Virus record (IMG/VR): IMGVR_UViG_3300021197_001635
Span: 62,001 to 126,000 of that record
Reading direction: 5' to 3' (one strand)
Source: a virus
Length of the DNA: 64,000 nucleotides
Part shown: positions 1-64,000 of the stretch, piece after piece
Layout: each line of letters begins with the position of its first letter
Numbering within the stretch: the first letter of the stretch is position 1
The notes under the pieces: generated by a model
Told to the model about the DNA's origin: nothing
Seen by the model: only the letters and a program-made list of their open reading frames with translations
The model's database searches: none
Translations under genes and position numbers: made by a program

Positions 1-8
1 GTAAATAT

Positions 9-1784
9 ATGGTTCTGGACGTGATAGGTGATATGACCGACTCAGGTGATGGTGATTCTAGGAAGATACCAGTAGAATTCGTAGGTGGTGGTCTGGACCT
101 GGCCGATGATGCTCAGGATGTAAGTGTTAGCTTCACTAGGTATGGAGATGCTGGTACAGGTGGATATGGTAACCTGTCATGGAAATACTCAATAGACACA
201 ACTACTACTGTACCAGGCGGAATTCCTCAAGGAGGCATTAGATTAAGTAGTGCGACTATCTCAGCGGCTACCCATGCTTACTTCAGTGATTTCACCAATG
301 AATTTGGTAATCCAGGCATAACTCAATGGTATGAATACGTAGTGTCTGGTGTTTCCGCTGGTGCTGAATACCCACAGGATTTATTTTACCTCAAGTTGTT
401 CAAGCAAGCAGAGGATTATAAATGGGCGGTATTCTCTATAACTAACGGCATTAGTGCTTCAAATGCTGGCAATGCTTCTGGTAACACTGGATATTATGAC
501 TTTGATATAGCCCACATAGCATCTAGTGTGGATACCGTCAGCAGTCTGGCAGACGGTGAAGGTCAAGCAATTGCTACATTCAGTGAGGCTGGTAGACATG
601 ACAGGATACCAAGTTCTCTTGGATTCGATGCAGGTGATTATTTTTATATATTACCTGCTGCCAGCATAGTTGACAACGGCAGTAATTGTTATTTCTTAGG
701 TATAGACCCAAATGGCCAAGGTAATGCAGGCAGAGGACTTGTCTGGGGTTATAGTAAAAATGATGGTGGATATGATGACAAGCTACAGACTAATATAACC
801 TGCCAAAATAGGAGTGGTGATAGCAATTGCACTATTTGGGACAACATACCCGATGGGGCACAGGTCATAATGAGGATTGCGTTTGATGGTATAGGTAGTA
901 ACCCATCAGCACATGTGGACTATCTTGGATATTTCGATGAAGGCAATTGTTCCAGTGAGAGAAAATTCTACTTCGCACAAGATGCGGGTGGCGCAGGCAT
1001 TGTACCAGTAGCAGTAGATGTGCCTGACGGTCGAGTCGACGATGAAGGCGATCCTAGTTTTAATGCCTATATGAGGCATATTCTTGGACAGTACATACAA
1101 TTCAACAATGCCGTTCCAGTGAAGATCAGCGTAGATGTCGTTAATCCTTTATTCGGTTTCAATCTGGCTACTTTAGACGGTATCACCTCTGGTACGACTA
1201 GCGGGGCATCTGGTGCTGGTCTCACTGGTAATACTTCGGGCAATGCGATATTCAATTCTGGTGTCAGTGGCAAGATTCAATTCACAGCACCTACCCTCTT
1301 GTCTACCATCACCACCAGATCATCTATCGGTATTGGTGCTAGTAAAACAGCATCTGGTGCATCTGGTTCCATACTGCAGGTGATTGCAACTGGTACGACT
1401 CTAGAATATGTGGATGATACATTCGATATTGGTGCACTCGTAGACAACGGTGTGTCAGAAATCACTACTGGTCCTAAGGGACACAGGGTCCTTCGTAACA
1501 ACTGTGAACTAATACAATGGACTGTCACCAGCAATGTCACTGGGTCAGTAGAGTGGGGAATAGACTTCGCGGCATCGGGTGCATGGCCTGTCGTTACAGC
1601 AATTACACATGAGGCGGGTGAGTACCCAATTCTGGAGAACAAACCATGGAGCACCAAGTCTATAACAGGATCAGAATGGGGTAAAAGGGTGTTCTCAGAA
1701 GGAGATATCATCCAGTTCAGGGTTGATGGTGCTACTGGTGTCAGTGCATCTTCCATTACCCTCAAGGCTAGGAGGATTCCATAA
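9..1784 (+). CDS. Putative virion/tail structural protein (possibly 5'-truncated by window edge)
   Basis: I do not recognise the family. The 591-residue product is rich in Gly, Ser, Thr, Asp and Ala and poor in Lys/Arg, has no membrane segment, and alternates small beta-prone stretches, as tail-fibre and adhesin subunits do. It overlaps the following beta-helix gene by one base (TAATG) with a GGAGG site inside its own end, so the two are co-translated. The frame is open to the left window edge, so the ATG at 9 may be internal. Role as receptor-binding or tail protein is inferred from composition and neighbour only. Confidence 0.6.
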   Translation: MVLDVIGDMTDSGDGDSRKIPVEFVGGGLDLADDAQDVSVSFTRYGDAGTGGYGNLSWKYSIDTTTTVPGGIPQGGIRLSSATISAATHAYFSDFTNEFGNPGITQWYEYVVSGVSAGAEYPQDLFYLKLFKQAEDYKWAVFSITNGISASNAGNASGNTGYYDFDIAHIASSVDTVSSLADGEGQAIATFSEAGRHDRIPSSLGFDAGDYFYILPAASIVDNGSNCYFLGIDPNGQGNAGRGLVWGYSKNDGGYDDKLQTNITCQNRSGDSNCTIWDNIPDGAQVIMRIAFDGIGSNPSAHVDYLGYFDEGNCSSERKFYFAQDAGGAGIVPVAVDVPDGRVDDEGDPSFNAYMRHILGQYIQFNNAVPVKISVDVVNPLFGFNLATLDGITSGTTSGASGAGLTGNTSGNAIFNSGVSGKIQFTAPTLLSTITTRSSIGIGASKTASGASGSILQVIATGTTLEYVDDTFDIGALVDNGVSEITTGPKGHRVLRNNCELIQWTVTSNVTGSVEWGIDFAASGAWPVVTAITHEAGEYPILENKPWSTKSITGSEWGKRVFSEGDIIQFRVDGATGVSASSITLKARRIP

Positions 1785-2914
1785 TGACAGATTTAAGAGG
1801 TGCTAACTGTGCAGTTTACTATGTTAATGGAGCTGCTGGAAATAACTCCAGTGCAGGTACTGCTACAGGCACAGCATGGGCAACCATACAATACGCACTT
1901 GATAAAATAGCAGACGGAACTGTCAACGACGGTGACGAAGTCAGAATAATGGCGACTGGCAACTATACTATATCGTCTACTTTGAACCCAGCATTTAACA
2001 ATAAAGAGATAACTATCACTGGTGCTGATGCCAGCGGCAATGTAGATGGGACTAAAGCAGTCCTCATCGGGGCTGTGGGTGGTTCTTCTGCCATGCTGGA
2101 ATTTGAGGCTACTGAAGGAGAAAGACTAGTTATTGCACACCTCCATTTCGATGCGAACGATAACTCGCAAAACTGCATCTTAAGTGCTACAGACAACCAC
2201 TATATCCATTTCATAAATTGCAGATTCTCTCAGGCGACTGGTGAAGGAGTGGTGTGGGCAGGTAACAACTATTGGGATTTCTTATATTGCAGATTCGATA
2301 ACTGTGCATCGAGCGGACTCAAGATGGATGGTCTAGCCTTTGGTGTTGGATACAGGTGTTTGTTCGATAACAACGGTGGAGATGGATGCGACTCTCATAC
2401 TCTAAACGGTTTCAGACATAAATGGATTGAGTGTGTGTTTTACAACAATGCAGCCGATGGAATGGACTGGGTAGGTGCAGGTGGATTTGTAGCAAACTGC
2501 GTTTTTGATAGTAACGGAGAGCATGGCATCACTGACAGGTCTTCCAGTATACAATCTTTAAGACTCAATAATATCTACACCAATAACAGCAGTGCAGGTG
2601 TGAATGCTAGGGGAAGTACGGACTCGGTAGCATTTAACGAGGTATTCCATGGTAATGATAATGATGTAGAAGATACTGGTGGTGGAGCACAGGCAATATC
2701 AGAGCTTGCCCACATGATCAACTACATTCATGGAACGGCTGATAATACCAATCCCATGTACGCAGACGCGGCTAATTTTGACTTCACGCCTACAAACACC
2801 CATTTTGCGGGGTTCAACAAAGGCATAGCCACGCCATTCCAGTGGTTCGGATCGACTGCTAGCGATATGGGACTGGGCAAGTTCAAATCTTCAGAAAGCA
2901 TATCAACTTTCTGA
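1784..2914 (+). CDS. Right-handed beta-helix tail spike/fibre-like protein
   Basis: 376 residues. After an N-terminal segment beginning with a VYYVNGAAGNN-type strand typical of pectate-lyase-like folds, the protein has repeated short coils with Asn/Cys/Asp turns (for example INCRFSQAT, YCRFDNCAS, CVFYNNAAD, CVFDSNGEHG). This is the pattern of a parallel right-handed beta-helix as in phage tail spikes and polysaccharide lyases. Such proteins sit at the particle surface and bind or cleave host glycans. No catalytic residues can be assigned by eye. Start overlaps the upstream stop and has GGAGG eight bases upstream. Confidence 0.72.
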   Translation: MTDLRGANCAVYYVNGAAGNNSSAGTATGTAWATIQYALDKIADGTVNDGDEVRIMATGNYTISSTLNPAFNNKEITITGADASGNVDGTKAVLIGAVGGSSAMLEFEATEGERLVIAHLHFDANDNSQNCILSATDNHYIHFINCRFSQATGEGVVWAGNNYWDFLYCRFDNCASSGLKMDGLAFGVGYRCLFDNNGGDGCDSHTLNGFRHKWIECVFYNNAADGMDWVGAGGFVANCVFDSNGEHGITDRSSSIQSLRLNNIYTNNSSAGVNARGSTDSVAFNEVFHGNDNDVEDTGGGAQAISELAHMINYIHGTADNTNPMYADAANFDFTPTNTHFAGFNKGIATPFQWFGSTASDMGLGKFKSSESISTF

Positions 2915-2917
2915 GTA

Positions 2918-2946
2918 TTGACAATCAAAAGCCTCAATGGTATAAT
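2918..2946 (+). promoter_or_regulatory. Sigma70-like promoter before dUTPase operon
   Basis: TTGACA, 17-base spacer ending CAATGG, then TATAAT. It belongs to a family of at least eight near-identical promoters in the window sharing GG before the -10 box. It lies immediately after the tail-spike stop and drives the nucleotide/replication operon starting at 2978. Confidence 0.88.
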
Positions 2947-2977
2947 GTATTTTTACTTTTAGATATGGAGGTTTGTT

Positions 2978-3556
2978 ATGGATTTACCAACACTTGGGTA
3001 TTATAGAACGCACAGCAATGCGATCCCACCCAAAATGAGCACAGCGGGGGCAGCCTGCTATGACCTTTCTGCACAACTGGTTGTTGAGGACAACAGTGGC
3101 AGAGTAACCGATTATAGAGAGGTCACAATTTTCACACCAGAAAATGAGACCTACACAGAGACCGCAACCTGCAGGGTTCACCCTACCGAGAATGGAAGAT
3201 TTACACCTTTCAGGGTAACAATCCCACCTAGACACAGAGCCATCATTCCAACTGGAATCATATTCGATATTCCAGACGGTTATTCTGTCAGACTGCACCC
3301 TAGGTCTGGTCTTTCCATCAAAAAGGGATTCATCGTCGCCAATTGCGAGGGTGTCATTGACGAGGACTACTTCCATGAGATCAAATCTTTGATGGTGAAC
3401 ACAAGCGAGATTCCAATCGTAGTCGAGCATGGTGATAGAATCGTTCAGGCAGAGATTGTCAAGACGGTACAGCACTACATTGTAGAGACCCACGTTGAGC
3501 CTTGCCAGAAGACAGATAGAGTGGGTGGTCTTGGTAGCACGGGAGTTAAAGTATGA
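2978..3556 (+). CDS. dut: dUTP diphosphatase (dUTPase)
   Basis: Trimeric dUTPase family: hydrolyses dUTP to dUMP and pyrophosphate, keeping uracil out of DNA and feeding ThyX, encoded about 8 kb downstream. Conserved motifs are visible in order: motif I STAGAACYDL near residue 21, the PRSGLSIKKG uracil-binding region near 108, GVIDEDYFHE near 124, HGDRIVQAEI near 149 and the C-terminal P-loop-like GGLGSTG near 183. At 192 residues it is about 40 longer than typical bacterial enzymes because of an insertion around residues 38-70. GGAGG lies eight bases before the start. First gene of the operon, overlapping the next by four bases (ATGA). Confidence 0.93.
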   Translation: MDLPTLGYYRTHSNAIPPKMSTAGAACYDLSAQLVVEDNSGRVTDYREVTIFTPENETYTETATCRVHPTENGRFTPFRVTIPPRHRAIIPTGIIFDIPDGYSVRLHPRSGLSIKKGFIVANCEGVIDEDYFHEIKSLMVNTSEIPIVVEHGDRIVQAEIVKTVQHYIVETHVEPCQKTDRVGGLGSTGVKV

Positions 3557-3942
3557 ACAGAGATGAATTAATACAGCATCATGTAGCATTGTGTGAAGAG
3601 GCTAGATCCCTCATGAGAGTCAAGAATCATGATTATGCAGGCAAGGACACTGATACCCCTTGGATGAACTTCCAGAGATCAGAGATAATGGGTCTTTGCA
3701 AGACCGAGCAAGCATTCATGGTTAGGATTCTGGACAAGATTTCAAGACTAATCACCTACACGACTAGCGGGGAACTGATGGTCAAAGGTGAGGGTGTTAA
3801 GGACTCAATAGTCGATATAATTAATTATATGGTCTTGTTCTCAGCATTCATAGAAGACGGCAATGTGAAGGACGAAGACCCTGACGGCTCGAAAGATACT
3901 GCTATGAATTATGACAACATCGAGAGAGAATCACTCGTATGA
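3553..3942 (+). CDS. MazG-like nucleotide pyrophosphohydrolase (candidate MazZ function)
   Basis: 129-residue all-alpha protein with the pattern of the MazG/DUF1599-type phage pyrophosphohydrolases: KNHDYAGKD..PWMNFQ near residues 24-40, then an acidic Mg-binding pair of helices with DKISRL near 60 and KDSIVDIINYM near 84. The family cleaves (d)NTPs to (d)NMP and pyrophosphate; in diaminopurine phages a MazG-like enzyme (MazZ) makes dGMP for PurZ. Substrate here is not readable from sequence; the role is inferred from the PurZ homologue at 53547. ATGA overlaps on both sides couple it to dUTPase and polymerase. Confidence 0.8.
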   Translation: MNRDELIQHHVALCEEARSLMRVKNHDYAGKDTDTPWMNFQRSEIMGLCKTEQAFMVRILDKISRLITYTTSGELMVKGEGVKDSIVDIINYMVLFSAFIEDGNVKDEDPDGSKDTAMNYDNIERESLV

Positions 3943-6461
3943 AAGAAATGTACTCCAATGTGGTTACCTATGGTAACACCCTGATGTACAGAGGATACGA
4001 CTCGGAAGGAAATAAAGTCGAGGATAGGGCGGAGTTTAATCCAGTCCTATATGTTCCTAGCAGCAAAGGCAAGGAATTCAAGACTCTGGAAGGCTCCCCT
4101 CTTGAAGAGATTGAGATGGGATGCATCAAGGAATATAGAGACTTTATCAAGCAATATGATGGTGTTGCTGGCATGACAGTATACGGGGATATTAATCTAG
4201 AGTGCCAGTACATAGGCAGAAGGTTCACCGACAAGAAGGTGGACTACGATTATGACCTGCTCAACGTGGTTAGCATCGATATTGAAACCACCTGCGAGTA
4301 CGGATTCCCCGATGTGGAGAACCCAAATGAAGAAGTTATTGCTATCACTATTCGGATTAATGATCAAACTTATAGTTACGGTCTGGGTGATTTCGACATT
4401 GATGGTGTTCATTGTCATCCTTATGCTAGGGATGAAGAGTTAGACCTAATCAATGATTTTCTGGGCAAGTGGGAAGAGATTTCACCAGACATCATCACTG
4501 GTTGGAATATCAGATTCTTCGATATGCCTTATCTTTATAACAGGATCAAGAAGATAGCAGGTCCCAAGCAGGCTAAGAGACTTAGTCCTTGGAAGATAGT
4601 CAAAGAGAAGACCATCCACAGACGAAATCGGGAGCAGAAGGTGTTGGATATTGTGGGTATTGCCACAATGGACTATTATGATCTATACCAGACTTTCACA
4701 TACACCAATCAAGAAAGCTACAGATTGGATCATATAGCATATGTGGAATTGGGTGAGCGGAAGTTGTCCTACTCAGAATTCGGCAGCATCAGAGAATTCT
4801 ATAAGAAGGATTTTCAGAAGTTCATGGAGTACAACGTGATAGACGTGGTACTGGTGGACAGACTGGAAGAGAAGTTGCGACTGATGGAACTAGCCGTCGC
4901 CTTGGCATATGCTGCAAAGGTCAATTTCATGGATGTCTTCAGTCAGGTGAAGATGTGGGACAGCATCATCTACCATCATCTTCATGATAAGAAAATAGCG
5001 GTTCCACCTAGAGTTGTAACCCAGAAGTCAGAGCAGTATGCTGGTGCTTATGTGAAAGACCCTATCGTGGGTATGCATGATTGGATCATGTCTTTCGACC
5101 TCAATTCCCTGTACCCCCATCTGATCATGCAGTATAATATCAGTCCAGAGACCAAGGTACACAATATTGATAACATTCATGCTAGGGATATTATTACACC
5201 CAATGGCATCTTGGACTGTTCTGAGCAGACCGAAAAATACCTAGAAGAATGGAGGAGAAGGGATCTGTCTATTGCTAGCAATGGGATCACCTTCACCAGA
5301 GACTTCCAAGGGTTCCTACCATCGATTATGGAAACGCTCTATGAAGAGAGGAAAATCGCTAAGAAGAAGATGATTCAAGCACAGCAAAAGCAGCAATCAT
5401 CCGACGACCCTCAGATCGCCAGAGATATATCCAAATACAAGAACGAGCAGCTGGTGAGAAAAGTGCAATTGAACTCCGCATATGGTGCTATTGGAAATCA
5501 ATACTGCCGATATTACGATGTGGATATGGCAGAGGCAGTCACAATATCTGGTCAACTTAGCATCAGGTGGATTGAGAGAGAATTGAATGCTCTTATGAAT
5601 AAGATATTGGGAACTGACGACGAGGACTACGTGGTCGCCATTGATACCGACTCTGTTTATATCAATGTGGGTGATCTAGTGAAGAAGATCGGTGGAGGTA
5701 AGAGCAAGCAAGAAGTGGTCGATCTATTGGATCAGTCTGCCAATGATATATTCTTACCTTTCATCGACAAAAAGTATATGGAGATGGCATCTAAAGTCAA
5801 TGCTTATCAGCAAAAGATGAAGATGGGGAGAGAGGTAATAGCAGATAAAGGAATCTGGACTGCTAAGAAGAGATATATCCTCAACGTCATAGACAATGAG
5901 GGCGTTAGATATGATAAGGCTAAGATCAAAGTGGTTGGACTGGAAACCACAAGGTCTTCTACCCCAGAGGCAGTCAGGAACCAGTTGAAAAGCATGATAA
6001 GACTTATATTGGATACTGATGAGGGCACGGTCATTAGAGAGATCGAGAAGGTGAGGGAGATATTTTATGATCTTGAACCCGAGCAAATAGCCTTCCCCAG
6101 AGGGGTGAAAGGACTTGGTAAGTATTCTGATGAAAACAATATATTTGCCAAGCACACCCCCGTCGCAGTCAAGGGTTCCCTCATTTACAATCATTACATA
6201 AATAAATTGGGTCTGGACAAGAAGTATGAGCTAATCAGGGACAATGATAAGGCGAAGTTCATATACCTTAAGGAGCCTAATCCAGTGAGAGACAAAGTTA
6301 TCACCTTTCCTAATGAATTACCAAAGGAATTAGAATTGGATGATTACATCAATTATGAATTACAGTTTGAGAAGTCTTTCCTAGATCCCTTAAAGGCTAT
6401 TTTAGAGGCTATTGGGTGGAAGTCAAGGAAAGAGAGTTCACTAGAAGGTTTGTTTGTTTGA
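3939..6461 (+). CDS. 43: Family B DNA polymerase, T4 gp43-like
   Basis: 840 residues, near the usual T4/cyanophage gp43 length. Exonuclease motifs are intact: Exo I SIDIETT (D114/E116), Exo II GWNIRFFDMPYL near 189, Exo III YNVIDVVLVD near 300. Polymerase motifs: motif A FDLNSLYPHLI near 386, motif B KVQLNSAYGAIGNQY near 508, motif C IDTDSVY near 568. Both proofreading and synthesis should therefore be active. It would be the replicative enzyme; if the phage makes dZTP, this family B enzyme would have to accept it, unlike the family A DpoZ polymerases described for Z-DNA siphoviruses. Start overlaps the MazG-like stop. Confidence 0.97.
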   Translation: MKEMYSNVVTYGNTLMYRGYDSEGNKVEDRAEFNPVLYVPSSKGKEFKTLEGSPLEEIEMGCIKEYRDFIKQYDGVAGMTVYGDINLECQYIGRRFTDKKVDYDYDLLNVVSIDIETTCEYGFPDVENPNEEVIAITIRINDQTYSYGLGDFDIDGVHCHPYARDEELDLINDFLGKWEEISPDIITGWNIRFFDMPYLYNRIKKIAGPKQAKRLSPWKIVKEKTIHRRNREQKVLDIVGIATMDYYDLYQTFTYTNQESYRLDHIAYVELGERKLSYSEFGSIREFYKKDFQKFMEYNVIDVVLVDRLEEKLRLMELAVALAYAAKVNFMDVFSQVKMWDSIIYHHLHDKKIAVPPRVVTQKSEQYAGAYVKDPIVGMHDWIMSFDLNSLYPHLIMQYNISPETKVHNIDNIHARDIITPNGILDCSEQTEKYLEEWRRRDLSIASNGITFTRDFQGFLPSIMETLYEERKIAKKKMIQAQQKQQSSDDPQIARDISKYKNEQLVRKVQLNSAYGAIGNQYCRYYDVDMAEAVTISGQLSIRWIERELNALMNKILGTDDEDYVVAIDTDSVYINVGDLVKKIGGGKSKQEVVDLLDQSANDIFLPFIDKKYMEMASKVNAYQQKMKMGREVIADKGIWTAKKRYILNVIDNEGVRYDKAKIKVVGLETTRSSTPEAVRNQLKSMIRLILDTDEGTVIREIEKVREIFYDLEPEQIAFPRGVKGLGKYSDENNIFAKHTPVAVKGSLIYNHYINKLGLDKKYELIRDNDKAKFIYLKEPNPVRDKVITFPNELPKELELDDYINYELQFEKSFLDPLKAILEAIGWKSRKESSLEGLFV

Positions 6462-6479
6462 AACGAGAGGTAACGAAAA

Positions 6480-7541
6480 ATGACAGGATTTCTTGAATCG
6501 ATTATTAAAGATTCTGGCAACGAGTATGCCAGCATTGTGGAAGGTGGGGTTGAAGGTAGTGATGTCACTGGTTTCATCAACACTGGTAGTTACGCGTTAA
6601 ATGCACTTCTATCTGGAGATATTTATCAGGGGATGCCAGATAATAAGATTATCGCTTTGGCAGGAGAGAGTGCGACAGGTAAGACCTATTTCGCATTGGA
6701 TATCTGCAAGAAATTCCTTACTGACAAAGAAGATGGGATTGTCTTGTATTTTGATACAGAGCAGGCGATCACTTCAGACATGATTAAGGATAGGGGCATT
6801 GACTCTTCTAGAGTCGCCATATTCCCAGTTGCAACGGTAGAAGATTTCAGACACCAGTGCATTAAGATCGTGGATAAAGTTCTTGAGCTGCCTAAGGAAG
6901 AGCGAAAACCCATGATCATCGTTCTCGATTCTCTTGGCATGTTGTCTACCAACAAAGAGATGGCAGATACGGCAGAAGGCAAAGAGACCAGAGATATGAC
7001 ACGTGCACAACTGGTCAAGGCTACCTTCAGGGTATTGACCCTTAAACTGGGAAGAGCACACATTCCTCTGATCTTGACCAACCATACCTATGATGTGGTG
7101 GGTTCTTATATTCCTATGAAAGAGATGGGTGGTGGTTCTGGTCTCAAGTACGCAGCATCCACAATCGTGTATCTGTCCAAGAAGAAGATTAAAGACGGAA
7201 CAGACATTATAGGCAATATTATCAGATGCAAGTTGTTTAAAAGCAGACTGACCAAGGAAAACAAGCAGGTTGAAGTCCAACTAAGCTACGACTCGGGTCT
7301 CAACCCTTATTATGGTCTTTCTGATCTGGCGATTAAGTATGACATATTCAAGAAGGTAAGCACTAGAATCGAATTGCCCGATGGAAGAAAAGTCTATGAG
7401 AAGCAGTTAAACGCCGACCCAGAAAAATATTATACAGAAGATATCCTCGACAGGATAAACGAGGCCGCTTCCAAAGAATTCAAATATGGAGGATCATCAG
7501 ATGGGGAACTGCAAGAAGTGCGAGAAGAAGAGGATGAGTGA
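6480..7541 (+). CDS. uvsX: UvsX-like RecA family recombinase
   Basis: 353 residues, typical of T4 UvsX. Walker [17 protein letters not shown] near residues 59-74; Walker B-like [11 protein letters not shown] near 143; the L2-type region [13 protein letters not shown] and [11 protein letters not shown] follow. It binds single-stranded DNA with ATP and drives strand exchange for recombination-dependent replication and repair, probably with gp32 (62077) and helicase gp41. Start preceded by a GAGAGG site; it follows polymerase by 18 bases in the same transcript. Confidence 0.95.
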
Positions 7542-7704
7542 AGAAGCAGAATCCTCCGCATCAGAGGGCCTAGGAGATACCATCTCCAAGTTTATAAAGA
7601 ACGTCACTATGGGTAAGGCAAAAGAATGCGAACCTTGTAAGAAGAGGAGGGAAGCATTAAATAAGATGTTCCCTTACAAAAACAATGAAGATATTCAGGA
7701 ATAA
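7501..7704 (+). CDS. Small double CxxC (zinc-binding) protein
   Basis: 67 residues from the ATG at 7501, chosen because GGAGG sits eight bases upstream; an earlier in-frame ATG at 7486 has no such site. Two Cys pairs, CKKC at the N-terminus and CEPC near residue 43, followed by [14 protein letters not shown], suggest a single zinc knuckle. It overlaps the end of uvsX by 41 bases. Similar small Cys proteins lie by uvsX in marine T4-like phages; function unknown. Confidence 0.7.
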
Positions 7705-8020
7705 ACAAGACCCACCCAAGTATAAGTACGCAGACTACCCCAGAGATAGTAAATGGGGTGCGTTAAGGATATTGGATGGGGAGTACGAGGGTATCATCTT
7801 CAAATTCGGAGTAGTTAGTCTGTCTGACGATGATGATCACTGCTCAGTTAATTTCACCTATGATGTGCTTAAAAATCCTAACTATCTGTCAGAAGACGAT
7901 AGCATGAGGTCTGTCATGGGTGAGATATTGGTTGAAATATTGAAGAAGAACTACGGTGGAGAATATGATGACAATGATGACCACGGAAATGCTGATTCTG
8001 TCCAATCTGGTGCAGAATGA
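7685..8020 (+). CDS. Hypothetical replication-cluster protein
   Basis: 111 residues, acidic, with a central beta-rich part (ILDGEYEGIIFKFGVVSL) and an Asp-rich C-terminus. No catalytic motif is seen. Overlaps the previous gene by 20 bases and the helicase gene by about 56. Its position between uvsX and gp41 suggests a replication accessory role, but that is inference from context only. Confidence 0.62.
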   Translation: MKIFRNKQDPPKYKYADYPRDSKWGALRILDGEYEGIIFKFGVVSLSDDDDHCSVNFTYDVLKNPNYLSEDDSMRSVMGEILVEILKKNYGGEYDDNDDHGNADSVQSGAE

Positions 8021-9365
8021 TAGGTATATGAGGAAGGCACTGCCATTCCTCAAGGAAGACTATTTCTCAGACAGGGTAGAAAGAAAAGTGTTCACCCTGA
8101 TTTCGGATTTTGCAGCAAAGTACAACCAGCCTCCCAATAAGGACGCACTAGGTATTTGCCTAGACAATGCTAGCGGTCTTAGTGAATCAGAGTTCAAGGA
8201 TGCCAGAAGCATTGTAAGAGACATCACCAATAAGGTGGATGACTCCCAAGAAGACCAATGGTTGCTGGACACCACAGAGTCTTTTTGTAAAGACAAGTCC
8301 ATATACAATGCAATCCTAGAATCTATACAGATAATCGATGGTAAGTCTGATATGAGCAAGAATCACCTGCCCAGTCTCTTGCAAGATGCTCTATCTGTAT
8401 CATTCGATGTCTCTGTTGGTCACGACTATATAGAAGACTCCGAGCAGAGGTACGATTTCTACCATAAGAAAGAGAATAAGATTCCTTTCGATCTGGAATT
8501 TTTCAACAGGATCACCAATAGCGGAACTCCGCAGAAGACTCTCAATATATGTCTAGCTGGTACTGGTGTCGGAAAGTCCTTGTTTATGTGTCATCATTCT
8601 GCTAATTGCCTGACTCAGGGTAAAAATGTTCTCTATATCACATGTGAAATGGCAGAAGAGAGGATCGCAGAGAGAATCGATGCCAATCTGATGAATATTA
8701 CGATGGATGAGCTGAAAGACCTACCCAAGAATGTGTATGATAAGAAGATTGAGTCTGTGACGAGTGGCATCTCTGGTAAGTTGATCATCAAAGAATATCC
8801 AACTGCGACCGCAAATGTCAATCACTTTAGATCTCTGCTTGAAGAATTGAAGATGAAGAAGAATTTCGTTCCCGATATCATATTCATTGATTATCTCAAT
8901 ATTTGTGCTGCTGCCAGATTTAAGAATGCTGCAAACGTCAACTCCTACATGTATATCAAGGCGATAGCGGAGGAGCTAAGAGGACTTGCCGTGGAGCAAA
9001 ACGTCCCTATCTTTTCTGCCACCCAGACCAATAGGAGCGGTTTCGCTAATACCGATGTGGGTCTGGAAGACACCTCAGAATCATTCGGACTGCCAGCAAC
9101 AGCAGATTTCATGTTTGCCATAATATCCACAGATGAACTAGATAGTATGAATCAAGTATTGGTAAAGCAGTTGAAGAACAGGTATAATGATACAGCGGTA
9201 AACAAGAAGTTCATAGTGGGCATAAACAGGGCTAAAATGAAGCTATATGATGTGAGTAACAAAGAACAGGACGACCTTGTAGATTCTGGTCAGTCTACAT
9301 ATAGTAGAGATGATCTTAATAGTAAGATCAAACAGGATGGTGTTTTTTCTGATTGGAAAATTTAG
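7965..9365 (+). CDS. 41: Replicative DNA helicase, DnaB/T4 gp41-like
   Basis: About 466 residues. Walker A CLAGTGVGKSLFMCHH near residue 196; Walker B IIFIDYLN near 302; an arginine/glutamine-rich switch TQTNRSG near 350; C-terminal KNRYND and GINRAKMKLY strands complete the RecA-like DnaB C-domain. It unwinds the fork 5' to 3' on the lagging strand and recruits primase (9525). The frame begins earlier at a GTG (7956), but GGAGAAT just before the ATG cluster at 7965/7968/7974 favours one of these; the exact start is uncertain. Confidence 0.93.
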   Translation: MMTMMTTEMLILSNLVQNDRYMRKALPFLKEDYFSDRVERKVFTLISDFAAKYNQPPNKDALGICLDNASGLSESEFKDARSIVRDITNKVDDSQEDQWLLDTTESFCKDKSIYNAILESIQIIDGKSDMSKNHLPSLLQDALSVSFDVSVGHDYIEDSEQRYDFYHKKENKIPFDLEFFNRITNSGTPQKTLNICLAGTGVGKSLFMCHHSANCLTQGKNVLYITCEMAEERIAERIDANLMNITMDELKDLPKNVYDKKIESVTSGISGKLIIKEYPTATANVNHFRSLLEELKMKKNFVPDIIFIDYLNICAAARFKNAANVNSYMYIKAIAEELRGLAVEQNVPIFSATQTNRSGFANTDVGLEDTSESFGLPATADFMFAIISTDELDSMNQVLVKQLKNRYNDTAVNKKFIVGINRAKMKLYDVSNKEQDDLVDSGQSTYSRDDLNSKIKQDGVFSDWKI

Positions 9366-9379
9366 ATTGGGGAAATGCG

Positions 9380-9544
9380 ATGAATAATAGAGAATTGAAA
9401 GAATGGAAAAGATGGGCTGAAGAGTACGAAGCGGATCGACTGCAAAAGAAGGTCGATATTTCGGAGAAATTCTCCAAGTCCGTTGGTAATGAAGACATTA
9501 ATAATGATAGTGATGAAGTGAAAAATGAGCATAATAATAGATAA
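9380..9544 (+). CDS. Small hypothetical charged protein
   Basis: 54 residues from ATG 9380, which has GGGGA seven bases upstream. Highly charged and predicted helical (RELKEWKRWAEEYEADRLQKK), with Asn/Asp/Glu at the C-terminus. It sits between helicase and primase genes and overlaps the primase start by 20 bases. No family recognised. Confidence 0.6.
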   Translation: MNNRELKEWKRWAEEYEADRLQKKVDISEKFSKSVGNEDINNDSDEVKNEHNNR

Positions 9545-10586
9545 GAAGTTTATCAATCTGGTATCACCAGAATTGCGTAATTTCAAATGGAAAAAAGAAA
9601 AGCTTGCCAACTGTTCTTGCCCAATATGCGGTGATAGTAAAAAGAACAGTAGGAAGGCTAGAGGTTATTTCTACGAGAAGCATGGACGATTCTTTTATAA
9701 ATGTCACAACTGTGACTTTTGGTGTAACATATATAGTTTTTTGAAAGAGATTTCTCCTGCACTTTGCAAAGAATACGCAATGGAGGGGTATAGAGAAAGA
9801 ATATCTCAGGGATTTATAAAAGAGAGGGTGAGGGTAGAACCAGAAGAGATGAAGTTTAATTTCAAGAAGCCTAAGAAGACTGTAATCAACAAGGATATGT
9901 TGAAGGATTGCGTTTGTCTAAACGATCTACCCGATGATCATGAGGCAGTCCAATTTGCCAATATCAGAATAATTCCCAAGCAACACTGGAACATCTTGTA
10001 TTATACAGAAGACTTTGGTGCTCTAATGAAGCACATGGATCCTGATTGCCTGAGTGTAGGAAGAGAGTCTAGACTGGTAATACCATTCTTCAACAAGAAG
10101 GGAGATGTGGTAGCAGTTCAGGGAAGATCCTTGAAAATGCAGGATGAATCTAATGCACGCAAGACCGTAAAATACTTAACAGTCAAGTCTGATAAGAGCA
10201 TAGACAGACTATGGTATGGACTTTGGAGGTGTGACACCAATAAGAAAGTGCACGTCGTTGAAGGTCCACTTGACAGTTTGTTCCTCAGCAATTCAGTCGC
10301 CATGGTTGGTGCGGGTGCTGTTGATAACATACCAGATAGGCTGGTTGACAAAGATTTGATTTTTGTGCTAGATAATGAACCAAGAAACAAGCAAATTGTT
10401 CAGTATAATCAGAATTTAATAGATCAAGGTAAGAAGGTGTGCATCTGGCCTAAGACGATCGTAGAGAAAGATATCAATGATATGGCATACAAGATGTCTA
10501 CGAGAAAAATTGAAAAAATCATTAACGAAAATTCTTTTAGTGGGTTGCAAGCGATAGCGAGACTCAGGGAATGGAGAAGAGCATGA
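9525..10586 (+). CDS. 61: DNA primase, T4 gp61-like
   Basis: 353 residues. N-terminal zinc-binding domain with CSCPICGDS near residue 31 and CHNCDFWC near 61, then a TOPRIM-type catalytic part: VVEGPLDSLFLSNS near 245 and IFVLDNEPRN near 284. It synthesises RNA primers on the lagging strand together with gp41 encoded just upstream. The length and order match cyanophage/T4 primases. It overlaps the glutamine synthetase start by four bases (ATGA). Confidence 0.92.
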   Translation: MSIIIDKKFINLVSPELRNFKWKKEKLANCSCPICGDSKKNSRKARGYFYEKHGRFFYKCHNCDFWCNIYSFLKEISPALCKEYAMEGYRERISQGFIKERVRVEPEEMKFNFKKPKKTVINKDMLKDCVCLNDLPDDHEAVQFANIRIIPKQHWNILYYTEDFGALMKHMDPDCLSVGRESRLVIPFFNKKGDVVAVQGRSLKMQDESNARKTVKYLTVKSDKSIDRLWYGLWRCDTNKKVHVVEGPLDSLFLSNSVAMVGAGAVDNIPDRLVDKDLIFVLDNEPRNKQIVQYNQNLIDQGKKVCIWPKTIVEKDINDMAYKMSTRKIEKIINENSFSGLQAIARLREWRRA

Positions 10587-11647
10587 GAACTAATTGTAAG
10601 ATGGAATACCTGTGGTTGGATGGATATGAGACACCCAACATCAGAAGCAAGACCCGATACATGACCTTGGAATCTGATGACGAATCTATGACAGTTGAAG
10701 ACATTCCAGAGTGGGGATTTGACGGTTCCAGCACTGAACAGGCATCTGGCAGCGATAGTGATTGCATCCTCAGACCAGTATCAGTATTCTTGAACCCTGT
10801 GGACTCGACATCTTTCCCCAATTCTTATCTGGTATTGTGTGAGGTGTTCAACAAAGATGGCACACCCCATGCATCCAATCACAGATCTTCTCTCAGAGAG
10901 ATTTGTGAGGGTACAGATGATTTAGAAATGTGGATGGGTATTGAGCAAGAATATACAGTGATGGATTCTGAAAAGGGTAGACCGTATGGGTGGCCTGATA
11001 TGGGTTATCCCCAGCCCCAAGGGCGATATTACTGCGGAGTTGGTGGTGATGTAGTTAAGATGAGAGATCTCGCCCATCAACATGCCATGTGTTGTCTGGA
11101 CTCAAAAATACCATTATGTGGAACCAATGCTGAGGTTATGCTATCTCAATGGGAATATCAGATAGGACCAGCATCCCCAATCAATGTATGCGATTTCTTA
11201 TGGGTGTCAAGATACATACTGGAGATTCTAGCAGAGAGTGTGGGTGCATCAATCAGTCTTGACCCTAAGTTAATCAAGGGTGATTGGAACGGGTCTGGAG
11301 CACACATCAACTTCTCCACCAAATTCATGAGAGAAGTTGGAGGCAAGGATTACATCAACGACGTCTGTGAGAGCCTAGGCAAGGCACACGAGGACCACAT
11401 CGTTAATTATGGTGTTGGCAACGAACAGAGACTCACTGGTACTCATGAGACCCAACATATCAATGAATTCACTTATGGGGAGTCCGACAGAGGTGCTAGT
11501 ATTAGGATCCCTCACTCTACTTCGGAAGAATACAGGGGATACCTAGAAGACAGAAGACCAGCATCCAATATGGACCCATACAAGGCAACAAAATGCTTGG
11601 TAGAAACGATGAAGAAGGTAGATTCTAAGGTAGAAATTGAAGTATGA
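10583..11647 (+). CDS. glnA: Glutamine synthetase, type II (eukaryote-like GSII)
   Basis: 354 residues, the length of GSII and much shorter than bacterial GSI. Hallmarks: EWGFDGSST near residue 46, metal-binding GIEQEYTV near 118, GRYYCGVGG near 142, QWEYQIGP near 187, GDWNGSGAHINFSTKFMR near 234 and TGTHET near 284. It makes glutamine from glutamate, ammonia and ATP in the cytoplasm. Start 10583 overlaps the primase stop and has GGAG nine bases upstream; the ATG at 10571 lacks a usable site. In this gene set glutamine would feed purine synthesis, including the GMP synthetase step that adds the 2-amino group. A rare phage metabolic gene. Confidence 0.94.
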   Translation: MRTNCKMEYLWLDGYETPNIRSKTRYMTLESDDESMTVEDIPEWGFDGSSTEQASGSDSDCILRPVSVFLNPVDSTSFPNSYLVLCEVFNKDGTPHASNHRSSLREICEGTDDLEMWMGIEQEYTVMDSEKGRPYGWPDMGYPQPQGRYYCGVGGDVVKMRDLAHQHAMCCLDSKIPLCGTNAEVMLSQWEYQIGPASPINVCDFLWVSRYILEILAESVGASISLDPKLIKGDWNGSGAHINFSTKFMREVGGKDYINDVCESLGKAHEDHIVNYGVGNEQRLTGTHETQHINEFTYGESDRGASIRIPHSTSEEYRGYLEDRRPASNMDPYKATKCLVETMKKVDSKVEIEV

Positions 11648-12393
11648 ATGTGCTAGATCATGGTCATGTTGAGTTGGTAGACCACATGGGGTCTGATCTG
11701 ACAGTATGTAACTCCGCCAGAGTATCCTTCGCCAAGGAGACCGAATGGGAGGTCGACAAAGAGGCAGAAGATAGATTGAGAAAATCTGGTTCAAAGTATA
11801 GAGAATCTGATGTTGAAAAGTTATCTACTAAAGACGAACATTTAATCAGATACCTAGCAGAGCACGATCATTGGACCCCCTTTGCACATCCACAAGTCAC
11901 CTTAAGGATCAAGGCCCCAGTATCAATAAGGACACAGTTCTTCAAGCACAAGCAAGGTTTTGTTGAAAATGAGATATCGAGGAGATACGTGGACGAAACA
12001 CCTGAATTCTATCACCCCAACTGGAGGAAAAGACCTTCTAAGGGGATGAAGCAGGGTAGTGACGGCACTCTAGAATGTTCAGGTGGAGGAGATACCTCTG
12101 GGGGGTTTGCCACACACCCTTTGTATCGAAACTACAGCAGTCTGATGAAACAGGCAGAGTGTCTATATGAAGAACTGATTTCTGCAAACGTAGCACCAGA
12201 ACAAGCAAGATTCGCACTGCCTCAATCAATGTATACTGAGTGGTACTGGACTGGATCTTTGTCAGCATATGGAAGATTTTATAAACTTAGGATCGACGCC
12301 CATGCACAATGGGAGATTCAGCAGTATGCTGATGCTATAGGTAAACTTATTAGACCTCTATTCCCAGTGTCTTGGAAATATTTGGTATCATAG
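11644..12393 (+). CDS. thyX: Flavin-dependent thymidylate synthase ThyX
   Basis: 249 residues. Converts dUMP to dTMP using FAD, NADPH and methylene-folate. The signature region is FFKHKQGFVENEISRRYVDE near residues 99-118, a variant of the RHRx7S motif with Lys in place of both Arg; NExSRRY is intact. HWTPFAHPQ near 78 and the C-terminal LRIDAHAQWEIQQYA are also family features. It works downstream of the dUTPase at 2978. ATGA overlap with glutamine synthetase. Confidence 0.93.
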   Translation: MNVLDHGHVELVDHMGSDLTVCNSARVSFAKETEWEVDKEAEDRLRKSGSKYRESDVEKLSTKDEHLIRYLAEHDHWTPFAHPQVTLRIKAPVSIRTQFFKHKQGFVENEISRRYVDETPEFYHPNWRKRPSKGMKQGSDGTLECSGGGDTSGGFATHPLYRNYSSLMKQAECLYEELISANVAPEQARFALPQSMYTEWYWTGSLSAYGRFYKLRIDAHAQWEIQQYADAIGKLIRPLFPVSWKYLVS

Positions 12394-12420
12394 AATGCAT
12401 ATTTAAGATGGAGAATCATA

Positions 12421-12993
12421 ATGCAAAGAGTAAAAGAAGAAGTACAACTGCTTAAGGGTAAATTCGAGTTCCTTAATTGTCTAGAGACTGGAACAATTAG
12501 AACCTACACAGAAGGTCATGAAAGTACCAGACACATCTCAGAGGTGATAGGCGAAAATGGACACATTAAATCCTTAGAACTAATACCAGCCCATATCGAA
12601 GTGGCTAAGAACATATGTGTCAATTGCTGCGATAACATCACTTGGGTAGAGTGCGACTCTCTAGATCACCTTAAGAACGATGATGAGGAGATATATCACT
12701 TCGTCCTGCTAGACAGTGTAAATGATCCAGTGCATATAATGGAGGAGTTCAAACTCGTTGCCAACAGAATGCATGAGGGTGGATCTATTATGGTAGATGA
12801 CGCTGGCACAGATGAGCAGGGCAACTACACCCCCAACCCCAACGAACAACATCAACCCAAGAAGGGTTGGCATATCTGGGATTGGTGTAAGGAGAAAGGT
12901 GTAGATGCTAAAATTGTCACTGGTGGTCATTCAACACAAATAATGATACCTATGACCGAAGGAAATATGAAGATCTTCTCAGAATCTTTATGA
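12421..12993 (+). CDS. Class I SAM-dependent methyltransferase-like protein
   Basis: 190 residues with a Rossmann methyltransferase plan: CLETGTIRTYTEGHES near residue 20 takes the place of the glycine-rich SAM loop, IKSLELIP near 49 is the acidic end of strand 2, FVLLDSVND near 98 is strand 4, and GGSIMVDDAG near 120 is strand 5. It resembles the Methyltransf_24 type that acts on small molecules or sugars, not DNA methylases (no DPPY/NPPY motif). Substrate unknown. Separate SD (ATGGAGAATC) 28 bases after thyX. Confidence 0.7.
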   Translation: MQRVKEEVQLLKGKFEFLNCLETGTIRTYTEGHESTRHISEVIGENGHIKSLELIPAHIEVAKNICVNCCDNITWVECDSLDHLKNDDEEIYHFVLLDSVNDPVHIMEEFKLVANRMHEGGSIMVDDAGTDEQGNYTPNPNEQHQPKKGWHIWDWCKEKGVDAKIVTGGHSTQIMIPMTEGNMKIFSESL

Positions 12994-13070
12994 CCCACTT
13001 GCGACACCACACTAACTGAAATAAATATGGATGCGTCTAATAGAATTCGAGCGAACAGGAGACAGAACCA

Positions 13071-15008
13071 ATGATTGAGTTGCCGACACCCTACCAACAG
13101 TTCATCCATCTATCTAGATATAGTAGATGGTTAGATGAAGAAGGAAGAAGAGAGACTTGGAATGAGACTGTTAGTAGATATATGGGGTTCTTCAAGGAGC
13201 ACTTGGAGAAGACTCTGGGTTATAAGATGAGCGTAAATACCGAAAATACGGTTAAAAATGCTGTCCTCAATCTTGAAGTTATGCCCTCAATGCGATGTCT
13301 AATGACTGCTGGTGATGCATTAAAGAAAGATGCGGTTGCAGGATATAACTGTTCTTATCTGGCAATCAATAGAGTCAGAGCATTTGATGAAGTTCTTTAC
13401 GCCCTGATGTGTGGCACTGGTGTCGGTTTTTCTGTGGAGAGAGAGTATGTATCTAAACTACCCACTATTGCAGAAGAATTTGAAGAATCAGATTCTACTA
13501 TTGTTGTTCAAGATTCAAGAATTGGTTGGTGTAAGGCTTACAGGGAGCTTGTCTCCCTACTTATTACAGGTCGTGTACCAAGATGGGACCTGTCACGTGT
13601 GCGTCCTAGTGGGTCGAGACTTAAGACTTTCGGAGGAAGAAGTTCAGGACCAGAAAGTCTGGAAGATCTATTTAGATTCACGGTGGAAGTCTTTAAGAAA
13701 GCATCTGGCAGAAAACTCACGACTATTGAGTGTCACGATCTCGTATGCAAGATTGCAGAAATTGTAGTGGTTGGTGGTGTGAGACGTTCCGCACTCCTTA
13801 GCCTTTCATCCTTGACAGATGAGAGAATGAGAGATGCCAAGCAGGGACAATGGTGGGTGATTGAACCACAACGTGCATTATCCAACAATTCGGTATGTTA
13901 TAAGGAAAAGCCTGAGATTGGGACCTTCATAGAGGAGTGGTTGGCACTCTACAAGTCCAAATCAGGTGAAAGGGGCATCTTTAATAGAGACTCTGCCAAG
14001 ACCACGGTGTCTAAAATCCAAGGTGGAAGAAGAGATCCCGATCATGACTTCGGTACTAATCCTTGCTCCGAGATTATACTTAGAGACAGAGAATTCTGTA
14101 ATTTGTCAGAAGTGGTTGCAAGAGGAGATGACACGGTAGAGACTCTTAAGGAGAAGGTAAGACTTGCGGCAATCATAGGCACATGGCAGTCTACATTAAC
14201 CGACTTTAGGTATCTATCGGCAGAATGGAAGAAGAATTGTGAAGAGGAAAGACTCTTGGGTGTTTCTATCACGGGAATCATGGATTCTGTTCTTCTTAAT
14301 GGAGACAAGAAAACACTTGCTGCATTGCCTGGGCTACTAGAAGAATTAAGAGATATTGCAGTTAAGACCAATAAGGAGTGGGCATCTAGACTAGGTATCA
14401 ATCCCTCTGCTGCTATCACCTGTGTTAAGCCTTCTGGTACTGTTTCTCAGTTGGTGGATTCTGCATCTGGTATTCATGCTAGACATAATCCATACTATAT
14501 TAGAACTGTGCGTGCTAACGTTAAGGACCCGTTATGCAAATTCATGCAGGACAAGGGGTTCCCTTGTGAACCCTGCCACATGAAGCCTGATACAACCATG
14601 GTGTTCTCATTCCCAGTAGAGTCTCCCAAAAAGGCAATATTCAGACAGGATAAATCAGCCATCGAGCAGTTAGACTTATGGTTATTGTACCAAAAGCACT
14701 GGTGTGAACACAAGCCTTCTATCACGGTTTCGGTCATGGAGGGAGAATGGTTGGACGTTGGCACTTGGGTCTATAATAATTTCGACGATGTATGTGGGGT
14801 ATCATTCCTGCCATTTAGCGATCACTCATATAAGCAAGCACCTTATCAGGACTGTTCCAAAGAAGAATACAAGGTCTTGCTTAAGGAAATGCCCAAGGAT
14901 ATTGATTGGGATGAATTGTGTGCATACGAGAAGGAAGATAACACGGCTGGCAGCCAGACGCTAGCATGCTCTGGGACGTCATGCGAGGTGGTTGACCTGA
15001 CCCCATAA
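13071..15008 (+). CDS. nrdJ: Adenosylcobalamin-dependent (class II, monomeric) ribonucleotide reductase
   Basis: 645 residues, single-chain class II type as in Lactobacillus RTPR and cyanophages, which reduces ribonucleoside triphosphates. Visible: substrate-binding PSMRCLMTAG near residue 64, GTGVGFSVER near 115, the radical-site loop NPCSEIILRD near 330, PSGTVSQLVDSASGIH near 457 and a redox-active C-terminal tail ACSGTSCEVVD. It needs host or imported B12. It would supply all dNTPs, including dGTP, at the triphosphate level, which fits a downstream dGTP-to-dGMP MazG step. It ends the replication operon. Confidence 0.94.
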   Translation: MIELPTPYQQFIHLSRYSRWLDEEGRRETWNETVSRYMGFFKEHLEKTLGYKMSVNTENTVKNAVLNLEVMPSMRCLMTAGDALKKDAVAGYNCSYLAINRVRAFDEVLYALMCGTGVGFSVEREYVSKLPTIAEEFEESDSTIVVQDSRIGWCKAYRELVSLLITGRVPRWDLSRVRPSGSRLKTFGGRSSGPESLEDLFRFTVEVFKKASGRKLTTIECHDLVCKIAEIVVVGGVRRSALLSLSSLTDERMRDAKQGQWWVIEPQRALSNNSVCYKEKPEIGTFIEEWLALYKSKSGERGIFNRDSAKTTVSKIQGGRRDPDHDFGTNPCSEIILRDREFCNLSEVVARGDDTVETLKEKVRLAAIIGTWQSTLTDFRYLSAEWKKNCEEERLLGVSITGIMDSVLLNGDKKTLAALPGLLEELRDIAVKTNKEWASRLGINPSAAITCVKPSGTVSQLVDSASGIHARHNPYYIRTVRANVKDPLCKFMQDKGFPCEPCHMKPDTTMVFSFPVESPKKAIFRQDKSAIEQLDLWLLYQKHWCEHKPSITVSVMEGEWLDVGTWVYNNFDDVCGVSFLPFSDHSYKQAPYQDCSKEEYKVLLKEMPKDIDWDELCAYEKEDNTAGSQTLACSGTSCEVVDLTP

Positions 15009-15012
15009 ATCT

Positions 15013-15020
15013 TATAAATA
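15013..15020 (+). promoter_or_regulatory. T4-type late promoter box
   Basis: Exact TATAAATA, the -10 element recognised by T4 gp55-class sigma factors, five bases after the nrdJ stop. It points at the small membrane protein and the porin. The hairpin at 15048 would lie in the leader, so activity is uncertain. Confidence 0.5.
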
Positions 15021-15047
15021 TTCGCTTACGGGTTAAATTAACCCTAG

Positions 15048-15073
15048 GGGGACACGTTGTCCCCACCATTTTT
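15048..15073 (+). terminator. Rho-independent terminator after nrdJ
   Basis: Seven-base-pair GC-rich stem GGGGACA/TGTCCCC with loop CGT, followed after four bases by five T. It closes the replication operon. Confidence 0.6.
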
Positions 15074-15123
15074 AAATGGGGACTGGAGTTGGTCCCTATT
15101 GCTCAAACACAAGGAGAAATCTT

Positions 15124-15318
15124 ATGAGCACCAAGAAAGAGTCTTGCCCCGCGATGGGATGCAGCGACGCAGTTACGCGTACCTTAGGTAAGGTCGGAGT
15201 ATGTCGCAGCATGCTAATCACATTAGCACTACTTCCATACTCATGGAACGGTGTAGTCTGGATTGCTGATGCACTTCATTCACTTTGGAATGCTGCCACT
15301 AACGCAGTTGGAACCTGA
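15124..15318 (+). CDS. Small membrane protein
   Basis: 64 residues from ATG 15124 (GGAGAAA six to seven bases upstream). Basic Cys-containing N-terminus, then a hydrophobic stretch MLITLALLPYSW and amphipathic ending WNAATNAVGT. It precedes the porin gene by 30 bases and probably shares its transcript. Three Cys residues in the first 28 are unusual. Function unknown. Confidence 0.55.
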   Translation: MSTKKESCPAMGCSDAVTRTLGKVGVCRSMLITLALLPYSWNGVVWIADALHSLWNAATNAVGT

Positions 15319-15335
15319 ATCGCTTAAGCGATTCA
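15316..15335 (+). repeat. Perfect 20-bp palindrome before porin SD
   Basis: TGAATCGCTT followed by its exact reverse complement. It includes the stop codon of the upstream small gene and abuts the AAGGAG ribosome site (15335-15340) of the porin. It can form a ten-bp RNA stem or bind a dimeric regulator, so it could control porin translation. Confidence 0.7.
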
Positions 15336-15348
15336 AGGAGATAATCCT

Positions 15349-16518
15349 ATGAATATTTCAAAGAAAAAGTGGATGATGTACGGTGGTATTGCCGCTGCTA
15401 TTCTAATCGCTTCGGTCGCGGTTGCTGATGGACCTTCATATGAAGACCTTCAGGCCCGTCTAGACGCAGCAGAGGCAAAGATCGCACAGATTGATTCCGA
15501 CCGTGCTCCAAGCTGGTTGGAAAGCAGACGTAGTGAAGAAGTTCAATCGCTAGTGCAAGATGTCCTTGCCGATGCAGAAGCACGAACGATGATGCAGGGA
15601 GACAATTCCCCAGTCACCGTTAATCTTCATGGATTTGCCATCACCCGTTGGGATTACAACAATGGTGGTGGTGTGGCAAGAAATAATGAATTCAGCATTC
15701 CATATGCTCGACTTGAAGTCTCAGGAGAGATCCTAGGCAAGGTTGGGTACTATGTCAGTGGTGAATTCAGTGACTACACGAATGGCAGCATGGATCTTGT
15801 CGACGCCTACCTCACAATGGATGTGGGTCTGGGAGTGGACATGATGGCTGGTCAGTTCGTGACTGCATTCTACCGAGGTTTCACTGATTCACCATTGGAT
15901 CAGATCGCGGGAGAGTACAGTATTCTTGCTACCACTTTTGGTCAAGGACGATCGCAGGGCCTTCAATTCACCAAAGATTTTGGTTGGTTGGATCTCTCTG
16001 CCTCTTATAACGACGGTTTCGACACCAGCAATTCATTCATGATGGACAATGACTATGGTGTCAGTGTTCGTGGTGATGTGGATTTTGGTGCTGGATTCCG
16101 TGCAGGTGCAGCCTATGCTTATCAGTCAGAACTTGAAGACTACGGTACTTACACCGTGGACTTCGGATATTCTACCGATAAGCTAGATGCACAGGTCTCA
16201 TGGGTTTCTGCCGACTATGCTGTCGGTGGATACAGTGACAACTATGGCTTCAACGCTAGTGTTGCTTATCGTTGTGCTGCCGACTTTACTGGTTTTGTTA
16301 ATTATCAATGGGGCAAGCTAGGAGTTGCTTCAGAAGATCTTAACGTGCTAGAAATCGGTGCTAACTACGATATCAACGAATACGTTCGTTGGACCACCAC
16401 CTTGGGTTATGCATTTGATGCTGTAGCCCCAGAGTGGAATACCGCTCGTTCTGGATGGAACAGCGGTTCGGAGAATGGTCAGTATCTACTGCGTACACAA
16501 CTCAGTGTAAGCTTCTGA
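15349..16518 (+). CDS. Outer-membrane porin (OprP/planctomycete porin-like)
   Basis: 389 residues. Signal peptide MNISKKKWMMYGG...IASVAVA with cleavage before D27; a short coiled coil YEDLQARLDAAEAKIAQID follows, then SRRSEEVQSLVQDVLADAEA (residues 59-78), which resembles the RxxEIxxLVxDVLADA segment of planctomycete porins. The rest alternates aromatic/Gly beta strands (HGFAITRWDY, GYYVSGEFSDYT, ASVAYRC) and ends in Phe, as barrel proteins do. It probably forms a channel in the host outer membrane, perhaps for phosphate or other nutrients, or masks a receptor. CGT arginine codons and GC content differ from the AGA-rich neighbours, suggesting host origin or high expression. Confidence 0.85.
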   Translation: MNISKKKWMMYGGIAAAILIASVAVADGPSYEDLQARLDAAEAKIAQIDSDRAPSWLESRRSEEVQSLVQDVLADAEARTMMQGDNSPVTVNLHGFAITRWDYNNGGGVARNNEFSIPYARLEVSGEILGKVGYYVSGEFSDYTNGSMDLVDAYLTMDVGLGVDMMAGQFVTAFYRGFTDSPLDQIAGEYSILATTFGQGRSQGLQFTKDFGWLDLSASYNDGFDTSNSFMMDNDYGVSVRGDVDFGAGFRAGAAYAYQSELEDYGTYTVDFGYSTDKLDAQVSWVSADYAVGGYSDNYGFNASVAYRCAADFTGFVNYQWGKLGVASEDLNVLEIGANYDINEYVRWTTTLGYAFDAVAPEWNTARSGWNSGSENGQYLLRTQLSVSF

Positions 16519-16552
16519 TCTGTACGGGGGTCTCACCCTCGACACTTCACAG

Positions 16553-16588
16553 GAAGACCCCTGGCTCAGGCTGGGGGTCTTCTTTTAT
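16553..16588 (+). terminator. Rho-independent terminator after porin
   Basis: GAAGACCCC paired with GGGGTCTTC around an 11-12-base loop, followed by TTTTAT. Strong intrinsic terminator 34 bases downstream of the porin stop. Confidence 0.85.
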
Positions 16589-16622
16589 ATACCCTAACGC
16601 CTGTTAGGTATTTCTAGATATG

Positions 16623-16713
16623 CCCCTTCCTGATATCCCCCTTTTGATATCAGGAAGGGGTATTGATACCACCCGTTGTATATCTCCTAGGGGGTATACC
16701 ACCCGTTGTATAT
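16623..16713 (+). promoter_or_regulatory. Composite operator: 15-bp inverted repeat plus two 18-bp direct repeats
   Basis: A perfect inverted repeat CCCCTTCCTGATATC/GATATCAGGAAGGGG (16623-16660, loop 8) is followed by two copies of ATACCACCCGTTGTATAT at 16666 and 16696, exactly 30 bases apart, with CTCCTAGGGGG between. The same arrangement precedes the CobS-like gene at 46650-46697. Probably a binding site for a phage or host regulator acting on both genes. Confidence 0.75.
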
Positions 16714-16736
16714 GAAGCCTTTTGGTAGGTAATATA

Positions 16737-16765
16737 TTGACAGAAGAATCCGCCTGTGGTACAAT
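16737..16765 (+). promoter_or_regulatory. Sigma70-like promoter for VWA/zincin gene (leaderless)
   Basis: TTGACA, 17 bases, TACAAT, with the conserved CTGTGG before the -10 box. The -10 box ends seven bases before the ATG at 16772, so transcription should begin at or next to the start codon, giving a leaderless mRNA; no Shine-Dalgarno site is present. Confidence 0.85.
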
Positions 16766-16771
16766 GGAAAT

Positions 16772-19039
16772 ATGGAAAAAACCGCTTTGAATACCAATCG
16801 TGACTCTAAGGATATCCTCGCTCGACTGCTGGCGACCGAGAATATCTGTGTCGAACACCAACCAGTACCAACAGCATACTTCGATACAGTCGAACGTCGA
16901 CTGGTCCTCCCAGTCTGGGAAAATATGGATAATGACCTTTACGACATGCTCGTTGGTCATGAAGTTGGTCATGCACTGTTCACCCCACATGGCAACGACT
17001 ACACCAAGGCCGCAATCGAGCGAATCGATGCTGCTGCGCCTGATAGTCGAGTCATGCCATACCTGAATGTGGTCGAAGATGTCCGCATCGAGAAGGCAAT
17101 CAAGGACAAGTTCCCAGGCCTTCGTCGCAATTTCATCAAGGCATACAAGGGCCTTGTTGACAGTGACTTCTTTGGAATCGCTGACAAGAATATCGATGAA
17201 ATGTCGCTCATCGATCGAGTTAATGTACACTACAAGGTGGGCAACCACGTGGAAGTGGCATTTTCTTCCGAGGAGCAGGTCATCGTCGATCAGATCGATC
17301 AGGTCACCACATGGGATGAGATGGTCGATGCCGCTGACGCATTGTACTCGCTCGCCAAAGAGCAGAAGCAGCAAGAGAAGCAGCAGGATCCTGATGATCA
17401 GGAAGAGTCTGCTTCTGCTGGTGACCACATGGACAACGAAGGTCAGTCCAGTTCTGCTGCCGATGAGGGCGACCAGTCCGACCAGACCGAGAACACCGAT
17501 GGTGAAGGTGGAGAGCAGGGTGGTGAAGAGCAGGGTGATGACTCTGGTGACTCGATGGACGATGATACCGACGATGGTGAGTCTGCTGATAGTCAGATGT
17601 CTGACAGCAGCAGCGATTCTCAGGATGGTGGAAATCAGACAGTCGACCAGATGGTTGATATGTCAGATCTTCCTGATGAATGTGAGACACAGAAGTCGAT
17701 GGAGAATGCCATCGAGAAGATGACCGATCAGATTGATGACCGTCGTCGAGTCTATATCACAATGCCCAAGCCTGACCTCGATGCGATCGTCATTCCAGTG
17801 GGCAAGGTGATGGATGACTTCCGCAAGCACCTTGCTCGTGACCGATACGATAGTTATCGCGATGACTATCTTTCCGCTTGCTACAACATCTTCACCTCCT
17901 TCCAGAAGGATGTGTCCAAGACCGTCAACAAGATGGCACAGCAGTTCGAGATGAAGAAAGCAGCAGACCAGTACAAGAGACGTGCAGTTACCGATTCTGG
18001 TGTGCTCGACACAATCAAGATGGTGAACTACCGATGGTCAGATGACGTGTTCCTGAAGAATACAGTCGTCCCTGGCGCTAAGAGTCACGGCATGATCATG
18101 TTCATCGACTGGAGTGGTTCGATGACTGATAAGATGTCCGATACCCTCAAGCAGTTGATGACTCTGATCATGTTCTGCAAGAAGGTCAACATCCCATACG
18201 ATGTCTATGCCTTCACGAGCAGCTACGTAGAAGATCCTGACCGCTGCTCCGCTACCAGCCGCAGCTACAAGGAAGGAGATGGTTTGATTGGTGACCTCCG
18301 CCTTCTCAATCTCATGTCTTCCTCGATGAAGAATCGCGATTGGACAGAGATGATGACTTACATGACCATGCTCACCAATGCATATGCTAACACTAACGAC
18401 AAGCACTTCACCACTTCATATCGGGTGGTCCCACAGGGTTACCATCTGGGTTGCACACCTCTTGACGATGCAATCGTCTGTGCTGCTGCAGTTGCCAAGG
18501 ATTTCAAGAATACGTACAATACTCAGATTGTCAACACCATCTTCTTGACTGACGGTTGTACCTCCAGTAGTCCTCTTTCTGGTTATTATAGCGGTGCGAA
18601 GCATTACAAGAACGGCCAGATGATCCATATTGATGGCATCGCTGTCCTCCGTGGCAAGCATGGCAAGATCTTCAACAATCACAAGACCACGACAGACAAT
18701 CTGCTTGAATGGTTCACAGCAGAGACTGGTATCCCAGTGCTGGGCATCTACGTTTGCCGCGACCGAGAGCTATACTACCTCTGCAATGAAGTCACCGATG
18801 AGATGTACACGAAGTTCAAGGCAGAAAAGAGCCTGGTGCTTGAGAATAGCGGTGGTTACAAGTCATTGTACGTGATGAATTCGACGAACACCAAGAAGGT
18901 CAAAGGCATCGATGATCTTTCTGGAGTAGTCAAGCCCGTGATGGTCAAGAATGCCATGGTCCGCGAGGCAAAGGCACGTAAGGCACAGCAGCGGATCATG
19001 GACACATTTGTCGCTAATATCTCCAAGGAGACAGTTTGA
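16772..19039 (+). CDS. CobT-like protein: N-terminal zincin motif plus VWA domain
   Basis: 755 residues. An N-terminal metallopeptidase-like part has VGHEVGHALFTPHG (HExxH at residues 63-67) and NVVEDVRIEKAI near 106. A very acidic, low-complexity linker (about 190-310) follows, then a VWA domain with a complete MIDAS: FIDWSGSMTDK near 446 and FLTDGCTSS near 592. This is the architecture of CobT-type partners of MoxR AAA+ ATPases (CobS-CobT, NorQ-NorD, CbbQ-CbbO). The matching CobS-like ATPase is at 46833 and shares promoter and operator. Likely an ATP-driven metal-dependent remodelling complex; true cobalt chelation is unproven. Codon use is more CGT/C-ending than the replication genes. Confidence 0.82.
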   Translation: MEKTALNTNRDSKDILARLLATENICVEHQPVPTAYFDTVERRLVLPVWENMDNDLYDMLVGHEVGHALFTPHGNDYTKAAIERIDAAAPDSRVMPYLNVVEDVRIEKAIKDKFPGLRRNFIKAYKGLVDSDFFGIADKNIDEMSLIDRVNVHYKVGNHVEVAFSSEEQVIVDQIDQVTTWDEMVDAADALYSLAKEQKQQEKQQDPDDQEESASAGDHMDNEGQSSSAADEGDQSDQTENTDGEGGEQGGEEQGDDSGDSMDDDTDDGESADSQMSDSSSDSQDGGNQTVDQMVDMSDLPDECETQKSMENAIEKMTDQIDDRRRVYITMPKPDLDAIVIPVGKVMDDFRKHLARDRYDSYRDDYLSACYNIFTSFQKDVSKTVNKMAQQFEMKKAADQYKRRAVTDSGVLDTIKMVNYRWSDDVFLKNTVVPGAKSHGMIMFIDWSGSMTDKMSDTLKQLMTLIMFCKKVNIPYDVYAFTSSYVEDPDRCSATSRSYKEGDGLIGDLRLLNLMSSSMKNRDWTEMMTYMTMLTNAYANTNDKHFTTSYRVVPQGYHLGCTPLDDAIVCAAAVAKDFKNTYNTQIVNTIFLTDGCTSSSPLSGYYSGAKHYKNGQMIHIDGIAVLRGKHGKIFNNHKTTTDNLLEWFTAETGIPVLGIYVCRDRELYYLCNEVTDEMYTKFKAEKSLVLENSGGYKSLYVMNSTNTKKVKGIDDLSGVVKPVMVKNAMVREAKARKAQQRIMDTFVANISKETV

Positions 19040-19533
19040 TGGATCTTTTCGAAAGAGCATTAGTAGTCATAGTTTTTTCCTTTATGACTTGGTTCGCCAT
19101 AGCCTCCACTGCGTATGCGGTGGAGGTGGGCGACATCAAAAAGCAGAATAAGTCCCTTCGCAAGCTGCTCGACGCAATTTGTGAGGTGGAATCAGGCTGC
19201 GATTCTTCCGCAGTTGGTGATAATGGAAAAGCCATCGGTGCTTATCAGATTTGGGAGAGTTATTGGATCGATGCCTGCAATTATAGCAGGAACGACGACT
19301 TGAGTCTTGACGACGGTTATGAAAGTTGCCTAGATAAGGAATACGCAGAGAAAGTAGTGTTGACTTATTGGGAACGATATGCCAACGAGAAAAGACTTGG
19401 ACGCAAACCAACACTCGAAGACAGAGCACGAATGCACAATGGTGGACCTCGTGCTGTATGGGCGAAGGGCAAGAAGAAGGAGAATCTTGACCTGTATTGG
19501 GAGAAGGTAAGTGAGGTACTTAACGGAGGCTGA
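19039..19533 (+). CDS. Secreted i-type (destabilase-like) lysozyme
   Basis: 164 residues from ATG 19039, which overlaps the previous stop (TGATG). Signal peptide or signal-anchor FERALVVIVFSFMTWFAIASTAYA (residues 5-28), then AICEVESGCDSS (catalytic-type Glu51 within CxxESGC), GAYQIWESYWIDAC and ARMHNGGPRA, which match invertebrate-type lysozyme signatures. It would cleave peptidoglycan glycan strands in the periplasm and is the best endolysin candidate in the window. The Sec signal means it could be exported without a classical holin. Confidence 0.8.
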   Translation: MDLFERALVVIVFSFMTWFAIASTAYAVEVGDIKKQNKSLRKLLDAICEVESGCDSSAVGDNGKAIGAYQIWESYWIDACNYSRNDDLSLDDGYESCLDKEYAEKVVLTYWERYANEKRLGRKPTLEDRARMHNGGPRAVWAKGKKKENLDLYWEKVSEVLNGG

Positions 19534-19536
19534 ACG

Positions 19537-19680
19537 ATGTCCGAAGGAGCAGGGAAGGGAGACAGGTTTAGACCAGTTGACCAAAAGAAATATGACGAGG
19601 GTTGGGAGTCCGCCTTCGGTGACAAGAAGAAAAAGAAAAAGAAGCATGTCGTAAAACGGCAGAAGGGCAAGAAAAAATGA
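19537..19680 (+). CDS. Small basic protein with KGDRFRPVDxKKY motif
   Basis: 47 residues. Contains GKGDRFRPVDQKKYDEGWE followed by FGDKKKKKKK and a Lys-rich tail. Short proteins with a KGDxxRPV motif recur in marine T4-like phages; function unknown, nucleic-acid binding is plausible from charge. It follows the lysozyme by three bases and overlaps the next start (ATGA). Confidence 0.6.
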   Translation: MSEGAGKGDRFRPVDQKKYDEGWESAFGDKKKKKKKHVVKRQKGKKK

Positions 19681-19835
19681 GTTATACAGATGGAACCCCT
19701 CTGGGGAATTTAATCGACCGATGTGTTGATGGATGGGCTAACATTCTTGGTTTCACCCAAAAGGGCAAAAATACCAAGAAGAAGGTCACAGTTAAAAAGA
19801 AAGCCGTAAATAAGAAGGTGAAGAAAAATGGATGA
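19677..19835 (+). CDS. Small basic protein
   Basis: 52 residues. Hydrophobic/amphipathic N-terminal half (GNLIDRCVDGWANILGFTQ), then a Lys-rich tail (KKKVTVKKKAVNKKVKK). Overlaps both neighbours by a few bases. Possibly nucleic-acid or membrane associated; no family recognised. Confidence 0.55.
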   Translation: MSYTDGTPLGNLIDRCVDGWANILGFTQKGKNTKKKVTVKKKAVNKKVKKNG

Positions 19836-20142
19836 TCCAAAATTGATTCGAACGAGTGCTGGTGAAGAAATCCTATGTAAGGTAGAGTACAATGGCGACT
19901 CTTATACTATGAAGGATCCTCTGGTGATGATCCCTGCTGGAGACCGTCAACTGGGGTTTGTACCTTGGTTGCCATACTGTGATTGGACTAATGGCCTTAC
20001 AGTGGACAAGTCATTCGTGTCCTTCATCGCAGAACCCAGCAAGGTATTGATTTCTGAATACCACTCCAGCATGACTGGTCTTGTGGTTCCCACAGAGAAG
20101 TCTGTAACCACCAGCATCCCAACATTGAAGATCACGGAGTAG
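19828..20142 (+). CDS. Sm/LSm-like beta protein
   Basis: 104 residues. The N-terminal pattern IRTSAGEEILCKVEYNGDSYTMKDPLVMI (split over residues 7-36) resembles Sm1-type strands of LSm-like proteins found in marine phages, followed by GFVPWLPYC and a conserved-looking EPSKVLISEYH. Hfq/Sm-like folds bind RNA, but the binding residues cannot be confirmed by eye. Co-translated with the small basic genes upstream. Confidence 0.55.
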   Translation: MDDPKLIRTSAGEEILCKVEYNGDSYTMKDPLVMIPAGDRQLGFVPWLPYCDWTNGLTVDKSFVSFIAEPSKVLISEYHSSMTGLVVPTEKSVTTSIPTLKITE

Positions 20143-20146
20143 AACA

Positions 20147-20278
20147 ATGGCTAAGAGAGGGCACGACCCGACAGTACAGAACCGCATCAAGGCAGGCTCA
20201 CCTAGGACCTCCAAAAGGAAGAAGGGCAACGCCCCTTCAAGGACGTCTAGGAAGGGAAACGGAACGAGGATCCGATGA
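20147..20278 (+). CDS. Small Arg/Lys-rich protein
   Basis: 43 residues, about one third Arg/Lys with Ser/Thr/Gly (SPRTSKRKKGNAPSRTSRKG). Likely binds nucleic acid. It ends eight bases before the tRNA-Arg gene. No family recognised. Confidence 0.5.
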   Translation: MAKRGHDPTVQNRIKAGSPRTSKRKKGNAPSRTSRKGNGTRIR

Positions 20279-20285
20279 CCCCCAC

Positions 20286-20359
20286 GCGTCTGTAGCTCAA
20301 ATGGACAGAGCAACGGCCTTCTAAGCCGTAGGTTGCAGGTTCGAGTCCTGCCAGACGTG
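20286..20359 (+). tRNA. tRNA-Arg (anticodon TCT)
   Basis: Complete cloverleaf: acceptor GCGTCTG/CAGACGT, D arm TAGCTC...GAGC, anticodon stem CGGCC with loop TTCTAAG, T arm with GGTTCGAGTCC. It reads AGA, the dominant arginine codon of the replication and head genes. Confidence 0.93.
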
Positions 20360-20385
20360 CTTCAAAATGTAAGACCCCAGTGATT

Positions 20386-20769
20386 ATGTCAATCAGCATT
20401 ACAAATAGATTTCTGAAGTACGCCGATACTGCCCTTGGGATATCGAGAGAGATATGTCGTTCCAAAAGGCATGTGAGTCTCATAACCACCAAGAAGGGTT
20501 CTGTGCTCGCATGCGGGACGAACCAGTTCCGAACGCATCCTCTGGCAAAGCAATATGGCTATCGATACGATGAGGTACATTCAGAATTGGATGCCCTCCT
20601 GAAGCTACCCAAGGGTGCTGATAGGAACGACCTCGTTCTCCTCAATTTTCGATTTAATAGATTCGGAGATATGAGGATCAGCAAGCCATGTTGTCTTTGT
20701 CTACCTTGGTGCAGGGTGGTATTCAGTGACATTTTTTATAGCACCGATGAAGGAATGATGAGGCTATGA
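20386..20769 (+). CDS. Cytidine/deoxycytidylate deaminase-fold protein
   Basis: 127 residues. Zinc-deaminase motifs are present: HSELDAL near residue 62 (His ligand and catalytic Glu) and KPCCLCLPWC near 102 (PCxxC). Upstream strand RHVSLITTKKGSVLACGTN fits the fold. This family deaminates (deoxy)cytidine compounds or bases; a dCMP-to-dUMP role feeding ThyX is possible but the substrate is not defined. Overlaps the next gene by four bases. Confidence 0.72.
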   Translation: MSISITNRFLKYADTALGISREICRSKRHVSLITTKKGSVLACGTNQFRTHPLAKQYGYRYDEVHSELDALLKLPKGADRNDLVLLNFRFNRFGDMRISKPCCLCLPWCRVVFSDIFYSTDEGMMRL

Positions 20770-21251
20770 ATATTTTTGCAGTACATAAAGATCCTAAGAT
20801 CTCAGCACGTATGCTTTGTGACAAGCACATCTGCAAGATGATCCTAGAGTCGGTGCAGATGCTATGCACTGCGTTTCCTGATGGTGACGCACCAAAGACT
20901 TGCGGTGCTAGCCATGTTAATCATCCTTGCTCACGTTGGGCAAGAGAGACATCCAGCAACTATGATTGGTTGTCTGAGCATGTCATCACCCTGTGTGATG
21001 AATATACTAAGCGGTATGGCAAGGTCCATGCTTGGGATGATGCGGTTAAATGGTTGTATGATAACAACCCTCTCCCCAAGGGAGACATTACCCAACACCC
21101 CCAATGCATGCCTGCCTACTGTAAGGTAGATGGAGACCCCATCGAGGCATACCGAAATTATTATGTCCACGAGAAAGCCTACATGGCAAAGTGGAAGAAC
21201 AGTGATACTCCTAGGTGGTATCTCACCGCAATCGAGGAAGTGAAGAAGTGA
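20766..21251 (+). CDS. Conserved phage protein (MNIFxxxKDPKxxARxxCDKHxxKMxLES family)
   Basis: 161 residues. The N-terminus MNIFAVHKDPKISARMLCDKH with KMILESVQMLCTAF belongs to a widespread phage family of unknown activity. Further conserved aromatic residues: NHPCSRWARETSSNYDWL near 55, YTKRYGKVHAW near 79, and a Trp/Tyr-rich end. Conserved His and Asp/Glu suggest an enzyme. Co-transcribed with the deaminase-fold gene; roles in nucleotide metabolism are only inferred. Confidence 0.7.
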   Translation: MNIFAVHKDPKISARMLCDKHICKMILESVQMLCTAFPDGDAPKTCGASHVNHPCSRWARETSSNYDWLSEHVITLCDEYTKRYGKVHAWDDAVKWLYDNNPLPKGDITQHPQCMPAYCKVDGDPIEAYRNYYVHEKAYMAKWKNSDTPRWYLTAIEEVKK

Positions 21252-21418
21252 TTGATTTTCTTGTAAAAGCACTACCCCTTATATCTGCCATCCTTTACAT
21301 GGTAGTCGGCATTGGATACGGGATTAGGAAAGAGTGGGCATGGTGTCTGGTGTGGATGTCTTACGCCCTTGCCAATGTTGGACTCGTACTGGCGGCTATC
21401 GCAGGAGAGGCTAAATGA
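21248..21418 (+). CDS. Small two-helix membrane protein
   Basis: 56 residues from GTG 21248, overlapping the previous stop (GTGA) with GAGGAAG seven bases upstream. Two hydrophobic helices, ALPLISAILYMVVGIGYGI and CLVWMSYALANVGLVLAAI, separated by the charged turn RKEW. Holin-like size and topology, but no other support. Confidence 0.6.
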   Translation: MIDFLVKALPLISAILYMVVGIGYGIRKEWAWCLVWMSYALANVGLVLAAIAGEAK

Positions 21419-21759
21419 CTTACGTTTCCGTGCGTGGTGGATACGAGAGAGGCGAAATCGCCGTGAAGGTGGCAGAGTGGTGTGTTGAGCATTTTGACAT
21501 TGAACCGAAGAGGGTGGACATCCAAGTCAACCATGCATACAGGGATTGCTGGGGGGCCTGTGATGAGGTGTCTAGAGGAGAATACTCGATAATTGTAGTC
21601 GCTAGGCAGTCTCTAAGAGACTTTATTGCCACTGTCACACACGAGATGGTGCATGTCAAGCAGTGGGAGACTGGCAGATGGTCTGGTGACGGTGAAAAGG
21701 AAGCAGAGAGATTGCAGTACAAGCTTGCTGACAAGATCTGGAAAGAAGATGTGATTTGA
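21415..21759 (+). CDS. SprT-like zinc metallopeptidase-type protein
   Basis: 114 residues. THEMVHVKQWETG near residue 74 gives HExxH, followed by a downstream acidic helix with GEKEAERLQY near 91 that can supply the third ligand. This is the layout of small SprT/IrrE-type zincins in phages. Possible roles include processing of DNA-bound or regulatory proteins; no substrate can be named. ATGA overlap with the membrane protein. Confidence 0.68.
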   Translation: MTYVSVRGGYERGEIAVKVAEWCVEHFDIEPKRVDIQVNHAYRDCWGACDEVSRGEYSIIVVARQSLRDFIATVTHEMVHVKQWETGRWSGDGEKEAERLQYKLADKIWKEDVI

Positions 21760-21766
21760 CAACTAT

Positions 21767-21839
21767 GCGCCTGTAGCTCAATTGGTAGAGCGTTAGATTT
21801 CCAATCTAAATGTTGACGGTTCGAGTCCGTCCAGGCGCT
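21767..21839 (+). tRNA. tRNA-Gly (anticodon TCC)
   Basis: Acceptor GCGCCTG/CAGGCGC, D arm TAGCTCAATTGGTAGAGC, anticodon stem TTAGA/TCTAA with loop TTTCCAA, T arm ACGGTTCGAGTCCGT. It reads GGA, common in these genes. Seven bases after the SprT-like gene. Confidence 0.93.
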
Positions 21840-21843
21840 TTAA

Positions 21844-21916
21844 GCGAGTGTAGCCCAACGGCAGAGGCAGTGGACTTAAAATCCATACAGTGTGGGTTCG
21901 AATCCCACCACTCGTA
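21844..21916 (+). tRNA. tRNA-Leu-like (anticodon TAA), short variable arm
   Basis: Acceptor GCGAGTG/CACTCGT, anticodon loop CTTAAAA (anticodon TAA), T arm GTGGGTTCGAATCCCAC. It reads TTA. Unlike classical tRNA-Leu it lacks the long variable arm, so the charging identity should be treated with care. Confidence 0.85.
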
Positions 21917-21933
21917 TTTTCGAGAGGAAGATA

Positions 21934-22192
21934 ATGAAGAATAAAATCGTACTTGAAATCACATTAGAGAGCGAGGCCTATGTGGATGAGTTCAAATCGG
22001 ACCCCAACCGCACCATGGATCTATGCCCTATTGATATGATGAAAATGATTGCAGGACAATGTAGACTTCCTTGGATGACCCACGGTATTAAAACGGTCAG
22101 ATGGAAAGAGCAGAGTCAGGATGAACAATATGAATTCGATGTGTATCGACTTCAGTATGCATATGATGATATAGGACAAAAGGACAAGACCA

Positions 22193-22215
<23 letters not shown>
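21934..22215 (+). CDS. Hypothetical protein upstream of IMP dehydrogenase
   Basis: 93 residues from ATG 21934 (GAGGAAG upstream). Starts with alternating strands (KNKIVLEITLESEAYVDEF) and contains CPIDMMKMIAGQCRLP. Overlaps the IMP dehydrogenase start by 23 bases, so the two are translated together. No family recognised. Confidence 0.62.
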
Positions 22216-24296
<2,081 letters not shown>

Positions 24297-24452
24297 TAGT
24301 ATTCTGAGATATATTCAGCAGCCATGTATGTGCATTCCCAGTATTGGGAGCCATAGCCGTCCCAGTGATTTAGACAGCCGCTAGTGTGCAACACGAGATT
24401 ATGCTAATAGCTCGGCATATCGTGTAACAAATCAAACAAATTTAAATACGTG

Positions 24453-24491
24453 CAAACGCCTCACGCCGCAAAGCCGCTGTGTGGGCGTTTG
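24453..24491 (+). terminator. Possible terminator hairpin
   Basis: CAAACGCC pairs with GGCGTTTG around a 23-base loop that itself has short GC pairing; a weak TTGTT run follows. It lies about 160 bases after the adenine deaminase gene. Poor T tract keeps confidence low. Confidence 0.35.
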
Positions 24492-24885
24492 TTGTATCAT
24501 GAGCTAGAACAAATCAAATCAAATCGAAGTGCTCATGGATTTTACCAGGTGAACTGTTTGTGCATGTGTGCAAATCTGTGCACATTAGCTTTTGTGTAAT
24601 TAAGAATGCAACGCCGCATGCACGGCTGTTAGTACTGTCAGAATCAATTGAATCAGTGCAACATGGCTGCGGGCGCATAACCTTTATAATAATTGCAATA
24701 ATAAAAACAAAAAAAAATAGAGACTGGTGTATCCATGTATATCTGCAGTATGGATGTATATCTGGTGTATTTGAATGTAATGCACGCCTACGAAATATAT
24801 GGGGGGATATTCGCGGAGCGAGATATATACCCCTAGGGAACCCCCCCAACTAAACCACCCGATTCTCTGTGAGGCTCTGATTCCT

Positions 24886-24893
24886 TATAAATA
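24886..24893 (+). promoter_or_regulatory. T4-type late promoter for head-internal protein block
   Basis: Exact TATAAATA, 92 bases before the first late gene at 24985, with no terminator-like T tract between. Confidence 0.65.
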
Positions 24894-24984
24894 CATGCAG
24901 AAGACAATATACACCCCCTCGGCGGGGGGAAAACATATACTACCCAAGGGACCCACAATTTTTCCTAAAAAGGATATTTGAAAA

Positions 24985-25626
24985 ATGACAATCCAAAACA
25001 GAATTTACATGCAGAAGTTAATGGATAGCTTGAAAAGAGCAGAAGAAGATTTACTAAAGGAAAATATCGCGGGTATGCCCCCTGCTGGCGGTGGATCTCC
25101 TTTAGGTTCGATGCCCCCAGGCGGAATGAGACGTATCCCTGGAATGGGTAGTACACCATTCCGTAGTAAAAGGAATCCTGGAAGTAATACCGATCAAGTA
25201 CAGGGTGATAGATTCCCTGATAAGATGGATGTGATCAGTCAAGATGGTGGAGTAGGATTCCCACCATCATGGTGGTCAGAAGAAAACGGACCTTTCCAAG
25301 ATCAGACGCACCAGATGGCTGCATGGTTCCAGTGGTTGCATAATCATGGTGGACTCGAAGCATTCTTGCAGGGATACCAAGGTCAAGTCACCCCCGCTAT
25401 GGAATATTTCTGGGAGAACCTTGGTTATCTCTTGAATAACATGGAAAACTATTACGGGTGGGATCCAGATGGATGGAGTCCTTACATAACTGGTTATTTC
25501 AATCAGTTAATGGGTGCTATTAATAACTACAATGCTCATATGGCTGGTGGTTACATAGATAATCCCGATCCTTCCATCGACGGTGGGTTGACCAATGGAC
25601 TTGGTGCACCTCCTGCTGGTGGTTGA
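24985..25626 (+). CDS. Head-internal/scaffold-type protein with N-terminal cleavage motif
   Basis: 213 residues. The N-terminus is a basic amphipathic helix (NRIYMQKLMDSLKRAEEDLLKE) with a gp21-type site LKE/N near residue 29. The rest is Gly/Pro/Met-rich, then Trp/Phe-rich (AWFQWLHNHGG) with an acidic end. It resembles scaffold or internal-core proteins that are trimmed during prohead maturation. Function not recognised. Confidence 0.55.
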   Translation: MTIQNRIYMQKLMDSLKRAEEDLLKENIAGMPPAGGGSPLGSMPPGGMRRIPGMGSTPFRSKRNPGSNTDQVQGDRFPDKMDVISQDGGVGFPPSWWSEENGPFQDQTHQMAAWFQWLHNHGGLEAFLQGYQGQVTPAMEYFWENLGYLLNNMENYYGWDPDGWSPYITGYFNQLMGAINNYNAHMAGGYIDNPDPSIDGGLTNGLGAPPAGG

Positions 25627-25677
25627 TAACCCCTTTCCTCTTCCGAAAGATTCGACCTTTAAAAAGGATGCTGAGAT

Positions 25678-26193
25678 ATGGGAATGTTCTTCGAAAACTT
25701 CGACCCAGTTGCGGGTGTTGCCGTGCCCGCAACTGGGGGATTGACTGTCAATGAAGCAAAGGGAGTGCCTATGAATCATAGGCAGACCTATCCTGGGAGA
25801 GAGAACCACCCCGCAGTTCCGCCTCCTTCCCAACAAGTGGATCGCTTCCGCTATGATGTCGAGTCAAGGCCAGATACGCCTGGCTCTCTAGATTGGTTAC
25901 AACAACTTCGGAAGCCCGACGCTCAACAGTGGTATGAGTTTCTGGTTCCAATAGAGTTCAGGGATCCGAGGTTCACGCTCGAAAGATTGCCACCCATGCC
26001 ACCAATCCCTCCCCAACAGCAGTTTAGTAACCCTGGACCTCTCCTACCCGATGACCCTTCAGATATTGGTGAGCCTGGACCACCACGTTTACCATATCAG
26101 CAACTTACACCGCCAGGAAATCAGGTAAATCCTACACCCATGACACCACAAGAAGTAAAAAACATGCTTAAAGACATGATGAGGAGAAAATAG
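25678..26193 (+). CDS. Proline-rich late protein, possible head-internal
   Basis: 171 residues, very Pro/Gln-rich (PPMPPIPPQQQ, PGPLLPDDPS) with a helical basic C-terminus TPQEVKNMLKDMMRRK. A VNE/A motif near residue 26 could be a prohead-protease site. The first codons carry a perfect 12-bp inverted repeat (25704-25737). AAGGA lies upstream of ATG 25678. No family recognised. Confidence 0.5.
   Translation: MGMFFENFDPVAGVAVPATGGLTVNEAKGVPMNHRQTYPGRENHPAVPPPSQQVDRFRYDVESRPDTPGSLDWLQQLRKPDAQQWYEFLVPIEFRDPRFTLERLPPMPPIPPQQQFSNPGPLLPDDPSDIGEPGPPRLPYQQLTPPGNQVNPTPMTPQEVKNMLKDMMRRK
25704..25737 (+). repeat. Perfect 12-bp inverted repeat inside coding start
   Basis: CCCAGTTGCGGG and CCCGCAACTGGG with ten bases between. 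It would form a very stable RNA stem at codons 9-20 of the Pro-rich gene. No U tract follows, so it is more likely an mRNA structure or binding site than a terminator. Confidence 0.75.
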
Positions 26194-26194
26194 A

Positions 26195-26244
26195 ATGAGC
26201 ATCTATAGGAAAAATGATAATATCAAAAGCCTAACAGAGGCATA
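26195..26244 (+). repeat. 50-bp perfect direct repeat, copy 1
   Basis: The coding start of head-internal protein A; repeated without mismatch at 26635-26684. It encodes the targeting peptide up to the LTE/A site. Confidence 0.9.
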
Positions 26245-26638
26245 CAAGGGAATGTTCTCCCCTGAGAAATCGAACGATCCCATCGCAGATGATTATGCAG
26301 CATCGCAAAATGAAACATATATGGCGCCCAACGCAAATTCACCAATGATGAATGATAAACCAGCATCACTCTCTAAGGGTGATATGGGTTCTAAGATGCC
26401 TGATCAATCCGTCTCCCAACCCCCAGAAGGCGGTTTGGACATGTTAGGTACATACACTGAGTCTTTCTTGGACTGGTTCTTATGGTTTATGGAAAATCAG
26501 GACTCTCTTGATTTTAACAACATGGGTTCTTACATGCAGCAAATATACAATATAATTGGTAATTCTGTTCCAAACGGTCAGTTTAACCAAGATTCATTGA
26601 ACCACATACTAGCAAACTGGGGGCAACCTTACGTATGA
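26195..26638 (+). CDS. CTS-bearing head-internal protein A
   Basis: 147 residues. The N-terminus MSIYRKNDNIKSLTEAYKGM contains a probable prohead protease site LTE/A after residue 15. The body is Ser/Pro/Met-rich, then a Trp/Phe patch (FLDWFLWFMENQ). The first 50 bases are identical to those of the next gene. Likely packaged with the core; function unknown. Confidence 0.62.
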   Translation: MSIYRKNDNIKSLTEAYKGMFSPEKSNDPIADDYAASQNETYMAPNANSPMMNDKPASLSKGDMGSKMPDQSVSQPPEGGLDMLGTYTESFLDWFLWFMENQDSLDFNNMGSYMQQIYNIIGNSVPNGQFNQDSLNHILANWGQPYV

Positions 26639-26684
26639 GCATCTATAGGAAAAATGATAATATCAAAAGCCTAACAGAGGCATA
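26635..26684 (+). repeat. 50-bp perfect direct repeat, copy 2
   Basis: Start of head-internal protein B, identical to 26195-26244. Sequence diverges immediately after the encoded cleavage site. Confidence 0.9.
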
Positions 26685-26976
26685 TAATAAAATGTATTCT
26701 TCTGATGAAGATGTTCAGGGCATTGAAGAAATTCATGATATGCCAGACCGTCTAGGTCCAGATGGAGTGCCGAATTCACCTAGCACCCCACAAACACCCA
26801 AGAGGATTAAAGAGCCTGGAGTTCCTAGACCACCCATTAGTCCTATTACCAATCCAACTCATCCGAACGCACCCCCACCACCAGTGATTAAACCACAACT
26901 CCCGTTGGATCGACTAATCCCAGACCTGCTGGACCTTTGGGACAAGATGACCAGTCCATACCGTTTTAGGCGATAG
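26635..26976 (+). CDS. CTS-bearing head-internal protein B
   Basis: 113 residues. Same leader as protein A (identical through residue 16), with LTE/A cleavage motif, fused to a different Pro-rich body (PKRIKEPGVPRPPISP) and a basic end. ATGA overlap with protein A. The leader has been copied onto a new cargo. Function unknown. Confidence 0.6.
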   Translation: MSIYRKNDNIKSLTEAYNKMYSSDEDVQGIEEIHDMPDRLGPDGVPNSPSTPQTPKRIKEPGVPRPPISPITNPTHPNAPPPPVIKPQLPLDRLIPDLLDLWDKMTSPYRFRR

Positions 26977-26997
26977 GGTATTCAAACCTATTGAGAT

Positions 26998-27005
26998 TAT
27001 AAATA
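26998..27005 (+). promoter_or_regulatory. T4-type late promoter box
   Basis: Exact TATAAATA 22 bases after protein B stop; it would drive the structured RNA region and perhaps the genes beyond. Confidence 0.6.
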
Positions 27006-27076
27006 ATGTGTGAAAGGAAACAATAATAATCAATGATTAGAGATACCTCTTCACAATCAAATACCATAACAAGACA

Positions 27077-27233
27077 GGACGGTGTGCCATGCGAAAGCGG
27101 GTACGCCGTCCTTTCTTATAAGGATTTCTCCTACGGTCCGAGCAAGATAGGCAGTGCGCCAGTCGTTACGCTATCCATGCAAGGTGAGGGTGTATCAGAC
27201 CCTCACTAAGGAACTTCGCTACCTTTGGACCGT
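27077..27233 (+). ncRNA. Candidate structured noncoding RNA (hairpin plus cloverleaf-like junction)
   Basis: Hairpin 27077-27112 has stem GGACGG..GTGCC / GGTAC.CCGTCC capped by GC-GAAA-GC. Then ACGGTCC (27133-27139) pairs perfectly with GGACCGT (27227-27233), enclosing GATAG/CTATC (27146-27175), an eight-bp GTGAGGGT/ACCCTCAC stem with seven-base loop (27184-27206) and AAGG/CCTT (27208-27225). A strong terminator follows. The shape recalls a tRNA-like or riboregulator RNA, but there is no tRNA T-loop or CCA. Not a family I recognise. Confidence 0.55.
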
Positions 27234-27246
27234 CATTCATAGTAGG

Positions 27247-27282
27247 CAACCCCTTGACCTTTGTCAGGGGGTTGTCTTTTTT
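27247..27282 (+). terminator. Strong rho-independent terminator
   Basis: Twelve-bp stem from CAACCCCTTGAC with GTCAGGGGGTTG around loop CTTT, followed by TCTTTTTT. It ends the structured RNA transcript. Confidence 0.9.
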
Positions 27283-27319
27283 ATATATAAAGGAGAACAT
27301 ACCCTAGGAGACTCCCTAT

Positions 27320-28690
27320 ATGAAGAATTTCAAACAGTTTGTCTTGACAGAGGCTAGAGGATTCTTCATGGGTCACCACATAGGTGATGATGTGGTGTTC
27401 AAATCAGGATCTTATGCTAGTGCTGGGTCTTTCACCATTGTTTCTCATGACATGGTATCGGACATTCACTCCAAGGTGGATGGTTATGTTCAAAAAGGTT
27501 ATGAGGTTGCACAACAATGGACTGGTCCAGATAAAGAGATCACTGATACTAGTAAGGTAGATAGTTATAATGATGGTAGAATCATAGTATTAGATAGCCA
27601 GAAGAAAAAAGTCATAGTGGTCATATTTGGCAAGGGTAAAAATTCTGGTGCATCACCTAGAAGATTCAACCTTAGATACTCAACAAGCACAGAATCGCTA
27701 GACCTTAAACCTCAATCATTGGGTCTGAAAGAGAAGCCCTATGGTATGGATTCTTTCGCTAATACTGTAATAAATGCGGTCCTCGACAGGAAAGATTTAG
27801 ACCCAGCAGTCAAGGGTTATCTCGAACTTCTAGTTGAGTATTATTGGAATAATTATAGCAATGAAGTGGCAAACGACATCAAGAATGAGTATGGTGATGT
27901 CCTCAGTAGCATGCCCATGGGTCAGATTAAGAAGAACTTCGGTGAAATAATAGGTCCCTTAGCAATTCTTGCAAGCAAATCCGTACTGTTCAAATCAATG
28001 AAATTCAATAAAAGAGACAAAATACTCTTGCCTTTAAGGGGTAACGAGGAACTGGTAGACTTCTATCTTGTGAAAGACGGGAGACAAATACCTTTCTCTG
28101 CCAAGTCTGGAAGATCTACTACCAACTTGGTAAAGCCAGGCAATATAGTGTCACTGATTGATGCTAACCCCTCCTTCAAGAGGAAATACGGTAGGTCTCT
28201 GGAAGTCAAGGTTATGAAAGACCTTGCCAGCAACGTAGCAACTGATGGACCCATGGTAGCAGCATATAACCTTAACAAATCTATCAAGGAATTCAAGAAG
28301 ATCTCCAAGGAGATGCTAGACCATTGGACTTCTACCTCCAGTAGGAAGGGCAGAGATTGGAAGTATATCCCCGAGTTATATGATGACTATGCTTCGGCTA
28401 TCGGATTGAACACCAGCGGAAGAAAGAAACCAACGTTTGGTGAAATACTCTATTACACCGAAACAACCCTCGCTAGAGCAAGCAAGGGTGGGATATTAGA
28501 CTACTCAGAGATGTTCAATGAGGTGGTAGGTGGTGCAGTCAACTACATCAACCTAGTCAAGATGGATAAAAACGGTCTACCAGTGTGGGAGACCTCAGAA
28601 GGTGGAAGATCAACTGCCCATTTGAGAACTAAAAATGGAACTACTAGGATCGCAACAGACAAAGTTGGTTTACAAGTACATACAGGGTAA
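27320..28690 (+). CDS. CTS-bearing head protein with possible PD-(D/E)XK nuclease motif
   Basis: 456 residues. N-terminus MKNFKQFVLTEARG is a T4-like capsid-targeting peptide with cleavage LTE/A after residue 11. Near residue 250, ELVDFYLVKDGRQIPFSAKS has the spacing of a PD-(D/E)XK core (Asp, then SAK) seen in restriction-like nucleases, but supporting acidic residues are not certain. If packaged, it could be injected to attack host DNA. TATATATAA and AAGGAG precede the gene. Family not otherwise recognised. Confidence 0.6.
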   Translation: MKNFKQFVLTEARGFFMGHHIGDDVVFKSGSYASAGSFTIVSHDMVSDIHSKVDGYVQKGYEVAQQWTGPDKEITDTSKVDSYNDGRIIVLDSQKKKVIVVIFGKGKNSGASPRRFNLRYSTSTESLDLKPQSLGLKEKPYGMDSFANTVINAVLDRKDLDPAVKGYLELLVEYYWNNYSNEVANDIKNEYGDVLSSMPMGQIKKNFGEIIGPLAILASKSVLFKSMKFNKRDKILLPLRGNEELVDFYLVKDGRQIPFSAKSGRSTTNLVKPGNIVSLIDANPSFKRKYGRSLEVKVMKDLASNVATDGPMVAAYNLNKSIKEFKKISKEMLDHWTSTSSRKGRDWKYIPELYDDYASAIGLNTSGRKKPTFGEILYYTETTLARASKGGILDYSEMFNEVVGGAVNYINLVKMDKNGLPVWETSEGGRSTAHLRTKNGTTRIATDKVGLQVHTG

Positions 28691-28693
28691 TAA

Positions 28694-29239
28694 ATGAATA
28701 GATTTATATGGTTCAATACTGACGAAGAGACTATAACACTTGAAACAAGATCTTATAAATCTCATATGGCTGGATGGCATGCATTAGTGGCAGTTCAAAA
28801 TCCTGATTCTATGGGTTTTGACCAGTCTGTGATTATGGATTTGCTGGGAGAGGAAAGATATAATACACTAGCAGGAATACCGATCGAAAGTGCATTCTCT
28901 GGTGATAACAAGAAGAAATTGCAACAAATGGAAGATTATGAGAGACCGATAGAATCCTTGATTTACAAAGAAAGACCAATGATGGTGAAGGCTAGGAGAT
29001 CTTTAGATTCTCACAGCGGTAAAAACTGCTGGTTTATCACATCCACAGATAAGGATAAGGCTAGAATATTTCTAAAGCGGATGGGTGGAGAGATGAAAGA
29101 CAGAGATATTATTATGATATCTACCCTGTCTAAGGAAGTGGATAAAGAGTTCACATGTAGAGAATCGGCGATAAGACATCTAGAAGGAAGAAAGAGATCT
29201 ATTATAGGTGAAAGAATGGAACAGATAAGGAACTTATAG
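28694..29239 (+). CDS. Hypothetical late protein
   Basis: 181 residues, charged, mixed alpha/beta, with KNCWFITSTDKDKARIFLKR near 111 and a basic C-terminus. No targeting peptide, signal or membrane segment. It lies three bases after the nuclease-like gene and four before the next, so it is in the same late transcript. No family recognised. Confidence 0.62.
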   Translation: MNRFIWFNTDEETITLETRSYKSHMAGWHALVAVQNPDSMGFDQSVIMDLLGEERYNTLAGIPIESAFSGDNKKKLQQMEDYERPIESLIYKERPMMVKARRSLDSHSGKNCWFITSTDKDKARIFLKRMGGEMKDRDIIMISTLSKEVDKEFTCRESAIRHLEGRKRSIIGERMEQIRNL

Positions 29240-29243
29240 CACT

Positions 29244-30608
29244 ATGAATGAGAATCTCAATAAAGGCACAAATAAAGACCACGGTTCCTCATCGGGCAAA
29301 TTCGTCAAAGGTTGGGTTCATCCCTCTGGTAAGGTATATGTGTGGAACAAGATGGAACCGTATCATGTTCAGTATATTGCTAATAATCCTAGCAAGTTTA
29401 GACTCAAAGAGCAAGATATACTAGACCATCTAATAGAAAGATATGAAGACTATGGTGTTAACCAACCAGCTACATCAGCAAGAAGCGAGATGATCAATCT
29501 TAAGAATGGTCGTACTGATATTGATAGAAAAGTAGAATTGATGGTGATAAAAAAGGGTTGGTGTAGATTTGTGCTTGATGATGACTGGGGGGGTCTCAGA
29601 GGTATCAAAAATAAAGACATACACAAATGTGCCAAGATATTGTTCGACAAGATGGAAAGAAGGTTCACCAAAAGTTTTGGACTAGAGGTGAATATAATAG
29701 ATGCTAGGCTTGGGGACTATAATTACCGAAAAGGTAAATATCTGGCCCACGACATGCTAAGGGCATGGGTAAACGGTAAACAACCAGACCCCCATAGTGT
29801 TCAATTAAGGAAGCATACCGAAATAGGAAGGACTATGAAAATGTTCAGGGGTCATGACTGGGACGAGCCAGTAAAGATTTATAGTAGTCACATACCTTTA
29901 TCGTTCAAAGAATGGTTGAAAGAATCCGTGGAAATGAAAGACGGAAAGTATGTTACCGTGAAGCAGTTTAACTCTGAGGATGCGGCTATGGCATCTATAG
30001 AGAATGCAGAAGGTCTTATTGACCACATGAAGATTATGGATTCTGTATATACTATGGTGTTCGATAGTGAAGACCACAAAGAGAAGTTCGTAAAAGATCA
30101 TGAATTTAATCTTATGGGGGAATCAACCACACATGATTCTAACTCAATTAGTGAGAAGAGCAGTAGAGCAGAGATAGAAGGTGCTATGGAGTGGTGGCAT
30201 GGCGAAATCACTGCATCCAGTAAGAGAGATAGAGCCGCTATGGGGTATGGTAGACCTGAGCATATTAGGGAACTAATCAAAAGACCTGTGCCTAATCTTA
30301 AATATCATATTAAGATGTATAATGCTTACCTAGACGAATACGGTCCTTTTGATGAAGTACCATCCAGATTAGAAGAGGCAAGAAGATTTACACCATCTGG
30401 TACATTCCAATTTCCTAGTGCAAACCAAGCAAAAGATTTCATGAGTGATATTTCAAGAGAAGGAAGAGGGAATATCCAAACTCAACACAGATTTGAACAA
30501 GGTTATGGCAGGAAGAATATAATCGATGTAAAATGGTCAGGCACTATGGATAGAGTAGTATATGACGTTCTTAGAAAATATAATGGCCGTGCATGGACTC
30601 AAGGGTAG
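29244..30608 (+). CDS. Multi-domain head protein with internal targeting/cleavage motifs
   Basis: 454 residues. The N-terminal 210 residues include KGWVHPSGKVYVWNK and a central mixed domain. Then SFKEWLKESVEMKDG near 220 looks like an internal copy of the capsid-targeting/cleavage peptide (LKE/S), and SRLEEARRFTPSG near 373 is another LEE/A site. The stretches after each site look like separate small domains. A prohead-protease-processed polyprotein is the simplest reading; activity unknown. Confidence 0.58.
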   Translation: MNENLNKGTNKDHGSSSGKFVKGWVHPSGKVYVWNKMEPYHVQYIANNPSKFRLKEQDILDHLIERYEDYGVNQPATSARSEMINLKNGRTDIDRKVELMVIKKGWCRFVLDDDWGGLRGIKNKDIHKCAKILFDKMERRFTKSFGLEVNIIDARLGDYNYRKGKYLAHDMLRAWVNGKQPDPHSVQLRKHTEIGRTMKMFRGHDWDEPVKIYSSHIPLSFKEWLKESVEMKDGKYVTVKQFNSEDAAMASIENAEGLIDHMKIMDSVYTMVFDSEDHKEKFVKDHEFNLMGESTTHDSNSISEKSSRAEIEGAMEWWHGEITASSKRDRAAMGYGRPEHIRELIKRPVPNLKYHIKMYNAYLDEYGPFDEVPSRLEEARRFTPSGTFQFPSANQAKDFMSDISREGRGNIQTQHRFEQGYGRKNIIDVKWSGTMDRVVYDVLRKYNGRAWTQG

Positions 30609-30615
30609 GACCTTA

Positions 30616-31275
30616 ATGAAATCATTTAAGCAATTCATACTAGAGACATATGCTGATTCTGGCATAGGCAAGTGGATGAGACAGTCTGCTGGGGGATCAC
30701 CAGGCTGGGATAGGTATGGTACTAGCGGACAAAAACTGGGTAAATGTGGGGATGCAAAAGAGGGAGATGCATACTCTGCATGCTTATCTGCTAGCAAGGC
30801 TAAGAAATTGGGTAAAGATGGAATAGCATCATATGTTAGAAGAAAAAGGGATGCACAGAAGAAGTCTGGCGACTCTTCCAAAGGTGGTGAGGAAAAGAAG
30901 GGTCAGAAACCAGTATATGTCAAGACAGAGAGTAAAGAGCCTGGTAAGGACTATCATGAAAAGATGGCAGATAAGTTGAGGAAAGCAGGATTTGACCTGA
31001 GGAAACCAATCAGCAGGAAAAAAGCATGGGATGTCATCGGAAGTATGGCAGTTAGCAGGCTTGCTGACAAAGGATATATAGATATAGAGGGTGGTGAGGG
31101 TAGACAGAAAAGAGAATCTGTTATAGAGTCTGACAACAAGCCTACCAACCCATCTCTATGGAAGAAAGCATTATCTAAGGCTAGATCTAAATTCGATGTA
31201 TTCCCATCAGCATATGCTAGTGCTTGGGCATCAAAGTGGTACAAAGAACAAGGTGGAGGTTGGAAAAAGAAATGA
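30616..31275 (+). CDS. CTS-bearing protein with DUF5872-like domains
   Basis: 219 residues from ATG 30616. Leader MKSFKQFILETYADS has an ILE/T cleavage-type site. Residues about 19-76 (GKWMRQSAGGSPGWDRYG..GKCGD..ACLSASKAKKL) and the C-terminus (NPSLWKKALSKARSKF..PSAYASAWASKWYKEQGG) match small basic domains recurrent in cyanophages and large algal viruses (DUF5872-like). Strong positive charge suggests DNA compaction or delivery with DNA. ATGA overlap to the next gene. Confidence 0.72.
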   Translation: MKSFKQFILETYADSGIGKWMRQSAGGSPGWDRYGTSGQKLGKCGDAKEGDAYSACLSASKAKKLGKDGIASYVRRKRDAQKKSGDSSKGGEEKKGQKPVYVKTESKEPGKDYHEKMADKLRKAGFDLRKPISRKKAWDVIGSMAVSRLADKGYIDIEGGEGRQKRESVIESDNKPTNPSLWKKALSKARSKFDVFPSAYASAWASKWYKEQGGGWKKK

Positions 31276-31931
31276 AATCATTTAAGCAATTCATAAAAGA
31301 GCAGCAAATGGGTGGTGGACCTCCAGGCGGTTTCCCAGACGATTTGCCTGATTGGCCAGAAGAAGATATGTGGGATACTATAAACGATGATGGGACTTGG
31401 ACTTCTGGAGGATATACTTGGTATATTCGAGATGGTCAACTATATGTATACATAGATGGAGAATGGTACTTGCGTGGTGCTTCACTAGACACTGGTGAAG
31501 ACGAAGATTCGACCGCAAATGGACGAGATGGGATAGACTGGCGTGATAGTTATGGTCTCCTGTTCCAGATTCTTATAGATTTGGGATATAGTATTAAAGA
31601 AATACGTGAACTGGGCATTCCAGTCCCTGAACATGAGCCATGGGAGGACCCCAAGGACGACCCTGATTACGACCCAAATGTGGATGGGATACCACCTTGG
31701 TGGGACCAACCAAATAACCCCCCACCACCTCTCCCCGATGGAACTGATCCTGTTTATCTAGAGGATGGTCCATATGGACCAGGCTGGTACTATGATGATG
31801 AATTTACTCCAGTTCTTCCAGAAGATTATGAATCAGGCATGATGTCTAATTATGGACCATCTGGGGTAGCGGCCATGCCTTCATCTATACCATCGCTTAC
31901 ACCTAATATCAAGGGTGGAGGACCCAAATGA
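31272..31931 (+). CDS. CTS-bearing Pro/Asp/Trp-rich head protein
   Basis: 219 residues from ATG 31272. Leader MKSFKQFIKEQQMGG, then an acidic, Trp/Tyr/Pro-rich low-complexity body (DDLPDWPEEDMWDTI, WWDQPNNPPPPLPDG). Net strongly negative. Similar bodies recur at 34148 and 34888. Possibly a core protein or DNA mimic inside the head; not recognised. Confidence 0.6.
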   Translation: MKSFKQFIKEQQMGGGPPGGFPDDLPDWPEEDMWDTINDDGTWTSGGYTWYIRDGQLYVYIDGEWYLRGASLDTGEDEDSTANGRDGIDWRDSYGLLFQILIDLGYSIKEIRELGIPVPEHEPWEDPKDDPDYDPNVDGIPPWWDQPNNPPPPLPDGTDPVYLEDGPYGPGWYYDDEFTPVLPEDYESGMMSNYGPSGVAAMPSSIPSLTPNIKGGGPK

Positions 31932-32884
31932 AGTCATTTAAGCAATTCATCATAACTAAGGCAGATATAGACAGTATCACATATGGTACTCCTACCGTCC
32001 AACAGCAAGAGAGAATGGACAAGGAACTGGAGTATTTTGATGACAGTATATATGACCTAGTTACGATGGGGTGTGCACCGAGCAATACCAGCGACACTAC
32101 CAAGAAAGAATTGTATTACCTACACAGGGTAGAAAAAAACGAAGAAATGTTTGAAAAGTATGACATGCATTTTTCTCCCTCTATATTCGGTTATGCTAGA
32201 GATAATGGTCTAGACTTTGATGAAGAAGAACTTAGACGGATAAAAAGAGAAGCATCTAACATATTGCTACACGTAAAATTCCACTTTAACAGGCCTAGAC
32301 CTTATCAGATAGCGGACTCCCTTGGTATGGAGCTAGACCACATGAATACCGAATCTGGTCACACACCCTCATACCCCAGCGGGCATGCAGGTTTGGCAAG
32401 GCTATTGGCACTGCTGATTGCTAAAGACAACCCAGATTATAAAGACGAACTAATCGCCATCGCGGATGAGATAGCCTTATCTAGAGAGATAGGCGCTGTT
32501 CATTTTCCCTCAGACAATGATTTTGGTAAAGAAGTTGCCAATATAATGTATAGCGAACTCACTGGTGAGGAATTGCAGGAATGTGATTGCGGTTGTGATG
32601 AGCGTTTAGATGAGGCAGAATACCAAGGCAAGAAGGTAACATTAAATAAGCCTTTTAGAACGCCTGGAGAATCTAAGAAATTTGCAGTTTATGCCAAGAA
32701 TGATAAAGATAAAGTGGTAATTGTTCGATTTGGTGACCCGAATATGGAAATCAAGAGGGATGACCCGAAGAGATTAAAAGCATATCGCTCAAGAATGGGT
32801 TGCGACACCGATCCAGGACCCAAATGGAAAGCAAACTACTGGTCTTGTTATCAGTGGAGAGCTGGTGCAAAAGTAGACGACTAA
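31928..32884 (+). CDS. CTS-bearing PAP2-type phosphatase fused to phage head domain
   Basis: 318 residues. Leader MKSFKQFIITKADID. All three PAP2 acid-phosphatase motifs are present: KFHFNRPRP near 117, YPSGHAG near 149 and SREIGAVHFPSD near 188, so it should be an active phosphatase on a lipid phosphate or small phosphoester. A protease site DERLDEAEY near 225 separates a C-terminal domain with VTLNKPFRTPGESKKFAVY and FGDPNMEIKRDDPKR, a module common in T4-like marine phages (DUF6321-like). A head-packaged phosphatase is unusual. Unlike most PAP2 enzymes it has no membrane helices. Confidence 0.8.
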   Translation: MKSFKQFIITKADIDSITYGTPTVQQQERMDKELEYFDDSIYDLVTMGCAPSNTSDTTKKELYYLHRVEKNEEMFEKYDMHFSPSIFGYARDNGLDFDEEELRRIKREASNILLHVKFHFNRPRPYQIADSLGMELDHMNTESGHTPSYPSGHAGLARLLALLIAKDNPDYKDELIAIADEIALSREIGAVHFPSDNDFGKEVANIMYSELTGEELQECDCGCDERLDEAEYQGKKVTLNKPFRTPGESKKFAVYAKNDKDKVVIVRFGDPNMEIKRDDPKRLKAYRSRMGCDTDPGPKWKANYWSCYQWRAGAKVDD

Positions 32885-32925
32885 TTCGGAGGTAGGTGAT
32901 ATGTTCATCATGAAAAAAGAATCAT

Positions 32926-33144
32926 ATGACAATAGACTGGATAGACGTAGCACTAACACTCCTAACTACGGGGTTTTTTTCCCTAATAGGGTTTGTATGG
33001 AAATACTCACATAAGGTAACAGCATTGGAAAAAGATGTTGCTGATAATAAGAGAAGAATAAGGAAAATGGAATCTGACCACGACAAGGTAATGGACAAAA
33101 TGTATTCTATTGTGAAATCCCGTGGGGACTTTCAAATCAAATAG
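32926..33144 (+). CDS. Small N-anchored coiled-coil membrane protein
   Basis: 72 residues. One hydrophobic segment WIDVALTLLTTGFFSLIGFVW, then a coiled coil (TALEKDVADNKRRIRKMESD). The topology resembles phage holin/spanin accessory proteins. The only good ribosome site (GGAGGT at 32888) belongs to an out-of-frame ATG at 32901 that opens a 37-codon frame, so translation may be coupled or shifted at the A6 run near 32911. Confidence 0.6.
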   Translation: MTIDWIDVALTLLTTGFFSLIGFVWKYSHKVTALEKDVADNKRRIRKMESDHDKVMDKMYSIVKSRGDFQIK

Positions 33145-33154
33145 GGGTACTCAA

Positions 33155-33499
33155 ATGGAAAAATCAACCAATAAAGAAGAATGTTCAGTGTGTCGTGAAA
33201 AAGATGTAGAGAGACTCAAGTTCGAACTACATAAATGTAAAGATGCAGGTAAGGTTAAAGATAAGAAGATTAAACAGTTAGACAAAAAGGTGTTCGTACT
33301 CACTTTCATAGCAGTCGCTATTGGTGCTATTTTTGGTAAGGAAGTGTTAGATACAGTCATTGAATGGTTGGAATCAATCGGCAGTTTTAATTCTGGTGTT
33401 AATCACATAACTCATACTGGGGTATATCCAGCGCCTGGAACATTGGCAGTATTTGCACTACCAGTAATCATGGGAAGAAGAAGCAGGAAGAGAAAATGA
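33155..33499 (+). CDS. Membrane protein with PAPG-type exosortase (PEP-CTERM-like) tail
   Basis: 114 residues from ATG 33155. N-terminal CSVCREKD and basic coiled region, one transmembrane segment (VFVLTFIAVAIGAIFG, about 50-65), then a C-terminal tripartite sorting signal: YPAPG, hydrophobic TLAVFALPVIM, and basic GRRSRKRK. This is the layout of PEP-CTERM exosortase substrates, and PAPG is the form common in planctomycetes. It could be a surface or lysis protein processed by the host exosortase. Unusual for a phage; ATGA overlap with the next gene. Confidence 0.65.
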   Translation: MEKSTNKEECSVCREKDVERLKFELHKCKDAGKVKDKKIKQLDKKVFVLTFIAVAIGAIFGKEVLDTVIEWLESIGSFNSGVNHITHTGVYPAPGTLAVFALPVIMGRRSRKRK

Positions 33500-33948
33500 A
33501 ATCATTTAAACAATATATTGACGAAGCAGTGACCGATGATCGCAAGGAAGTCGCTAAAGGGCTTAAGAAGTGGGCAAAGCAATATGTGAGCGGATCTATA
33601 TCGGTTAAATCGGGTAGTGGTAAAACTCCCTTTGTCCAGTTGACGGCAAGAGGAGGGGAGATCAGCAATGACCTCCGCAAGATGGTAATCGACAAAATAT
33701 TCACAGATGCTAAAGTACGCGACATGAATGATATTAGTTACGGTAACGTCACTAAGAATTATATCGCTATCACCTCTGATCAATGGAAGAAGGTGATGGG
33801 ACTGGATGAGACTATAGTTAAGAGCGGTGACAAGTGGAAGGTCATGAACAAGGACAAGTCAAAGACCTTAGGTACTCACGACTCTAAAAAGATGGCCCTC
33901 AAGCAGTTAGCAGCCGTAGAAATAAGCAAAGCGAGCAGAGGGAAATGA
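33496..33948 (+). CDS. CTS-bearing small head protein
   Basis: 150 residues. Leader MKSFKQYIDEAVTDDR with IDE/A cleavage site. Central basic strand region (KSGSGKTPFVQLTARGG) and C-terminal module KSGDKWKVMNKDKSKTLGTH followed by KKMALKQLAAVE, a short unit seen as a tail in many phage proteins. Function unknown; probably packaged. Confidence 0.65.
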   Translation: MKSFKQYIDEAVTDDRKEVAKGLKKWAKQYVSGSISVKSGSGKTPFVQLTARGGEISNDLRKMVIDKIFTDAKVRDMNDISYGNVTKNYIAITSDQWKKVMGLDETIVKSGDKWKVMNKDKSKTLGTHDSKKMALKQLAAVEISKASRGK

Positions 33949-34151
33949 AATCTTTCAAAGAATATATAATAGAGAGGCTTAGGATCAACTACAAAAAAGG
34001 TAGAAAATTGGTGGCTACCAAGGGTAGTAAAGAAGGCGAGACTGGAACTGTGGTGTCTATGGGTCCCAATGCGGCATTTGTACGAATCAAACTGGATAAG
34101 AACGATCAGGTAATACAGCAGAATCCTAAATTCTGGAAAGTTATGAAATGA
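33945..34151 (+). CDS. CTS-bearing KOW/SH3-like small protein
   Basis: 68 residues. Leader MKSFKEYIIERLRINY (IIE/R site). The remainder, GRKLVATKGSKEGETGTVVSMG with AFVRIKLDKND, looks like a small beta barrel of KOW/SH3 type. Basic; may bind nucleic acid in the head. Overlaps by four bases on both sides. Confidence 0.6.
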   Translation: MKSFKEYIIERLRINYKKGRKLVATKGSKEGETGTVVSMGPNAAFVRIKLDKNDQVIQQNPKFWKVMK

Positions 34152-34882
34152 AATCATTTAAACAATATCTAGAAGAGAACTTGGGTTCAGGTTCTAAAAT
34201 TAGTCTTTCCCCAAGTTCTAGTATGGGGAATTTCAGAAGCACTCCATCACCTCCACCAGAAGGTGAAGGAGAAGGTGAAGAAGGACCAGTAAAACTCGTA
34301 CCAACCACAGACCCAACTCAATGGGTGGATCCCGATGGGAACCACTATTGGGATTCAGATGGAGATGGTGTTCCAGACATGATTTGGAACGGAGATGCAT
34401 GGGTGGTAATACCACCTGGATTAGAATTTGAAGATGGAGAAGAACCAGACGAAGATGAAGATGAAGATGAAGAACCAGATGAAGGTGAGGACGAGGATGA
34501 GGACGAGGATGAAGATGAAGAACCAGATGAAGAAGATGATGATTTAGTAGAAATACCATGGGAGCTTTGGCAACAACTTCAATTATTGCAGCCAGCATTC
34601 AATCCTGGCTTATACTTCAAACCTCCAGGCGGTGAGGGTGGTGGAGATGGTGGTGGTGGAGGTGGCAATATAAATTGGTATAAAGAAACTCCATGGAAAC
34701 CAGGCTACCCACATCCAAGTGATGGTAGTCCCAGTCCTTCAACTCCAGGTAACTGGATTCCCCTACCCTATGGTAACTGGTGGAATACAGATGAACGTCG
34801 ACCACGAGGTAGACAAGAGTACGACGAATTAGAATGGTACTATGACCCATCGAACATCGGTGGTGGTGGGAGCATGCCATAA
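34148..34882 (+). CDS. CTS-bearing acidic Asp/Glu/Pro/Gly-rich head protein
   Basis: 244 residues. Leader MKSFKQYLEENLGSGSK with LEE/N site. The body contains WVDPDGNHYWDSDGDGVPD, which has a calcium-loop-like DxDxDG, and a long EDEDEDEEPDEGEDEDED run, then Gly/Trp-rich repeats. Extremely acidic, so it may mimic DNA or bind cations in the head. Leader region nearly duplicates that at 34888. Confidence 0.6.
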   Translation: MKSFKQYLEENLGSGSKISLSPSSSMGNFRSTPSPPPEGEGEGEEGPVKLVPTTDPTQWVDPDGNHYWDSDGDGVPDMIWNGDAWVVIPPGLEFEDGEEPDEDEDEDEEPDEGEDEDEDEDEDEEPDEEDDDLVEIPWELWQQLQLLQPAFNPGLYFKPPGGEGGGDGGGGGGNINWYKETPWKPGYPHPSDGSPSPSTPGNWIPLPYGNWWNTDERRPRGRQEYDELEWYYDPSNIGGGGSMP

Positions 34883-34887
34883 ATCCA

Positions 34888-35601
34888 ATGAAATCATTTA
34901 AACAATATCTAAAAGAGAACTTGGGTTCAGGTTCTAAAATTAGTCTTTCCCCAAGTCCTAATATGGGGATGGGAGATTTTAGAAGTAACCCAACACCTCC
35001 ACCACCACCAGAAGGCGAAAGTTCTCTGGGGTGGAGTCCTTGCGGTGGTTGTGGACCCGATGGACAGCCTGGTGAGTTTATACCTGATGGTCAGGGTGGG
35101 ACATATTTTTATGACCCCGCAACTGGTGATACCTACTATTACAACCCAGCAACTGGTGAGTGGTCGAATTTCTCCGATGGGGACGACAATGACTCCATCA
35201 CACCACCAGACCCAGAACCAGGCCCATCACCAGACCCATTTAAACCAGTTGTTGTACCCAGAGAGAAATATGACAAATGGGATAACTGGTGGGATGAAAA
35301 TATGCCACCTGAATATCCGCCGTTTGATTTCTGGTTCCATCCAGACGATGAAGAATATGAAGACCCAGCAGACATTCCTGCACCATCAGGATGGCCACCA
35401 AATGTACCGTGGCCACCACCAGACTTTCCTCCTGGAATGGACCCTGCAAACTACAACGATATGCCTCCTGCGGGCAATGGTTGGTATCAGTTCTGGGACC
35501 CAAATAATGAACCGTTCTATTACAACCCAGGCCCACCACCTTCATATCAGTATGGTGAACCTTACAATGTGGACCCATCTGTACCACCTTGGGAAGCATA
35601 A
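34888..35601 (+). CDS. CTS-bearing Pro/Gly/Asp/aromatic-rich head protein
   Basis: 237 residues. Leader MKSFKQYLKENLGSGSK (LKE/N site), then Pro/Gly/Tyr-rich repeats (YYYNPATGEW, PGPSPDPF, WPPPDFPPGMDP). The first 80 or so bases match those of the previous gene with about three differences; bodies then diverge. Function unknown. Confidence 0.6.
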   Translation: MKSFKQYLKENLGSGSKISLSPSPNMGMGDFRSNPTPPPPPEGESSLGWSPCGGCGPDGQPGEFIPDGQGGTYFYDPATGDTYYYNPATGEWSNFSDGDDNDSITPPDPEPGPSPDPFKPVVVPREKYDKWDNWWDENMPPEYPPFDFWFHPDDEEYEDPADIPAPSGWPPNVPWPPPDFPPGMDPANYNDMPPAGNGWYQFWDPNNEPFYYNPGPPPSYQYGEPYNVDPSVPPWEA

Positions 35602-36810
35602 ATGAAATCATATAAGCAATTCATCAACGAAGGTAAGAACACTCACCTAGAGCATCTAGAAGATGAACTCTGGAACGAGGGTTCCGCAGGCGTAGAGAAC
35701 GCACTACGTTTCGTGGGTGAGGTTGCTTCTATGTTATCTGGTAATGCTGATTCTTCTATTAATATCACCACTAAATGGGATGGTGCACCTGCTATTTTCT
35801 GTGGTATCAACCCTGAAAACGGCAAATTCTTTGTTGGTACTAAGAGTGTGTTCAATACTGGTCAGCCTAAGATCAACTACACCAATGCAGATATCAACAA
35901 GAATCATGGTGGGGGATTGGCAGAAAAACTGAAGATAGCACTCAAACATCTACCTTCATTAGGTATTAAAGGTGTCCTTCAGGGAGACCTGATGTTCACA
36001 TCCAGTGATCTAAGCAGCATGAAGGTAGACGGGAAATCCCATGTCACCTTCACACCCAACACTATCACCTATGCTATCCCAGAAGGGTCGGATGCTGCCA
36101 AAGAGGTTAAGTCCGCTAAAATGGGTATAGTATTCCACACCAAATATTCTGGAAGGAAGATGTCAGACATGAAGGCATCATTCAACCCCAAGGTGAAATC
36201 TCTCAGGAAAAACAAGGCTGTTTGGTTCAGGGATGCCGATTTCAAAGACGAAAGTGGTAGTTCCACTCTAACATCCAGTGAAAAGGATGTTATAATGTCT
36301 AAAGTGAAGGATGCTAAATCCCTACTGTCCAGTACATCTAAGACAATAGAGTCCTTCAGATCCAACAGGCAGATAATACCTTTCGTCAAGATATACATGA
36401 ATAGTATGGTAAAAGAAGGCAGCACCGTAGGCAATACTGACGGTCTCATTAGTCACATATCTGCTAAGTTCGATAATGACATAAATAAATTGAAGACAGA
36501 CGCTGCTAAAGAAAGAAAGAATGCTATAAGAGAAGAGATAGTCAAATACCTCAGATCAGAAGAGGCTAGGCTAGATAAAATATTTAAATTGCATTCTGTT
36601 CTTACCGATATCAAAATAATGCTGGTAAGAAAATTGGAGAGGATTAAGGGTATAGGAACCTTTATTAGAGATGATAAAGGTTTCAGGGCTACGTCTCCAG
36701 AAGGATTTGTGGCAGTAGATAGGATTTCCAATAAGGCACTTAAACTGGTCGATAGACTAGAATTCAGCAGGTCTAATTTTACGGTTGCTAAAAACTGGGT
36801 AAAGGGATAA
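35602..36810 (+). CDS. CTS-bearing nucleotidyltransferase/ligase-like protein (KxDG motif)
   Basis: 402 residues. Leader MKSYKQFINEGKNTHLEHLE with INE/G site. ITTKWDGAPAIFCG (K58, D60, G61) is a ligase/capping-type motif I; GVLQGDLMF near 124 and SPEGFVAVD near 372 fit motifs III and IV, with a terminal Lys in FTVAKNW near 396. It matches a conserved cyanophage family of ligase-like proteins (DUF6267-like). It could adenylate and join nucleic acids, possibly repairing DNA just after injection. Catalysis is inferred from motifs only. Confidence 0.75.
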   Translation: MKSYKQFINEGKNTHLEHLEDELWNEGSAGVENALRFVGEVASMLSGNADSSINITTKWDGAPAIFCGINPENGKFFVGTKSVFNTGQPKINYTNADINKNHGGGLAEKLKIALKHLPSLGIKGVLQGDLMFTSSDLSSMKVDGKSHVTFTPNTITYAIPEGSDAAKEVKSAKMGIVFHTKYSGRKMSDMKASFNPKVKSLRKNKAVWFRDADFKDESGSSTLTSSEKDVIMSKVKDAKSLLSSTSKTIESFRSNRQIIPFVKIYMNSMVKEGSTVGNTDGLISHISAKFDNDINKLKTDAAKERKNAIREEIVKYLRSEEARLDKIFKLHSVLTDIKIMLVRKLERIKGIGTFIRDDKGFRATSPEGFVAVDRISNKALKLVDRLEFSRSNFTVAKNWVKG

Positions 36811-36815
36811 AAAAA

Positions 36816-37883
36816 ATGAGCGATAAAACATTATCTGAGGCAATAAGACAAGACTTAATGTCTAACATATTCGAGGCTAAAATGTCGTCTTCGGCGAGTG
36901 ACCCGACTGGAAATACCTCTAGTTTCTCAGGCGGCATAGCAGCATTGTCCCAAGATGTTGAATCTGGGGGTAGTCCGATCACCCCTGCATACACTAGGAT
37001 GGCATTGGATAGAGCAGCGGCTAAGAGTATGAATCCCCTATACAGGTCTATGATGAACTGGTTAAGGAGAACATCCAAGAAGAGGGACGACGAAGAAATG
37101 GGAATGAGGAGAGAATCTGCCGAGATCTATGAGAATCTAGGTTATTCTAATCCATACTCCATGAAACAACCACAGAAACCCGAGGATGACTCAGATATGC
37201 AAGAGATTCCTATGTGGGATTCTTTGACTGGCAGGAAGAAGAAATTCAAGGCTATAATGACTCCTCCCCAAGATGATGCTCTCAGAAGTTCTAGAGAAAT
37301 AAATCAAGACATGAGAGACGGATATATGCAAGCAGCAGCAGCCCAAAGAATAACACAACCTTCTGGTGGTTCTGATCCCAGAGGATTCGAGGTTCCTTAT
37401 GGATTCCGCATACCAGTGGGTGCAAATAAAGACGAATTGGACTTTGGTATGAGTTATCATGAGTATGAGACGAGGAAGAAAGAACATGATCAAAACCCCA
37501 CCAACATGAACAGTGCATATGCTGACCATCCAGCGGTAATGAAGCATCTGGACCAACAGAAGCAGCTCCAGCAAGTCCAGCAGGCAGACCAAATGAATGC
37601 TCAGGGTGGTGAAGAGCAACAACAGCCTGGTGGAATGCCTGGAATGGGTGCTGGTGGAGACCAAATGCAGCAGATGATGCAGCAAATGATGGGTGGTATG
37701 CAAGGTGGTGGACAGCCCCAGATGCCTCCTATGGGTGGGATGGGCAAAAAGCCCCAGATGCCTCCTATGGGTGGGATGGGCAAAAAGCCCCAGATGCCTC
37801 CTATGGGCAAAAAAGACGACACGGCGCAAGACATCATGAAACTACTCAGAGGTATGGGTGGTAGAGACAAGAGAAGAAGATAA
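36816..37883 (+). CDS. Prohead core/scaffold-like protein with tandem Met-Pro-Gly repeats
   Basis: 355 residues. N-terminal amphipathic helix (SEAIRQDLMSNIFEAKM) with IFE/A cleavage site near residue 20. Central helical region, Gln-rich segment (DQQKQLQQVQQADQ), then Gly/Met-rich C-terminus with three QMPPMGGMGKK repeats encoded by 36-bp units. Composition resembles scaffolding proteins degraded on maturation. Family not firmly recognised. Confidence 0.6.
   Translation: MSDKTLSEAIRQDLMSNIFEAKMSSSASDPTGNTSSFSGGIAALSQDVESGGSPITPAYTRMALDRAAAKSMNPLYRSMMNWLRRTSKKRDDEEMGMRRESAEIYENLGYSNPYSMKQPQKPEDDSDMQEIPMWDSLTGRKKKFKAIMTPPQDDALRSSREINQDMRDGYMQAAAAQRITQPSGGSDPRGFEVPYGFRIPVGANKDELDFGMSYHEYETRKKEHDQNPTNMNSAYADHPAVMKHLDQQKQLQQVQQADQMNAQGGEEQQQPGGMPGMGAGGDQMQQMMQQMMGGMQGGGQPQMPPMGGMGKKPQMPPMGGMGKKPQMPPMGKKDDTAQDIMKLLRGMGGRDKRRR
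37716..37811 (+). repeat. 36-bp tandem repeat, about 2.7 copies
   Basis: Unit starts CCCCAGATGCCTCCTATGGG and ends GGCAAAAAG; copies at 37716, 37752 and a partial at 37788. In frame, encoding the Met-Pro-Gly repeats of the scaffold-like protein. Confidence 0.92.
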
Positions 37884-37906
37884 TCAATTAAAAAGGAGAA
37901 TATAAA

Positions 37907-38026
37907 ATGGACGGATTTTTAGGAACTATTTGGTGGTCGGTACTCATGTTCGTAGCAGGAGCACTAATTGGAACTCCTCTTTGGGGATGGGTTAAGAGTT
38001 TCATGCCTTGGAACAATAAGGACTGA
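37907..38026 (+). CDS. 39-residue membrane protein
   Basis: Short gene with AAAGGAGAA eight bases upstream. A single hydrophobic helix WWSVLMFVAGALIGTPLWGWV followed by a short Trp/Lys tail. It begins 23 bases after the scaffold-like gene and ends two bases before the next. Too short to assign; small-holin or assembly-factor roles are only possibilities. Confidence 0.6.
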   Translation: MDGFLGTIWWSVLMFVAGALIGTPLWGWVKSFMPWNNKD

Positions 38027-38027
38027 T

Positions 38028-40163
38028 ATGGTGACAAGAGGCGGCTCGTATATTAGCGAAGCAAATGGTAAGGGAATGGTATTTACCTTCGGTAGATTCA
38101 ACCCTCCCCATGGTGGTCATGAATTATTGATCAATAAGGTAATATCTACTGCTAAAAAATATGGTCACGAGCATTCGATATATGCCAGTCAGTCTCAAGA
38201 TTCAAACAAAAACCCCTTGGGGTATAATGATAAAATCAAATATATGAAGGCAGCCTTTAAACAGGCTAATGTTGTTAAAGACCCCAAGATGAAAAATCCT
38301 TTTTTCGTAGCGAAGAAGCTAAGCGATGAAGGTTACAAGCACGTAATTCTAGTAGTAGGTGGGGACCGTGTAAAAGATCTTGAGAGAGAAATCAGGAAAT
38401 ACATTGGTCACAAGGATCCAAACAAATCATTCAACTTCGACACTTTTAGTGTGGTGAGTGCTGGGAAAAGAGATCCAGATTCCGATGATGTCACTGGTAT
38501 GTCCGCTTCTAAGATGCGATCACTAGCATCTGATGGAGACTTTGATGGATTTAGCAAAGGCGTTCCTTCCTCAATGTCCTCATCCAATACCAGAAAAATG
38601 TATGATTCCATAAGAAAATCTATGGGTGTCAGAGAAGACATATCTAGTCTATTTGACCAACTGGATGTAGGGATATCAGAAGAAGAACTGAATAGGCAGG
38701 CAATCAATAGATTGGACCTAGACTCTTTGCAACTCCTAGGAATCATGGAACAGGTAGAAGAAGAGCCTACTGTAATAATACTTTCTATCTTCGATGAAGA
38801 GGGAGAGTACAGCGATACCACAGACAAATTGGTGAAATCTTGTGACAAGATTGGGTTAACTAACTATGTGGTGTCGGTAGAAGACGCTTATGTGGTAGAC
38901 GAAGACATGGATGATAACATCATTACTATCCATAACTACAACGGCAACGGCAAGAAACTAAATCTGAATACTAGTAACACGGTGTGTTTCCCCAGAGGAA
39001 GTGTGCTGAAGAACTATTCTGGTATAGGTATACTCAGCATAATACAAGACACTGATATATTCTCTGTTAACAAACTAAGTAGCATGGAATTAGCACAGAA
39101 CAAGTTTGCTACTGCTATAGCACTGGAAAGAGCTAGCATTAACTCACCAAGGACGGCATTGGTTGCCAACGAGGATGCGATAGAGATAGCATTAGAGAAG
39201 ATAGGTGGAAAATTCCCCGTAGTAGTCAAGACAATCACTGGAGCAGAAGGAATTGGTGTTTCACTAGTAGAATCAAGAGAGTCGTTGACTGGTGTTCTGC
39301 AGTCCTTGTGGAAATTCGAAGCAGAAGTCATCATACAGGAATATTTCAAGATAGACTATGATATCAGATCCATAGTCCTCGACGGCAAGGTTATTGCCAG
39401 TGCTAAGAGATTGAAAGGGCAAGGAGATTTTAGGACTAACAAATCTCTAGGAAATGAAACAGAACCTTATGTCTTGTCAGAAGAAGAAATAGAAATAGTT
39501 GAAAAGGCTGCCAGCGTCATTAAATGCTATTGGTGTGGTGTAGACCACATGGTGGTGGATGGAGAAGACGGTGAGGAATATAAGGTATTGGAAGTGAACG
39601 GTTCGCCTGGAAGCGGAGCAGAACCATTTCACTCATACTTTGGTGATGGTGGAGAGGTAAGCGGTCAAGGCATGATAGATTATGTAGTGGACTATGTCTC
39701 AGATAGAGAAAACTGGGTGTCATCTACCACCGAAATCGGAGCGGTAGAAGAGATAGAGATAATAGGAATGGGCAAGGCAGATGCCAGAATAGACACGGGC
39801 AACGAGTCTTATAATGTCCTTCATGTGGATAGTGCCGAGTACAGCACCGAAGACAAAGATATGGTCAGATTTTCCACCATGGGTGAAACCAAGCAACTAC
39901 CAGTAGAAGAGGTGGTGACCATAAATACGGGAAGCGGCAACAAAGAAAAGAGGATGGTGGTCAAGCTTGACCTGAAGATAGGAAGCAAGACCATCAAAAA
40001 TGTCAAGTTCTCTCTTGCAGATAGAGAAGACAATGACTATCCAATACTAATAGGTAAGGTATTTTTAAAGAATCACCACTTTTCAGTGGACGTAGCCAAA
40101 GAGCACGTGATGAAGGAATCTTTAGAAACACTAAATAATAAGTTCACCAATCTCGCTATTTGA
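38028..40163 (+). CDS. Tri-domain fusion: HxGH nucleotidyltransferase, ATP-grasp ligase, retropepsin-like protease
   Basis: 711 residues from ATG 38028. Domain 1 (about 15-200) has TFGRFNPPHGGHELLI with HxGH and the C-terminal GMSASKMR of cytidylyltransferase-fold enzymes. A linker with ISEEELNRQAINR follows. Domain 2 (about 330-550) is a RimK-like ATP-grasp: FPVVVKTITGAEGIGVSLVE, VIIQEYFKIDYDIRSIVL and EVNGSPGSG. Domain 3 (about 575-700) is a RimK-associated aspartic protease type: KADARIDTGNES (Asp588) and ADREDNDYPILIGKVFLKNH. It probably adds and perhaps removes amino-acid tails on a protein. The combination is unusual; order of action unknown. Confidence 0.8.
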   Translation: MVTRGGSYISEANGKGMVFTFGRFNPPHGGHELLINKVISTAKKYGHEHSIYASQSQDSNKNPLGYNDKIKYMKAAFKQANVVKDPKMKNPFFVAKKLSDEGYKHVILVVGGDRVKDLEREIRKYIGHKDPNKSFNFDTFSVVSAGKRDPDSDDVTGMSASKMRSLASDGDFDGFSKGVPSSMSSSNTRKMYDSIRKSMGVREDISSLFDQLDVGISEEELNRQAINRLDLDSLQLLGIMEQVEEEPTVIILSIFDEEGEYSDTTDKLVKSCDKIGLTNYVVSVEDAYVVDEDMDDNIITIHNYNGNGKKLNLNTSNTVCFPRGSVLKNYSGIGILSIIQDTDIFSVNKLSSMELAQNKFATAIALERASINSPRTALVANEDAIEIALEKIGGKFPVVVKTITGAEGIGVSLVESRESLTGVLQSLWKFEAEVIIQEYFKIDYDIRSIVLDGKVIASAKRLKGQGDFRTNKSLGNETEPYVLSEEEIEIVEKAASVIKCYWCGVDHMVVDGEDGEEYKVLEVNGSPGSGAEPFHSYFGDGGEVSGQGMIDYVVDYVSDRENWVSSTTEIGAVEEIEIIGMGKADARIDTGNESYNVLHVDSAEYSTEDKDMVRFSTMGETKQLPVEEVVTINTGSGNKEKRMVVKLDLKIGSKTIKNVKFSLADREDNDYPILIGKVFLKNHHFSVDVAKEHVMKESLETLNNKFTNLAI

Positions 40164-40178
40164 TCAGGGAGTATCAAA

Positions 40179-41141
40179 ATGAAATCGTTCAAAGATCTTA
40201 GAAATAAAATATCCAAAGTGTTGTCGGAGCATCACGATGGTAACGGAATGGGTCTGCAAGTCCCAAACATGAATGCACCATACGCATCTGACGGTGGAGT
40301 AAACATGTTCATGGTTGAAGACCCAGAAGTCTTAAATAGACTCAACCTAGCACTCAAGAACGTCCTAGAGTCTTCTAGAGGTGCAAGCACCAATACTCAG
40401 ATGGTAGCAATCAAGACGGCATTAGTTCAATGTGGACTTGACTTCGATACCTCTGAAATCACCATATCAGAGTCAGAAGGTGGATCCCAAGAATTGCAGT
40501 TAAAGCAGTTTGGTGGAAGAACTGGCATGACTCCTGAAGAAGGATTCGTCGATGATGATGGCATCTCCCATAGGAACGATGGTAAGGGCATGGTAGTTAG
40601 AATCGAGATGAAGGTAGACAATGGATCTAAGGATATCAGTGCCGTGGTTATGCCTAAGGCAATGTCTGAGTCCTTTATATTTGAATCACCTATGGGGATG
40701 GGTGGTATGGGTATGGGTGCTCAGCAAATAAATCAACCACAGCAGAAACCTAAGCCTCTAGGTTTGGGTAAGGGAGACACACGGCTTACACCACCTGCGG
40801 ATGATAATGCAGTTGATTGGGACGCGTGGTATGAGGAATGGTTAGAAAATAATGGTGGTAATGCCAGCTATTGGGGTCAACTAGGTAACTTCTGGGATTA
40901 TACTGGTCTCGGTCCCCCATCTTGGGCAGAATTAGTGGGTGTATCACAAGGAAACCCCGACTTTAATTGGGGAACTTTCCTACAAAACTTCTCAGATAAC
41001 TTCCCTGCAGTAGACGATATTGTAGAAACAACCATGTTTGGTAATCCAGCATTTCTCATGGGATTTGTGAGCGGTGGAGGTTTCGGATTCTATTATGACC
41101 AAGATGCTGGTCAATGGGTCATAAACGATTTCGGTGGCTGA
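40179..41141 (+). CDS. CTS-like head/scaffold protein
   Basis: 320 residues. Leader MKSFKDLRNKISKVLSEHHD has an LSE/H cleavage-type site. Residues about 95-165 (SQELQLKQFGGRTGM, DDDGISHRNDGKGMVVRIEM) match a domain seen in cyanophage head-cluster proteins. A second site FIFES/P precedes a Gly/Met stretch and an acidic Trp/Phe-rich C-terminus. Probably core or decoration; function unknown. Confidence 0.62.
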   Translation: MKSFKDLRNKISKVLSEHHDGNGMGLQVPNMNAPYASDGGVNMFMVEDPEVLNRLNLALKNVLESSRGASTNTQMVAIKTALVQCGLDFDTSEITISESEGGSQELQLKQFGGRTGMTPEEGFVDDDGISHRNDGKGMVVRIEMKVDNGSKDISAVVMPKAMSESFIFESPMGMGGMGMGAQQINQPQQKPKPLGLGKGDTRLTPPADDNAVDWDAWYEEWLENNGGNASYWGQLGNFWDYTGLGPPSWAELVGVSQGNPDFNWGTFLQNFSDNFPAVDDIVETTMFGNPAFLMGFVSGGGFGFYYDQDAGQWVINDFGG

Positions 41142-41172
41142 TAATCCCTGATATAAAAGAGAATTTTTGTTA

Positions 41173-41568
41173 ATGAAGAATTTTGAAACATTGAACTCTG
41201 GTAATTATATGATGTTTGCCATGAAGAATTATGACAATCCTCAGTGCTTAGACATGGATGAATTCAACGCAGATCTCAATAGGATAAAATACCTTAAGAG
41301 ATTGTTCAGAAGATACCATACTACTGAGGATTTAAAGGAAAGATTGATACTTAATCACCTGATCATATTATATAATGTTTTTGGCATTATACCCGCGACC
41401 AGACTCCTATTTCATAGAATGGACGTTGAGTACCATTCACTGCTGAAGACTTTTATAGTATTTTTGAACTTCTTGCCCGAGCTTGACAGAGTAAACGAGA
41501 TTAGAGAAGCGGATTTGATTTCCATACCGCTTGACCAAAAGGTAATAAAGACACTAAGGAAGATCTGA
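41173..41568 (+). CDS. Conserved all-helical T4-like marine phage protein (DUF7207-like)
   Basis: 131 residues from ATG 41173. Conserved pattern KNYDNPQCLDMDEFNADL, IKYLKRLFRRY, LKERLILNHLIILYNVFG and LLKTFIVFLNFLPELD fits a family found next to head genes in marine T4-like phages (DUF7207-like). Predicted all-alpha and soluble. Activity unknown. Confidence 0.75.
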   Translation: MKNFETLNSGNYMMFAMKNYDNPQCLDMDEFNADLNRIKYLKRLFRRYHTTEDLKERLILNHLIILYNVFGIIPATRLLFHRMDVEYHSLLKTFIVFLNFLPELDRVNEIREADLISIPLDQKVIKTLRKI

Positions 41569-41570
41569 AC

Positions 41571-42140
41571 ATGGCTGGAGCACTTGACATTTTTGTTGCC
41601 TACAAGTTCATAAAGATCTTGACCACCCCTTATAAAAAGACCAAGGCCTATCAACTGGGAATAATTGGCGACAAAGGACAGATCTTAAAAAAGAGGAAAG
41701 ATCTGAAATCTGGAGAGAAGCAGCACTACACTGCTATCCATGGTCTAATATGGAATCTCAAGAAGAAAATATTAGATAAATTGCCTCCGACTAGGACCAG
41801 ATTGGGATCTTTTGCCACTGGTCTATGGCTGCTTAAAGAAGAACTCAGTATGACTGACTCCAGTCTGATTGAAGATACTTTCCTTGAGCATATTGGAGAG
41901 GAGAGGGTCACCCTCAACGAGATGTTCTCCAACGCAACCAGCAAGAGTATCAAAAAGGGCGATTACATCATTAAAGAAGGATGCACCCCAGCATATGATT
42001 TCGTGAAGCCAGGGGATCTGATCAATATAAATAATACCAGATCGATTGCCAATATACTGGGAACACCCATATACGAAGGCACACACAAACTGACCAACGA
42101 AAGGGTGGTTATAACAAATGAAGAACTTCTCAGAATTTAG
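41571..42140 (+). CDS. Conserved T4-like marine phage head-cluster protein
   Basis: 189 residues. N-terminus ALDIFVAYKFIKILTTPYKK with AYQLGIIGDKGQILKK is a conserved block of cyanophage/pelagiphage proteins encoded beside DUF7207-like genes. No catalytic motif or membrane helix. It overlaps the following gene by 23 bases. Structural or assembly role inferred from neighbourhood. Confidence 0.7.
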   Translation: MAGALDIFVAYKFIKILTTPYKKTKAYQLGIIGDKGQILKKRKDLKSGEKQHYTAIHGLIWNLKKKILDKLPPTRTRLGSFATGLWLLKEELSMTDSSLIEDTFLEHIGEERVTLNEMFSNATSKSIKKGDYIIKEGCTPAYDFVKPGDLININNTRSIANILGTPIYEGTHKLTNERVVITNEELLRI

Positions 42141-43758
42141 AAAAGAATTAGGTGAGGCTAGAATCGCCAGAGGCTACAGGTCTGGTGGTATGCCCACTGG
42201 GGATGACAGAGCATCTGATGATAAGCCCCTCCTTATCTGGTTGGACAAGTTAGAGAGAGAACTGAAGAAATTCAGAAAGACCTATGCCAACGTAGATTCA
42301 GTAGATGCTGTGAAGCTCTATAATAGAGGTGTGATTCCTAGACAGGCTGCTAAAGATCTGCTTAGTGGAAAAGAGATCAAAGAAGAGACTCTACACTGGG
42401 AAAAGATGGGCGATGACGAGAAGCAAGAGATTGTTAAAGGCGCTGGACTTCCCAAGAGGATGTCCAATGATGCTTGGAAAGAATTGGATAGACGTGCCAA
42501 GGAGAAGCTGGGCAAGTATATCAACAAAACCACTGGTGGTGAATTTAATCTTAAAGAGAACGTTGATGAAGCACGCAGTAGGAGTGGGCGTGGAGTTCCA
42601 GCACCTCTCCCCAAGGCAACCAATTTCGCTATAAGAATGCCCATCAAAGATAAGAAGCATGACACTGAGCTTGCAAAAATTGTTGGTGCTGAGACAGACA
42701 GTAAAGGCATGGTTCAGAGTGGACAAAAGCAAGGGGACACATACGTCTTCTACTTCAAGAATGCTAGAGACAGAACCAGATTCAGAGACAAGTATCTAAG
42801 AAATGAAGATGCACCACCAGTTAATACAGGTGGGGTGTCTGGTTTGACACCAGACACAGTTGGTGTCAGAAAGAAGAAGAAGAGAAGGCGACATAACGAT
42901 ACCCACAACCCCGTCTTGTTTGACATGGCAAGAAGGAATGAGTCTGTCGAACTAGATGAGGCGATGGATCACAACAAGCGACATAAAGAGGCATTAAAAC
43001 TGATTAAGATGATCGGTGGCAATAATTGGATAGACTCTTTCGGCGACATGGTGAAGAGCAGACCTAACCCATCAATAGATCCCAATGATTCTAAACCTGT
43101 CGACTATATGCAAGACAGAGGCAGGGGAGAATGGGATTTCGCGATTAGAGCAGACGGTTCCGTTGAGTACAACCACCTTGGAAGGTCTGGTAAATCCAAT
43201 AGCATTGCGGGTTTTAAGAAGCACGTGTCTATCTTCAAAGAGTCTGTCGAGCTTGATGAAGTTACACGGATAGCTGTAGACAAAGAATTCAATAAGGTGA
43301 CCCGTTCTGGAAAAATGGACACGATGGCTGCAACTCGCCATATCGAGAAAAAATTCGGTATCAAGGATGTAAAAATACAGAAAGATAGGAATGGCAAGAC
43401 ACATGTCACCTCTTTCTTAGAAGAGGGAAGATTAGAGAAATCCCTAAGAATGATAAGAAATGGAGATGAGGCCCCAGCATTCCATAAAGAGTATTGTGGT
43501 CATCCAGTTTTCAAGGTGTCTGAACAAGAATTTGGTAACTGTAAGAGCAGACGGAGAAAAGGTGATAAATGGGGTAAATATTTCGACGGAGAGTCGCCCA
43601 ATCTTGAATCCATCAGGAAGTATTCGCTCAAGAACCCCAATAGACCACTAGTTATTCAAAACGAGGTGACTGGGCAGATGTCAATCTTCAGAAGAAGACT
43701 TAATGACGGAAGACTCAAGCACAATAAGAAAAATAAAAAGATGATGGGCGGATATTGA
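42118..43758 (+). CDS. Modular head polyprotein with repeated VELDE/A cleavage linkers
   Basis: 546 residues. Leader MKNFSEFRKELGEARIARG (LGE/A). Repeated acidic linkers resemble prohead-protease sites: NLKENVDEARSRSG near 145, NESVELDEAMDH near 280, KESVELDEVTRI near 377 and SFLEEGRLEKS near 432. Each is followed by a small basic domain, including KKKKRRRHNDTHNPVLF and MDHNKRHKEALKLIKMIGG. This suggests cleavage in the head into several DNA-associated peptides. C-terminus SIFRRRLNDGRLKHNKKNKK is highly basic. Confidence 0.68.
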   Translation: MKNFSEFRKELGEARIARGYRSGGMPTGDDRASDDKPLLIWLDKLERELKKFRKTYANVDSVDAVKLYNRGVIPRQAAKDLLSGKEIKEETLHWEKMGDDEKQEIVKGAGLPKRMSNDAWKELDRRAKEKLGKYINKTTGGEFNLKENVDEARSRSGRGVPAPLPKATNFAIRMPIKDKKHDTELAKIVGAETDSKGMVQSGQKQGDTYVFYFKNARDRTRFRDKYLRNEDAPPVNTGGVSGLTPDTVGVRKKKKRRRHNDTHNPVLFDMARRNESVELDEAMDHNKRHKEALKLIKMIGGNNWIDSFGDMVKSRPNPSIDPNDSKPVDYMQDRGRGEWDFAIRADGSVEYNHLGRSGKSNSIAGFKKHVSIFKESVELDEVTRIAVDKEFNKVTRSGKMDTMAATRHIEKKFGIKDVKIQKDRNGKTHVTSFLEEGRLEKSLRMIRNGDEAPAFHKEYCGHPVFKVSEQEFGNCKSRRRKGDKWGKYFDGESPNLESIRKYSLKNPNRPLVIQNEVTGQMSIFRRRLNDGRLKHNKKNKKMMGGY

Positions 43759-44282
43759 TGAAAAGTCTGGTCATGACAACATTGATGACTTTGCTAATGA
43801 GCAGTGGATTGATTGCATCGGAGACTAATTATGAAATCAATAATGGCAGTGACCATACTACTATCTTCTCTATTATGCATGACGGCATGCGTGACTACAC
43901 GGGGTATAGATTCCCATCCAGAGAACACAGCATCCACGGTCGTGGACAGTGTAAGAGAGCAGAAAGAGCAGACAGAAGAGATAACGGATGCCTCAAACGA
44001 AATAAGTGGGAGTCTGGAGAAGATAGACAACCACGCAGATTCGATTTTAGACGAGATAGCACTTGCCCCAGAGGATCGGGACCCAAGCATCGACCCAACA
44101 TTGAACTCGATAGAGGATTCAGCGGAGTCGATCAAGGAAGAGGTAGATTCGGCCCAGAAGGAGCAGGTGAGGATAGACGAGGCATTAGAGGACCTAGAAT
44201 CCGCAAATGCAAGGGTATCCGCTGCCGTAGGTCAAATAAAGCAGTTAGAAGATCTGGTAGCAGACTACGAGCAATCCGATAG
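43758..44282 (+). CDS. Doubtful overlapping ORF with signal peptide (possible embedded gene)
   Basis: Starts at ATG 43758 overlapping the previous stop (TGATGA). The first 24 codons, before the overlap with the lipoprotein gene, encode a good signal peptide MKSLVMTTLMTLLMSSGLIASE. The rest is Arg/Gly-rich and reads through the lipoprotein gene in another frame, where such composition often appears by chance. Overlapping spanin gene pairs are known in phages, so I keep it at low confidence. Confidence 0.25.
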   Translation: MKSLVMTTLMTLLMSSGLIASETNYEINNGSDHTTIFSIMHDGMRDYTGYRFPSREHSIHGRGQCKRAERADRRDNGCLKRNKWESGEDRQPRRFDFRRDSTCPRGSGPKHRPNIELDRGFSGVDQGRGRFGPEGAGEDRRGIRGPRIRKCKGIRCRRSNKAVRRSGSRLRAIR

Positions 44283-44748
44283 GGAAGTTCGTAAAGAAGC
44301 ACTAGAGAACCTACATAGTTTCATCACCCTATTCTTCGTGATAGGGTTTGGTATGCTTATTGGTGGTGCATTCCTAACATTCTGGGTGAATAGTAAACTG
44401 GGTGGTGTAGTCTTAGCAATAGGTGTTCTTACCGTTGGGTTCGCAGCCGCATCACAATATTACCTTGAAGAGATAGCGGTGGTCGGTCTTATTGTGTTGA
44501 TAATAGGATTCTTAGCATCTTTAGGTGTGGTAGGATGGATGCTAATCGATGGTAGGAACGATAAGAAGGCGATTGCCGAGATAGTGGAATTGATTGAAGA
44601 GACTAAGGACCATCTGACACTGGAAGAGAGACAAGAAATCTTCGGTCGCGATGGTTTCGCCTCTAGGATGACCAGTGACTTGACCAAGAAGATAATAGCA
44701 CAGGTCAAGATTAAGAACGGCTTCAAAAACCTAACGAGACATAAATAA
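43831..44748 (+). CDS. Lipoprotein with coiled coil and C-terminal membrane helices (u-spanin-like candidate)
   Basis: 305 residues from ATG 43831 (GGAG seven bases upstream). Lipoprotein signal ending LLCMTAC (Cys20), long acidic coiled coil (about 30-160, for example QKEQTEEITDASNEISGSLE), then three hydrophobic helices (FFVIGFGMLIGGAFLTFWV, LAIGVLTVGFAAASQYY, GLIVLIIGFLASLGVVGWM) and a cytoplasmic-type tail. An outer-membrane lipid anchor joined by a periplasmic coil to inner-membrane helices is the plan of a unimolecular spanin, although those normally have one helix and are shorter. Role in envelope disruption is inferred. Confidence 0.68.
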   Translation: MKSIMAVTILLSSLLCMTACVTTRGIDSHPENTASTVVDSVREQKEQTEEITDASNEISGSLEKIDNHADSILDEIALAPEDRDPSIDPTLNSIEDSAESIKEEVDSAQKEQVRIDEALEDLESANARVSAAVGQIKQLEDLVADYEQSDREVRKEALENLHSFITLFFVIGFGMLIGGAFLTFWVNSKLGGVVLAIGVLTVGFAAASQYYLEEIAVVGLIVLIIGFLASLGVVGWMLIDGRNDKKAIAEIVELIEETKDHLTLEERQEIFGRDGFASRMTSDLTKKIIAQVKIKNGFKNLTRHK

Positions 44749-44782
44749 GAAAACTAACCGACCCTTTAGAGGAACCTAACTC

Positions 44783-45154
44783 ATGCCAGACAAAACACCC
44801 AATGACAAGATAAAGAGCCTAGTAGAGGCTGCCAGTATGATTACTAGAGGCATGCCACCAAAACAGAGTGGTATGATGACTGGAATGTCACCTGCTGGTG
44901 ACCGTGGTCAGACTAGAAGCGGTGGCGACGGCGACGCACCACCAGAAGACAAAGAACCTGACTTCCCTCCACCAAGACCTGCAAAGGATTATAAAGATAA
45001 AGAAGACCTTGAAGGACGACCCATTCCCGAAAACGAATGGATAGATTATTGGTGGAATACTGGTCAAGGACCTTTCGGTCCAGGCGGTGGTATGTATCAA
45101 CTGCACCAGAAAGAGTTCGACAAACTGGGTAGGGGTGGTTGGATAATGCTTTAG
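44783..45154 (+). CDS. CTS-like small head protein
   Basis: 123 residues. N-terminus PNDKIKSLVEAASMI carries LVE/A, closely resembling the IKSLTEA leaders at 26195 and 26635. The body is Pro/Asp/Gly-rich and ends with a Trp/Gly/Phe-rich segment (WIDYWWNTGQGPFGPGGG). It converges on the minus-strand resolvase gene with a 4-base overlap. Function unknown. Confidence 0.6.
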   Translation: MPDKTPNDKIKSLVEAASMITRGMPPKQSGMMTGMSPAGDRGQTRSGGDGDAPPEDKEPDFPPPRPAKDYKDKEDLEGRPIPENEWIDYWWNTGQGPFGPGGGMYQLHQKEFDKLGRGGWIML

Positions 45155-45705
45155 GGATTTAAGACGTTAAAATACAAATACTTGCAGATGAAGTAGGCAT
45201 CCACGATATCACTGACTGGATTGCCTACTTTTTCTCTTTTTGGGGTCAACTCTTCATGCAGGTTGATTCCTGTCTCGCTGACCCATGCATCATGCATCTT
45301 GTCTTTGGTGGCAGCCCCACTGCCCGTGGCAAATTTCTTCACCTGTGGGGGAGTGACAGTCCCGAATTTGGTGTCTGAACTCCACAACTTATGTTTAAGA
45401 AGACCCGTATTCTCTGCCACGTCAAATACCCTACCAGTGGCAGCGAAAGCATATCCTTCTAGGAGAACGTGGTCGAACATCATTACCCTCTTCATCGCCC
45501 AATGGGATATTCTTTCAAATCTCTCTTCTTGGCATTTATACTCCTTAATAGAGCAACCCTGAATAGATCCGTTCAGGTGCTTACATGCCAGTCTCTTAGT
45601 TTTGGTAAGGAAGTAGAAGTTGCAGTTCTTGATATCCCATTTGTCACCTATATGGGTGCAAATTGCTGGACTAGTCATACTGTAATCAATGCCTGCTATT
45701 CTCAT
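45151..45705 (-). CDS. RuvC-like Holliday-junction resolvase (RNase H fold)
   Basis: 184 residues. Acidic catalytic pattern of RuvC: GIDYSMTSPA near residue 5 (first Asp), LLEGYAFAA near 79 (Glu), and C-terminal SDIVDAYFICKYL near 165 (Asp pair). The length suits phage RuvC-type endonucleases, which cut four-way junctions and could substitute for T4 endonuclease VII before packaging. Encoded on the opposite strand to the head genes, with a TAATAAATA box just upstream of its ATG. Confidence 0.78.
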   Translation of the reverse strand: MRIAGIDYSMTSPAICTHIGDKWDIKNCNFYFLTKTKRLACKHLNGSIQGCSIKEYKCQEERFERISHWAMKRVMMFDHVLLEGYAFAATGRVFDVAENTGLLKHKLWSSDTKFGTVTPPQVKKFATGSGAATKDKMHDAWVSETGINLHEELTPKREKVGNPVSDIVDAYFICKYLYFNVLNP

Positions 45706-45733
45706 ATATTATTTATTAAGGCTATTGGGCTGC

Positions 45734-45820
45734 TTACAATACTGATTTCCCTATCATCACCCCTATCACGAAACCCATCACAACTGTGATCATGCCCGCT
45801 GGGGTTTGAATCAATTCCAT
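45734..45820 (-). CDS. Tiny 28-residue membrane peptide (tentative)
   Basis: ATG on the minus strand at 45820, four bases beyond the protease stop. MELIQTPAG then a hydrophobic helix MITVVMGFVIGVMIG and a short KSVL end. The ribosome site is weak. Size and position suit a small membrane effector but chance is possible. Confidence 0.3.
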   Translation of the reverse strand: MELIQTPAGMITVVMGFVIGVMIGKSVL

Positions 45821-45824
45821 TTTT

Positions 45825-46586
45825 CTAGATACCCAATATACTATTTCTTCTTTCATTCTTAATTTCCTCTTCGATCCAATCATAGACAATATCTACTCTA
45901 GTAGCAGAGTTTTCATAAATCATGTCTTTATACATGCTAAATGCGGATATAATACCTACGACGTAAAAGTCGCCGTCAATAAGCATAAACAATGGTCCAC
46001 CCGAGTCTCCGAACCATACAGAGCCTCCTATGGGAAGCATCTTAAGGTTGGTAGGTTCGCTTTCTAGTGTGCCGTAATAGAAAAGGGTGTCTAGTTTGCT
46101 TCTCTTTTTGAACCCTCTGGAATATCCGACAGATACTATTGGTGTGCCCTTCATGGTATCAACCAGCGATTTGGAGTTAATATTGGAAGGTCTTATCCCA
46201 CGCACATAGGTGTCTAGGAATATAATAGCCACGTCGTGTTCTATTTTCAAAAATGCACTATACTCAGGATGCTTTAGGGAGCACTTAATACTATACAACT
46301 CGTCCCCGAATTGTACAAAAGACTCATCATTCCTGATGCAGTGGGCAGCAGTTAATACCACGTCTTCTTCAATCAGCACTACGGAACATTTAGGACGCAA
46401 GTCGTCATCCAATAATCTACCCACTGATGGGAATTCGCCCTCAGATATGGTGACAAACCCTTCTACATTGGGTGTTACTTCTATTTTTGGTGGGGGTGGA
46501 CTTTCTGTCTTGGGTGGAACCACTTTAGTGGCACACCCTGCTGCACATAACAAAATAGCTGATAGATGAACTATCTTTCTTAACAT
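45825..46586 (-). CDS. Trypsin-like (S1) serine protease lipoprotein
   Basis: 253 residues. Lipoprotein signal ending LLCAAGC (Cys18), Pro-rich spacer (about 23-40), then a chymotrypsin-fold domain with the full triad: TAAHC (His82), EHDVAII (Asp118) and FGDSGGPLF (Ser195). It should be lipid-anchored in the host envelope and cleave proteins there, for example an outer-membrane or S-layer component at lysis or exclusion. S1 proteases are very rare in phages. GAGG lies directly before the start and a TATAAATA box nine bases upstream, so the mRNA leader would be very short. Confidence 0.88.
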   Translation of the reverse strand: MLRKIVHLSAILLCAAGCATKVVPPKTESPPPPKIEVTPNVEGFVTISEGEFPSVGRLLDDDLRPKCSVVLIEEDVVLTAAHCIRNDESFVQFGDELYSIKCSLKHPEYSAFLKIEHDVAIIFLDTYVRGIRPSNINSKSLVDTMKGTPIVSVGYSRGFKKRSKLDTLFYYGTLESEPTNLKMLPIGGSVWFGDSGGPLFMLIDGDFYVVGIISAFSMYKDMIYENSATRVDIVYDWIEEEIKNERRNSILGI

Positions 46587-46594
46587 GTCCTCTT

Positions 46595-46602
46595 TATTTA
46601 TA
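46595..46602 (-). promoter_or_regulatory. T4-type late promoter for protease/resolvase operon
   Basis: TATAAATA on the minus strand, ending nine bases before the protease ATG. It implies late, near-leaderless expression. Confidence 0.6.
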
Positions 46603-46624
46603 AGAACCAGAGGTTCCAGCCATA

Positions 46625-46697
46625 CCCCTTCCTGATATCAAGAAGGCATATACCACCCCTTGTATATCTCCTAGGGGGTATACCACCCGTTGTATAT
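46625..46697 (+). promoter_or_regulatory. Composite operator upstream of CobS-like gene
   Basis: CCCCTTCCTGATATC (46625-46639) within a near-palindrome, then ATACCACCCCTTGTATAT at 46650 and ATACCACCCGTTGTATAT at 46680, again 30 bases apart with CTCCTAGGGGG between. It is the same module as 16623-16713. A short direct repeat CCCTAACGT follows (46699-46719). Confidence 0.75.
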
Positions 46698-46753
46698 ACC
46701 CTAACGTGACCCTAACGTCATGTTAAGGTTTTGTTTAGATACTAGGCAATATA

Positions 46754-46782
46754 TTGACAGATAGGCTAGCCTGTGGTACAAT
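46754..46782 (+). promoter_or_regulatory. Sigma70-like promoter for CobS-like gene
   Basis: TTGACA, 17 bases ending CTGTGG, TACAAT. Apart from the variable part of the spacer it is identical to the promoter at 16737. Confidence 0.88.
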
Positions 46783-46832
46783 GGGTTATAAGGTTGGGGA
46801 TCGTCCCACCCATTTCAGGAGATATGCCCAAT

Positions 46833-48203
46833 ATGGCAACAAAGCAATCAATCAAGGCACGCGAAGACTTCATCAAGGCGATGAAGGATGCGGGTCTTTC
46901 TGGCATCGTGACCAGAAGTCAGATCAAGGATCTTTGCAAGAGCACTGGCATCTATGCCTGTCCTCCTTCTTGGATCTCACAGGACCATTCTCGCCGAACT
47001 GGTGTTGTCGGTGAATACATCATGCCAGAGCTTGATGATGCCCCAGCACCAAAGGCAGCACCAGTTGCCACTGCCACTGCCACCATCCCCAGTGGAGAGG
47101 TGAAGACTGCAGACACCTGCAGTGCTACTATGGCACTCGCCATGACTGGTGGTGCAAGTGAGTCCCTCGTGCCCGATAAGATCGACACCTACGTCCAGTG
47201 GGGTCACTTCAAGGACATCGAGACGATCATTCGCACCAAGATGTTCTACCCTTGCTTCATCACTGGTCTCTCTGGCAACGGCAAGACCACCATGGTCGAT
47301 CAGGTCTGTGCGAAGCTCAGACGCGAGCTGTTCCGAGTGAATATCACCACGCAGACTGATGAAGATGATCTGCTGGGTGGGTTCCGCCTCATCAATGGCG
47401 AGACCATCTGGACTGATGGTCCCGTGGTCAGAGCGATGAAGCAGGGTGGGATTCTTCTTCTGGACGAGATCGACCTTGCGTCACATGCGATCATGTGTCT
47501 CCAGCCTGTGCTGGAAGGCAAGGGTGTCTTCCTCAAGAAGATTGGTCAGTGGGTCAAGCCCGCGCCTGGTTTCCAGATTTTCGCTACTGCCAATACCAAG
47601 GGCAAGGGTAGCGACGACGGTCGATTCATTGGTACGAATGTCCTCAATGAGGCATTCCTTGACCGATTCTCCGTGTGCTACGAGCAGGAATATGCTCCGA
47701 AGTCCACCGAGCAGAAGATCCTCACCAAGGCGATGCAGTCGCTCGGCTGCGAGGACAAGGAGTTCACCAAGAATCTGGTTACTTGGGCAGATATGATCCG
47801 CAAGTGCTACTATGAAGATGCGGTTGATGAGATCATCACTACTCGACGCCTGGTCAATGTCGCTACGGCATTCTCCATCTTTGGTGATCGTGCCAAGGCA
47901 ATCGAAATGGCAGTCACCCGATTTGATGACTCCACCAAGGAAGCCTTCCTCACGATGTATGGCAAGATTGATGCCAAGGTGGACATGTCGGATGCTGAAG
48001 ATCAGCCTGATCCCAGCACTGCTGTCCGATTTAACCTCAGTTGCAGCTACGACGACAAGGATGAGGCTAAGCGTGCGGGTGCTCAGTGGGATAAGAAGAC
48101 CAAGACTTGGTGGATCACTGGGGACGAGTACAGGAATAATCCCACGACATGGGACAAGTGGAGTCCAGCCCCAGTTGCTGACCTCCAAGAATGCCCGTTC
48201 TGA
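46833..48203 (+). CDS. cobS: CobS-like MoxR-family AAA+ ATPase
   Basis: 456 residues from ATG 46833; an alternative ATG at 46824 is too close to AGGAG. Walker A GLSGNGKT (residues 145-152), Walker B GGILLLDEIDLA near 205, sensor IFATANTKGKG near 245, arginine-finger region NEAFLDRF near 267. An N-terminal Pro/Ala spacer precedes the core and a C-terminal DUF5710-like unit (DEAKRAGAQWDKKTKTWWI) ends it. CobS is a core cyanophage gene proposed to aid B12 synthesis; here it pairs with the VWA protein at 16772 and coexists with B12-dependent NrdJ. Actual chelatase activity is unproven. Confidence 0.9.
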   Translation: MATKQSIKAREDFIKAMKDAGLSGIVTRSQIKDLCKSTGIYACPPSWISQDHSRRTGVVGEYIMPELDDAPAPKAAPVATATATIPSGEVKTADTCSATMALAMTGGASESLVPDKIDTYVQWGHFKDIETIIRTKMFYPCFITGLSGNGKTTMVDQVCAKLRRELFRVNITTQTDEDDLLGGFRLINGETIWTDGPVVRAMKQGGILLLDEIDLASHAIMCLQPVLEGKGVFLKKIGQWVKPAPGFQIFATANTKGKGSDDGRFIGTNVLNEAFLDRFSVCYEQEYAPKSTEQKILTKAMQSLGCEDKEFTKNLVTWADMIRKCYYEDAVDEIITTRRLVNVATAFSIFGDRAKAIEMAVTRFDDSTKEAFLTMYGKIDAKVDMSDAEDQPDPSTAVRFNLSCSYDDKDEAKRAGAQWDKKTKTWWITGDEYRNNPTTWDKWSPAPVADLQECPF

Positions 48204-48211
48204 ACAGGGCC

Positions 48212-48240
48212 TTGACAGAAGTAAGGAGCCATGGTACAAT
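48212..48240 (+). promoter_or_regulatory. Sigma70-like promoter (leaderless small gene)
   Basis: TTGACA, 17 bases ending CCATGG, TACAAT. The ATG of the next gene begins seven bases after the -10 box, again predicting a leaderless transcript. Confidence 0.87.
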
Positions 48241-48247
48241 GGGTGCT

Positions 48248-48382
48248 ATGAAAGAATTTTTGATGTGGTGTGAGGAAAATGGTCATTGTGAATGGTCTGA
48301 CCTCAAGGATGATTGGGTATGGTCTACGGGCAAGACCCAATCCGAGTTGATGAGCGAATGGACCAAGGAGATCCGCAAGTGA
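48248..48382 (+). CDS. Small hypothetical early protein
   Basis: 44 residues, acidic with four Trp (MWCEENGHCEWSD, DDWVWSTG). Start placed at ATG 48248 because the frame upstream runs through the promoter. No SD, expected leaderless. It overlaps the next GTG start by four bases. No family recognised. Confidence 0.55.
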   Translation: MKEFLMWCEENGHCEWSDLKDDWVWSTGKTQSELMSEWTKEIRK

Positions 48383-48699
48383 AAATCGTCGTTGAGCAGG
48401 AGTACGGCTTTCGTTACTGGTTATGGGAGGTCAAAGCAAGCTCCCGTACTGGAGTCAAGGGATACTTCCGCAAGCAGACAGCCGATCGTGGCGATCAATG
48501 GTATTGCACTGGGAATCCAGAGGATCACCTGACTATCGGTGAGTGGAAGAAGATCAGCTATGACGACTACAAGACTATGGTCGACAGCGGTGAATACGAT
48601 GCTCACGCCCATATTCATCAGGGAGACGACAGCCATCTGGTCTTCAAGGAAGAGATTGAACGTTTGGGTGGTATTGATTCGGAAGAGGTGATTTTATGA
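48379..48699 (+). CDS. Hypothetical early protein
   Basis: 106 residues from GTG 48379 (GTGA overlap). Mixed alpha/beta with aromatic strands (QEYGFRYWLWEVKA) and SYDDYKTMVDSGEYD, and an acidic end. No motif recognised. Part of the small-gene operon behind the 48212 promoter. Confidence 0.58.
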   Translation: MKIVVEQEYGFRYWLWEVKASSRTGVKGYFRKQTADRGDQWYCTGNPEDHLTIGEWKKISYDDYKTMVDSGEYDAHAHIHQGDDSHLVFKEEIERLGGIDSEEVIL

Positions 48700-48836
48700 A
48701 ACACGACGATTTTGATACGCAGATCCAATGTGAAGAGCTATACGGTTCAGAGGAACTGTTGCTCGATGAAGGCGGCATTACTGCCGCAGGTTATGAGCTG
48801 CTAGCCGATAGGGATGCAGCAAGAGAATTGATTTGA
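48696..48836 (+). CDS. Small acidic hypothetical protein
   Basis: 46 residues, acidic and helical (CEELYGSEELLLDEGG, ELLADRDAARELI). ATGA overlap with the previous gene. No recognised family; small acidic early phage proteins often inhibit host factors, but there is no direct evidence here. Confidence 0.5.
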   Translation: MKHDDFDTQIQCEELYGSEELLLDEGGITAAGYELLADRDAARELI

Positions 48837-48849
48837 AAGGTAAAATGAT

Positions 48850-49170
48850 ATGAGTAGTTACAACGAATTGAGCAGCAAGAGACAAATGTATATTGAAGCC
48901 ATCGTGAAGCATGGTGGAGATTTGGGAATCGACGTCACGAAGACGCAGTACAATAGGACTGAACTGCGATCGATCTCGATGACACATAAGGGCAAGAAGT
49001 GGATCCCCAATTGGATCACCCATGACAAGGATCGTCGTGCTGGAGTTGGTGTCTTCTTCATTCCTGAGGTACGAGACTATTATGGTCTGCATGTCGGATT
49101 CGAGCCTGAGACAGACGAAGGGGTCGATTTCGATTCGGTGGTAGAGACCGCCGATACAGCAGGGGTCTGA
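48850..49170 (+). CDS. Hypothetical early protein
   Basis: 106 residues. N-terminal helical part (SSKRQMYIEAIVKHGGDLG), then RRAGVGVFFIPEVRDYYG and an acidic end. No catalytic motif or membrane helix seen. It precedes the tRNA-Met gene by 13 bases. Confidence 0.58.
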   Translation: MSSYNELSSKRQMYIEAIVKHGGDLGIDVTKTQYNRTELRSISMTHKGKKWIPNWITHDKDRRAGVGVFFIPEVRDYYGLHVGFEPETDEGVDFDSVVETADTAGV

Positions 49171-49183
49171 GCACCCCTGTAAG

Positions 49184-49256
49184 GGGCTGGTAGCTCAGCG
49201 GTTAGAGCACCCGACTCATAATCGGTTAGTCGTCGGTTCGAATCCGACCCAGCCTA
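49184..49256 (+). tRNA. tRNA-Met (anticodon CAT)
   Basis: Acceptor GGGCTGG/CCAGCCT, D arm TAGCTCAGCGGTTAGAGC, anticodon stem CCGA/TCGG with loop CTCATAA, T arm GTCGGTTCGAATCCGAC. Could be elongator Met or, if C34 is modified to lysidine, Ile2 reading ATA. Confidence 0.93.
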
Positions 49257-49270
49257 TTTTGGAGAAAAAA

Positions 49271-49516
49271 ATGGAAACCACACAGAAGCAAGTAAACGAA
49301 TTTCTCGACCAACTTCGGATCGCAGGTAAGACCAATATGTTTGGTGCGGTTCCTTACCTTCAAAAGAGATTCGGAATCAACAAGTACGATGCACACAGAT
49401 TTCTGGTGAATTGGATGGCTATCGTTTCACAGGATGAATGGGATAGTATGAAGGGTGTTCTTGAAGACAGACTGGTCAAAGAGGCAGAAGAGGAGGCAGA
49501 GAATGAATCCAGATGA
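49271..49516 (+). CDS. Hypothetical helical protein
   Basis: 81 residues from ATG 49271 (GGAG six bases upstream). All-helical, charged: EFLDQLRIAGKTNMFG, then PYLQKRFGINKYDAHRFLVNW, which looks like a small helix-turn-helix, ending in an acidic coil. Possibly DNA-binding; overlaps the next gene by 14 bases. Confidence 0.55.
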   Translation: METTQKQVNEFLDQLRIAGKTNMFGAVPYLQKRFGINKYDAHRFLVNWMAIVSQDEWDSMKGVLEDRLVKEAEEEAENESR

Positions 49517-49892
49517 ATATCAGACTAAAGTATCCTGTTGTATATCCAAATGGACTTTGACCAAGGACGGTCTTGTATACGTTTTCAGACGATACACCTC
49601 CTCAGACAAAACAATTGAGATATGCGAGCCTGATGGCAACATAATCAATGTAGCTGTTGAATCTGCTAGGGCGGTTTGGGAAACCCTGATCAACAACGGA
49701 TTCGTGATCAAGAAAGAGGAACCACCAGTCCCGAAGAAAAAGCAGATTCGACGACAGGATTCTCGGAAGATGAAATGGGCAGAAGCGGTACGGATGACTC
49801 TCCAAGAGAAAGAACGACACGACCGCTTTGAGAAAGCTATTGAGATGGTGGACAAGACGTTTGGTAAAAAGAATTATGCAATGGAGGCATGA
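49503..49892 (+). CDS. Hypothetical protein
   Basis: 129 residues from ATG 49503 (GAGG upstream). N-terminal beta part with paired Cys (KVSCCISKWTLTKDGLVYVF), then a basic C-terminal helix (KKKQIRRQDSRKMKWAEAVR). No family recognised. Confidence 0.55.
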   Translation: MNPDEYQTKVSCCISKWTLTKDGLVYVFRRYTSSDKTIEICEPDGNIINVAVESARAVWETLINNGFVIKKEEPPVPKKKQIRRQDSRKMKWAEAVRMTLQEKERHDRFEKAIEMVDKTFGKKNYAMEA

Positions 49893-49893
49893 A

Positions 49894-50157
49894 ATGAACA
49901 ACAACGATGCTTATACAACTTTTGTGCTCAGCGACGCGATCGATGCATTGCGTATTTCTGAGGAGAGAATGCAAGACCCATTCGCCCCAGCAGAACAGAT
50001 GATTGGAATGCTACAGGCAACTCTAGCAATCATCATCAGGTTAACCAATGGGTATGATGAGTCCAATTTCACCGATGATGAGGTGAAACTGGTGCATAGG
50101 GTGACCGAACTTGCCAATGAAGTGGCAGAAGAGATTTACACAGGAGGCAATCAGTAA
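49894..50157 (+). CDS. Hypothetical helical protein
   Basis: 87 residues from ATG 49894 (GGAGG seven bases upstream). Predicted all-alpha (LSDAIDALRISEERMQD, VHRVTELANEVAEEIY). No conserved catalytic features. One-base overlap with the next gene (TAATG). Confidence 0.55.
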   Translation: MNNNDAYTTFVLSDAIDALRISEERMQDPFAPAEQMIGMLQATLAIIIRLTNGYDESNFTDDEVKLVHRVTELANEVAEEIYTGGNQ

Positions 50158-50486
50158 TGGCTGGAAACGCAATTTTCGTATTTAACAACAACGAGCAGAG
50201 GGAGAAGTTCTTCTCCCATAGCATCCTAGAGAAGCACTCTATCAACGAAGACACAATGGAGACTGACACCAATTGCAGAATCCGTGTACCTTCTGGTGAC
50301 TGGAAGTCCAGTGACAACCCGCTTAAGATACAGAAAAGGCTGTCAGAAGTAGCAGAAGTAGCTAAGACGTTCGGCGCTGAATGTCATATGGATTGTGGCG
50401 GTGACAATATGACCGACTGCGGAGACCATGAAAGAAGCTGCGGACAATTATGCGACTTCTGTATGTTCTCTGAGAACAGGGGTTGA
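50157..50486 (+). CDS. Cys-rich hypothetical protein
   Basis: 109 residues. N-terminal part IFVFNNNEQREKFFSH, C-terminal cluster of seven Cys with His/Asp (CHMDCGGDNMTDCGDHE, CGQLCDFC), likely a zinc or Fe-S site. The promoter at 50483 overlaps its stop codon. Function unknown. Confidence 0.57.
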   Translation: MAGNAIFVFNNNEQREKFFSHSILEKHSINEDTMETDTNCRIRVPSGDWKSSDNPLKIQKRLSEVAEVAKTFGAECHMDCGGDNMTDCGDHERSCGQLCDFCMFSENRG

Positions 50487-50511
50487 CAGAAGAAAAAAGC
50501 CATGGTATAAT
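50483..50511 (+). promoter_or_regulatory. Sigma70-like promoter
   Basis: TTGACA, 17 bases ending CCATGG, TATAAT, at the end of the Cys-rich gene; drives the gene at 50538. Confidence 0.88.
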
Positions 50512-50537
50512 GGGGTTTCAACAGTGAAGGAAAGACA

Positions 50538-50885
50538 ATGACAGCAGTACTAAAAGAATTCAAAAAAGAAGTGAAGATGGCTGGTCCCACCAGACTTCTG
50601 AACATGGAAGAGATATCGATTTCAGACCTATATAATTGCCTAGGTGAAGGCATTTGTGAGATCAAGTACCTAGGTCCCGATGGAGTGGAGGAGATTAAGT
50701 CCTGCACCCTAAGAGGATCGTGGGTCGAGATCGACAAAAAGGATGACTGGATTGACCATGAATACGAAAAAGGAATCATGGTAGTCTGGGACATGAGTGG
50801 AGATGAATGGAGGGGTGGTTCTTGGATACAGATTCCAATTGATCGGATCACCTTTTTTGAGCAACTTACTGGAGTGCACCGATGA
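50538..50885 (+). CDS. Hypothetical early protein
   Basis: 115 residues. Helical basic start (LKEFKKEVKMAGPTRLL), then beta-rich acidic part with several Trp (GSWVEIDKKDDWIDHEY, DEWRGGSWIQIP). First gene after its promoter, overlapped by the next start (ATGA). Not recognised. Confidence 0.58.
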   Translation: MTAVLKEFKKEVKMAGPTRLLNMEEISISDLYNCLGEGICEIKYLGPDGVEEIKSCTLRGSWVEIDKKDDWIDHEYEKGIMVVWDMSGDEWRGGSWIQIPIDRITFFEQLTGVHR

Positions 50886-51082
50886 GCAGTTTTGAATATA
50901 ATATAGGTGACAAGGTAGCAGACAGGCAGTCTATGAGAATGGGTACTGTGATGGATCTGGTGGAAGAAAGAGACCCCAATGGTAAATTGACCTATATGGG
51001 TGTGAAAATGGCATTCGAAGATGGAACTTCAGACTGGATAGCTGGTGATAGAGTGGTGAAAATGCTCCTCGAAGACGGATGA
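50882..51082 (+). CDS. Small beta-barrel (KOW/SH3-like) protein
   Basis: 66 residues. YNIGDKVADRQSMRMGTVMD, then GVKMAFEDGTSDWIAGDRVVK, the pattern of a small SH3/KOW-like barrel. Could bind nucleic acid or protein. Overlaps the previous stop. Confidence 0.55.
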   Translation: MSSFEYNIGDKVADRQSMRMGTVMDLVEERDPNGKLTYMGVKMAFEDGTSDWIAGDRVVKMLLEDG

Positions 51083-51133
51083 GAATAACTTTCTCTCCTA
51101 AATAAGGTAGGAACCTGAAAAGGGGAGGTAGGA

Positions 51134-51337
51134 ATGCCTAGAGAAGAAAAAGATATGGTCTGGAAAGAACCAGTGGATAAGACTCAATGGCTTTTAGATC
51201 TAATAGATGCTGGAGAAGCAGTAGTGCTTGGATATGAGAAATACCTATTGAACAGGCTTGATCACAACGATCTTGCTAGAATAATGTCTGAACTGCATTC
51301 TCTATTGCCAATGTCTTTGAAAGATAAAAACGATTGA
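51134..51337 (+). CDS. Small helical hypothetical protein
   Basis: 67 residues with AGGGGAGG seven bases upstream. Predicted helical (WLLDLIDAGEAVVLGYEK, LNRLDHNDLARIMSELHSLL). It lies 20 bases before the tRNA-Lys gene. No family recognised. Confidence 0.55.
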   Translation: MPREEKDMVWKEPVDKTQWLLDLIDAGEAVVLGYEKYLLNRLDHNDLARIMSELHSLLPMSLKDKND

Positions 51338-51357
51338 ACGCTCCTTTTCGTTATGAA

Positions 51358-51430
51358 GGGAACGTAGCTCAGTCGGTAGAGCATCCGCCTTTTAAGCGGG
51401 TGGTCGTGAGTTCGAGTCTCACCGTTCCCA
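51358..51430 (+). tRNA. tRNA-Lys (anticodon TTT)
   Basis: Acceptor GGGAACG/CGTTCCC, D arm TAGCTCAGTCGGTAGAGC, anticodon stem CCGC/GCGG with loop CTTTTAA, T arm GTGAGTTCGAGTCTCAC. It reads AAA. A GGCGTTC/GAACGCC hairpin follows at 51443-51459. Confidence 0.94.
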
Positions 51431-51501
51431 CTTTTTGTGCGTGGCGTTCAGAACGCCACGTTAGGCCACAACGACTTCTATAGTACTTGACAAAAGAATA
51501 C

Positions 51502-51530
51502 TTGACAGAATAGATAGTCTGTGGTATAAT
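51502..51530 (+). promoter_or_regulatory. Sigma70-like promoter
   Basis: TTGACA, 17 bases ending CTGTGG, TATAAT. A second TTGACA lies 15 bases upstream (51487) without its own -10 box, suggesting a partial duplication. Drives the gene at 51624. Confidence 0.88.
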
Positions 51531-51623
51531 GGTTTTTGTAAAAGCATCAATAAGATCCAACCCGATGGGGTATGAGATGCAAATGTGAATTGAAACATCG
51601 GGAATTTTAAGGAGAAATGGAAT

Positions 51624-51902
51624 ATGCCTCTAGCACCCGTTTCTAAGCGTCGTCAGGTCATCAACTTCCTCACTAACCACCCAACCAAGGGTCTTACCAT
51701 CGCAGAAGCGAAGAGCAAGTTCGGAATTTCCAATCTTGCTTCGACCATGCGTGGTGTGAAGAATCAAGTTGAGGCCTTCGGTAACTGGGAGATCACCAAG
51801 ATGCGTACGCCTCGCAACAAGGTTCGTTACTACATGAACGATACCCATCCAGGCATGCGTACCTACGGCTTCGATCGCGAAGGTAACCGTTACACGATCT
51901 GA
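51624..51902 (+). CDS. Winged-helix-like DNA-binding protein
   Basis: 92 residues, basic. SKRRQVINFLTNHPTKGLTI and AEAKSKFGISNLASTMRGV form a helix-turn-helix, followed by a wing-like strand pair (WEITKMRTPRNKVRYYM). CGT codons and promoter strength suggest high expression. Likely a phage transcription or nucleoid regulator. It has its own 93-base leader with AAGGAG. Confidence 0.68.
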   Translation: MPLAPVSKRRQVINFLTNHPTKGLTIAEAKSKFGISNLASTMRGVKNQVEAFGNWEITKMRTPRNKVRYYMNDTHPGMRTYGFDREGNRYTI

Positions 51903-52247
51903 TTCCTAACGGAGTCACCCCTACAATTCAAGTCTTTTGGTGGGTTAATTCCCATCGAAAGACATTCTTGACAAGTGAATAAAGTCTCAGAAGAGGTGGT
52001 TCGAGTCCATCCATTAGGGCTTCAGTAAGACCCTGTAGTGTATGTCAGAGTTTAGCACGCTGAGACACGATTTTTCGTTTTTTGTTTGGAACTACCTACC
52101 AAAGGAGACCTGCTATGGAGACCTAAGATTTTATTAATAAGATAGGATTTTAAGATTATAGCACGTCGATTGACAGACTCAAAACAGCAACACAACCTAG
52201 CAGGGACTGGTCTTCCTCTTGGGTCGAGAACCAAAGGCCAGCGTCCT

Positions 52248-52272
52248 GACCCCGTACGTAACGGGGTCTTTT
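52248..52272 (+). terminator. Rho-independent terminator
   Basis: Eight-bp stem GACCCCGT/ACGGGGTC with a five-base loop, followed by TTTT, just ahead of a new promoter. Confidence 0.88.
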
Positions 52273-52278
52273 CATATA

Positions 52279-52307
52279 TTGACAGAAGATCCAAGCCATG
52301 GTATAAT
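52279..52307 (+). promoter_or_regulatory. Sigma70-like promoter
   Basis: TTGACA, 17 bases ending CCATGG, TATAAT; six bases after the terminator T tract. Drives the operon at 52334. Confidence 0.88.
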
Positions 52308-52333
52308 GGAAATGTCTCCAAAGGAGTGAAAAC

Positions 52334-52525
52334 ATGGCAAAAAGAGTATGGGACAGATTTGATGAAGAGGCAGAAAAAGAAGGCAATGCCTACAGTAGGC
52401 AGGTGATGACTCAGATCATCAAAAAAGGCGGAAGAGAAGGTAAAAAGATCAGGAAGCAAAGAAGTGGAATGCAGGCTGCTCTTAACCGATCCGAAATGCG
52501 TATTATGAGGAAATATTTGGTATGA
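52334..52525 (+). CDS. Small basic hypothetical protein
   Basis: 63 residues with AAGGAG seven bases upstream. Helical and basic in the C-terminal half (KKGGREGKKIRKQRSGMQ). Overlaps the next start by four bases. Not recognised. Confidence 0.55.
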   Translation: MAKRVWDRFDEEAEKEGNAYSRQVMTQIIKKGGREGKKIRKQRSGMQAALNRSEMRIMRKYLV

Positions 52526-52737
52526 ACAAGTTTTGTCTAGATTGTGGAAATGAAATCCCGATGGCACGTTTGGATGCCGTACCTGACACAGATTATTGTG
52601 TCGGATGTGTGGATAAGAATTCGAAGCCAGTTGTGGCTAGGTTGATCTTCAACCACAAGACCGCTGGTGAGGTATTCATCGCCAAGGGTAAAGAAAATGT
52701 GAGGATCCTTGAGAGGGAGTACTCGAGGGGCAGATGA
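52522..52737 (+). CDS. DksA/TraR-type zinc-finger protein
   Basis: 71 residues. CLDCGNEIPMARLDAVPDTD then YCVGC gives a complete four-Cys DksA/TraR finger, without the long N-terminal coiled coil of DksA. TraR-like phage proteins bind the RNA polymerase secondary channel and alter promoter choice, which would suit an early regulator; here only the finger is certain. Confidence 0.72.
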   Translation: MNKFCLDCGNEIPMARLDAVPDTDYCVGCVDKNSKPVVARLIFNHKTAGEVFIAKGKENVRILEREYSRGR

Positions 52738-52742
52738 TTCTT

Positions 52743-52750
52743 TATAAATA
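52743..52750 (+). promoter_or_regulatory. T4-type late promoter box
   Basis: Exact TATAAATA, six bases after the zinc-finger stop and 19 bases before the next ATG. It may add late expression to the 52769-56409 block. Confidence 0.55.
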
Positions 52751-52768
52751 ATTATAAAGGGACACCCC

Positions 52769-53029
52769 ATGAGAATCGTGAAAGTAACTTGGATAGATGC
52801 AGAAGAATATGGTGAAATCGGTTGGAACTCCCTAAAATCGATCAAAACTTATGCCAAGAAACCATGCCCCACTATGATTAGTGTTGGGCATGTGTTGTAT
52901 GAAGATGATAACCATATATCATTGATCAGCACTCTTGGTGATAAAGAGTCCAGCAGCCTTGAGAAAATACCAAAGAGCTTCATCAATAAGATAGAAGAAC
53001 TAGTAGAGAAGGTGAAAAAAGATGCCTAG
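52769..53029 (+). CDS. Hypothetical small protein
   Basis: 86 residues. Beta-rich first half (MRIVKVTWIDAEEYGEIGW, ISVGHVLYEDDNHISLIST), then a helical charged tail. The layout resembles small phage barrel proteins of unknown role. Overlaps the zinc-ribbon gene by eight bases. Confidence 0.58.
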   Translation: MRIVKVTWIDAEEYGEIGWNSLKSIKTYAKKPCPTMISVGHVLYEDDNHISLISTLGDKESSSLEKIPKSFINKIEELVEKVKKDA

Positions 53030-53315
53030 TTATGAATATGCATGCAAGGAATGTAAGGTGGTGTGGGAAGAGGACAGGTCAATCGCTAAATGCCTTGTAC
53101 CCACCAATAAAAAATGCCCACACTGCGATGCTAAAAGGGGCAGCATTTATAGGCACTTCAGCTCTGCGCCTGGAATGAAGATGGATGCTAATATGGATTT
53201 GACGAAAACTCATAATCATGGTGGATTCCAAGACGCGATGAGGAGAGTTGCAAACTCCCCAGGCGTAAAGGGGACTTACGCAGAGAAAATTATCAAAGAT
53301 AAACACATAAGTTGA
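53022..53315 (+). CDS. FmdB-type zinc-ribbon protein
   Basis: 97 residues. MPSYEYACKECKVVWEEDRS and CPHCDAKRG form the double CxxC ribbon of FmdB-like proteins, common as small putative regulators in phages and bacteria. The C-terminal HNHGGFQDAMRRVANSPG is basic. Function unproven. Confidence 0.68.
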   Translation: MPSYEYACKECKVVWEEDRSIAKCLVPTNKKCPHCDAKRGSIYRHFSSAPGMKMDANMDLTKTHNHGGFQDAMRRVANSPGVKGTYAEKIIKDKHIS

Positions 53316-53325
53316 GGCCTGAGAA

Positions 53326-53475
53326 ATGAAAGAAGAAGACAAGAAAATAATGATGCAAGATACCTTATCAATGCATATAGATAAGGTTCCAACCGATCAC
53401 GAGAAAGAAGGGGAAGAGGAATCAGATGCTTCCCCTCCAGCGAACAGTTCTAAAAACATTAGTCTCGATACTTGA
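53326..53475 (+). CDS. Small acidic hypothetical protein
   Basis: 49 residues, charged (KEEDKKIMMQDTLSMHIDK) with an acidic, Ser/Pro-rich end. It lies ten bases after the zinc-ribbon gene and 71 bases before purZ. No recognised family. Confidence 0.45.
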   Translation: MKEEDKKIMMQDTLSMHIDKVPTDHEKEGEEESDASPPANSSKNISLDT

Positions 53476-53546
53476 TAGGGTATAGACTCGCTAATAAATA
53501 AACATACACTATCACCATTAATCCCGAATGCAGGAGTATTTTCGTT

Positions 53547-54620
53547 ATGATTGAATCTGGTAAAGTGAATTTTCTAATCGATGGTCAGTGGGGAAGCACT
53601 GGCAAGGGCAAACTTGCTGGTTACATGTACAGCAAGCATGACAACCTGAGAATGGCAATTAGCGATAATATGCCAAATGCGGGTCACACCTTCACAAGAG
53701 ACGGCAAGAATTTCATCTTCAAGGCACTTCCCACTGGTGTTCTTTTCGATAATGTGACGTCGCTCATCGGTCCACAAGCAGTAATGGGCGAAGAACAGTT
53801 CCAATACGAGATGGAAATGGTGAAAAACGAAATCGGTCATTACCCCAAGGTAATTATCCACCCGATGGCGACGGTTGTCACCGCCAGTGACAAAGATGCT
53901 GAGGCAGGAATCGTCAGCAAGATGGCAAGCACTGGTCAGGGATCATGTTCTGCTACAGTTAAGAAGATGTGGAGACGAGGAGAGGCAAATCTTGCCAAGA
54001 ACAGCAAGGTATTCGGAGAGTACGTAGGAGATACGCACAATTTCTTGCATATGGGACTTAAGAAAGGTGATGCAGCACTTTCAGAAGGCAGTCAAGGTTT
54101 TGATCTTTCTATGAACTGCGGACACGCCTATCCACACACCACATCACGCGATTGCCTGATCGGCAGAATGATGGACAATGCTGGTTGTCCAGTTAAATCA
54201 GTGGGCAGCATCATCGCTTGTCTGAGGACACTGCCAATCCGAGTGGGTAGCACTGAGAACACCAGTGGTCCTTATTATGATGATCAGAACGAGATAGACT
54301 GGAAGATGGTATCTGAAATGTGCGGTCAAGACGTAGAAGAGAGAACCACAGTCACCCAGAGAGTGCGTAGGGTCTTCACCTTCTCCGAAGAGCAGACCAG
54401 AAAATTCTGCGAGTATGTACGTCCAGACTATGCATTCCTGAACTTCGTCAATTATTACAAGGACGAGCAGGAGAGAACGTCAGCAGTAGAATCTGTTGCC
54501 TCCATCTTGACAGAGTATGGTTGTGATCTTACACTGCTTGGGACAGGTGCAGAACTGGAGGATATGGTAGTCACCGATAATGAAACCATCCTCAACAAGC
54601 AGGAAACCTTATTCGCATGA
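53547..54620 (+). CDS. purZ: PurZ-like N6-succino-2-amino-dAMP synthetase (PurA homologue)
   Basis: 357 residues, shorter than bacterial PurA (about 430) and the length reported for phage PurZ. The adenylosuccinate-synthetase frame is clear: GQWGSTGKGK (13-22), NAGHT (44-48), STGQG (128-132), EGSQGFDLSMNCG (180-192), LPIRVGSTENTSGPY (229-243). In PurA the first motif is GDEGKGK with a catalytic Asp; here Asp is Ser17 and Glu is Thr18, the change reported for PurZ enzymes, which condense dGMP with aspartate. The GTP-specifying TKLD is also replaced (FLNFVNYY), fitting use of ATP/dATP. AGGAG lies ten bases upstream; ATGA coupling to a kinase gene. A PurZ0-like intermediate is an alternative. 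Confidence 0.87.
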   Translation: MIESGKVNFLIDGQWGSTGKGKLAGYMYSKHDNLRMAISDNMPNAGHTFTRDGKNFIFKALPTGVLFDNVTSLIGPQAVMGEEQFQYEMEMVKNEIGHYPKVIIHPMATVVTASDKDAEAGIVSKMASTGQGSCSATVKKMWRRGEANLAKNSKVFGEYVGDTHNFLHMGLKKGDAALSEGSQGFDLSMNCGHAYPHTTSRDCLIGRMMDNAGCPVKSVGSIIACLRTLPIRVGSTENTSGPYYDDQNEIDWKMVSEMCGQDVEERTTVTQRVRRVFTFSEEQTRKFCEYVRPDYAFLNFVNYYKDEQERTSAVESVASILTEYGCDLTLLGTGAELEDMVVTDNETILNKQETLFA

Positions 54621-55174
54621 TAATTAACTGTGTAATAGGTCAGGCTGGAAGTGGAAAATCTACCTTCATAGGACAGAAATTCCCTAGGGACCAGTACATT
54701 TTCTTTGATGTGGGTGACATCCTGAGAGGGATGTTTACCTGCTTCAAGGGCAATCAGGGCAATAAGAATGTCTGGAGCTTTGCTAACCCGTTGGTGTATA
54801 GCATTATGAAGAAGTGCGTCAGCATCTCTTCTAAGACCAATTACCCAGTTGTATTTGATGGATTTCCCAGAAATTCCACTCAAGTCAGGCATCTCCACCG
54901 ATACCTTACCTCCCCTAGATTGGGGAAGGTGGAGGTGCTGGTTCATTGTTTAGACATAAATATGGATGAGCAAATGTCCAGAATTGAGAAACGGAATGGT
55001 GGTCTAGACGAATATCAGATCAAGAGGATCAAGCAGTCTAGGAACGATTTTGAGGGTGTCATAGAAGAAGTAGAGAAACTGATGCTAGACTCCCGAAACC
55101 ATCCAGTATCCTATAAATGCATGTGGTACAAACAGGTAGATGATGGATTCACACTAGAACAACCTAGGAGATAG
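54617..55174 (+). CDS. Adenylate-kinase-like nucleoside monophosphate kinase (candidate dZMP kinase)
   Basis: 185 residues. P-loop GQAGSGKST (8-16), NMP-binding DVGDILRG (31-38), the adenylate-kinase signature VVFDGFPRNSTQ (78-89), and Arg-rich lid residues (MSRIEKRNGG, YQIKRIKQSRNDF near 130). It should phosphorylate a nucleoside monophosphate. The start codon overlaps the purZ stop, so both are made together; the simplest role is dZMP (or dGMP/dAMP) kinase after PurZ and host PurB. Published Z pathways rely on host kinases, so a dedicated phage kinase here would be new. Confidence 0.78.
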   Translation: MIINCVIGQAGSGKSTFIGQKFPRDQYIFFDVGDILRGMFTCFKGNQGNKNVWSFANPLVYSIMKKCVSISSKTNYPVVFDGFPRNSTQVRHLHRYLTSPRLGKVEVLVHCLDINMDEQMSRIEKRNGGLDEYQIKRIKQSRNDFEGVIEEVEKLMLDSRNHPVSYKCMWYKQVDDGFTLEQPRR

Positions 55175-55176
55175 AA

Positions 55177-55731
55177 ATGGCATCATTTAATATAGAAATA
55201 CCCGATGAATATCTAGGTGGTGGTGAAGATTTCGGTTTCACCACCGTCGATGCTGATGTTTTCGAGCAGCAGAACCAGCAAGAAAGAGAAGTAGCAGAAG
55301 AAGTTGCTGGTGAGATTTCTTCCAGTCTTACCAATCAGATCAATTCTAAGATGAGCATCTTAGAGGGAAAGATAAATGCTGTCTTATCCAGACTGGAAGA
55401 TAGCACTGGGGAAGATGCCATAGATTCATCCATAGACGTGAATAGGATCGAAGACAAAATAGATAAGATCCTAGCTATGGAGAACACTGAACTCGCACAG
55501 TCGATACAAGACCAAGGTGCAAGTATACGTGCTGTAATCGATGAGGTAGAAGAGAGAAAGAACCAACTAGAGACTCTGCATGCAGAGAAAATGATAGATC
55601 TAGAGAAACTGGTATTACCTCTGCTCATTAACCTCACTAAGAATCCAGAGAAAGAATACCTATACTGGCCTGATAGAGTTAGTAAAGTTCAAGATCAGAT
55701 CAAGAGGGTTCTGGAAGTAACCAGAGGGTAA
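55177..55731 (+). CDS. Coiled-coil protein of marine T4-like phages
   Basis: 184 residues. Acidic N-terminus, long helical middle (QQNQQEREVAEEVAGEISSS, GKINAVLSRLEDS, IDKILAMENTELAQSIQDQ), then a conserved end NLTKNPEKEYLYWPDRVSKV with QDQIKRVLEVTRG. That C-terminal signature recurs in marine T4-like phages near replication nuclease genes. Likely an oligomeric accessory factor; no enzymatic motif. Confidence 0.66.
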   Translation: MASFNIEIPDEYLGGGEDFGFTTVDADVFEQQNQQEREVAEEVAGEISSSLTNQINSKMSILEGKINAVLSRLEDSTGEDAIDSSIDVNRIEDKIDKILAMENTELAQSIQDQGASIRAVIDEVEERKNQLETLHAEKMIDLEKLVLPLLINLTKNPEKEYLYWPDRVSKVQDQIKRVLEVTRG

Positions 55732-55737
55732 TAAGTC

Positions 55738-56409
55738 ATGCGTGAATTATTTGAACATGTGGGTCTTCCAGACCAACTGATGGGAACCGATTTGGGTGTT
55801 ACCAACAAGAGCGGTAAGAGGTTCTATAAGGCGCCTGGTGGTGAACTACTGCCTAGCGTAACCACTGTGACTGGATGGGAGAAAAGACAATTTTTCGCAG
55901 AGTGGAGAAGGAAAAATCCGCAAGAGTCGAAGAGGGTTCTGTCTCAAGGAACTTCGCTGCATAAAGTGATTGAAGACTATCTTAATAATGATGCTGATTA
56001 TATGGGCAATGCTAAACCCAAAGTAATGAATCTATTTAACTACATCAAGCCTTTGCTTCATAAAATCAAGAAGATAAGAGCACAAGAAGTGGCATTGTGG
56101 AGCACCAAGATAGGTCTAGCAGGTAGGGTAGACTGCATTGCTGAATATGACGGAAAACTGTCTGTCATAGACTTCAAGAGTAGCAAAAGAGAGAAGAAAG
56201 TAGAATATATTGATAACTACTTCGCTCAGGCTACTGCATACTCTCTAATGTGGCAAGAAATCACTGGTATACCGATTGAGCAGATAGTAATACTGATATC
56301 TAGCGAAGACGGTACTATACAAGAATTCACGGATAAACCGATAAGCCATGTTGCAAGACTTAAAGAGATGATCGATGCCTACAACTTGGACTGTGGTGTC
56401 ACCTTGTAG
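55738..56409 (+). CDS. PD-(D/E)XK exonuclease (RecB/Cas4/MGME1-like)
   Basis: 223 residues. Core motifs in order: LLPSVTTVTG near 36, GTSLHKVIEDYL near 72 (motif with His), GLAGRVDCIAEYDGKLSVID near 126 (catalytic Asp) and DFKSSKRE near 145 (catalytic Lys), then QATAYSLMWQEITG. It matches small RecB-family exonucleases and MGME1-like phage nucleases that resect DNA for recombination or degrade host DNA. Co-operonic with purZ; it converges with the minus-strand adhesin gene, overlapping by 31 bases. Confidence 0.84.
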   Translation: MRELFEHVGLPDQLMGTDLGVTNKSGKRFYKAPGGELLPSVTTVTGWEKRQFFAEWRRKNPQESKRVLSQGTSLHKVIEDYLNNDADYMGNAKPKVMNLFNYIKPLLHKIKKIRAQEVALWSTKIGLAGRVDCIAEYDGKLSVIDFKSSKREKKVEYIDNYFAQATAYSLMWQEITGIPIEQIVILISSEDGTIQEFTDKPISHVARLKEMIDAYNLDCGVTL

Positions 56410-59400
56410 GTAGTCGTGTCGGCAGCGGTAGATCCAGGATTTAAGTATACCGCTTTGCCCTTTCTCTTGGGGACCGTGCCAGTGAACTTGCTGGGGGGAT
56501 TGGGGTTGGTATGATCGGTGAAGCTAGCAGCAGTAGTGATCGTTGTATCACTTGAAGCACCATCGGTATTCTTCTGGAGGATCTTGACATTAGCACCAGT
56601 GGTTGTTACTATGAGTCTGCCATCAGTCCTGAAGGATCTACCGTCTTCAAAGCAATTACTATCAAAGACACTAGTACCAAATGTGAACCCGTCTCCAGTT
56701 CCACTAGAAGCGGTGATCAAACATATATCTCCAGAGGGACCCCTAGCAACTCCTTGTTTCAGATATACACCCCCAGTTCCACCAGTCCATCCAGCAGTGC
56801 CCGTGTGTTCATTGACATATACCTCAATTAAACCGCGATGCCCTCCGCTTGACCCTATAGCTCTCGCTAAATTAGAGGCTCTATTCTTTGCACTAAGCAA
56901 ACTGCTGGTGGCATTAGTGCCCCTTCCGAACATGACGGGTATCGCAAATCCTACGACAGTGGCATGTGCTGATGTCACTCCAGAAGCAGATCCAGATATA
57001 CCACTCATATTATAACCACCGACACCATCTCCAGTTATGCTCTGGGTCAGTTTTATTGCCGATTTGTTGACGAAGTTTGCAGGATCATGATCTGCAGTAA
57101 TACTAAGATGTCCATTTATCGTGGCGAGTTCAATGGCGTTGTAGATATTGGTAGCCATCTGGTCATTGGTGAAAGTACCACCAGCAACAAATGCATAAGA
57201 ATTAACACCCAGTATGGGCATACCTGCACTACACGTCGCTCCAGTTCCACCAGTGGGACCAGCATCTGCTGATCTGCCCCCATCCCCTGTGAAGGTAATA
57301 GTTCTGGGACCCGAAAAACCTTGACCATTATATAGATTGTAATTATCTGTAATAATGAGGGTCTTCTTGCCCCAATTACCCACACTGGCATTAGTACCAC
57401 CACTGGCTTGATTCAATATAACATCTATATAGGCTGATGCGGTTGTTCCGAATGGTTCACCAGTGTTTAGATAACCTCCGCTGAAACCAGTCGCTCCATA
57501 ACCCCCATACTCTATTGATAGTAGACCTGAGGATAGGGTAGCACCTATTGGGGTATTACCCTTCGCACCTAGATTTCTACTTTGGATCAGTTCCACATAT
57601 GAAGTCACACCAGCTGGATCAGTTGCGGACAGGGAGATATCTTTATTAACGATTGCCATGCTGATCGCATCGAAGATACTGTCTGCTATCCCAGTAGGAC
57701 CTGAAGCACCATAGGTAGAAAATGCATATGCGTTGGGACCTAAAACTGGCATCCCCACCCCAGCAGAAGCACCAGTGCCTCCAGTTGCGGATGTAATGAT
57801 TCCACTTGAATAGAATCTGATGCTGCCAGTAGAACCAGTGTTACCGTCACTCAATGAGAACGAAACTAATCCACCAGTGGGTCCTTTCCACTCAGGGTCT
57901 GCTCCACCGTGGAATCCGAATGCTGATCCCTTAGAGGGCGCAATATTAGATGAAAAACTAGTGGAGTCATACTCGCTGAATCTAGCACCACTTATTCCTC
58001 TATTACCCTCTTGCCCTTTAACTACTTGGGCTAGATTTATAGTATAGGGGTTGGCAAACGTGGTGGTTATATTCAGGTCTCTATCTGCTATTGCTAGGGC
58101 TAATGCTTCACCTATTCTGGTTGCCACCCCAGCAGTGCCCAAGTTATGGGATCCAGATGATACAATCCCTCCAGTAAATGCTGTTGGTCCAGCACTACCA
58201 TTGAAATCTTGAGATATGGGGGTATCACCAGCAGTGCCCAAAATGGTTTGTGTTAGTATCAGTGCTCCTAATCCCCCAGTAGGACCACCCTCTGTTCCTG
58301 CAGTTGTCCCTGCTTCTACAGATATGCTGCCGCTGTGACCCCCAGTGCCCACTGCATCTGAAGAATCTGTTCCTCTGATTGCTTTCACCAAAGATGCCAC
58401 TGCAGATGCCGAACTTCCAGATGATGCTATGAACTTGTTCGTGATGAAATCTTGGAATGTAGCACCAGTATAGGTAATCCCGAATCCACTAGCATTGATG
58501 AGATGAAGGGTATCTCCAACAGTCGGTCCAGTTCCCCCAATAGTGAGGGTGGCGGCTGCAAACCTTTCAGAGGCTAAATCTCCCTGTATTCCGATCACAT
58601 ATCTTTTATGTCCAGATATGGTGGATGTGGGAGTAGATGAATCGAAATGGAAGGCAACTTCATTGCTGGAAGTGCCACCTCCAGAGAAGTTAGCACTATA
58701 AGTTATTCCTTGTGCGGTTGATCCACTGTCAGATATTGTTGTATTACCAACATTACCAGCTGTGGCTTGGGTCAGCAAAATTCCATATCCCCCAATGCCA
58801 CCAGTGATGGAAGAGTCGTAAGACAACGCGGAGCTTGTGCTACCGCTATTGCTAATAACTGTATTACCTTGGAAACCCACTGTTTCTTGTTCCAGATAGA
58901 TATTATAACTTCCAGTGGTTCCTACAATGCTTCCCTTCTGGGATGCTTTTATATCCAACTGGGTCATAGTATTAATACTTCTGGTCACCACTCCAGCTAT
59001 ACCGCTAGCGGTCAACCCCCCTATGGGCATGGTAGCGCCCATTACTCCGTGGGTCAGACCTGAACTAGCACCAGCATTAAAGGTGAACGTTATCCCAACA
59101 CCCGCAGAGTCTAATAAGTGGAATGTTCTATTACCAACTGTATCTGAAGAAGCACCTGAATTAATTGCTATTATGCCCTCAGCAGCGATCGCACCAGAGA
59201 CAGCAGAGGAGGTAGCACCTATATTGAGTGAAGTTAGGTTGATACCAGCTACTATATTGTCCCTAATCTTGCTAGAATTTAGACCGTCAACACCTATGGT
59301 CATGCCAGGCGCAGTCGATACCGATCCGTTGAAGGTGAATGTGAGTCCAGTCCCAGTATCATCTATTAGATGGAATGTCCTATTGGCAAGATTGACCTCA

Positions 59401-60932
59401 GCACCAGTCTGCCCAACCACTATTGTAGCAGTAGCCCTAGAGGGACCAGCATCCCTTAACACTAGATCAGATCCACCCCAATTTCCTTCTGCAGAAACTG
59501 CTGTGGAATCCAATTTTCCATTGCCTTCATTGATGATTAGTTGTGCGGTAGCACCAGTCCCAGCACTGTTATTTCCAACCAGAACCGATAATTTTGCATT
59601 AGCGGTTGTGCCATCATCCTTGGCGATATATACCTTGGATGTACCCTCAATTGAGTTGATACCTATCACAGAATTATCAGGCATATAACCAGTTGAACCT
59701 GTATGCATATTGAAAGTTAAACCAGCATTTAACAATACCCTATTATGTCCGTTCCTAGAATTGATAGCACTTTTTAAGTGACCAGCAGCGAGTATTGCCT
59801 TAGCCCCAGCATCCGAGCCACCACTGCCGTCTTGGAATACCACGTTTGTGCCACTTAGATCACCATCGGCAGCCGCACCATCTGCTACTGCTTTATATGT
59901 GACATCCGTTCCATCAGTAGATATCATCCTTATTGTACCATTCACCTCGGCAGCATTATCGAACGCGAATTCCGATGATGATCTAGCAGCAAAGTTCGGT
60001 TGTCCTCTATATTTAACTATCAGTTTGGGTCGATCAGTAGGTTCGGTAGCATTCACACTGTGGAACACATGAGCATTAAAATATTCACCAGCAGTTAGGT
60101 CTTGGTCTCTAACGATCATGAATCTACAGACGGATTGCTCGTTGGCAACAGCATGCTGAACCAAAGGAGTCACATCTATATTTAATTCAGAAACCCCATC
60201 TATACTTCCAGGATCATTAGAAATGCTATCTCCGAAAGAGGCTGTGACAAATAATGGGTTGTTGAAGTGTTGGGACGGACCAGCCTGCACATAGTCGTTT
60301 GCACCAGTTCCTTCTGTAGTCCAAGGTACACCTGATATTGAGTCAAACGCTTTCCAGAAATACCAGTCCATCTGCTTGATATCTGCTAGTTCGTTTGCAG
60401 ACCCATCTGCATTGGTAGTAATACCCGATATATCATGGTTAAGCAGGTAAACCTTTGCGCCATACTCTCTGGTCGTAACGCTTTGCTGTCTTCCAAATCC
60501 AAATATGTTTTTTATTTTCAACCTCAAAATGGCATTATCTATCTCAGTATCTGTGCGGAATTCTGGTAAACCGTCTGCCTCAGTGTTGGAGAGAGCAGTA
60601 TTCATATCAACTACTACCACACCCCTGCTAATCTGGGCACTATAGGAAGGCTCTAGATAGCAAGTACTAAGAGCATCACCAAATTTCCATTGACCAACCG
60701 TGAATTTTGCAAGATCCCATCTATCATTCTCCGACACAGGTGGTTCTTCACCAGCCCCATCCCACCACAAATGGCTGCAATATTCATCCCTTAGATAGGG
60801 TATAGAGGTATCCTCTTCAACATCTAAGACAACATTGTATTCCCGCGTTTGATCACGAGAAACACCACCTAAGACAGTATTCTGTCTGCCAGTTAATCTA
60901 TGCCTGGCTTTTTCACTCATGTAGCAATCCAC
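56379..60932 (-). CDS. Giant repetitive virion adhesin/tail-fibre protein
   Basis: 1517 residues. N-terminal 330 residues contain a DNRLRE-like carbohydrate/wall-associated pattern (EIDNAILRLKIKNIFG, STCYLEPSYSAQISRGVVVV, RPKLIVKYRG). The rest consists of about ten diverged 90-110-residue modules carrying recurrent units such as NRTFHLIDDTGTGLTFTFNG and ILLTQATAGNVGNTTISDSG. Gly/Ser/Thr/Ala-rich, few Lys/Cys, typical of long surface fibres. Probably a receptor-binding or decoration fibre. It overlaps the upstream gene by 16 bases. Confidence 0.72.
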   Translation of the reverse strand: MDCYMSEKARHRLTGRQNTVLGGVSRDQTREYNVVLDVEEDTSIPYLRDEYCSHLWWDGAGEEPPVSENDRWDLAKFTVGQWKFGDALSTCYLEPSYSAQISRGVVVVDMNTALSNTEADGLPEFRTDTEIDNAILRLKIKNIFGFGRQQSVTTREYGAKVYLLNHDISGITTNADGSANELADIKQMDWYFWKAFDSISGVPWTTEGTGANDYVQAGPSQHFNNPLFVTASFGDSISNDPGSIDGVSELNIDVTPLVQHAVANEQSVCRFMIVRDQDLTAGEYFNAHVFHSVNATEPTDRPKLIVKYRGQPNFAARSSSEFAFDNAAEVNGTIRMISTDGTDVTYKAVADGAAADGDLSGTNVVFQDGSGGSDAGAKAILAAGHLKSAINSRNGHNRVLLNAGLTFNMHTGSTGYMPDNSVIGINSIEGTSKVYIAKDDGTTANAKLSVLVGNNSAGTGATAQLIINEGNGKLDSTAVSAEGNWGGSDLVLRDAGPSRATATIVVGQTGAEVNLANRTFHLIDDTGTGLTFTFNGSVSTAPGMTIGVDGLNSSKIRDNIVAGINLTSLNIGATSSAVSGAIAAEGIIAINSGASSDTVGNRTFHLLDSAGVGITFTFNAGASSGLTHGVMGATMPIGGLTASGIAGVVTRSINTMTQLDIKASQKGSIVGTTGSYNIYLEQETVGFQGNTVISNSGSTSSALSYDSSITGGIGGYGILLTQATAGNVGNTTISDSGSTAQGITYSANFSGGGTSSNEVAFHFDSSTPTSTISGHKRYVIGIQGDLASERFAAATLTIGGTGPTVGDTLHLINASGFGITYTGATFQDFITNKFIASSGSSASAVASLVKAIRGTDSSDAVGTGGHSGSISVEAGTTAGTEGGPTGGLGALILTQTILGTAGDTPISQDFNGSAGPTAFTGGIVSSGSHNLGTAGVATRIGEALALAIADRDLNITTTFANPYTINLAQVVKGQEGNRGISGARFSEYDSTSFSSNIAPSKGSAFGFHGGADPEWKGPTGGLVSFSLSDGNTGSTGSIRFYSSGIITSATGGTGASAGVGMPVLGPNAYAFSTYGASGPTGIADSIFDAISMAIVNKDISLSATDPAGVTSYVELIQSRNLGAKGNTPIGATLSSGLLSIEYGGYGATGFSGGYLNTGEPFGTTASAYIDVILNQASGGTNASVGNWGKKTLIITDNYNLYNGQGFSGPRTITFTGDGGRSADAGPTGGTGATCSAGMPILGVNSYAFVAGGTFTNDQMATNIYNAIELATINGHLSITADHDPANFVNKSAIKLTQSITGDGVGGYNMSGISGSASGVTSAHATVVGFAIPVMFGRGTNATSSLLSAKNRASNLARAIGSSGGHRGLIEVYVNEHTGTAGWTGGTGGVYLKQGVARGPSGDICLITASSGTGDGFTFGTSVFDSNCFEDGRSFRTDGRLIVTTTGANVKILQKNTDGASSDTTITTAASFTDHTNPNPPSKFTGTVPKRKGKAVYLNPGSTAADTTTYKVTPQSKL

Positions 60933-61663
60933 CTAACATCTGCGGTAACACCAGCAATAGTTACAACGTTGCATGCAGTTCCATGACTGACCTCTAAGAA
61001 TATAGTATCTAGAGGGAGCAATGGGTATGCATTATTAGTTGATGCCCCTGTCGGACCTCCAACATATACCACATTGGTGGAATCGAAGTTAGTAACCCTA
61101 ACACCACTTAAGAATGCTAGCTCACATAAGGGTTGACCCATTCCAGTTCCAGCACAAGCGCCATGGTTGCCGAAAACTATACCAGCAGGAGCGGCAACCG
61201 TAACCACATCCACGTTGCCTATATTGTTGTCACTAGGTAGAATTTTAACATCACCAGTGACCCCTACGATTGTACCACTCTTTATAGATTGGATCTCGGT
61301 GTGTAGTGTGACACCGCTTTCTATAGACTGGATGTGCATCGAAGCACCATTGATATGATGGAGAGTACCACCACCAATAGTGATTCCTATCACCGTAAGT
61401 GCTGCACCACCAGAAATGGAGACTGGCACTGCCATAGTTCCCAGAGTATTACCTCTAACTGGTACATAAGGCATGCCAGTGTTAGGTGAATACTTAACGG
61501 GGATGGGGGTCGAATCTCCCAGAAGGGAATCAACGCCATCAGCACCTGTGTTGATCTTAATTACTTGAAAATGCTTTCCTGTAGAGGTGTGCAGATCCGT
61601 TGCTATGGTTGCTCCAGAAGGTGAGCTGGATACTACCTGAATGTTGTCAGAGGTAATGGTCAT
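60917..61663 (-). CDS. Virion structural protein, fibre/wedge-associated
   Basis: 248 residues, beta-rich and Gly/Thr/Val-rich (SSPSGATIATDLHTSTGKHF, IPVKYSPNTGMPYVPVRG). An Asn-rich C-terminal part ends in VTIAGVTADVRWIAT. It begins with GGGAGAA about nine bases upstream and a TATATATAA box farther up. Forms an operon with the giant adhesin, so it may be its attachment or chaperone subunit. Family not recognised. Confidence 0.62.
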   Translation of the reverse strand: MTITSDNIQVVSSSPSGATIATDLHTSTGKHFQVIKINTGADGVDSLLGDSTPIPVKYSPNTGMPYVPVRGNTLGTMAVPVSISGGAALTVIGITIGGGTLHHINGASMHIQSIESGVTLHTEIQSIKSGTIVGVTGDVKILPSDNNIGNVDVVTVAAPAGIVFGNHGACAGTGMGQPLCELAFLSGVRVTNFDSTNVVYVGGPTGASTNNAYPLLPLDTIFLEVSHGTACNVVTIAGVTADVRWIAT

Positions 61664-61760
61664 TTGGTTATATTCTCCCTAGGGCAATTGACATGGGTCT
61701 GTTCATTTTTATATATAAGAGGTGGGAAGTGGTAAATGTTTCATTATGGGGGCTTCTAGA

Positions 61761-61988
61761 ATGGAAATAATAGAAGAAGGCTTAGAATTTTGTAAAATGG
61801 TAGAGTCCTTGATTCTAGAGGAGACTTTCGATAACTATATCGACGCCGTTCTTCATCTATGTGAAGAGATTAATATAGAGCCTTTTGTAGCCGCAAAATT
61901 CCTCACAAAGCCTATTAAAGAGAAAATCAAAAAAGAAGGGCAAGATATCAATCTCCTGCCCAAGAAGACTAGGCTGCCCATGAAATGA
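61761..61988 (+). CDS. 33: T4 gp33-like late-transcription coactivator
   Basis: 75 residues from ATG 61761; ATG 61746 is an alternative. Helical and acidic with ETFDNYIDAVLHLCEEINIE followed by AAKFLTKPIKEKIKKEGQDI and LNLLPKK-type end. This matches the family annotated as late promoter transcription accessory protein in marine T4-like phages, which links RNA polymerase to the sliding clamp. Presence of exact TATAAATA boxes in the window supports the call. Confidence 0.68.
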   Translation: MEIIEEGLEFCKMVESLILEETFDNYIDAVLHLCEEINIEPFVAAKFLTKPIKEKIKKEGQDINLLPKKTRLPMK

Positions 61989-61999
61989 TGGGATATATA

Positions 62000-62028
62000 T
62001 TGACGGAATCCAGCCTCCGTGGTATAAT
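62000..62028 (+). promoter_or_regulatory. Sigma70-like promoter for gp32
   Basis: TTGACG, 17 bases ending CCGTGG, TATAAT. One-base -35 variant of the phage promoter family. The mRNA leader to the ATG at 62077 is about 42 bases and carries AAAGGAAA. Confidence 0.85.
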
Positions 62029-62076
62029 AATAAAATACTCAGTCACACAAAACGCATTATATAAAGGAAATGCACC

Positions 62077-62982
62077 ATGAGTTTTAGTAACATGAAGAAG
62101 TCATCAGGCGACAACAGCCGCATGATGGAAGAACTTAACAAGATCAGCACTGGTGAATCTGCCAGTTACAAGGATGATCGATTCTGGAAGCCTGAACGAG
62201 ACAAATCCGATAACGGATTTGCAGTAATTCGGTTCCTCCCACCAGTAGACGGTGAGGACACACCTTGGGTACGGATGTTCTCCCATGGTTTCAAGGGCAA
62301 GGGCGGATGGTTCATCGAGAACTGCCCAACCACCATCGGTCGCAAGTGTCCTCTTTGCGAGGCTAACAGCGAACTGTGGAACAGTGGTCTCGAATCTGAC
62401 AAGGATGTTGCACGCAACCGAAAGCGACGACTCAGTTATATCTCCAATATTATGGTGATCAGCGACCCCAAGAATCCGCAGAATGAAGGAAAGGTCTTCC
62501 TCTACAAGTTCGGTAAGAAGATCTTCGATAAGGTAATGGAATCTCTTCAACCAGAATTCGCTGATGAAGAGGCAGTGAACCCATTCGACTTCTGGAAGGG
62601 TGCTAACTTCAAGCTCAAGATTCGCAAGGTGGCAGGATTTGTCAACTACGACAAGAGCGAATTCGATGCACCCTCACCCATCCTCGATGGAGACGATGAA
62701 AAGCTGGAAGAACTGTGGGGCAAGCAGTACCCTCTTCAACCAGAGGTCGCCGAAGATAAGTTCAAGAGTTATGATGAGCTTAAGTCACGTCTAATGCAGG
62801 TCCTAGGAGGCGGTTCGTCCCGTGCTAAGACTGCAGAAGAGATGACCGACATCGGGGAGAACACTAATAACAAGACTGAAGATACTTCTTCCGACACTAG
62901 TGCAGATGTGTACGAGTCTAGCAGCTCGGAAGGTGAAGATGATGCTTTGAGTTACTTCGAGAAGCTCGCTAGCGAAGATTGA
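62077..62982 (+). CDS. 32: Single-stranded DNA-binding protein, T4 gp32-like
   Basis: 301 residues, as in T4 gp32. N-terminal basic cooperative-binding tail, then an OB-fold core with the zinc ligands His70, Cys83, Cys91 and Cys94 (HGFKGKGGW..NCPTTIGRKCPLC), aromatic/basic DNA-binding strands (SYISNIMVISDPKNP, VFLYKFGKKIFDK), and an acidic Ser/Glu-rich C-terminal tail ending SYFEKLASED, which binds UvsX/gp41-type partners. Coats single-stranded DNA at forks. It has its own strong promoter and terminator and C-ending codons, indicating high expression. Confidence 0.95.
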   Translation: MSFSNMKKSSGDNSRMMEELNKISTGESASYKDDRFWKPERDKSDNGFAVIRFLPPVDGEDTPWVRMFSHGFKGKGGWFIENCPTTIGRKCPLCEANSELWNSGLESDKDVARNRKRRLSYISNIMVISDPKNPQNEGKVFLYKFGKKIFDKVMESLQPEFADEEAVNPFDFWKGANFKLKIRKVAGFVNYDKSEFDAPSPILDGDDEKLEELWGKQYPLQPEVAEDKFKSYDELKSRLMQVLGGGSSRAKTAEEMTDIGENTNNKTEDTSSDTSADVYESSSSEGEDDALSYFEKLASED

Positions 62983-63013
62983 TTTAGATCGGTATCTTCA
63001 ACTTGTAAAGGTG

Positions 63014-63037
63014 GGAAGCCCTCTTCGGAGGGCTTCC
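63014..63037 (+). terminator. Bidirectional terminator with UUCG tetraloop
   Basis: Perfect ten-bp stem GGAAGCCCTC/GAGGGCTTCC capped by TTCG, between the convergent gp32 and tape-measure genes; TTATT follows on the plus side. Confidence 0.9.
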
Positions 63038-63043
63038 TGCTTA

Positions 63044-64000
63044 TTATGCCATCTTCAACTTATGCTGTATCCCACTGCCAAGCCTCACCATCTTGCTTGG
63101 TGAAGGGTATGTGTTATTCTGGTTGCTTAGAACGGTGCTGGTCACTAAATTAGGTGCTGGGGCGGGTCTATTTGGAGCACCTCCAGAGAGATTGGACATC
63201 ATGCCCTGTAGTTGCACCTGTTGACCGCTGAGATTTTTGGATGCCTTAGCAAGGACCTCCGCAATGATGTCTGGTGCTCTGTTTAGGGGTAGCACTACCT
63301 CTGGACCTGCTTCTCCTAGAAGACTTCTAACTGGTCCTTTCACTAGACCACCCTTTGCGAAGGGAACATCGCTTGGAAGTTCATGCCACTGTTTACCCAT
63401 GAAAGCCTTGCCACCACCCATTGAGGTCCACTTTGAGCCTGGTCTACTACCATAATACTCTTGCATTTCTGGGTAGAGTACATCATCAAATGCGCCGTTT
63501 AGGAATAGTTTATTATCACCATCGTAGGTAACATCGTGCCCTGCCCATTCCGATAAAAGGGGGAAAGCATCCCTAAGTTTTTCACTATCAGAATGGTATA
63601 GAGTTTTCCCTCCTCCTAACACGTCTGAAGAAATGCCCTCTAATCTATCCCATTCTGTTTCGGCATTTTCTAGAACACCTGCTGCTGTATAAGATGCTGC
63701 TTTTGCAGATTCTTTATCTTTGTATTTCCTACTTATCAGATTGTGCATTTGTTGTTCCATATCGAAAAAGGCCTGTGCAGCCCTCATAATATGTTGTTTT
63801 CTCGTTGCTGCGGCCCTTTCTTCTGCAGAGATACCTCTCTGTTCTCCAGTTTCTTCATCTATTGTGAAACCAGATGACATTCTCGTCAGGGCCTGTCTCT
63901 CCTTTGCAGCTCTTTCCGCCCCCGCAAGTTGTTCTATGGTCATATCTTCCTTCAATCCACCCATTTTAGAAGTACCTTGTGCTGTCTGCATTGCTACAGC
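63044..64000 (-). CDS. Tail tape-measure-like protein, C-terminal part (truncated by window)
   Basis: At least 318 residues; the frame runs off the right edge, so the N-terminus is missing. The key signature is FAKGGLVKGPVRSLLGEAGP then EVVLPLNRA, the GGxxxxPxxxxxGEAGPExVxPL motif found near the C-terminus of tape-measure proteins and related minor tail proteins. The preceding part is helical, charged and Ala-rich (AERAAKERQALTRMS). It would set tail length or sit in the tail tube. Confidence 0.78.
   Translation of the reverse strand, partial: AVAMQTAQGTSKMGGLKEDMTIEQLAGAERAAKERQALTRMSSGFTIDEETGEQRGISAEERAAATRKQHIMRAAQAFFDMEQQMHNLISRKYKDKESAKAASYTAAGVLENAETEWDRLEGISSDVLGGGKTLYHSDSEKLRDAFPLLSEWAGHDVTYDGDNKLFLNGAFDDVLYPEMQEYYGSRPGSKWTSMGGGKAFMGKQWHELPSDVPFAKGGLVKGPVRSLLGEAGPEVVLPLNRAPDIIAEVLAKASKNLSGQQVQLQGMMSNLSGGAPNRPAPAPNLVTSTVLSNQNNTYPSPSKMVRLGSGIQHKLKMA

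Follow-up and report, generated by a model that had tools for sequence, protein, structure and literature searches.

Viral type II glutamine synthetases were noted as abundant in the GOS ocean data in 2007, where the account given of them places them near eukaryotes and mimivirus (PMC1821046), whereas the enzymes of T4-like phages described here form a clade among bacterial sequences. Glutamine synthetase has also been reported on viral contigs from the Ross Ice Shelf (PMC10721903) and in jumbo phages (PMC13037316); the passages that report it state neither the type of enzyme nor a replication-gene context. The known bacterial GlnII enzymes, that of Streptomyces coelicolor (4bax) and the type II enzymes (GSII) of Fidelibacterota/Marinimicrobia, have the same fold, length and catalytic residues as the phage protein at 52–55% identity. 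The phage GSIIs differ from them in forming a separate clade and in lying in a phage operon, and the clade reads MLSQWEYQ where the solved cellular GSIIs that we compared read MPxQWEFQ.

A second group of described systems is the Z-DNA phages (S-2L, phiVC8, and Arthrobacter and Gordonia phages; PMC8342488, PMC12884076). Their PurZ carries Ser in place of Asp13 of PurA, as found here, and this Ser is present in all 147 phage PurZ sequences of one study (PMC12884076). In those phages PurZ is accompanied by DatZ/MazZ or DutZ/DmtZ partners and by DpoZ or PrimPol, whereas the phage analyzed here has a T4-like family B polymerase, its own PurB and IMP dehydrogenase (IMPDH), and GSII. Glutamine, PurB and IMPDH are not mentioned in the 2026 Z-phage study (PMC12884076). 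Our literature search found no T4-like GSII clade, no placement of GSII among replication genes, no glutaredoxin-like fusion and no GSII together with the PurZ, PurB and IMPDH set.

An intact GSII gene in a T4-like replication operon

The window, a stretch of 64,000 nucleotides, belongs to a virus contig of 136,012 bp. The two ends of this record match each other over 148 bp, apart from 2 mismatches; it therefore forms a closed circle with an essentially complete set of genes. Replication and structural genes of T4-like type are spread along the whole record, and the closest deposited phages to the window DNA polymerase are marine T4-like cyanophages (48–49% identity). GSII is thus a host-type metabolic gene in a bona fide viral genome, that is, a viral auxiliary metabolic gene. 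The genes around it (window coordinates) are as follows.

2978..3556, + strand: dUTPase (phrog_135, Pfam)
3939..6461, + strand: T4-like family B DNA polymerase (phrog_262)
6480..7541, + strand: UvsX recombinase (phrog_97)
7956..9365, + strand: replicative helicase, DnaB-like (phrog_19)
9525..10586, + strand: DNA primase, T4-type (phrog_47, E 6e-67)
10583..11647, + strand: type II glutamine synthetase, 354 aa (Pfam, PDB, NCBIfam, active-site mapping, AlphaFold/Foldseek)
11644..12393, + strand: ThyX, flavin-dependent thymidylate synthase (Pfam Thy1, E 4.5e-46)
13071..15008, + strand: class II (adenosylcobalamin) ribonucleotide reductase (phrog_367, E 1e-186; TIGR02505, E 1e-91)

The genes run in this order, with a methyltransferase-like ORF between ThyX and the ribonucleotide reductase. 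The original prediction had placed a GSII between primase and ThyX in a replication operon, and both the gene and its neighbors hold up: Pfam, PDB, NCBIfam and fold matches agree on the enzyme, phrog_47 identifies the gene upstream and Thy1 the gene downstream. The primase stop overlaps the GSII start as ATGA, the GSII stop overlaps the ThyX start in the same way, and GGAG lies 6–7 nt 5' of the GSII ATG at 10583, so that translational coupling is likely. The full ORF (10571-11647, + strand) encodes 358 aa, and its second in-frame ATG, at 10583, gives the 354-aa protein. Both starts are kept in same-position homologs (MEKxMN in several relatives), and MEK is conserved ahead of ATG 10583 because the ribosome-binding site GGAG falls there. 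A scan for a glutamine riboswitch (glnA RNA) ahead of GSII gave no match above the Rfam gathering threshold anywhere in the window, and promoter and terminator scans gave nothing beyond chance level.

Both Pfam domains, Gln-synt_N and Gln-synt_C, exceed their cut-offs. A PDB search retrieved type II enzymes to E 4e-101 and type I enzymes at E 1e-5, the top relatives being Streptomyces GlnII and the yeast and mammalian GSIIs (E ~1e-101 to 1e-98). GlnII was the best NCBIfam family at 403 bits (GlnA, 47 bits), yet this is below the 500-bit equivalog cut-off, which serves to name cellular equivalogs and does not describe a biochemical feature; the score marks the phage protein as a divergent GSII. 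It combines a beta-grasp N domain with a GS catalytic domain within the ~340–370 aa of the family, and is nearer to GSII than to GSI or GSIII. The AlphaFold monomer model, for which 18 phage GSIIs were aligned as input, reached pLDDT 89.2 and pTM 0.91; in Foldseek its best PDB match was S. coelicolor GlnII 4bax (TM 0.92), followed by maize and human GSII.

Loss of active-site residues had been named beforehand as what would speak against the prediction. Alignment showed the opposite: residues identical to those of dog, yeast and Streptomyces GSII occupy 15/15 checked positions, which are known from GS structures to bind metal, ATP, glutamate and ammonium, and the catalytic columns are invariant among 29 aligned phage GSIIs. 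No NLYDL adenylylation motif occurs in the window GSII. By sequence and predicted fold, then, this is an intact gene for a type II glutamine synthetase that is apparently catalytically competent.

A GSII-fold protein could instead ligate another amine or acid, giving a different gamma-glutamyl product or modifying DNA or protein, as phage amidoligases may do. The structure library's annotated viral proteins include nothing comparable to the GSII model, and the only named relatives, all distant, are GS-like amidoligases; in addition, GSII adjoins a DNA-methylase-like gene in many relatives. However, the full catalytic set is intact, including the Asp, Tyr and Glu of the ammonium site, and the protein matches true GSII at 403 bits as against 20 bits for the gamma-glutamylputrescine synthetase model. 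We therefore regard such an activity as very improbable.

Elsewhere in the window, a single 731-aa ORF (37968-40163) joins nucleotidyltransferase-like, RimK ATP-grasp and zinc-protease-like domains. Many successive ORFs between 27320 and 42140 encode otherwise different proteins that all start with nearly the same leader, MKSFKQ(F/Y), which may be a common tag for targeting or packaging.

Distribution and ancestry of phage GSII

GSII had been predicted to be rare in phages, and among 50,697 deposited phage records only 4 carry it (tblastn), all of them huge uncultured phages of 635–735 kb, although IMG/VR has relatives on at least 231 stretches. A T4-like polymerase homologous over most of its length is present in 2,260 deposited phages. 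In T4-like phages GSII occupies at least 4 places, usually among replication genes: between primase and ThyX, as here; in the order gp47, gp46, methyltransferase, GSII, exonuclease, clamp; between polymerase B and UvsX; and among other genes. Among the 73 distinct viral GSIIs of full length, 24 (e.g. L033:9617-11110) have an N-terminal CGWC domain ahead of the enzyme and in frame with it. The domain has weak glutaredoxin/thioredoxin matches and a predicted order of beta-alpha-beta-alpha-beta-beta-alpha. Its fusion to GSII suggests redox control or targeting; our literature search returned no earlier report of a glutaredoxin-GSII fusion.

We placed these proteins in a tree of 91 proteins with SH-aLRT support. 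The GSIIs of T4-like phages group together as a single clade (SH-aLRT 97), unmixed with cellular GSIIs, and the window protein lies within a ten-member primase-locus clade (SH-aLRT 99). The T4-like clade falls among bacterial GSIIs, apart from dog and yeast, and is remote from every sampled cellular GSII, which argues against a recent donor; huge-phage GSIIs branch in other places. Among the few phyla sampled, the highest-scoring cellular GSIIs were those of Fidelibacterota/Marinimicrobia (50–55% identity), where 35 of 100 sampled genomes have GSII. Recent capture from a host is rejected by the separate phage clade, and a eukaryotic donor by its position inside bacterial GSII. The planctomycete or eukaryotic source that had been named as a candidate thus finds no support in this tree, whose cellular sequences come from groups other than planctomycetes. 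In eight close pairs of relatives' GSIIs (relatives, not the window gene) dN/dS was 0.03–0.19, and the gene is under purifying selection in these relatives. Taken together, the sequences indicate that GSII has long been part of an entire group of uncultured T4-like phages.

A phage-encoded outer-membrane porin (Porin_O_P) at window 15349-16518 shares 97% identity with its counterpart in record G048 and 32–42% with those in other relatives. A porin search for the host, run without a positive control, gave no match in 15 genomes, mostly Marinimicrobia.

The distribution also bears on whether GSII is nitrogen-assimilation cargo, a means of raising ammonia capture in the whole cell to the benefit of protein and DNA synthesis alike, which would lie among replication genes only because it is expressed early. 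Glutamine synthetase on viral contigs has been read as an auxiliary gene in this way in earlier reports (PMC10721903, PMC13037316, PMC11944383), and GSII lies away from replication genes in L109/G065 and in huge phages. Against this, most T4-like members have GSII in replication modules, and at several different sites, whereas no other nitrogen-assimilation gene was recognized beside it. We consider this explanation very unlikely.

Purine genes and the Z base

The original prediction had linked GSII to Z synthesis, through glutamine for purine rings and for the GMP synthetase step that adds the 2-amino group. The genome does contain purine genes that fit such a link.

53547..54620, + strand (window): PurZ, 2-aminoadenylosuccinate synthetase (phrog_1211, E 8e-63; NF038379 best NCBIfam, below cut-off)
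54617..55174, + strand (window): nucleotide-kinase-like protein beside PurZ (weak Pfam ADK/AAA matches)
22193..23290, + strand (window): IMP dehydrogenase, 365 aa (Pfam IMPDH, E 5e-125; TIGR01302 best NCBIfam)
23238..24296, + strand (window): adenosine deaminase (Pfam A_deaminase, E 7e-92; NF006850 above cut-off)
35846-37306 of the record, outside the window (= L050:16847-18307): PurB, adenylosuccinate lyase, between gp47 and gp46

The PurZ motif reads DGQWGSTGKGK, with the Ser that distinguishes Z-phage PurZ at the position of Asp13. PurB is also present in G048 and G051 and is absent from the gp47-gp46 junction in G002 and G032. All 3 long PurZ-bearing records (G000, G048 and G051) have PurZ, PurB, IMPDH and GSII together. 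IMPDH, which adjoins adenosine deaminase, is 98% identical in G048, GSII only 65%, which points to recent exchange.

The presence of PurZ, PurB and IMPDH with GSII speaks in favor of a gene kept specifically to feed the host GMP synthetase, the 2-amino group then being retained in Z by PurZ and PurB; IMPDH and PurZ, moreover, both drive purines via GMP. The three PurZ genomes are closely related, however, and their agreement is not independent. The 123-kb record G032 has GSII and lacks PurZ, PurB and IMPDH, although it spans the gp32-AAA interval and the gp47-gp46 junction, which are the PurZ and PurB sites of Z-type relatives. GSII likewise occurs in dozens of other records with no PurZ match: among the other GSII records tested (47 + 22, most of them fragments), only two huge-phage contigs matched the family, and in them the copy next to GSII belongs to the PurA type. 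Conversely, PurZ matches were found in 202 deposited phages (tblastn), of which at most four, all huge-phage records, could carry GSII. The presence of GSII in G032 without the Z module, together with these 202 phages, shows that GSII does not depend on that module, and retention for Z specifically is distinctly unlikely.

The absence of PurZ from G002 and G058 was discarded as evidence, since both contigs end at the PurZ position. PurA near GSII in the huge phage G063 was considered as an independent link to Z and rejected, as this copy keeps the PurA aspartate (GDEGKG). At L107:5992-11835 (huge phage, 494 kb), GSII is followed 3.5 kb on by a PurA-type adenylosuccinate synthetase with the catalytic Asp.

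GSII in the T4-like group is probably older than the Z module and, on the distribution of the two, was not acquired for the Z base, which this phage may also make. The predicted Z role thus stands insofar as PurZ, PurB, IMPDH and adenosine deaminase are in the genome, and finds no support as the specific reason for GSII. A motif search of the phage ORFs detected neither a class I glutamine amidotransferase nor a PP-loop motif, which would leave any GMP synthetase step to the host. A T4-like Z phage with most of its own IMP-to-Z route (IMPDH, PurZ, PurB), its own GSII feeding host GMP synthetase, and Z production dependent on phage-made glutamine is conceivable, and seems to us unlikely.

A probable glutamine supply for phage nucleotide synthesis

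We favor as probable that the phage runs its own supply of glutamine to sustain nucleotide synthesis as a whole, from which the making of Z could benefit too. As part of the replication and nucleotide operon, GSII would be made along with primase and ThyX; during infection it would use ATP to join ammonia to glutamate of the host and so keep up the glutamine pool. Host amidotransferases would spend this glutamine on purine rings, GMP, CTP and carbamoyl phosphate, and the phage ribonucleotide reductase and ThyX would turn the products into dNTPs. Many bacteria switch off type I glutamine synthetase through an adenylylation loop, which GSII does not have, and the phage enzyme could therefore escape this kind of regulation. 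In members that carry PurZ, glutamine from the enzyme could also serve the formation of GMP and, through GMP, that of Z; this would be a further use rather than the reason for the gene. The enzyme's activity and timing, its by-pass of regulation and the destination of its glutamine are what we infer here; as the motif search detected no phage-encoded glutamine consumer, it is gene position alone that ties GSII to nucleotide synthesis.

If Z-DNA is made by this phage, it would be a T4-like case with a family B polymerase, of a kind so far described mainly in phages with DpoZ or PrimPol. More generally, our results suggest that glutamine supply has long been under phage control in this T4-like group and that selection has maintained this trait; the gene is physically linked to those for replication and is no sporadic acquisition from a host. 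They also make it testable that nitrogen donors, and not dNTP reduction alone, may limit phage DNA synthesis.

Follow-up and report, generated by a model that had tools for sequence, protein, structure and literature searches.

Leader DNA shared by adjacent genes with largely unrelated bodies in a head-cargo-like cluster of a T4-like marine phage

Introduction

Head proteins that are injected belong to the first phage products in the cell. The internal proteins (IPs) of phage T4, which are anti-restriction proteins, have only their leader in common (PMC12373910). In IPI, IPII and IPIII this is a short N-terminal stretch with hydrophobic or aromatic residues at positions 4, 7 and 8 and a glutamate at position 10. 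In this capsid-targeting sequence (CTS), positions 4 and 7 are important for targeting, while processing depends on positions 8 and 10, and it has been suggested that the CTS serves evolution as a means of packaging a variety of proteins (PMC9026906). The idea of leader sharing was already published for the T4 internal proteins (Mullaney & Black 1996; Repoila et al. 1994, as cited in PMC3012670, PMC9026906 and PMC12373910), and the basic phenomenon, one leader on unrelated bodies, is known from T4. The head ejection proteins of the giant phages phiKZ and SPN3US are alike in that a prohead protease removes N-terminal propeptides from many cargo proteins, and a single propeptide can hold several cleavage sites (PMC10052503, PMC9026906); their propeptides, however, are mostly long (111-254 residues in SPN3US), and swapping of cargo modules at their cut sites is not described in the literature that we sampled.

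Here we analyse repeated leader DNA in a window of 64,000 nucleotides, positions 62001-126000 of a 136,012-base T4-like marine phage contig; all leaders and cargo-like genes of the window given below lie on the + strand. As far as the sampled literature shows, three aspects go beyond T4, namely the extent of the phenomenon in this marine phage, the existence of a second class of leader whose DNA is identical in front of unrelated bodies, and internal protease sites that appear to serve as joints, the last of which may have a prior description, since the literature was only sampled.

Results

Head genes, cargo cluster and leader classes

Outside the window, the contig encodes a T4-type prohead protease (phrog_207), a scaffold (phrog_237), a major head protein (phrog_138) and a portal (phrog_213), together with UvsX, UvsY and SbcC/SbcD-like (46/47-like) recombination families. 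Within the window, a head-cargo-like cluster of about 20 kb (24985-45154, + strand) stands out, in which 16 of 25 ORFs carry [LI]xE in residues 3-30 compared with 24 of 115 elsewhere (Fisher p = 4.7e-5), while the control motifs [LI]xK and [LI]xD showed no enrichment in the N-termini of the same ORFs. Cleavage by gp21 follows L/I-x-E, the same motif as the cuts predicted for these leaders. Several features of T4-type CTS cargo are present in this genome: short N-terminal leaders ending in L/I-x-E (including MSIYRKNDNIKSLTE in genes 26195 and 26635), the same leader on unrelated bodies, and a gp21-type protease encoded along with T4-type head genes. Leaders of the form MKSFKQ[FY][IL]xE open genes 30616, 31272, 33496, 34148 and 34888, with MKSFKEYIIE on 33945 and MKSYKQFINE on 35602, and the MKSF leaders have F4, F/Y7, I/L8 and E10, matching the key T4 CTS positions. 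By analogy, the repeated leaders look like capsid-targeting sequences that the prohead protease would remove at [L/I]xE/ (the slash marks the predicted cut).

Unlike the T4 IPs, this locus has many more led genes in one cluster and at least one further leader class (MSIYRKNDNIKSLTEA). The leader of 26195 and 26635, MSIYRKNDNIKSLTEAY, misfits the T4 CTS pattern MKxFxxFIxE and resembles a second N-terminal motif, [IL]xEAYxxM, which stands at the N-terminus of 10 of 2443 representative ORFs (0.33 expected) from five unrelated families, two of these ORFs being from this window; as the motif was derived after seeing the data, this enrichment is only a lead. A degenerate pattern for the second class matched 0 and 1 contigs. 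Because similarity in this class continues past the predicted cut to EAYxxM, its leaders may not be cut.

Three adjacent gene pairs with repeated leaders

The sequence-only reading had described 50 identical bases opening two consecutive genes, and self-comparison of the window confirmed 50/50 identity between 26195-26244 and 26635-26684, with 89% over 71 nt. The first copy starts at its ATG and opens a cargo-like gene of 147 aa (26195-26638) with an orphan body; the ATG of the second, which overlaps that gene's stop codon, begins a cargo-like gene of 113 aa (26635-26976) with a Pro-rich body unrelated to that of 26195, the two bodies scoring at the shuffle mean (Smith-Waterman z -0.7). Gene 26195 has no Pfam or PHROG family and its body had no relatives in IMG/VR, isolated phages or six related records; the body of 26635 likewise had none in the six related records searched. 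The 60 nt upstream of the two copies match at 17 positions, which is chance level, and all 15 comparable leader codons are synonymously identical, a result expected with a probability of about 10^-6.6 under the codon usage of this genome. The cut is predicted after E15 (MSIYRKNDNIKSLTE/AY, nt 45), with identity running as far as nt 50 and a weak resemblance reaching about nt 71.

A near-identical leader of about 80 bases had also been noted at the starts of genes 34148 and 34888, and it was recovered here as 83 nt with 96% identity (34147-34229 versus 34887-34969). These copies belong to the T4-CTS-like class and read MKSFKQYLEE followed by a NLGSGSKISLSPS linker in the first copy. Their homology begins one base before the ATG by chance, and the 60 nt upstream match at 15 positions, again chance level; with such flanks on both pairs, homology of the copies begins at the ATG. 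All 22 comparable codons are synonymously identical (about 10^-11.3 under the genome's codon usage), and such codon identity means that the pairs are DNA copies and not merely conserved peptides. Here the predicted cut follows E10 (nt 30), and the copied stretch extends to nt 82-83. The copies thus do not end exactly at the predicted cut, where the sequence-only reading had placed the end of the first pair's identity; they overrun the E codon by 5 nt in 26195/26635 and by about 52 nt in 34148/34888.

Gene 34148 (34148-34882, 244 aa) has a cargo-like body resembling residues 117-204 of a 1224-aa polyprotein in the related contig L010, and gene 34888 (34888-35601, 237 aa) is a cargo-like gene with WW-like repeats (a weak Pfam WW match just under the cut-off), whose body had no relatives in the six related records searched. 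Comparison of the two bodies gave z 2.8 from residue 28 and 0.4 from residue 45, so that a trace of similarity reaches about residue 45 with nothing beyond it. The claim that the bodies are unrelated past the leader thus stood in full for 26195/26635 and, for 34148/34888, beyond about residue 45 but not before it.

The 34148-34888 pair sits exactly between a small CTS-led protein (33945-34151, 87% aa identity to the L010 gene at 9798) and a CTS-led phrog_455 protein (35602-36810), whose counterparts are directly adjacent genes in L010; either this phage therefore acquired a two-gene unit of 1.45 kb at a leader-leader junction, or L010 lost one. Relatives of phrog_455 at about 40% identity occur in pelagiphage HTVC008M and many cyanophages, some of them adjoining a cytidyltransferase gene, and no megablast-level DNA match to isolated phages was obtained in 22000-38000. 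In a third adjacent pair, the leaders MKSFKQFILE (30616-30645) and MKSFKQFIKE (31272-31301) are identical at 24 of 24 nt and precede unrelated bodies, the first in a GxGKW module gene (30616-31275) and the second in a gene (31272-31931) whose body lies partly inside the L010 polyprotein.

The same pattern in T4 and related contigs

The adjacent T4 genes ipII and ipIII resemble the present pairs in having near-identical leader DNA (32/33 nt) and unrelated bodies, the next 33 nt matching at only 9 positions. They differ in what precedes the leader: T4 shares 34 of 60 upstream nt, whereas the genes here overlap at ATGA without shared upstream sequence. In a scan of 241 related loci for leader-sharing gene pairs, L246 gave 54/54 identical nt ending at the E codon before unrelated bodies, and its relative L245, from a different metagenome, likewise has a leader-sharing pair with unrelated bodies. 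In L195 and L185, 30 shared nt end at the E codon and the bodies are again unrelated; L199, with 47 shared nt on non-adjacent genes and a body z of 1.3, is probably a further such case. The bodies of the L012 and L013 pairs are still similar (z 5.8 and 4.3), and these pairs are ordinary duplicates that have diverged. The presence of both kinds of pair indicates that both processes occur. By eye, the second leader copy of L245 adjoins a gene whose start resembles a prohead protease. As a separate observation, three consecutive genes at L022:16750-21206 have one N-terminus in common (MAQSQLRGNKQIQSGSITN...) and also resemble each other in their bodies; they are ordinary tandem duplicates, possibly of fibre genes.

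Leader copying is confined to particular pairs

With only the first member of each copied pair retained, the MK-type leaders of the genome share synonymous codons at 0.48 compared with 0.46 expected. Being at the codon-usage expectation, they show no general homogenisation, and DNA copying is limited to particular adjacent pairs; the same figures led us to reject a genome-wide homogenisation of all leaders as DNA cassettes. In an ortholog comparison with the closest relative, 33945, 30616 and 35602 seem to have inherited their leaders vertically. Across phages, TCA encodes Ser3 in 65% of distinct MKSF leaders, compared with 29% of the other serines at residue 3 (p = 4.7e-6), a bias that suggests a nucleotide constraint or common descent of older date. 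The repeat is a coding stretch of 50-83 nt whose flanks have no shared sequence, unlike a mobile element, and the neighbouring ORFs that were examined included no mobility gene. The view of the leader as a mobile module consequently survives in part. Identical DNA does stand on unrelated, cargo-looking bodies, recurs in T4 and other contigs, and is accompanied in relatives by cargo modules behind different leaders or inside longer proteins; however, the leader is no independent element, synonymous excess is absent from most MK leaders, and two pairs in relatives (L012, L013) are diverged duplicates.

Module shuffling and possible cleavage-site joints in relatives

Comparison of the cargo proteins of this contig with those of L008-L013 revealed extensive module shuffling, with the modules D1, D2, ARRF and GxGKW found in swapped contexts; the check for independent swapping that the sequence-only reading had suggested was thus made on modules neighbouring the orphan bodies of 26195, 26635 and 34888. 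Module D2 (AEYxGKKVxLNxPFRTP) is here the C-terminus of a PAP2-like protein (31928-32884, PF01569 above the cut-off), following ...RLDE/AEYQGKK, and elsewhere lies almost directly behind a leader (L013), behind D1 (L011) or at the end of the 1224-aa protein (L010). Gene 33496-33948 consists of a CTS leader, a further domain and then D1 as its C-terminus after GLDE/TIVK, while in L011 and L013 D1 lies directly behind the leader. The single 1224-aa L010 protein contains counterparts of parts of 34148, 31272 and 29244 together with the D2 of 31928, and this mosaic recurs in three contigs from three metagenomes (L008-L010). Gene 29244-30608 is itself a mosaic, its left domain (as in L010_3237) being joined to an ARRF module (as in L010_8325) at ...EVPSRLEE/ARRF.... 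The left DNA matches the L010 polyprotein up to this cut, and the match of the right DNA to another L010 gene (98.8% aa) sets in 24 nt ahead of it, placing the junction relative to L010 on 24 nt of shared cleavage-site DNA.

More broadly, [LIVMF]xE stands exactly before D2 in 18 of 37 distinct contexts and one residue away in most others. In the T4-like set, [LIVMF]xE[AGSC] occurred within 8 residues of module boundaries 2.05-fold over expectation (95% 1.48-2.67) in a family-weighted test, which superseded an unweighted version and in which the enrichment persisted; D and K versions of the motif were not enriched at module boundaries, but the reversed motif was also raised in this set (1.86, 95% 1.06-2.76), so acidic linkers account for part of this modest boundary enrichment. 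Such joining of modules at internal [L/I]xE sites distinguishes the locus from the T4 IPs, and the sequence comparisons suggest that head-protease cut sites may also be places where cargo pieces are joined and swapped. Separately, two long cargo-like L010 proteins (3237-6911 and 15722-18406) appear by eye alike over the first ~130 residues and then differ.

Discussion

We consider it probable that the repeats are N-terminal capsid-targeting leaders of T4-like phage head cargo which ectopic recombination has spread to new bodies. The sequence comparisons show the copied leader DNA, the unrelated bodies, the shuffled modules and one junction at cleavage-site DNA; that the proteins are targeted, cleaved and injected, and by which pathway recombination acted, we infer from T4. 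The leader would bind the core during prohead assembly, so that the cargo protein becomes enclosed, and the prohead protease would then cut after [L/I]xE, so that the body stays behind in the head, ready to be injected. As such a leader would function on almost any body, its DNA could be set before new bodies by ectopic recombination, and because leader and body would be functionally independent, the outcome would be a usable cargo gene. Recombination, probably by the phage's own UvsX/UvsY/46/47-type system, would place leader DNA before a new open frame or replace the body of a duplicated gene, and the shared leader or cut-site DNA may itself supply the homology. Under this scheme, 26195/26635, 34148/34888 and 30616/31272 would be recent products, either of leader copying or of body replacement in a duplicated gene, and in relatives internal protease sites seem to act likewise as joints between cargo modules.

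The main competing account is that the genes arose by plain tandem duplication and that their disordered, low-complexity bodies then diverged very fast while selection kept the leader. It draws on the fact that the copied genes are mostly adjacent and their bodies Pro/Gly/Trp-rich, on the body similarity still detectable in the L012 and L013 pairs, and on the trace kept by 34148/34888 up to about residue 45. Yet selection on the protein does not hold synonymous codons identical, and the bodies of 26195/26635, L246, L195, L185 and ipII/ipIII score at shuffle level next to identical or near-identical leader DNA. Moreover, the body of 34148 matches a different L010 gene, and that of 34888 is without a relative in the six records searched. 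That the bodies might be diverged copies of each other, the outcome which the sequence-only reading had set against its own proposal, does not hold for 26195/26635, nor for 34148/34888 past about residue 45. We therefore regard duplication with divergence as an unlikely source of the pattern.

Strong nucleotide selection near the start codon, acting on translation initiation or an RNA element without any copying, is much less probable still. The TCA bias at Ser3 does reflect some nucleotide-level signal or deep common descent across leaders, but the other MK leaders of the genome vary synonymously as codon usage predicts, and identity over 50-83 nt far exceeds an initiation region and comes with no upstream sequence in common. 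A chimeric assembly that repeated the leader seems, by a small further step, the least probable of the three: the locus is known from a single metagenomic contig, and near-identical records may have been absent from the searches, but both ORFs of each pair are intact with differing bodies, the complete T4 genome shows this pattern too, as do L245 and L246 from two metagenomes, and the L010 mosaic is repeated across L008-L010.

Beyond the spread of leaders by recombination, prohead-protease sites, both in leaders and inside long cargo genes, could be DNA-level recombination joints in T4-like marine phages, giving a combinatorial library of injected modules whose boundaries are fixed by the protease motif; we advance this tentatively and regard it as possible but somewhat doubtful. 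Should a shuffled cargo library indeed be joined at protease sites, led and site-bounded modules could be listed automatically in marine phages as candidates for injected proteins of host takeover or anti-defence, and it would become testable how T4-like phages recruit new cargo.

Other features of the window

Several further features were observed. A PurZ-like (succino-amino-deoxyadenylate synthase) protein is encoded at 53547-54620, its best NCBIfam match being PurZ at 215 bits, under the cut-off of 300, and genes at 22193-23290 and 23238-24296 encode an IMP dehydrogenase/GMP reductase-like protein (below cut-offs) and an adenosine deaminase (above cut-off); from this gene content, a phage with 2-aminoadenine DNA is possible. 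Strongly conserved, extended promoter-like repeats, TTGACAGAAG...TGGTAtAATGG, occur at 16732-16771, 46749-46788, 48212-48242, 50483-50513, 51497-51536, 52274-52313 and 61995-62034. An upstream region with ATACCACCC repeats, an inverted repeat and a promoter-like element is duplicated about 30 kb apart (16612-16771 and 46614-46788), preceding a 755-aa gene of unknown function (16772) and an ATPase gene whose product has some similarity to CobS (46824), respectively. Finally, 36-nt tandem repeats (QMPPMGGMGKKP) lie at 37714-37821 inside gene 36816-37883.

Follow-up and report, generated by a model that had tools for sequence, protein, structure and literature searches.

A family of small phage membrane proteins with a putative exosortase-type sorting tail

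Introduction

Can the product of a phage gene be addressed, through its C-terminal end, to the protein sorting machinery of the host? The question is raised by an open reading frame (ORF) lying in the window, i.e., the whole stretch of 64,000 nucleotides analysed here, taken from a virus record of 136,012 bases (bases 62001-126000). The substrates of the exosortase (EpsH), described by the models TIGR02595 and PF07589, exhibit a tripartite tail composed of (i) a Pro motif, (ii) a hydrophobic span, and (iii) a basic cytoplasmic end, and the product of this ORF ends in the same manner. In PEP-CTERM proteins, the PEP motif is described as near-invariant and nearly all members possess an N-terminal signal peptide and no internal span, the exosortase being thought to act at the outer face of the membrane (PMC1569441). 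Such systems were reported from Planctomycetes, Verrucomicrobia, Cyanobacteria, and Proteobacteria, e.g., with 12 PEP-CTERM proteins and an EpsH in Rhodopirellula baltica (PMC1569441).

The gene and its product

The features considered here are collected in Table 1. The C-terminus of the encoded protein reads YPAPGTLAVFALPVIMGRRSRKRK. Translation could also start at a GTG at position 33122, which would make the gene overlap its upstream neighbour; the ATG was retained because it is supported by the homologues in the alignment. No cleavable N-terminal signal peptide is evident in the window protein as judged by hydropathy, a charged N-terminus of 45 residues preceding an internal span, the hydropathy of which averages 2.2 over the family. 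In the loop that follows, the window protein has no K/R and three D/E residues, for family means of 1.4 and 3.9, respectively. Following the positive-inside rule, the N-terminal coiled coil and the basic C-terminus would be cytoplasmic and the PAPG motif would sit at the outer face. As such, the gene product is predicted to be a small two-span inner-membrane protein, where a coiled coil bearing a Cys motif in the cytoplasm would be followed by span 1 and an acidic amphipathic loop outside, and then by the P-x-P at the outer membrane face, the short span 2, and the basic cytoplasmic end. The AlphaFold model, which is of low confidence (mean pLDDT of 66), exhibits a long helix from residue 11 to 82, a break and a short helix. 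When a strict filter for a P-x-P/hydrophobic/basic tail was applied to 2,945 ORFs of at least 50 aa, taken from the window and the first loci fetched, it picked the window ORF and one unlikely antisense frame only; since the filter retains almost nothing else, the tail is beyond what would be expected by chance.

Table 1. Location of the features described in the text; coordinates refer to the window unless a locus is named.
Feature	Coordinates	Strand	Description and basis
PAPG-tailed membrane protein gene	33155..33499	+	114 aa, ATG start; family alignment A5; dN/dS of close pairs
N-terminal basic coiled coil, predicted cytoplasmic	33155..33289	+	Invariant Cys10, Cys13, Cys28 in A5; charge count
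Transmembrane span 1, ending in invariant Gly-Lys-Glu	33290..33343	+	Hydropathy; G61, K62, E63 invariant in A5
Acidic amphipathic loop of 28 residues, predicted periplasmic	33344..33427	+	Charge count
PEP-CTERM-type tail: PAPG motif, 13-residue hydrophobic span, RRSRKRK, stop	33428..33499	+	Conserved in homologues; TIGR02595/TIGR03382 matches in homologues
Partner gene (MTIDW protein)	32926..33144	+	72 aa, N-terminal transmembrane span then coiled coil; adjacent homologues; PHROG matches
Possible associated envelope protein	43813..44748	+	Lipobox-like N-terminus, long coiled coil, several transmembrane spans; read by eye
Phage-encoded outer-membrane porin (Porin_O_P)	15349-16518		Pfam
Long relatives of the window protein	L166:4282-5001; L168:4310-5020; L170:884-1612		
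Secreted phage protein, 136-137 aa, PEP-CTERM tail, T4-like contigs	L111:3769-4182; L178:3004-3414; L179:2988-3401		

A conserved family retrieved without the tail

A single-sequence query with the window protein retrieved nothing related from viral contigs or from phage isolates, and the family was opened only via a degenerate DNA pattern of the tail and then N-terminal profiles. Run over 2.9 million viral contigs, the pattern returned 34 stretches, 10 of which encode the plan of the window protein, namely the Cys motif with a basic coiled coil, a span, GKE, an acidic loop, and a PAPGTLA tail. As this search had relied on the tail, the alignment used for the second one was cut before it, and the profile of the N-terminal half recovered 30 viral loci, a few of which are contigs already used as seeds. 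All 30 of them keep the tail, i.e., P-[AGSH]-P-[GSA]-[TAS]-[LM] followed by a hydrophobic stretch and basic residues at the end, the motif occurring as PAPG, PSPG, PGPG, PAPS, PHPG, or PGPA. The look-out for homologues that the sequence-only reading had proposed as a check has yielded, in viral contigs, at least 30 related proteins, every one of them tailed.

In the 30 non-redundant short members, the Pro motif is always P-[AGSH]-P, without Glu, the C-terminal hydrophobic span counts 13-15 residues, the basic cluster holds on average 4.8 K/R, and acidic residues prevail in the loop. Charge pattern and span length are uniform across the family, and the charge pattern predicts a two-span topology with both termini inside in every member. 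The dN/dS ratio between close homologue pairs is about 0.1-0.2, which indicates a real gene under purifying selection. A search with the partner gene further revealed three contigs in which the partner is followed by a long form of 236-242 aa, possessing the same N-terminal half together with some 130 extra residues outside the membrane. The C-terminal ends of these long forms read VPESSTISLLAFPLAFSSTRRR, VPETSTLGIFAFSLFRYRKRRP, and VPESHTAFTFAFLPMVFTRRRR; here the tails are of the type VPES/VPET-hydrophobic-basic and Glu is thus present (PE[ST] in 3/3).

Comparison of the tail with sorting-signal models

The window protein gets no score with the PEP-CTERM models of Pfam and NCBIfam, for which reason these models alone would reject the finding, and nothing convincing came out for it from Pfam, NCBIfam, or PHROGs. 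The absence of a score had been named in advance, next to a host lacking exosortase, as grounds for abandoning the sorting-signal idea; it is true of the window protein but untrue of the family. Against curated cut-offs of 16 bits for TIGR02595 and 15.85 bits for TIGR03382, G009/L124, which shares about 54% identity with the window protein, reaches 19.8 bits with the former model, L089 reaches 16.1 bits with the same model, and L143 reaches 19.0 bits with the latter; the curated PEP-CTERM or GC_trans_RRR cut-offs are passed by some homologues. Among 29 members, matches were found to PEP_CTERM (TIGR02595) in 9, MYXO-CTERM in 8, and GC_trans_RRR, THxN, and EDSAP-1 in 6 each, the best E-values of members against exosortase-related models being a few thousandths. 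Among the families listed for controls with shuffled tails, MYXO-CTERM occurs once in 28 and no PEP-CTERM model appears.

Profile-profile comparison with hhalign aligned the family tails to the PEP-CTERM tails of other viral contigs with a probability of 97.3%, against 18% for shuffled tails, a figure to be read with the fact that a PEPGTLA-like pattern had served to choose the comparison set and biases it towards matching. The cross-match to an unrelated PEP-CTERM protein is cleaner as a test: over related phage contigs, the family profile matches the tail alone (positions 83-109) of a secreted protein of 136-137 aa, in two contigs (E-values of 2e-5 and 5e-4). A copy of this secreted protein, in L111, passes TIGR02595 with 19.4 bits, has a PAPG tail too and looks like ordinary cargo. 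At the level of sequence, the tail of the family is very probably of the PEP-CTERM kind, and conservation, HMM matches that are lost on shuffling, profile-profile comparison and the cross-match lend good support to its assignment as an exosortase-type sorting signal. The initial suggestion that YPAPG, the hydrophobic stretch and RRSRKRK copy such a signal is borne out by these comparisons.

Partner gene and gene neighbourhood

Just upstream, the window encodes a small partner protein (Table 1), close relatives of which adjoin the PAPG gene in L093, L125, L134, L149, and L161; 11 of the 21 family contigs contain a relative, not always next to the PAPG gene. In five of six members, the partner matches Rz-like spanins among PHROGs (best E-value of 8.4e-6). 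Both genes are lacking in G001-G006, and G031, a 38-kb contig, has the partner only; as G001 is a close relative, the pair is dispensable. T7 keeps its holin and Rz/Rz1 beside the large terminase (TerL), and in T7-like contigs the PAPG gene is found at or beside TerL. In the siphovirus-like L088, a two-span protein and a weak Rz-like match (E-value of 0.0017) are close by. The PAPG gene comes after a capsid-like gene in L139 and after the gene of a protein of about 1,300 aa in L129 and L140.

No endolysin lies beside the pair in the window. Further away, at 19036-19533, a lysozyme domain of the Destabilase type (Pfam, E-value of 6e-15) follows an N-terminal hydrophobic segment and makes this ORF a candidate endolysin. 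Read by eye, the product of 43813-44748 has the look of a unimolecular spanin with additional spans, and proteins built alike occur in L161 and L088; PHROGs did not confirm the spanin reading of this product. For the short PAPG protein itself, identity as a spanin was ruled out, its outer loop being only about 27 residues long. Of note, a trypsin-like secreted lipoprotein is encoded on the minus strand at 45825-46586 (by eye), and a similar gene directly follows the PAPG gene in L161 (3821-4609).

Spread across phages

The DNA polymerase of the window is closest, at about 48%, to those of T4-like cyanophages. Members of the family were found in T4-like, T7-like, and other phages, including the siphovirus-like L088, with a patchy presence among near relatives. 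To fit the tree, phage type must have changed several times, with two to four of these changes forced by well-supported branches, and the gene thus moves between kinds of phages.

Host and exosortase

No exosortase (PF09721) was found in 21 phage contigs, and it is therefore the enzyme of the host that would have to read the tail; from sequence, we consider such a reading by a host exosortase somewhat probable. The phage also encodes a porin (Table 1), which is 97% identical in G001 although the polymerase is only 73% identical; it recurs in six related T4-like contigs, and two more contigs have a version at 38%. The porin presumably resembles those of Phycisphaerae. The planctomycete-type host put forward in the sequence-only reading is kept here as a possibility: two scans of 84,980 genomes by an exact-word method returned no relative of the porin, nor was there any match in the phages or plasmids searched. 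When a made-up PEP-CTERM cargo sequence served as the query, nothing was retrieved from plasmids.

Proposed function and rival explanations

The reading we prefer, with a probability of roughly one half, is that of a membrane protein read by the host exosortase and assisted by its partner, most likely in lysis. Span 2 would be a working sorting tail of the PEP-CTERM type; the host exosortase would bind at the P-x-P and probably cleave the protein at this site, which would release span 2 and leave the outer loop either attached or freed. Together with the adjacent Rz-like protein, which has a transmembrane span and a coiled coil, the PAPG protein would act on the host envelope, most likely in lysis or its timing. 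Of the two functional claims of the sequence-only reading, the use of host sorting by the phage stands as far as the exosortase-type tail is concerned, recognition and cleavage by the host enzyme being putative; as for a new lysis or surface-modifying protein, the neighbourhood and the Rz-like partner suggest such a role, with lysis as the tentative choice. Counted against this reading are the lack of a score for the window protein, of Glu in the short forms and of a signal peptide, the internal span, the lack of a neighbouring endolysin, and the absence from G001. The broader proposal, i.e., that several kinds of phages carry a protein of lysis or of the envelope that depends on the host exosortase for its activation or placement and works with a small Rz-like partner, is more doubtful still.

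Should the P-x-P be a mere helix break, the protein could do without any exosortase and be a holin-like lysis protein, with two spans, both ends inside and a basic C-terminus. Class II phage holins, e.g., T7 gp17.5, are small and have two spans with the N and C ends inside; the PAPG protein is alike in size, in its charge-predicted topology, found in all members, in its basic C-terminus and in its nearby terminase and spanin-like gene, the TerL of T7 type and the Rz-like partner adjoining the gene and L088 offering its own two-span protein with a weak Rz-like match. Yet, it has no sequence match to holin families and possesses an extra coiled coil and a conserved sorting tail. A generic span needs no P-x-P-[GSA]-[TAS]-L pattern, which is kept in 30/30 loci; shuffled tails of the same composition lose the matches to sorting models, the tail is common to an unrelated secreted PEP-CTERM protein, and the long forms retain a similar tail after an insert of 130 aa, all of which makes a plain holin-like protein unlikely.

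Two further explanations give the tail or the location of the gene another meaning. As a substrate mimic, the protein would block the host exosortase and leave surface proteins or polysaccharide anchors unplaced, resulting in surface remodelling or in the exclusion of other phages. A recognition pattern devoid of conserved Glu in the short forms, the want of an exosortase in the phage contigs searched, a small protein with little else outside the membrane, and the patchy presence among near relatives would all suit a blocker. The secreted protein of L111, with the same PAPG tail, looks like ordinary cargo, however, the sizeable outer region and the VPES/VPET tails of the long forms would be needless for a pure blocker, and the lysis-like neighbourhood would be left unexplained; a mimic thus appears improbable. 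Still less credence is given to a virion or early-injected membrane protein aiding DNA entry across the inner membrane: the window gene does sit within a cluster of genes with leaders resembling capsid-targeting ones (MKSFKQ), and a capsid-like gene precedes it in L139 as does the gene of the large protein in L129 and L140, but the PAPG protein itself lacks the MKSFKQ leader, and the place of the gene varies between phages while the partner recurs.

Relation to known systems

Compared to PEP-CTERM proteins, the short phage forms have a P-small-P motif instead of PEP, with a span of 13-15 residues, and the protein is phage-encoded, has no evident signal peptide and exhibits an internal span as well as a predicted cytoplasmic coiled coil. 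The tail groups with PEP-CTERM-like signals but the protein fails two of the usual marks, namely the Glu of PEP, in the short forms, and a cleavable signal peptide. On the strength of sequence comparison, the PAPG family would extend the PEP-CTERM substrate class by a new variant that is carried by phages. The substrates of myxosortase, i.e., the MYXO-CTERM proteins (TIGR03901, TIGR03382), have the same tripartite layout; several members match them and L143 exceeds the TIGR03382 cut-off. The invariant Cys of the MYXO-CTERM motif is needed for cleavage by MrtX (PMC11980579), and membership of this class was ruled out as alignment A5 has no Cys just before the span. Like Rz-like spanins (phrog_739, phrog_214), which are its best PHROG match, the partner carries its span at the N-terminus, ahead of a coiled coil, but it is much shorter, its charge pattern suggests the opposite orientation, and the matches are weak.

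In the 5.39 million open-access papers to which the survey was confined, no phage PEP-CTERM protein was found described, the nearest text concerning host genes in Microcystis. PEP-CTERM tails are known from bacteria, and a phage family would make the exosortase a system exploited by phages. It would also provide a sequence marker for the phages of exosortase-bearing hosts, as well as a small substrate for probing what the exosortase, biochemically poorly known, actually does. If processing triggers lysis, this would be a new way of timing it.

Other genes of the window and the record

From 27320 to 43758, at least 10 ORFs start with MKSFKQ(F/Y)-like leaders, i.e., MKSFKQFI, MKSFKQYL, MKNFKQFV, or MKSYKQFI, reminiscent of the leader that targets T4 internal proteins to the capsid. 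A PAP2 phosphatase (31928-32884) belongs to this set, possibly a large set of packaged proteins, as do proteins that are very acidic and rich in Pro. Comparison of 29307-36800 with G001 (L077) indicates that the leader genes have been shuffled and recombined as modules between G000 and its relative G001; the segments, 72-88% identical, are arranged differently in the two, and G001 has a fusion of 1,224 aa. A glutamine synthetase gene was recognised by Pfam at 10571-11647 and, near it, genes resembling those of IMP dehydrogenase (22193-23290) and adenosine deaminase (23238-24296) were read by eye. Outside the window, L074 (G000:40001-60000) exhibits, by eye, a long run of sugar-nucleotide/glycosyltransferase-like genes.

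Follow-up and report, generated by a model that had tools for sequence, protein, structure and literature searches.

The stretch of DNA analyzed here (64,000 nucleotides, referred to below as the window) covers positions 62001 to 126000 of G000, a 136,012-bp linear virus record. At the locus under study, two genes are joined by a four-base overlap between the stop codon of purZ and the ATG of a kinase gene:

53547..54620, plus strand, PurZ (N6-succino-2-amino-2'-deoxyadenylate synthase), ATG start, 357 aa
54617..55174, plus strand, adenylate-kinase-like NMP kinase, candidate dZMP kinase, with a P-loop, a DGFPR motif and weak ADK family matches

The initial annotation had described the first product as PurZ-like rather than PurA, on the grounds that the catalytic Asp of PurA was replaced by Ser and that the GTP-reading TKLD motif was lost. 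Both replacements were recovered. The P-loop reads GQWGSTGKGK, in which S17 stands where PurA has its catalytic Asp and T18 where it has Glu; N302 is aligned to the Asp of the E. coli TKLD motif, so that the GTP-reading Asp is Asn here. In a phmmer search against solved structures, the best PDB match was 6FKO (phiVC8 PurZ; E = 2.3e-56), followed by 7ODX (S-2L PurZ; 2.5e-30) and 5K7X (archaeal PurA; 2e-24). The protein was also matched by PHROG 1211 (PurZ; E = 8e-63). The best-scoring NCBIfam model was the PurZ model NF038379, whose 215 bits are nearly double the 115 bits of the PurA model TIGR00184 and lie under the curated NF038379 cut-off of 300 bits, which is a threshold for annotation rather than a criterion of function. 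The AlphaFold2 model of the protein (pLDDT 90) retrieved phiVC8 and S-2L PurZ as its top five Foldseek matches, before any PurA or PurZ0, and its TM score against phiVC8 PurZ was 0.84-0.86 by query length.

A set of 106 PurZ, PurZ0 and PurA proteins was used for residue alignment and for a maximum likelihood tree (IQ-TREE, LG+G4, 1000 UFBoot). The catalytic position is Ser in 98 of the 99 PurZ-group sequences (the remaining one has a gap) and Asp in all three PurA-type outgroups. Every position that divides PurZ from PurA is of the PurZ type in the window protein (S17, T267, N302, R227, I231 and S240). A previous study singles out S23, T273 and Q308 of S-2L PurZ and N297 of phiVC8 PurZ (PMC8342488); the window protein matches the pocket positions named there, with T267 and N302 as the equivalents of T273 and Q308/N297. 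In the tree, it falls deep inside PurZ of the phiVC8/S-2L type (branch support, 99), beside the PurZ proteins of large phages and apart from both PurZ0 and PurA. A PurZ0 identity was rejected on the basis of this separate branch and of the motif, which is GSTGKG and not GSEAKG. Judged by sequence and predicted structure together, the protein is confirmed as a true PurZ, and the first claim of the initial annotation stands; a position inside true PurA, which that annotation had named as refuting it, was not seen in the tree. It could in principle be a PurA variant that converts IMP to adenylosuccinate for AMP synthesis, given that the fold and the partner enzyme PurB are common to both and that the same phage manipulates IMP supply. 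However, S17 and N302 replace the catalytic and GTP-reading Asp residues, the tree and the structure comparison place the protein with PurZ, and a phage IMP dehydrogenase (IMPDH) would drain IMP from PurA; we regard such a variant as very improbable. The purZ gene is intact in three long contigs (G000, G001 and G004), and its pN/pS between G000 and G001 is 0.10, indicating strong purifying selection.

The adjoining kinase was modeled with a pLDDT of 89.6, and Foldseek returned adenylate and UMP/CMP kinases with a probability of 1.00 and a modest TM score of about 0.58. A homologue lies directly after PurZ in every close relative that covers this spot; in much of the sister group, which consists of large phages with a family A polymerase (PolA), the gene after PurZ encodes a P-loop kinase. 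From its position and predicted fold, we consider it a candidate dZMP kinase. In these large PolA phages (L056:6787-7880, L060:7279-8253 and L064:3024-4138), the genes after PurZ encode a P-loop kinase and a dUTPase-like protein, whose motif III is IDxGY like that of the DutZ-type sequences compared, and a helicase-like gene often comes next; this order is possibly a further layout of Z clusters. Another record has, close to PurZ and a P-loop kinase, an NDT-like protein (PF05014; L065:12099-12539) that is possibly related to DmtZ.

The window also carries a DNA polymerase and a ribonucleotide reductase:

3939..6461, plus strand, family B DNA polymerase (PolB) of the T4 gp43 type, PHROG 262, 1012 bits
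13071..15008, plus strand, adenosylcobalamin-dependent ribonucleotide reductase, a general phage function in deoxy-pool supply

The exonuclease (DIET) and polymerase (SLYPH, NSAYGA and DTDS) motifs of gp43 are intact, and its nearest named relatives, at 48-49% identity, are those of T4-like cyanophages. G000 further encodes the gp45 clamp, UvsX/UvsY, the gp20 portal, the gp23 major head protein, a tail sheath, a DnaB-like replicative helicase and a gp32-like SSB. This gene content confirms, at the level of sequence, that the source phage is T4-like, in agreement with the earlier description of a family B gp43 in a T4-like setting. Several other features of the window were recorded. A glutamine synthetase of the GlnII type (10571-11647) lies in the replication region and is present too in a relative lacking PurZ (G064). 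Many proteins encoded between 27320 and 42140 start with MKSFKQ or MKNFKQ and resemble a repeated family sharing a short leader, while the gene at 37968-40163 encodes a 731-aa fusion of cytidylyltransferase-like, RimK-like ATP-grasp and putative zinc protease domains. Five tRNA genes (Arg-TCT, Gly-TCC, Leu-TAA, Met-CAT and Lys-TTT) are located within 20286-21916, 49184-49256 and 51358-51431.

G000 is a single metagenome contig, which raises the question of whether a Z phage and a T4-like phage were joined during assembly. This explanation is largely refuted and hardly credible, as the three long contigs are separate IMG/VR records that have the same PurZ neighborhood together with T4-type genes, their PurZ proteins are 83-92% identical to that of the window, and their ends differ. 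The combination of PurZ, T4-like genes and PolB is found again in G001 (136,240 bp) and G004 (126,210 bp). G001 carries the whole accompanying gene set described below, and G004 carries the full set minus the deaminase; since this contig stops about 1 kb past the IMPDH gene, the deaminase gene may have been cut off by the contig end. Among 58 records, PolB was found in 7, PolA in 40, and both in none. Six of the PolB records have PurZ (G000, G001, G004, G030, G031 and G039), and the seventh (LR756501) has a PurA-type protein. G030 is a weaker case: the PolB match on this 67-kb contig has a low score and is broken into pieces. Because PolB occurs at four separate positions in the PurZ tree, the pairing of PolB with PurZ seems, from these sequences, to have arisen more than once. 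The family B replisome context described in the initial annotation is supported, with PolB and PurZ recurring in independent contigs in which no PolA was found. In one of these, G039 (L110; 119,931 bp), PurZ is sister to the proteins of phiVC8 and Vibrio phage 69E27.1, and no DatZ was found.

Two further genes that accompany PurZ lie elsewhere on the source record:

G000:35846-37306, outside the window, PurB (adenylosuccinate lyase) with intact active-site motifs, best PDB match human ADSL
G000:43543-43944, NDT-like protein between gp45 and gp44, PHROG 355, 6e-27

To place these genes, 19 PolB relatives without PurZ were searched, five of which were compared gene by gene. PurB was absent from all 19; of the 22 PolB-lineage records, the only 3 that have it are the three that carry PurZ. 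PurZ, the kinase, PurB and the NDT-like gene were each absent from all five relatives compared gene by gene; these four genes are linked to the PurZ-bearing lineage. Every member of the lineage is a metagenome contig whose completeness is not stated, most of the contigs compared are fragments, and the lack of a gene in a fragment counts for little. The stronger comparison, because both flanks are present, is that of the gp47-gp46 region: PurB sits between gp47 and gp46 in G000, G001 and G004, and these two genes are directly adjacent in the PurZ-lacking relatives G068 (154 kb) and G064 (91 kb). DmtZ is an NDT-family dAMP hydrolase/transferase with Tyr6, Asp12, Asn77 and Glu103. The NDT-like protein has counterparts of the Tyr and Glu, and Asp12 aligns near an Arg.

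Four more genes of purine and deoxynucleotide metabolism were identified in the window:

22193..23290, plus strand, IMP dehydrogenase (GuaB) without a CBS insert, Pfam IMPDH 417 bits, motifs GSICTTR and DRYxQ...PEGIEGxVPYKG
23238..24296, plus strand, adenosine/adenine deaminase family member (amidohydrolase), nearest match PA0148 (adenine deaminase)
3553..3942, plus strand, MazG-superfamily-like protein, weak DUF1599 match, PHROG 1485 (function unknown)
2978..3556, plus strand, dUTPase, motif III IDEDY

The IMPDH and deaminase genes overlap. NCBIfam names the latter product adenosine deaminase; we lean toward adenine deaminase, because its closest solved structure is PA0148, for which adenine deaminase activity is reported (Goble et al. 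2011, cited in PMC6281700). The IMPDH is a candidate supplier of guanylate for PurZ, and the MazG-like protein possibly performs the step from dGTP to dGMP. The MazG-like gene and the dUTPase gene were considered as counterparts of MazZ, a MazG-type hydrolase specific for dGTP, and of DutZ, the dUTPase homologue with which Z phages hydrolyze dATP/dGTP, and set aside; both are present in several of the five PurZ-lacking relatives and are for that reason no evidence for Z. Motif III of the dUTPase is IDEDY, versus IDAGY in the two DutZ-type sequences compared, a motif that by itself fixes no substrate.

IMPDH may likewise be a general auxiliary gene, because it occurs in one fragment (G071) among the 19 PurZ-lacking PolB relatives searched and because IMPDH-family matches are found in 74 named-phage records. 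Extended to PurB and the deaminase, this argument would leave a Z pathway of PurZ and the kinase only, with the other enzymes as ordinary auxiliary purine genes, and the scatter of the genes over the genome, with no single operon, is consistent with it. We nevertheless consider this explanation unlikely: among the PolB relatives, PurB and PurZ occur in exactly the same records; annotated named-phage PurB genes occur only in groups sampled here with PurZ0; and PurB, a deaminase and IMPDH are found together again in a distant PurZ branch. On the contig in question, G032 (L094; 185,177 bp), PurZ, a P-loop kinase and a glutamine synthetase are encoded side by side, and IMPDH, PurB and an adenosine-deaminase-like protein are encoded elsewhere. 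Of 50,697 named-phage records, 28 were matched by PurB and 9 by the deaminase, and several of these records resemble bacterial contigs. Apart from the MaAM05 record, the annotated PurB matches come from phages of Streptomyces and Gordonia; two of these phages, Hiyaa and Ghobes, were verified as PurZ0 carriers. The purB of Microcystis phage MaAM05 (MW495066.1; L265) was not counted as a phage gene, since it stands among bacterial housekeeping genes; lepA, ftsH, proS and metG surround it, and the stretch resembles a host chromosome. A very large contig, G049 (L128; 395,473 bp), has PurZ together with PurB-family and deaminase-family genes.

Profiles PF12917 and PF01966, for HD hydrolases and for DatZ, a YfbR-like dATP triphosphohydrolase, gave no match in G000, G001 or G004, while PF12917 recovered its positive controls in phiVC8, S-2L and Bm1; PF00476 (family A polymerase) likewise gave no match in the three contigs. 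Eight scattered gp43 positions divide the PurZ-bearing phages from their PurZ-lacking relatives, none of them convincing. With no DatZ, HD hydrolase or DpoZ found, partial replacement of A is therefore a serious rival to full replacement. According to this explanation, dZTP and dATP compete at an unselective gp43 and the genome is a mixture of A and Z, which could still blunt restriction enzymes. Besides the lack of obvious adaptation in gp43, previous studies point in the same direction, as the unselective PrimPol of S-2L needs DatZ for full replacement (PMC8342488, PMC8775771). On the other hand, the deaminase and the NDT-like gene could cut the A pool by another route, and the Z-selectivity of a family B polymerase cannot be read from its sequence. 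We hold a mixed genome to be quite possible.

In the pathway that we propose, the chemistry of PurZ, PurB and IMPDH follows from knowledge of their families, and the remaining assignments are conditional. The adenine-deaminase-type enzyme and IMPDH would shift purine flux away from A and toward G, raising the supply of dGMP; ribonucleotide reductase would make the deoxy form, and the MazG-like protein would perhaps yield dGMP. PurZ would then join aspartate to dGMP, with ATP, to form dSMP, which the phage PurB would split into dZMP and fumarate. Phosphorylation of dZMP to dZDP would probably be carried out by the phage itself through its NMP kinase, a host enzyme would complete dZTP, and gp43 with the gp45 clamp would place Z opposite T. 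We infer that Z is present in the phage DNA, in full or in part replacement of A, and the source phage, with its true PurZ, is likely to be a Z (2-aminoadenine) phage whose replisome is of a new type. Complete replacement of A is the least certain step, because neither a dATPase nor a Z-selective polymerase was identified. We tentatively suggest a T4-type phage whose replisome is of family B, whose pathway is nearly self-contained and which fully or largely swaps A for Z, with Z selected by PolB or favored by a dATP-lowering route other than DatZ/DutZ, in a pairing of PolB and PurZ that arose several times. If this is true, the phage dZMP kinase would be a new activity. Z-DNA would then reach one of the phage replisomes that are understood best, in a T4-type lineage that combines PolB with a PurB of its own and a kinase next to PurZ. 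For the laboratory production of Z-DNA, such a lineage would supply a dZMP kinase candidate and a family B polymerase that may tolerate or select Z; the exclusion of A without DatZ or DpoZ would become directly testable.

The initial annotation had characterized described Z phages as mostly siphoviruses with a family A DpoZ. This needs correction in two respects, as podoviruses are included too and S-2L has PrimPol rather than DpoZ. Previous studies describe Z phages with a PolA-type DpoZ or, in S-2L, with PrimPol (PMC8342488, PMC8599892, PMC8775771, PMC12884076). Host enzymes are reported to turn dSMP into dZTP (PMC8342488, PMC12884076), and a bacterial PurB is named for the Z pathway (PMC12783734). 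None of the open-access journal papers searched was found to mention the pairing of PolB and PurZ, or to assign a PurB or a dZMP kinase of phage origin to the Z pathway.

Among known systems, phiVC8 (purZ, mazZ-2, datZ and dpoZ) shares with the window phage the PurZ fold, the catalytic Ser and the substrate-pocket residues, at 37% identity (best PDB matches, 6FKO/6TNH). Its genome is 39 kb, with a family A DpoZ, DatZ, and reliance on host PurB and kinases, whereas the 136-kb, T4-like G000 encodes PolB together with a PurB and a kinase of its own and yielded no DatZ match. Cyanophage S-2L (purZ-mazZ-datZ and PrimPol) also has PurZ without DpoZ; however, it replicates with PrimPol and relies on DatZ, whereas the window phage has gp43 and no DatZ was found. 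The PurZ0 actinobacterial phages (Ghobes, Hiyaa and the Temper16/Wayne type) resemble the window phage in that some carry PurB (Ghobes gp36 and Hiyaa gp76) and in their NDT-like and dUTPase-like enzymes. They differ in having the other synthase branch (GSEAKG rather than the PurZ of the window), a PolA-type DpoZ-1, and DutZ/DmtZ. The large PolA phages of IMG/VR (L056-L074, up to 263 kb) form sister branches in the PurZ tree, and in most of them a P-loop kinase gene comes after PurZ, but their polymerase is of family A, and dUTPase-like and helicase genes, not a T4 replisome, often follow PurZ. Conversely, the T4-like Synechococcus phages Sf-CH5 and S-SSM4 have the closest named PolB, but neither is among the PurZ matches listed. 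Burkholderia phage Bm1 is contractile-tailed with PurZ, although it is 67 kb and has PolA and DatZ. Because Bm1 is on record with PurZ and PolA, a contractile tail is not new for PurZ phages; what is new here is the PolB/T4 replisome together with the added enzymes.
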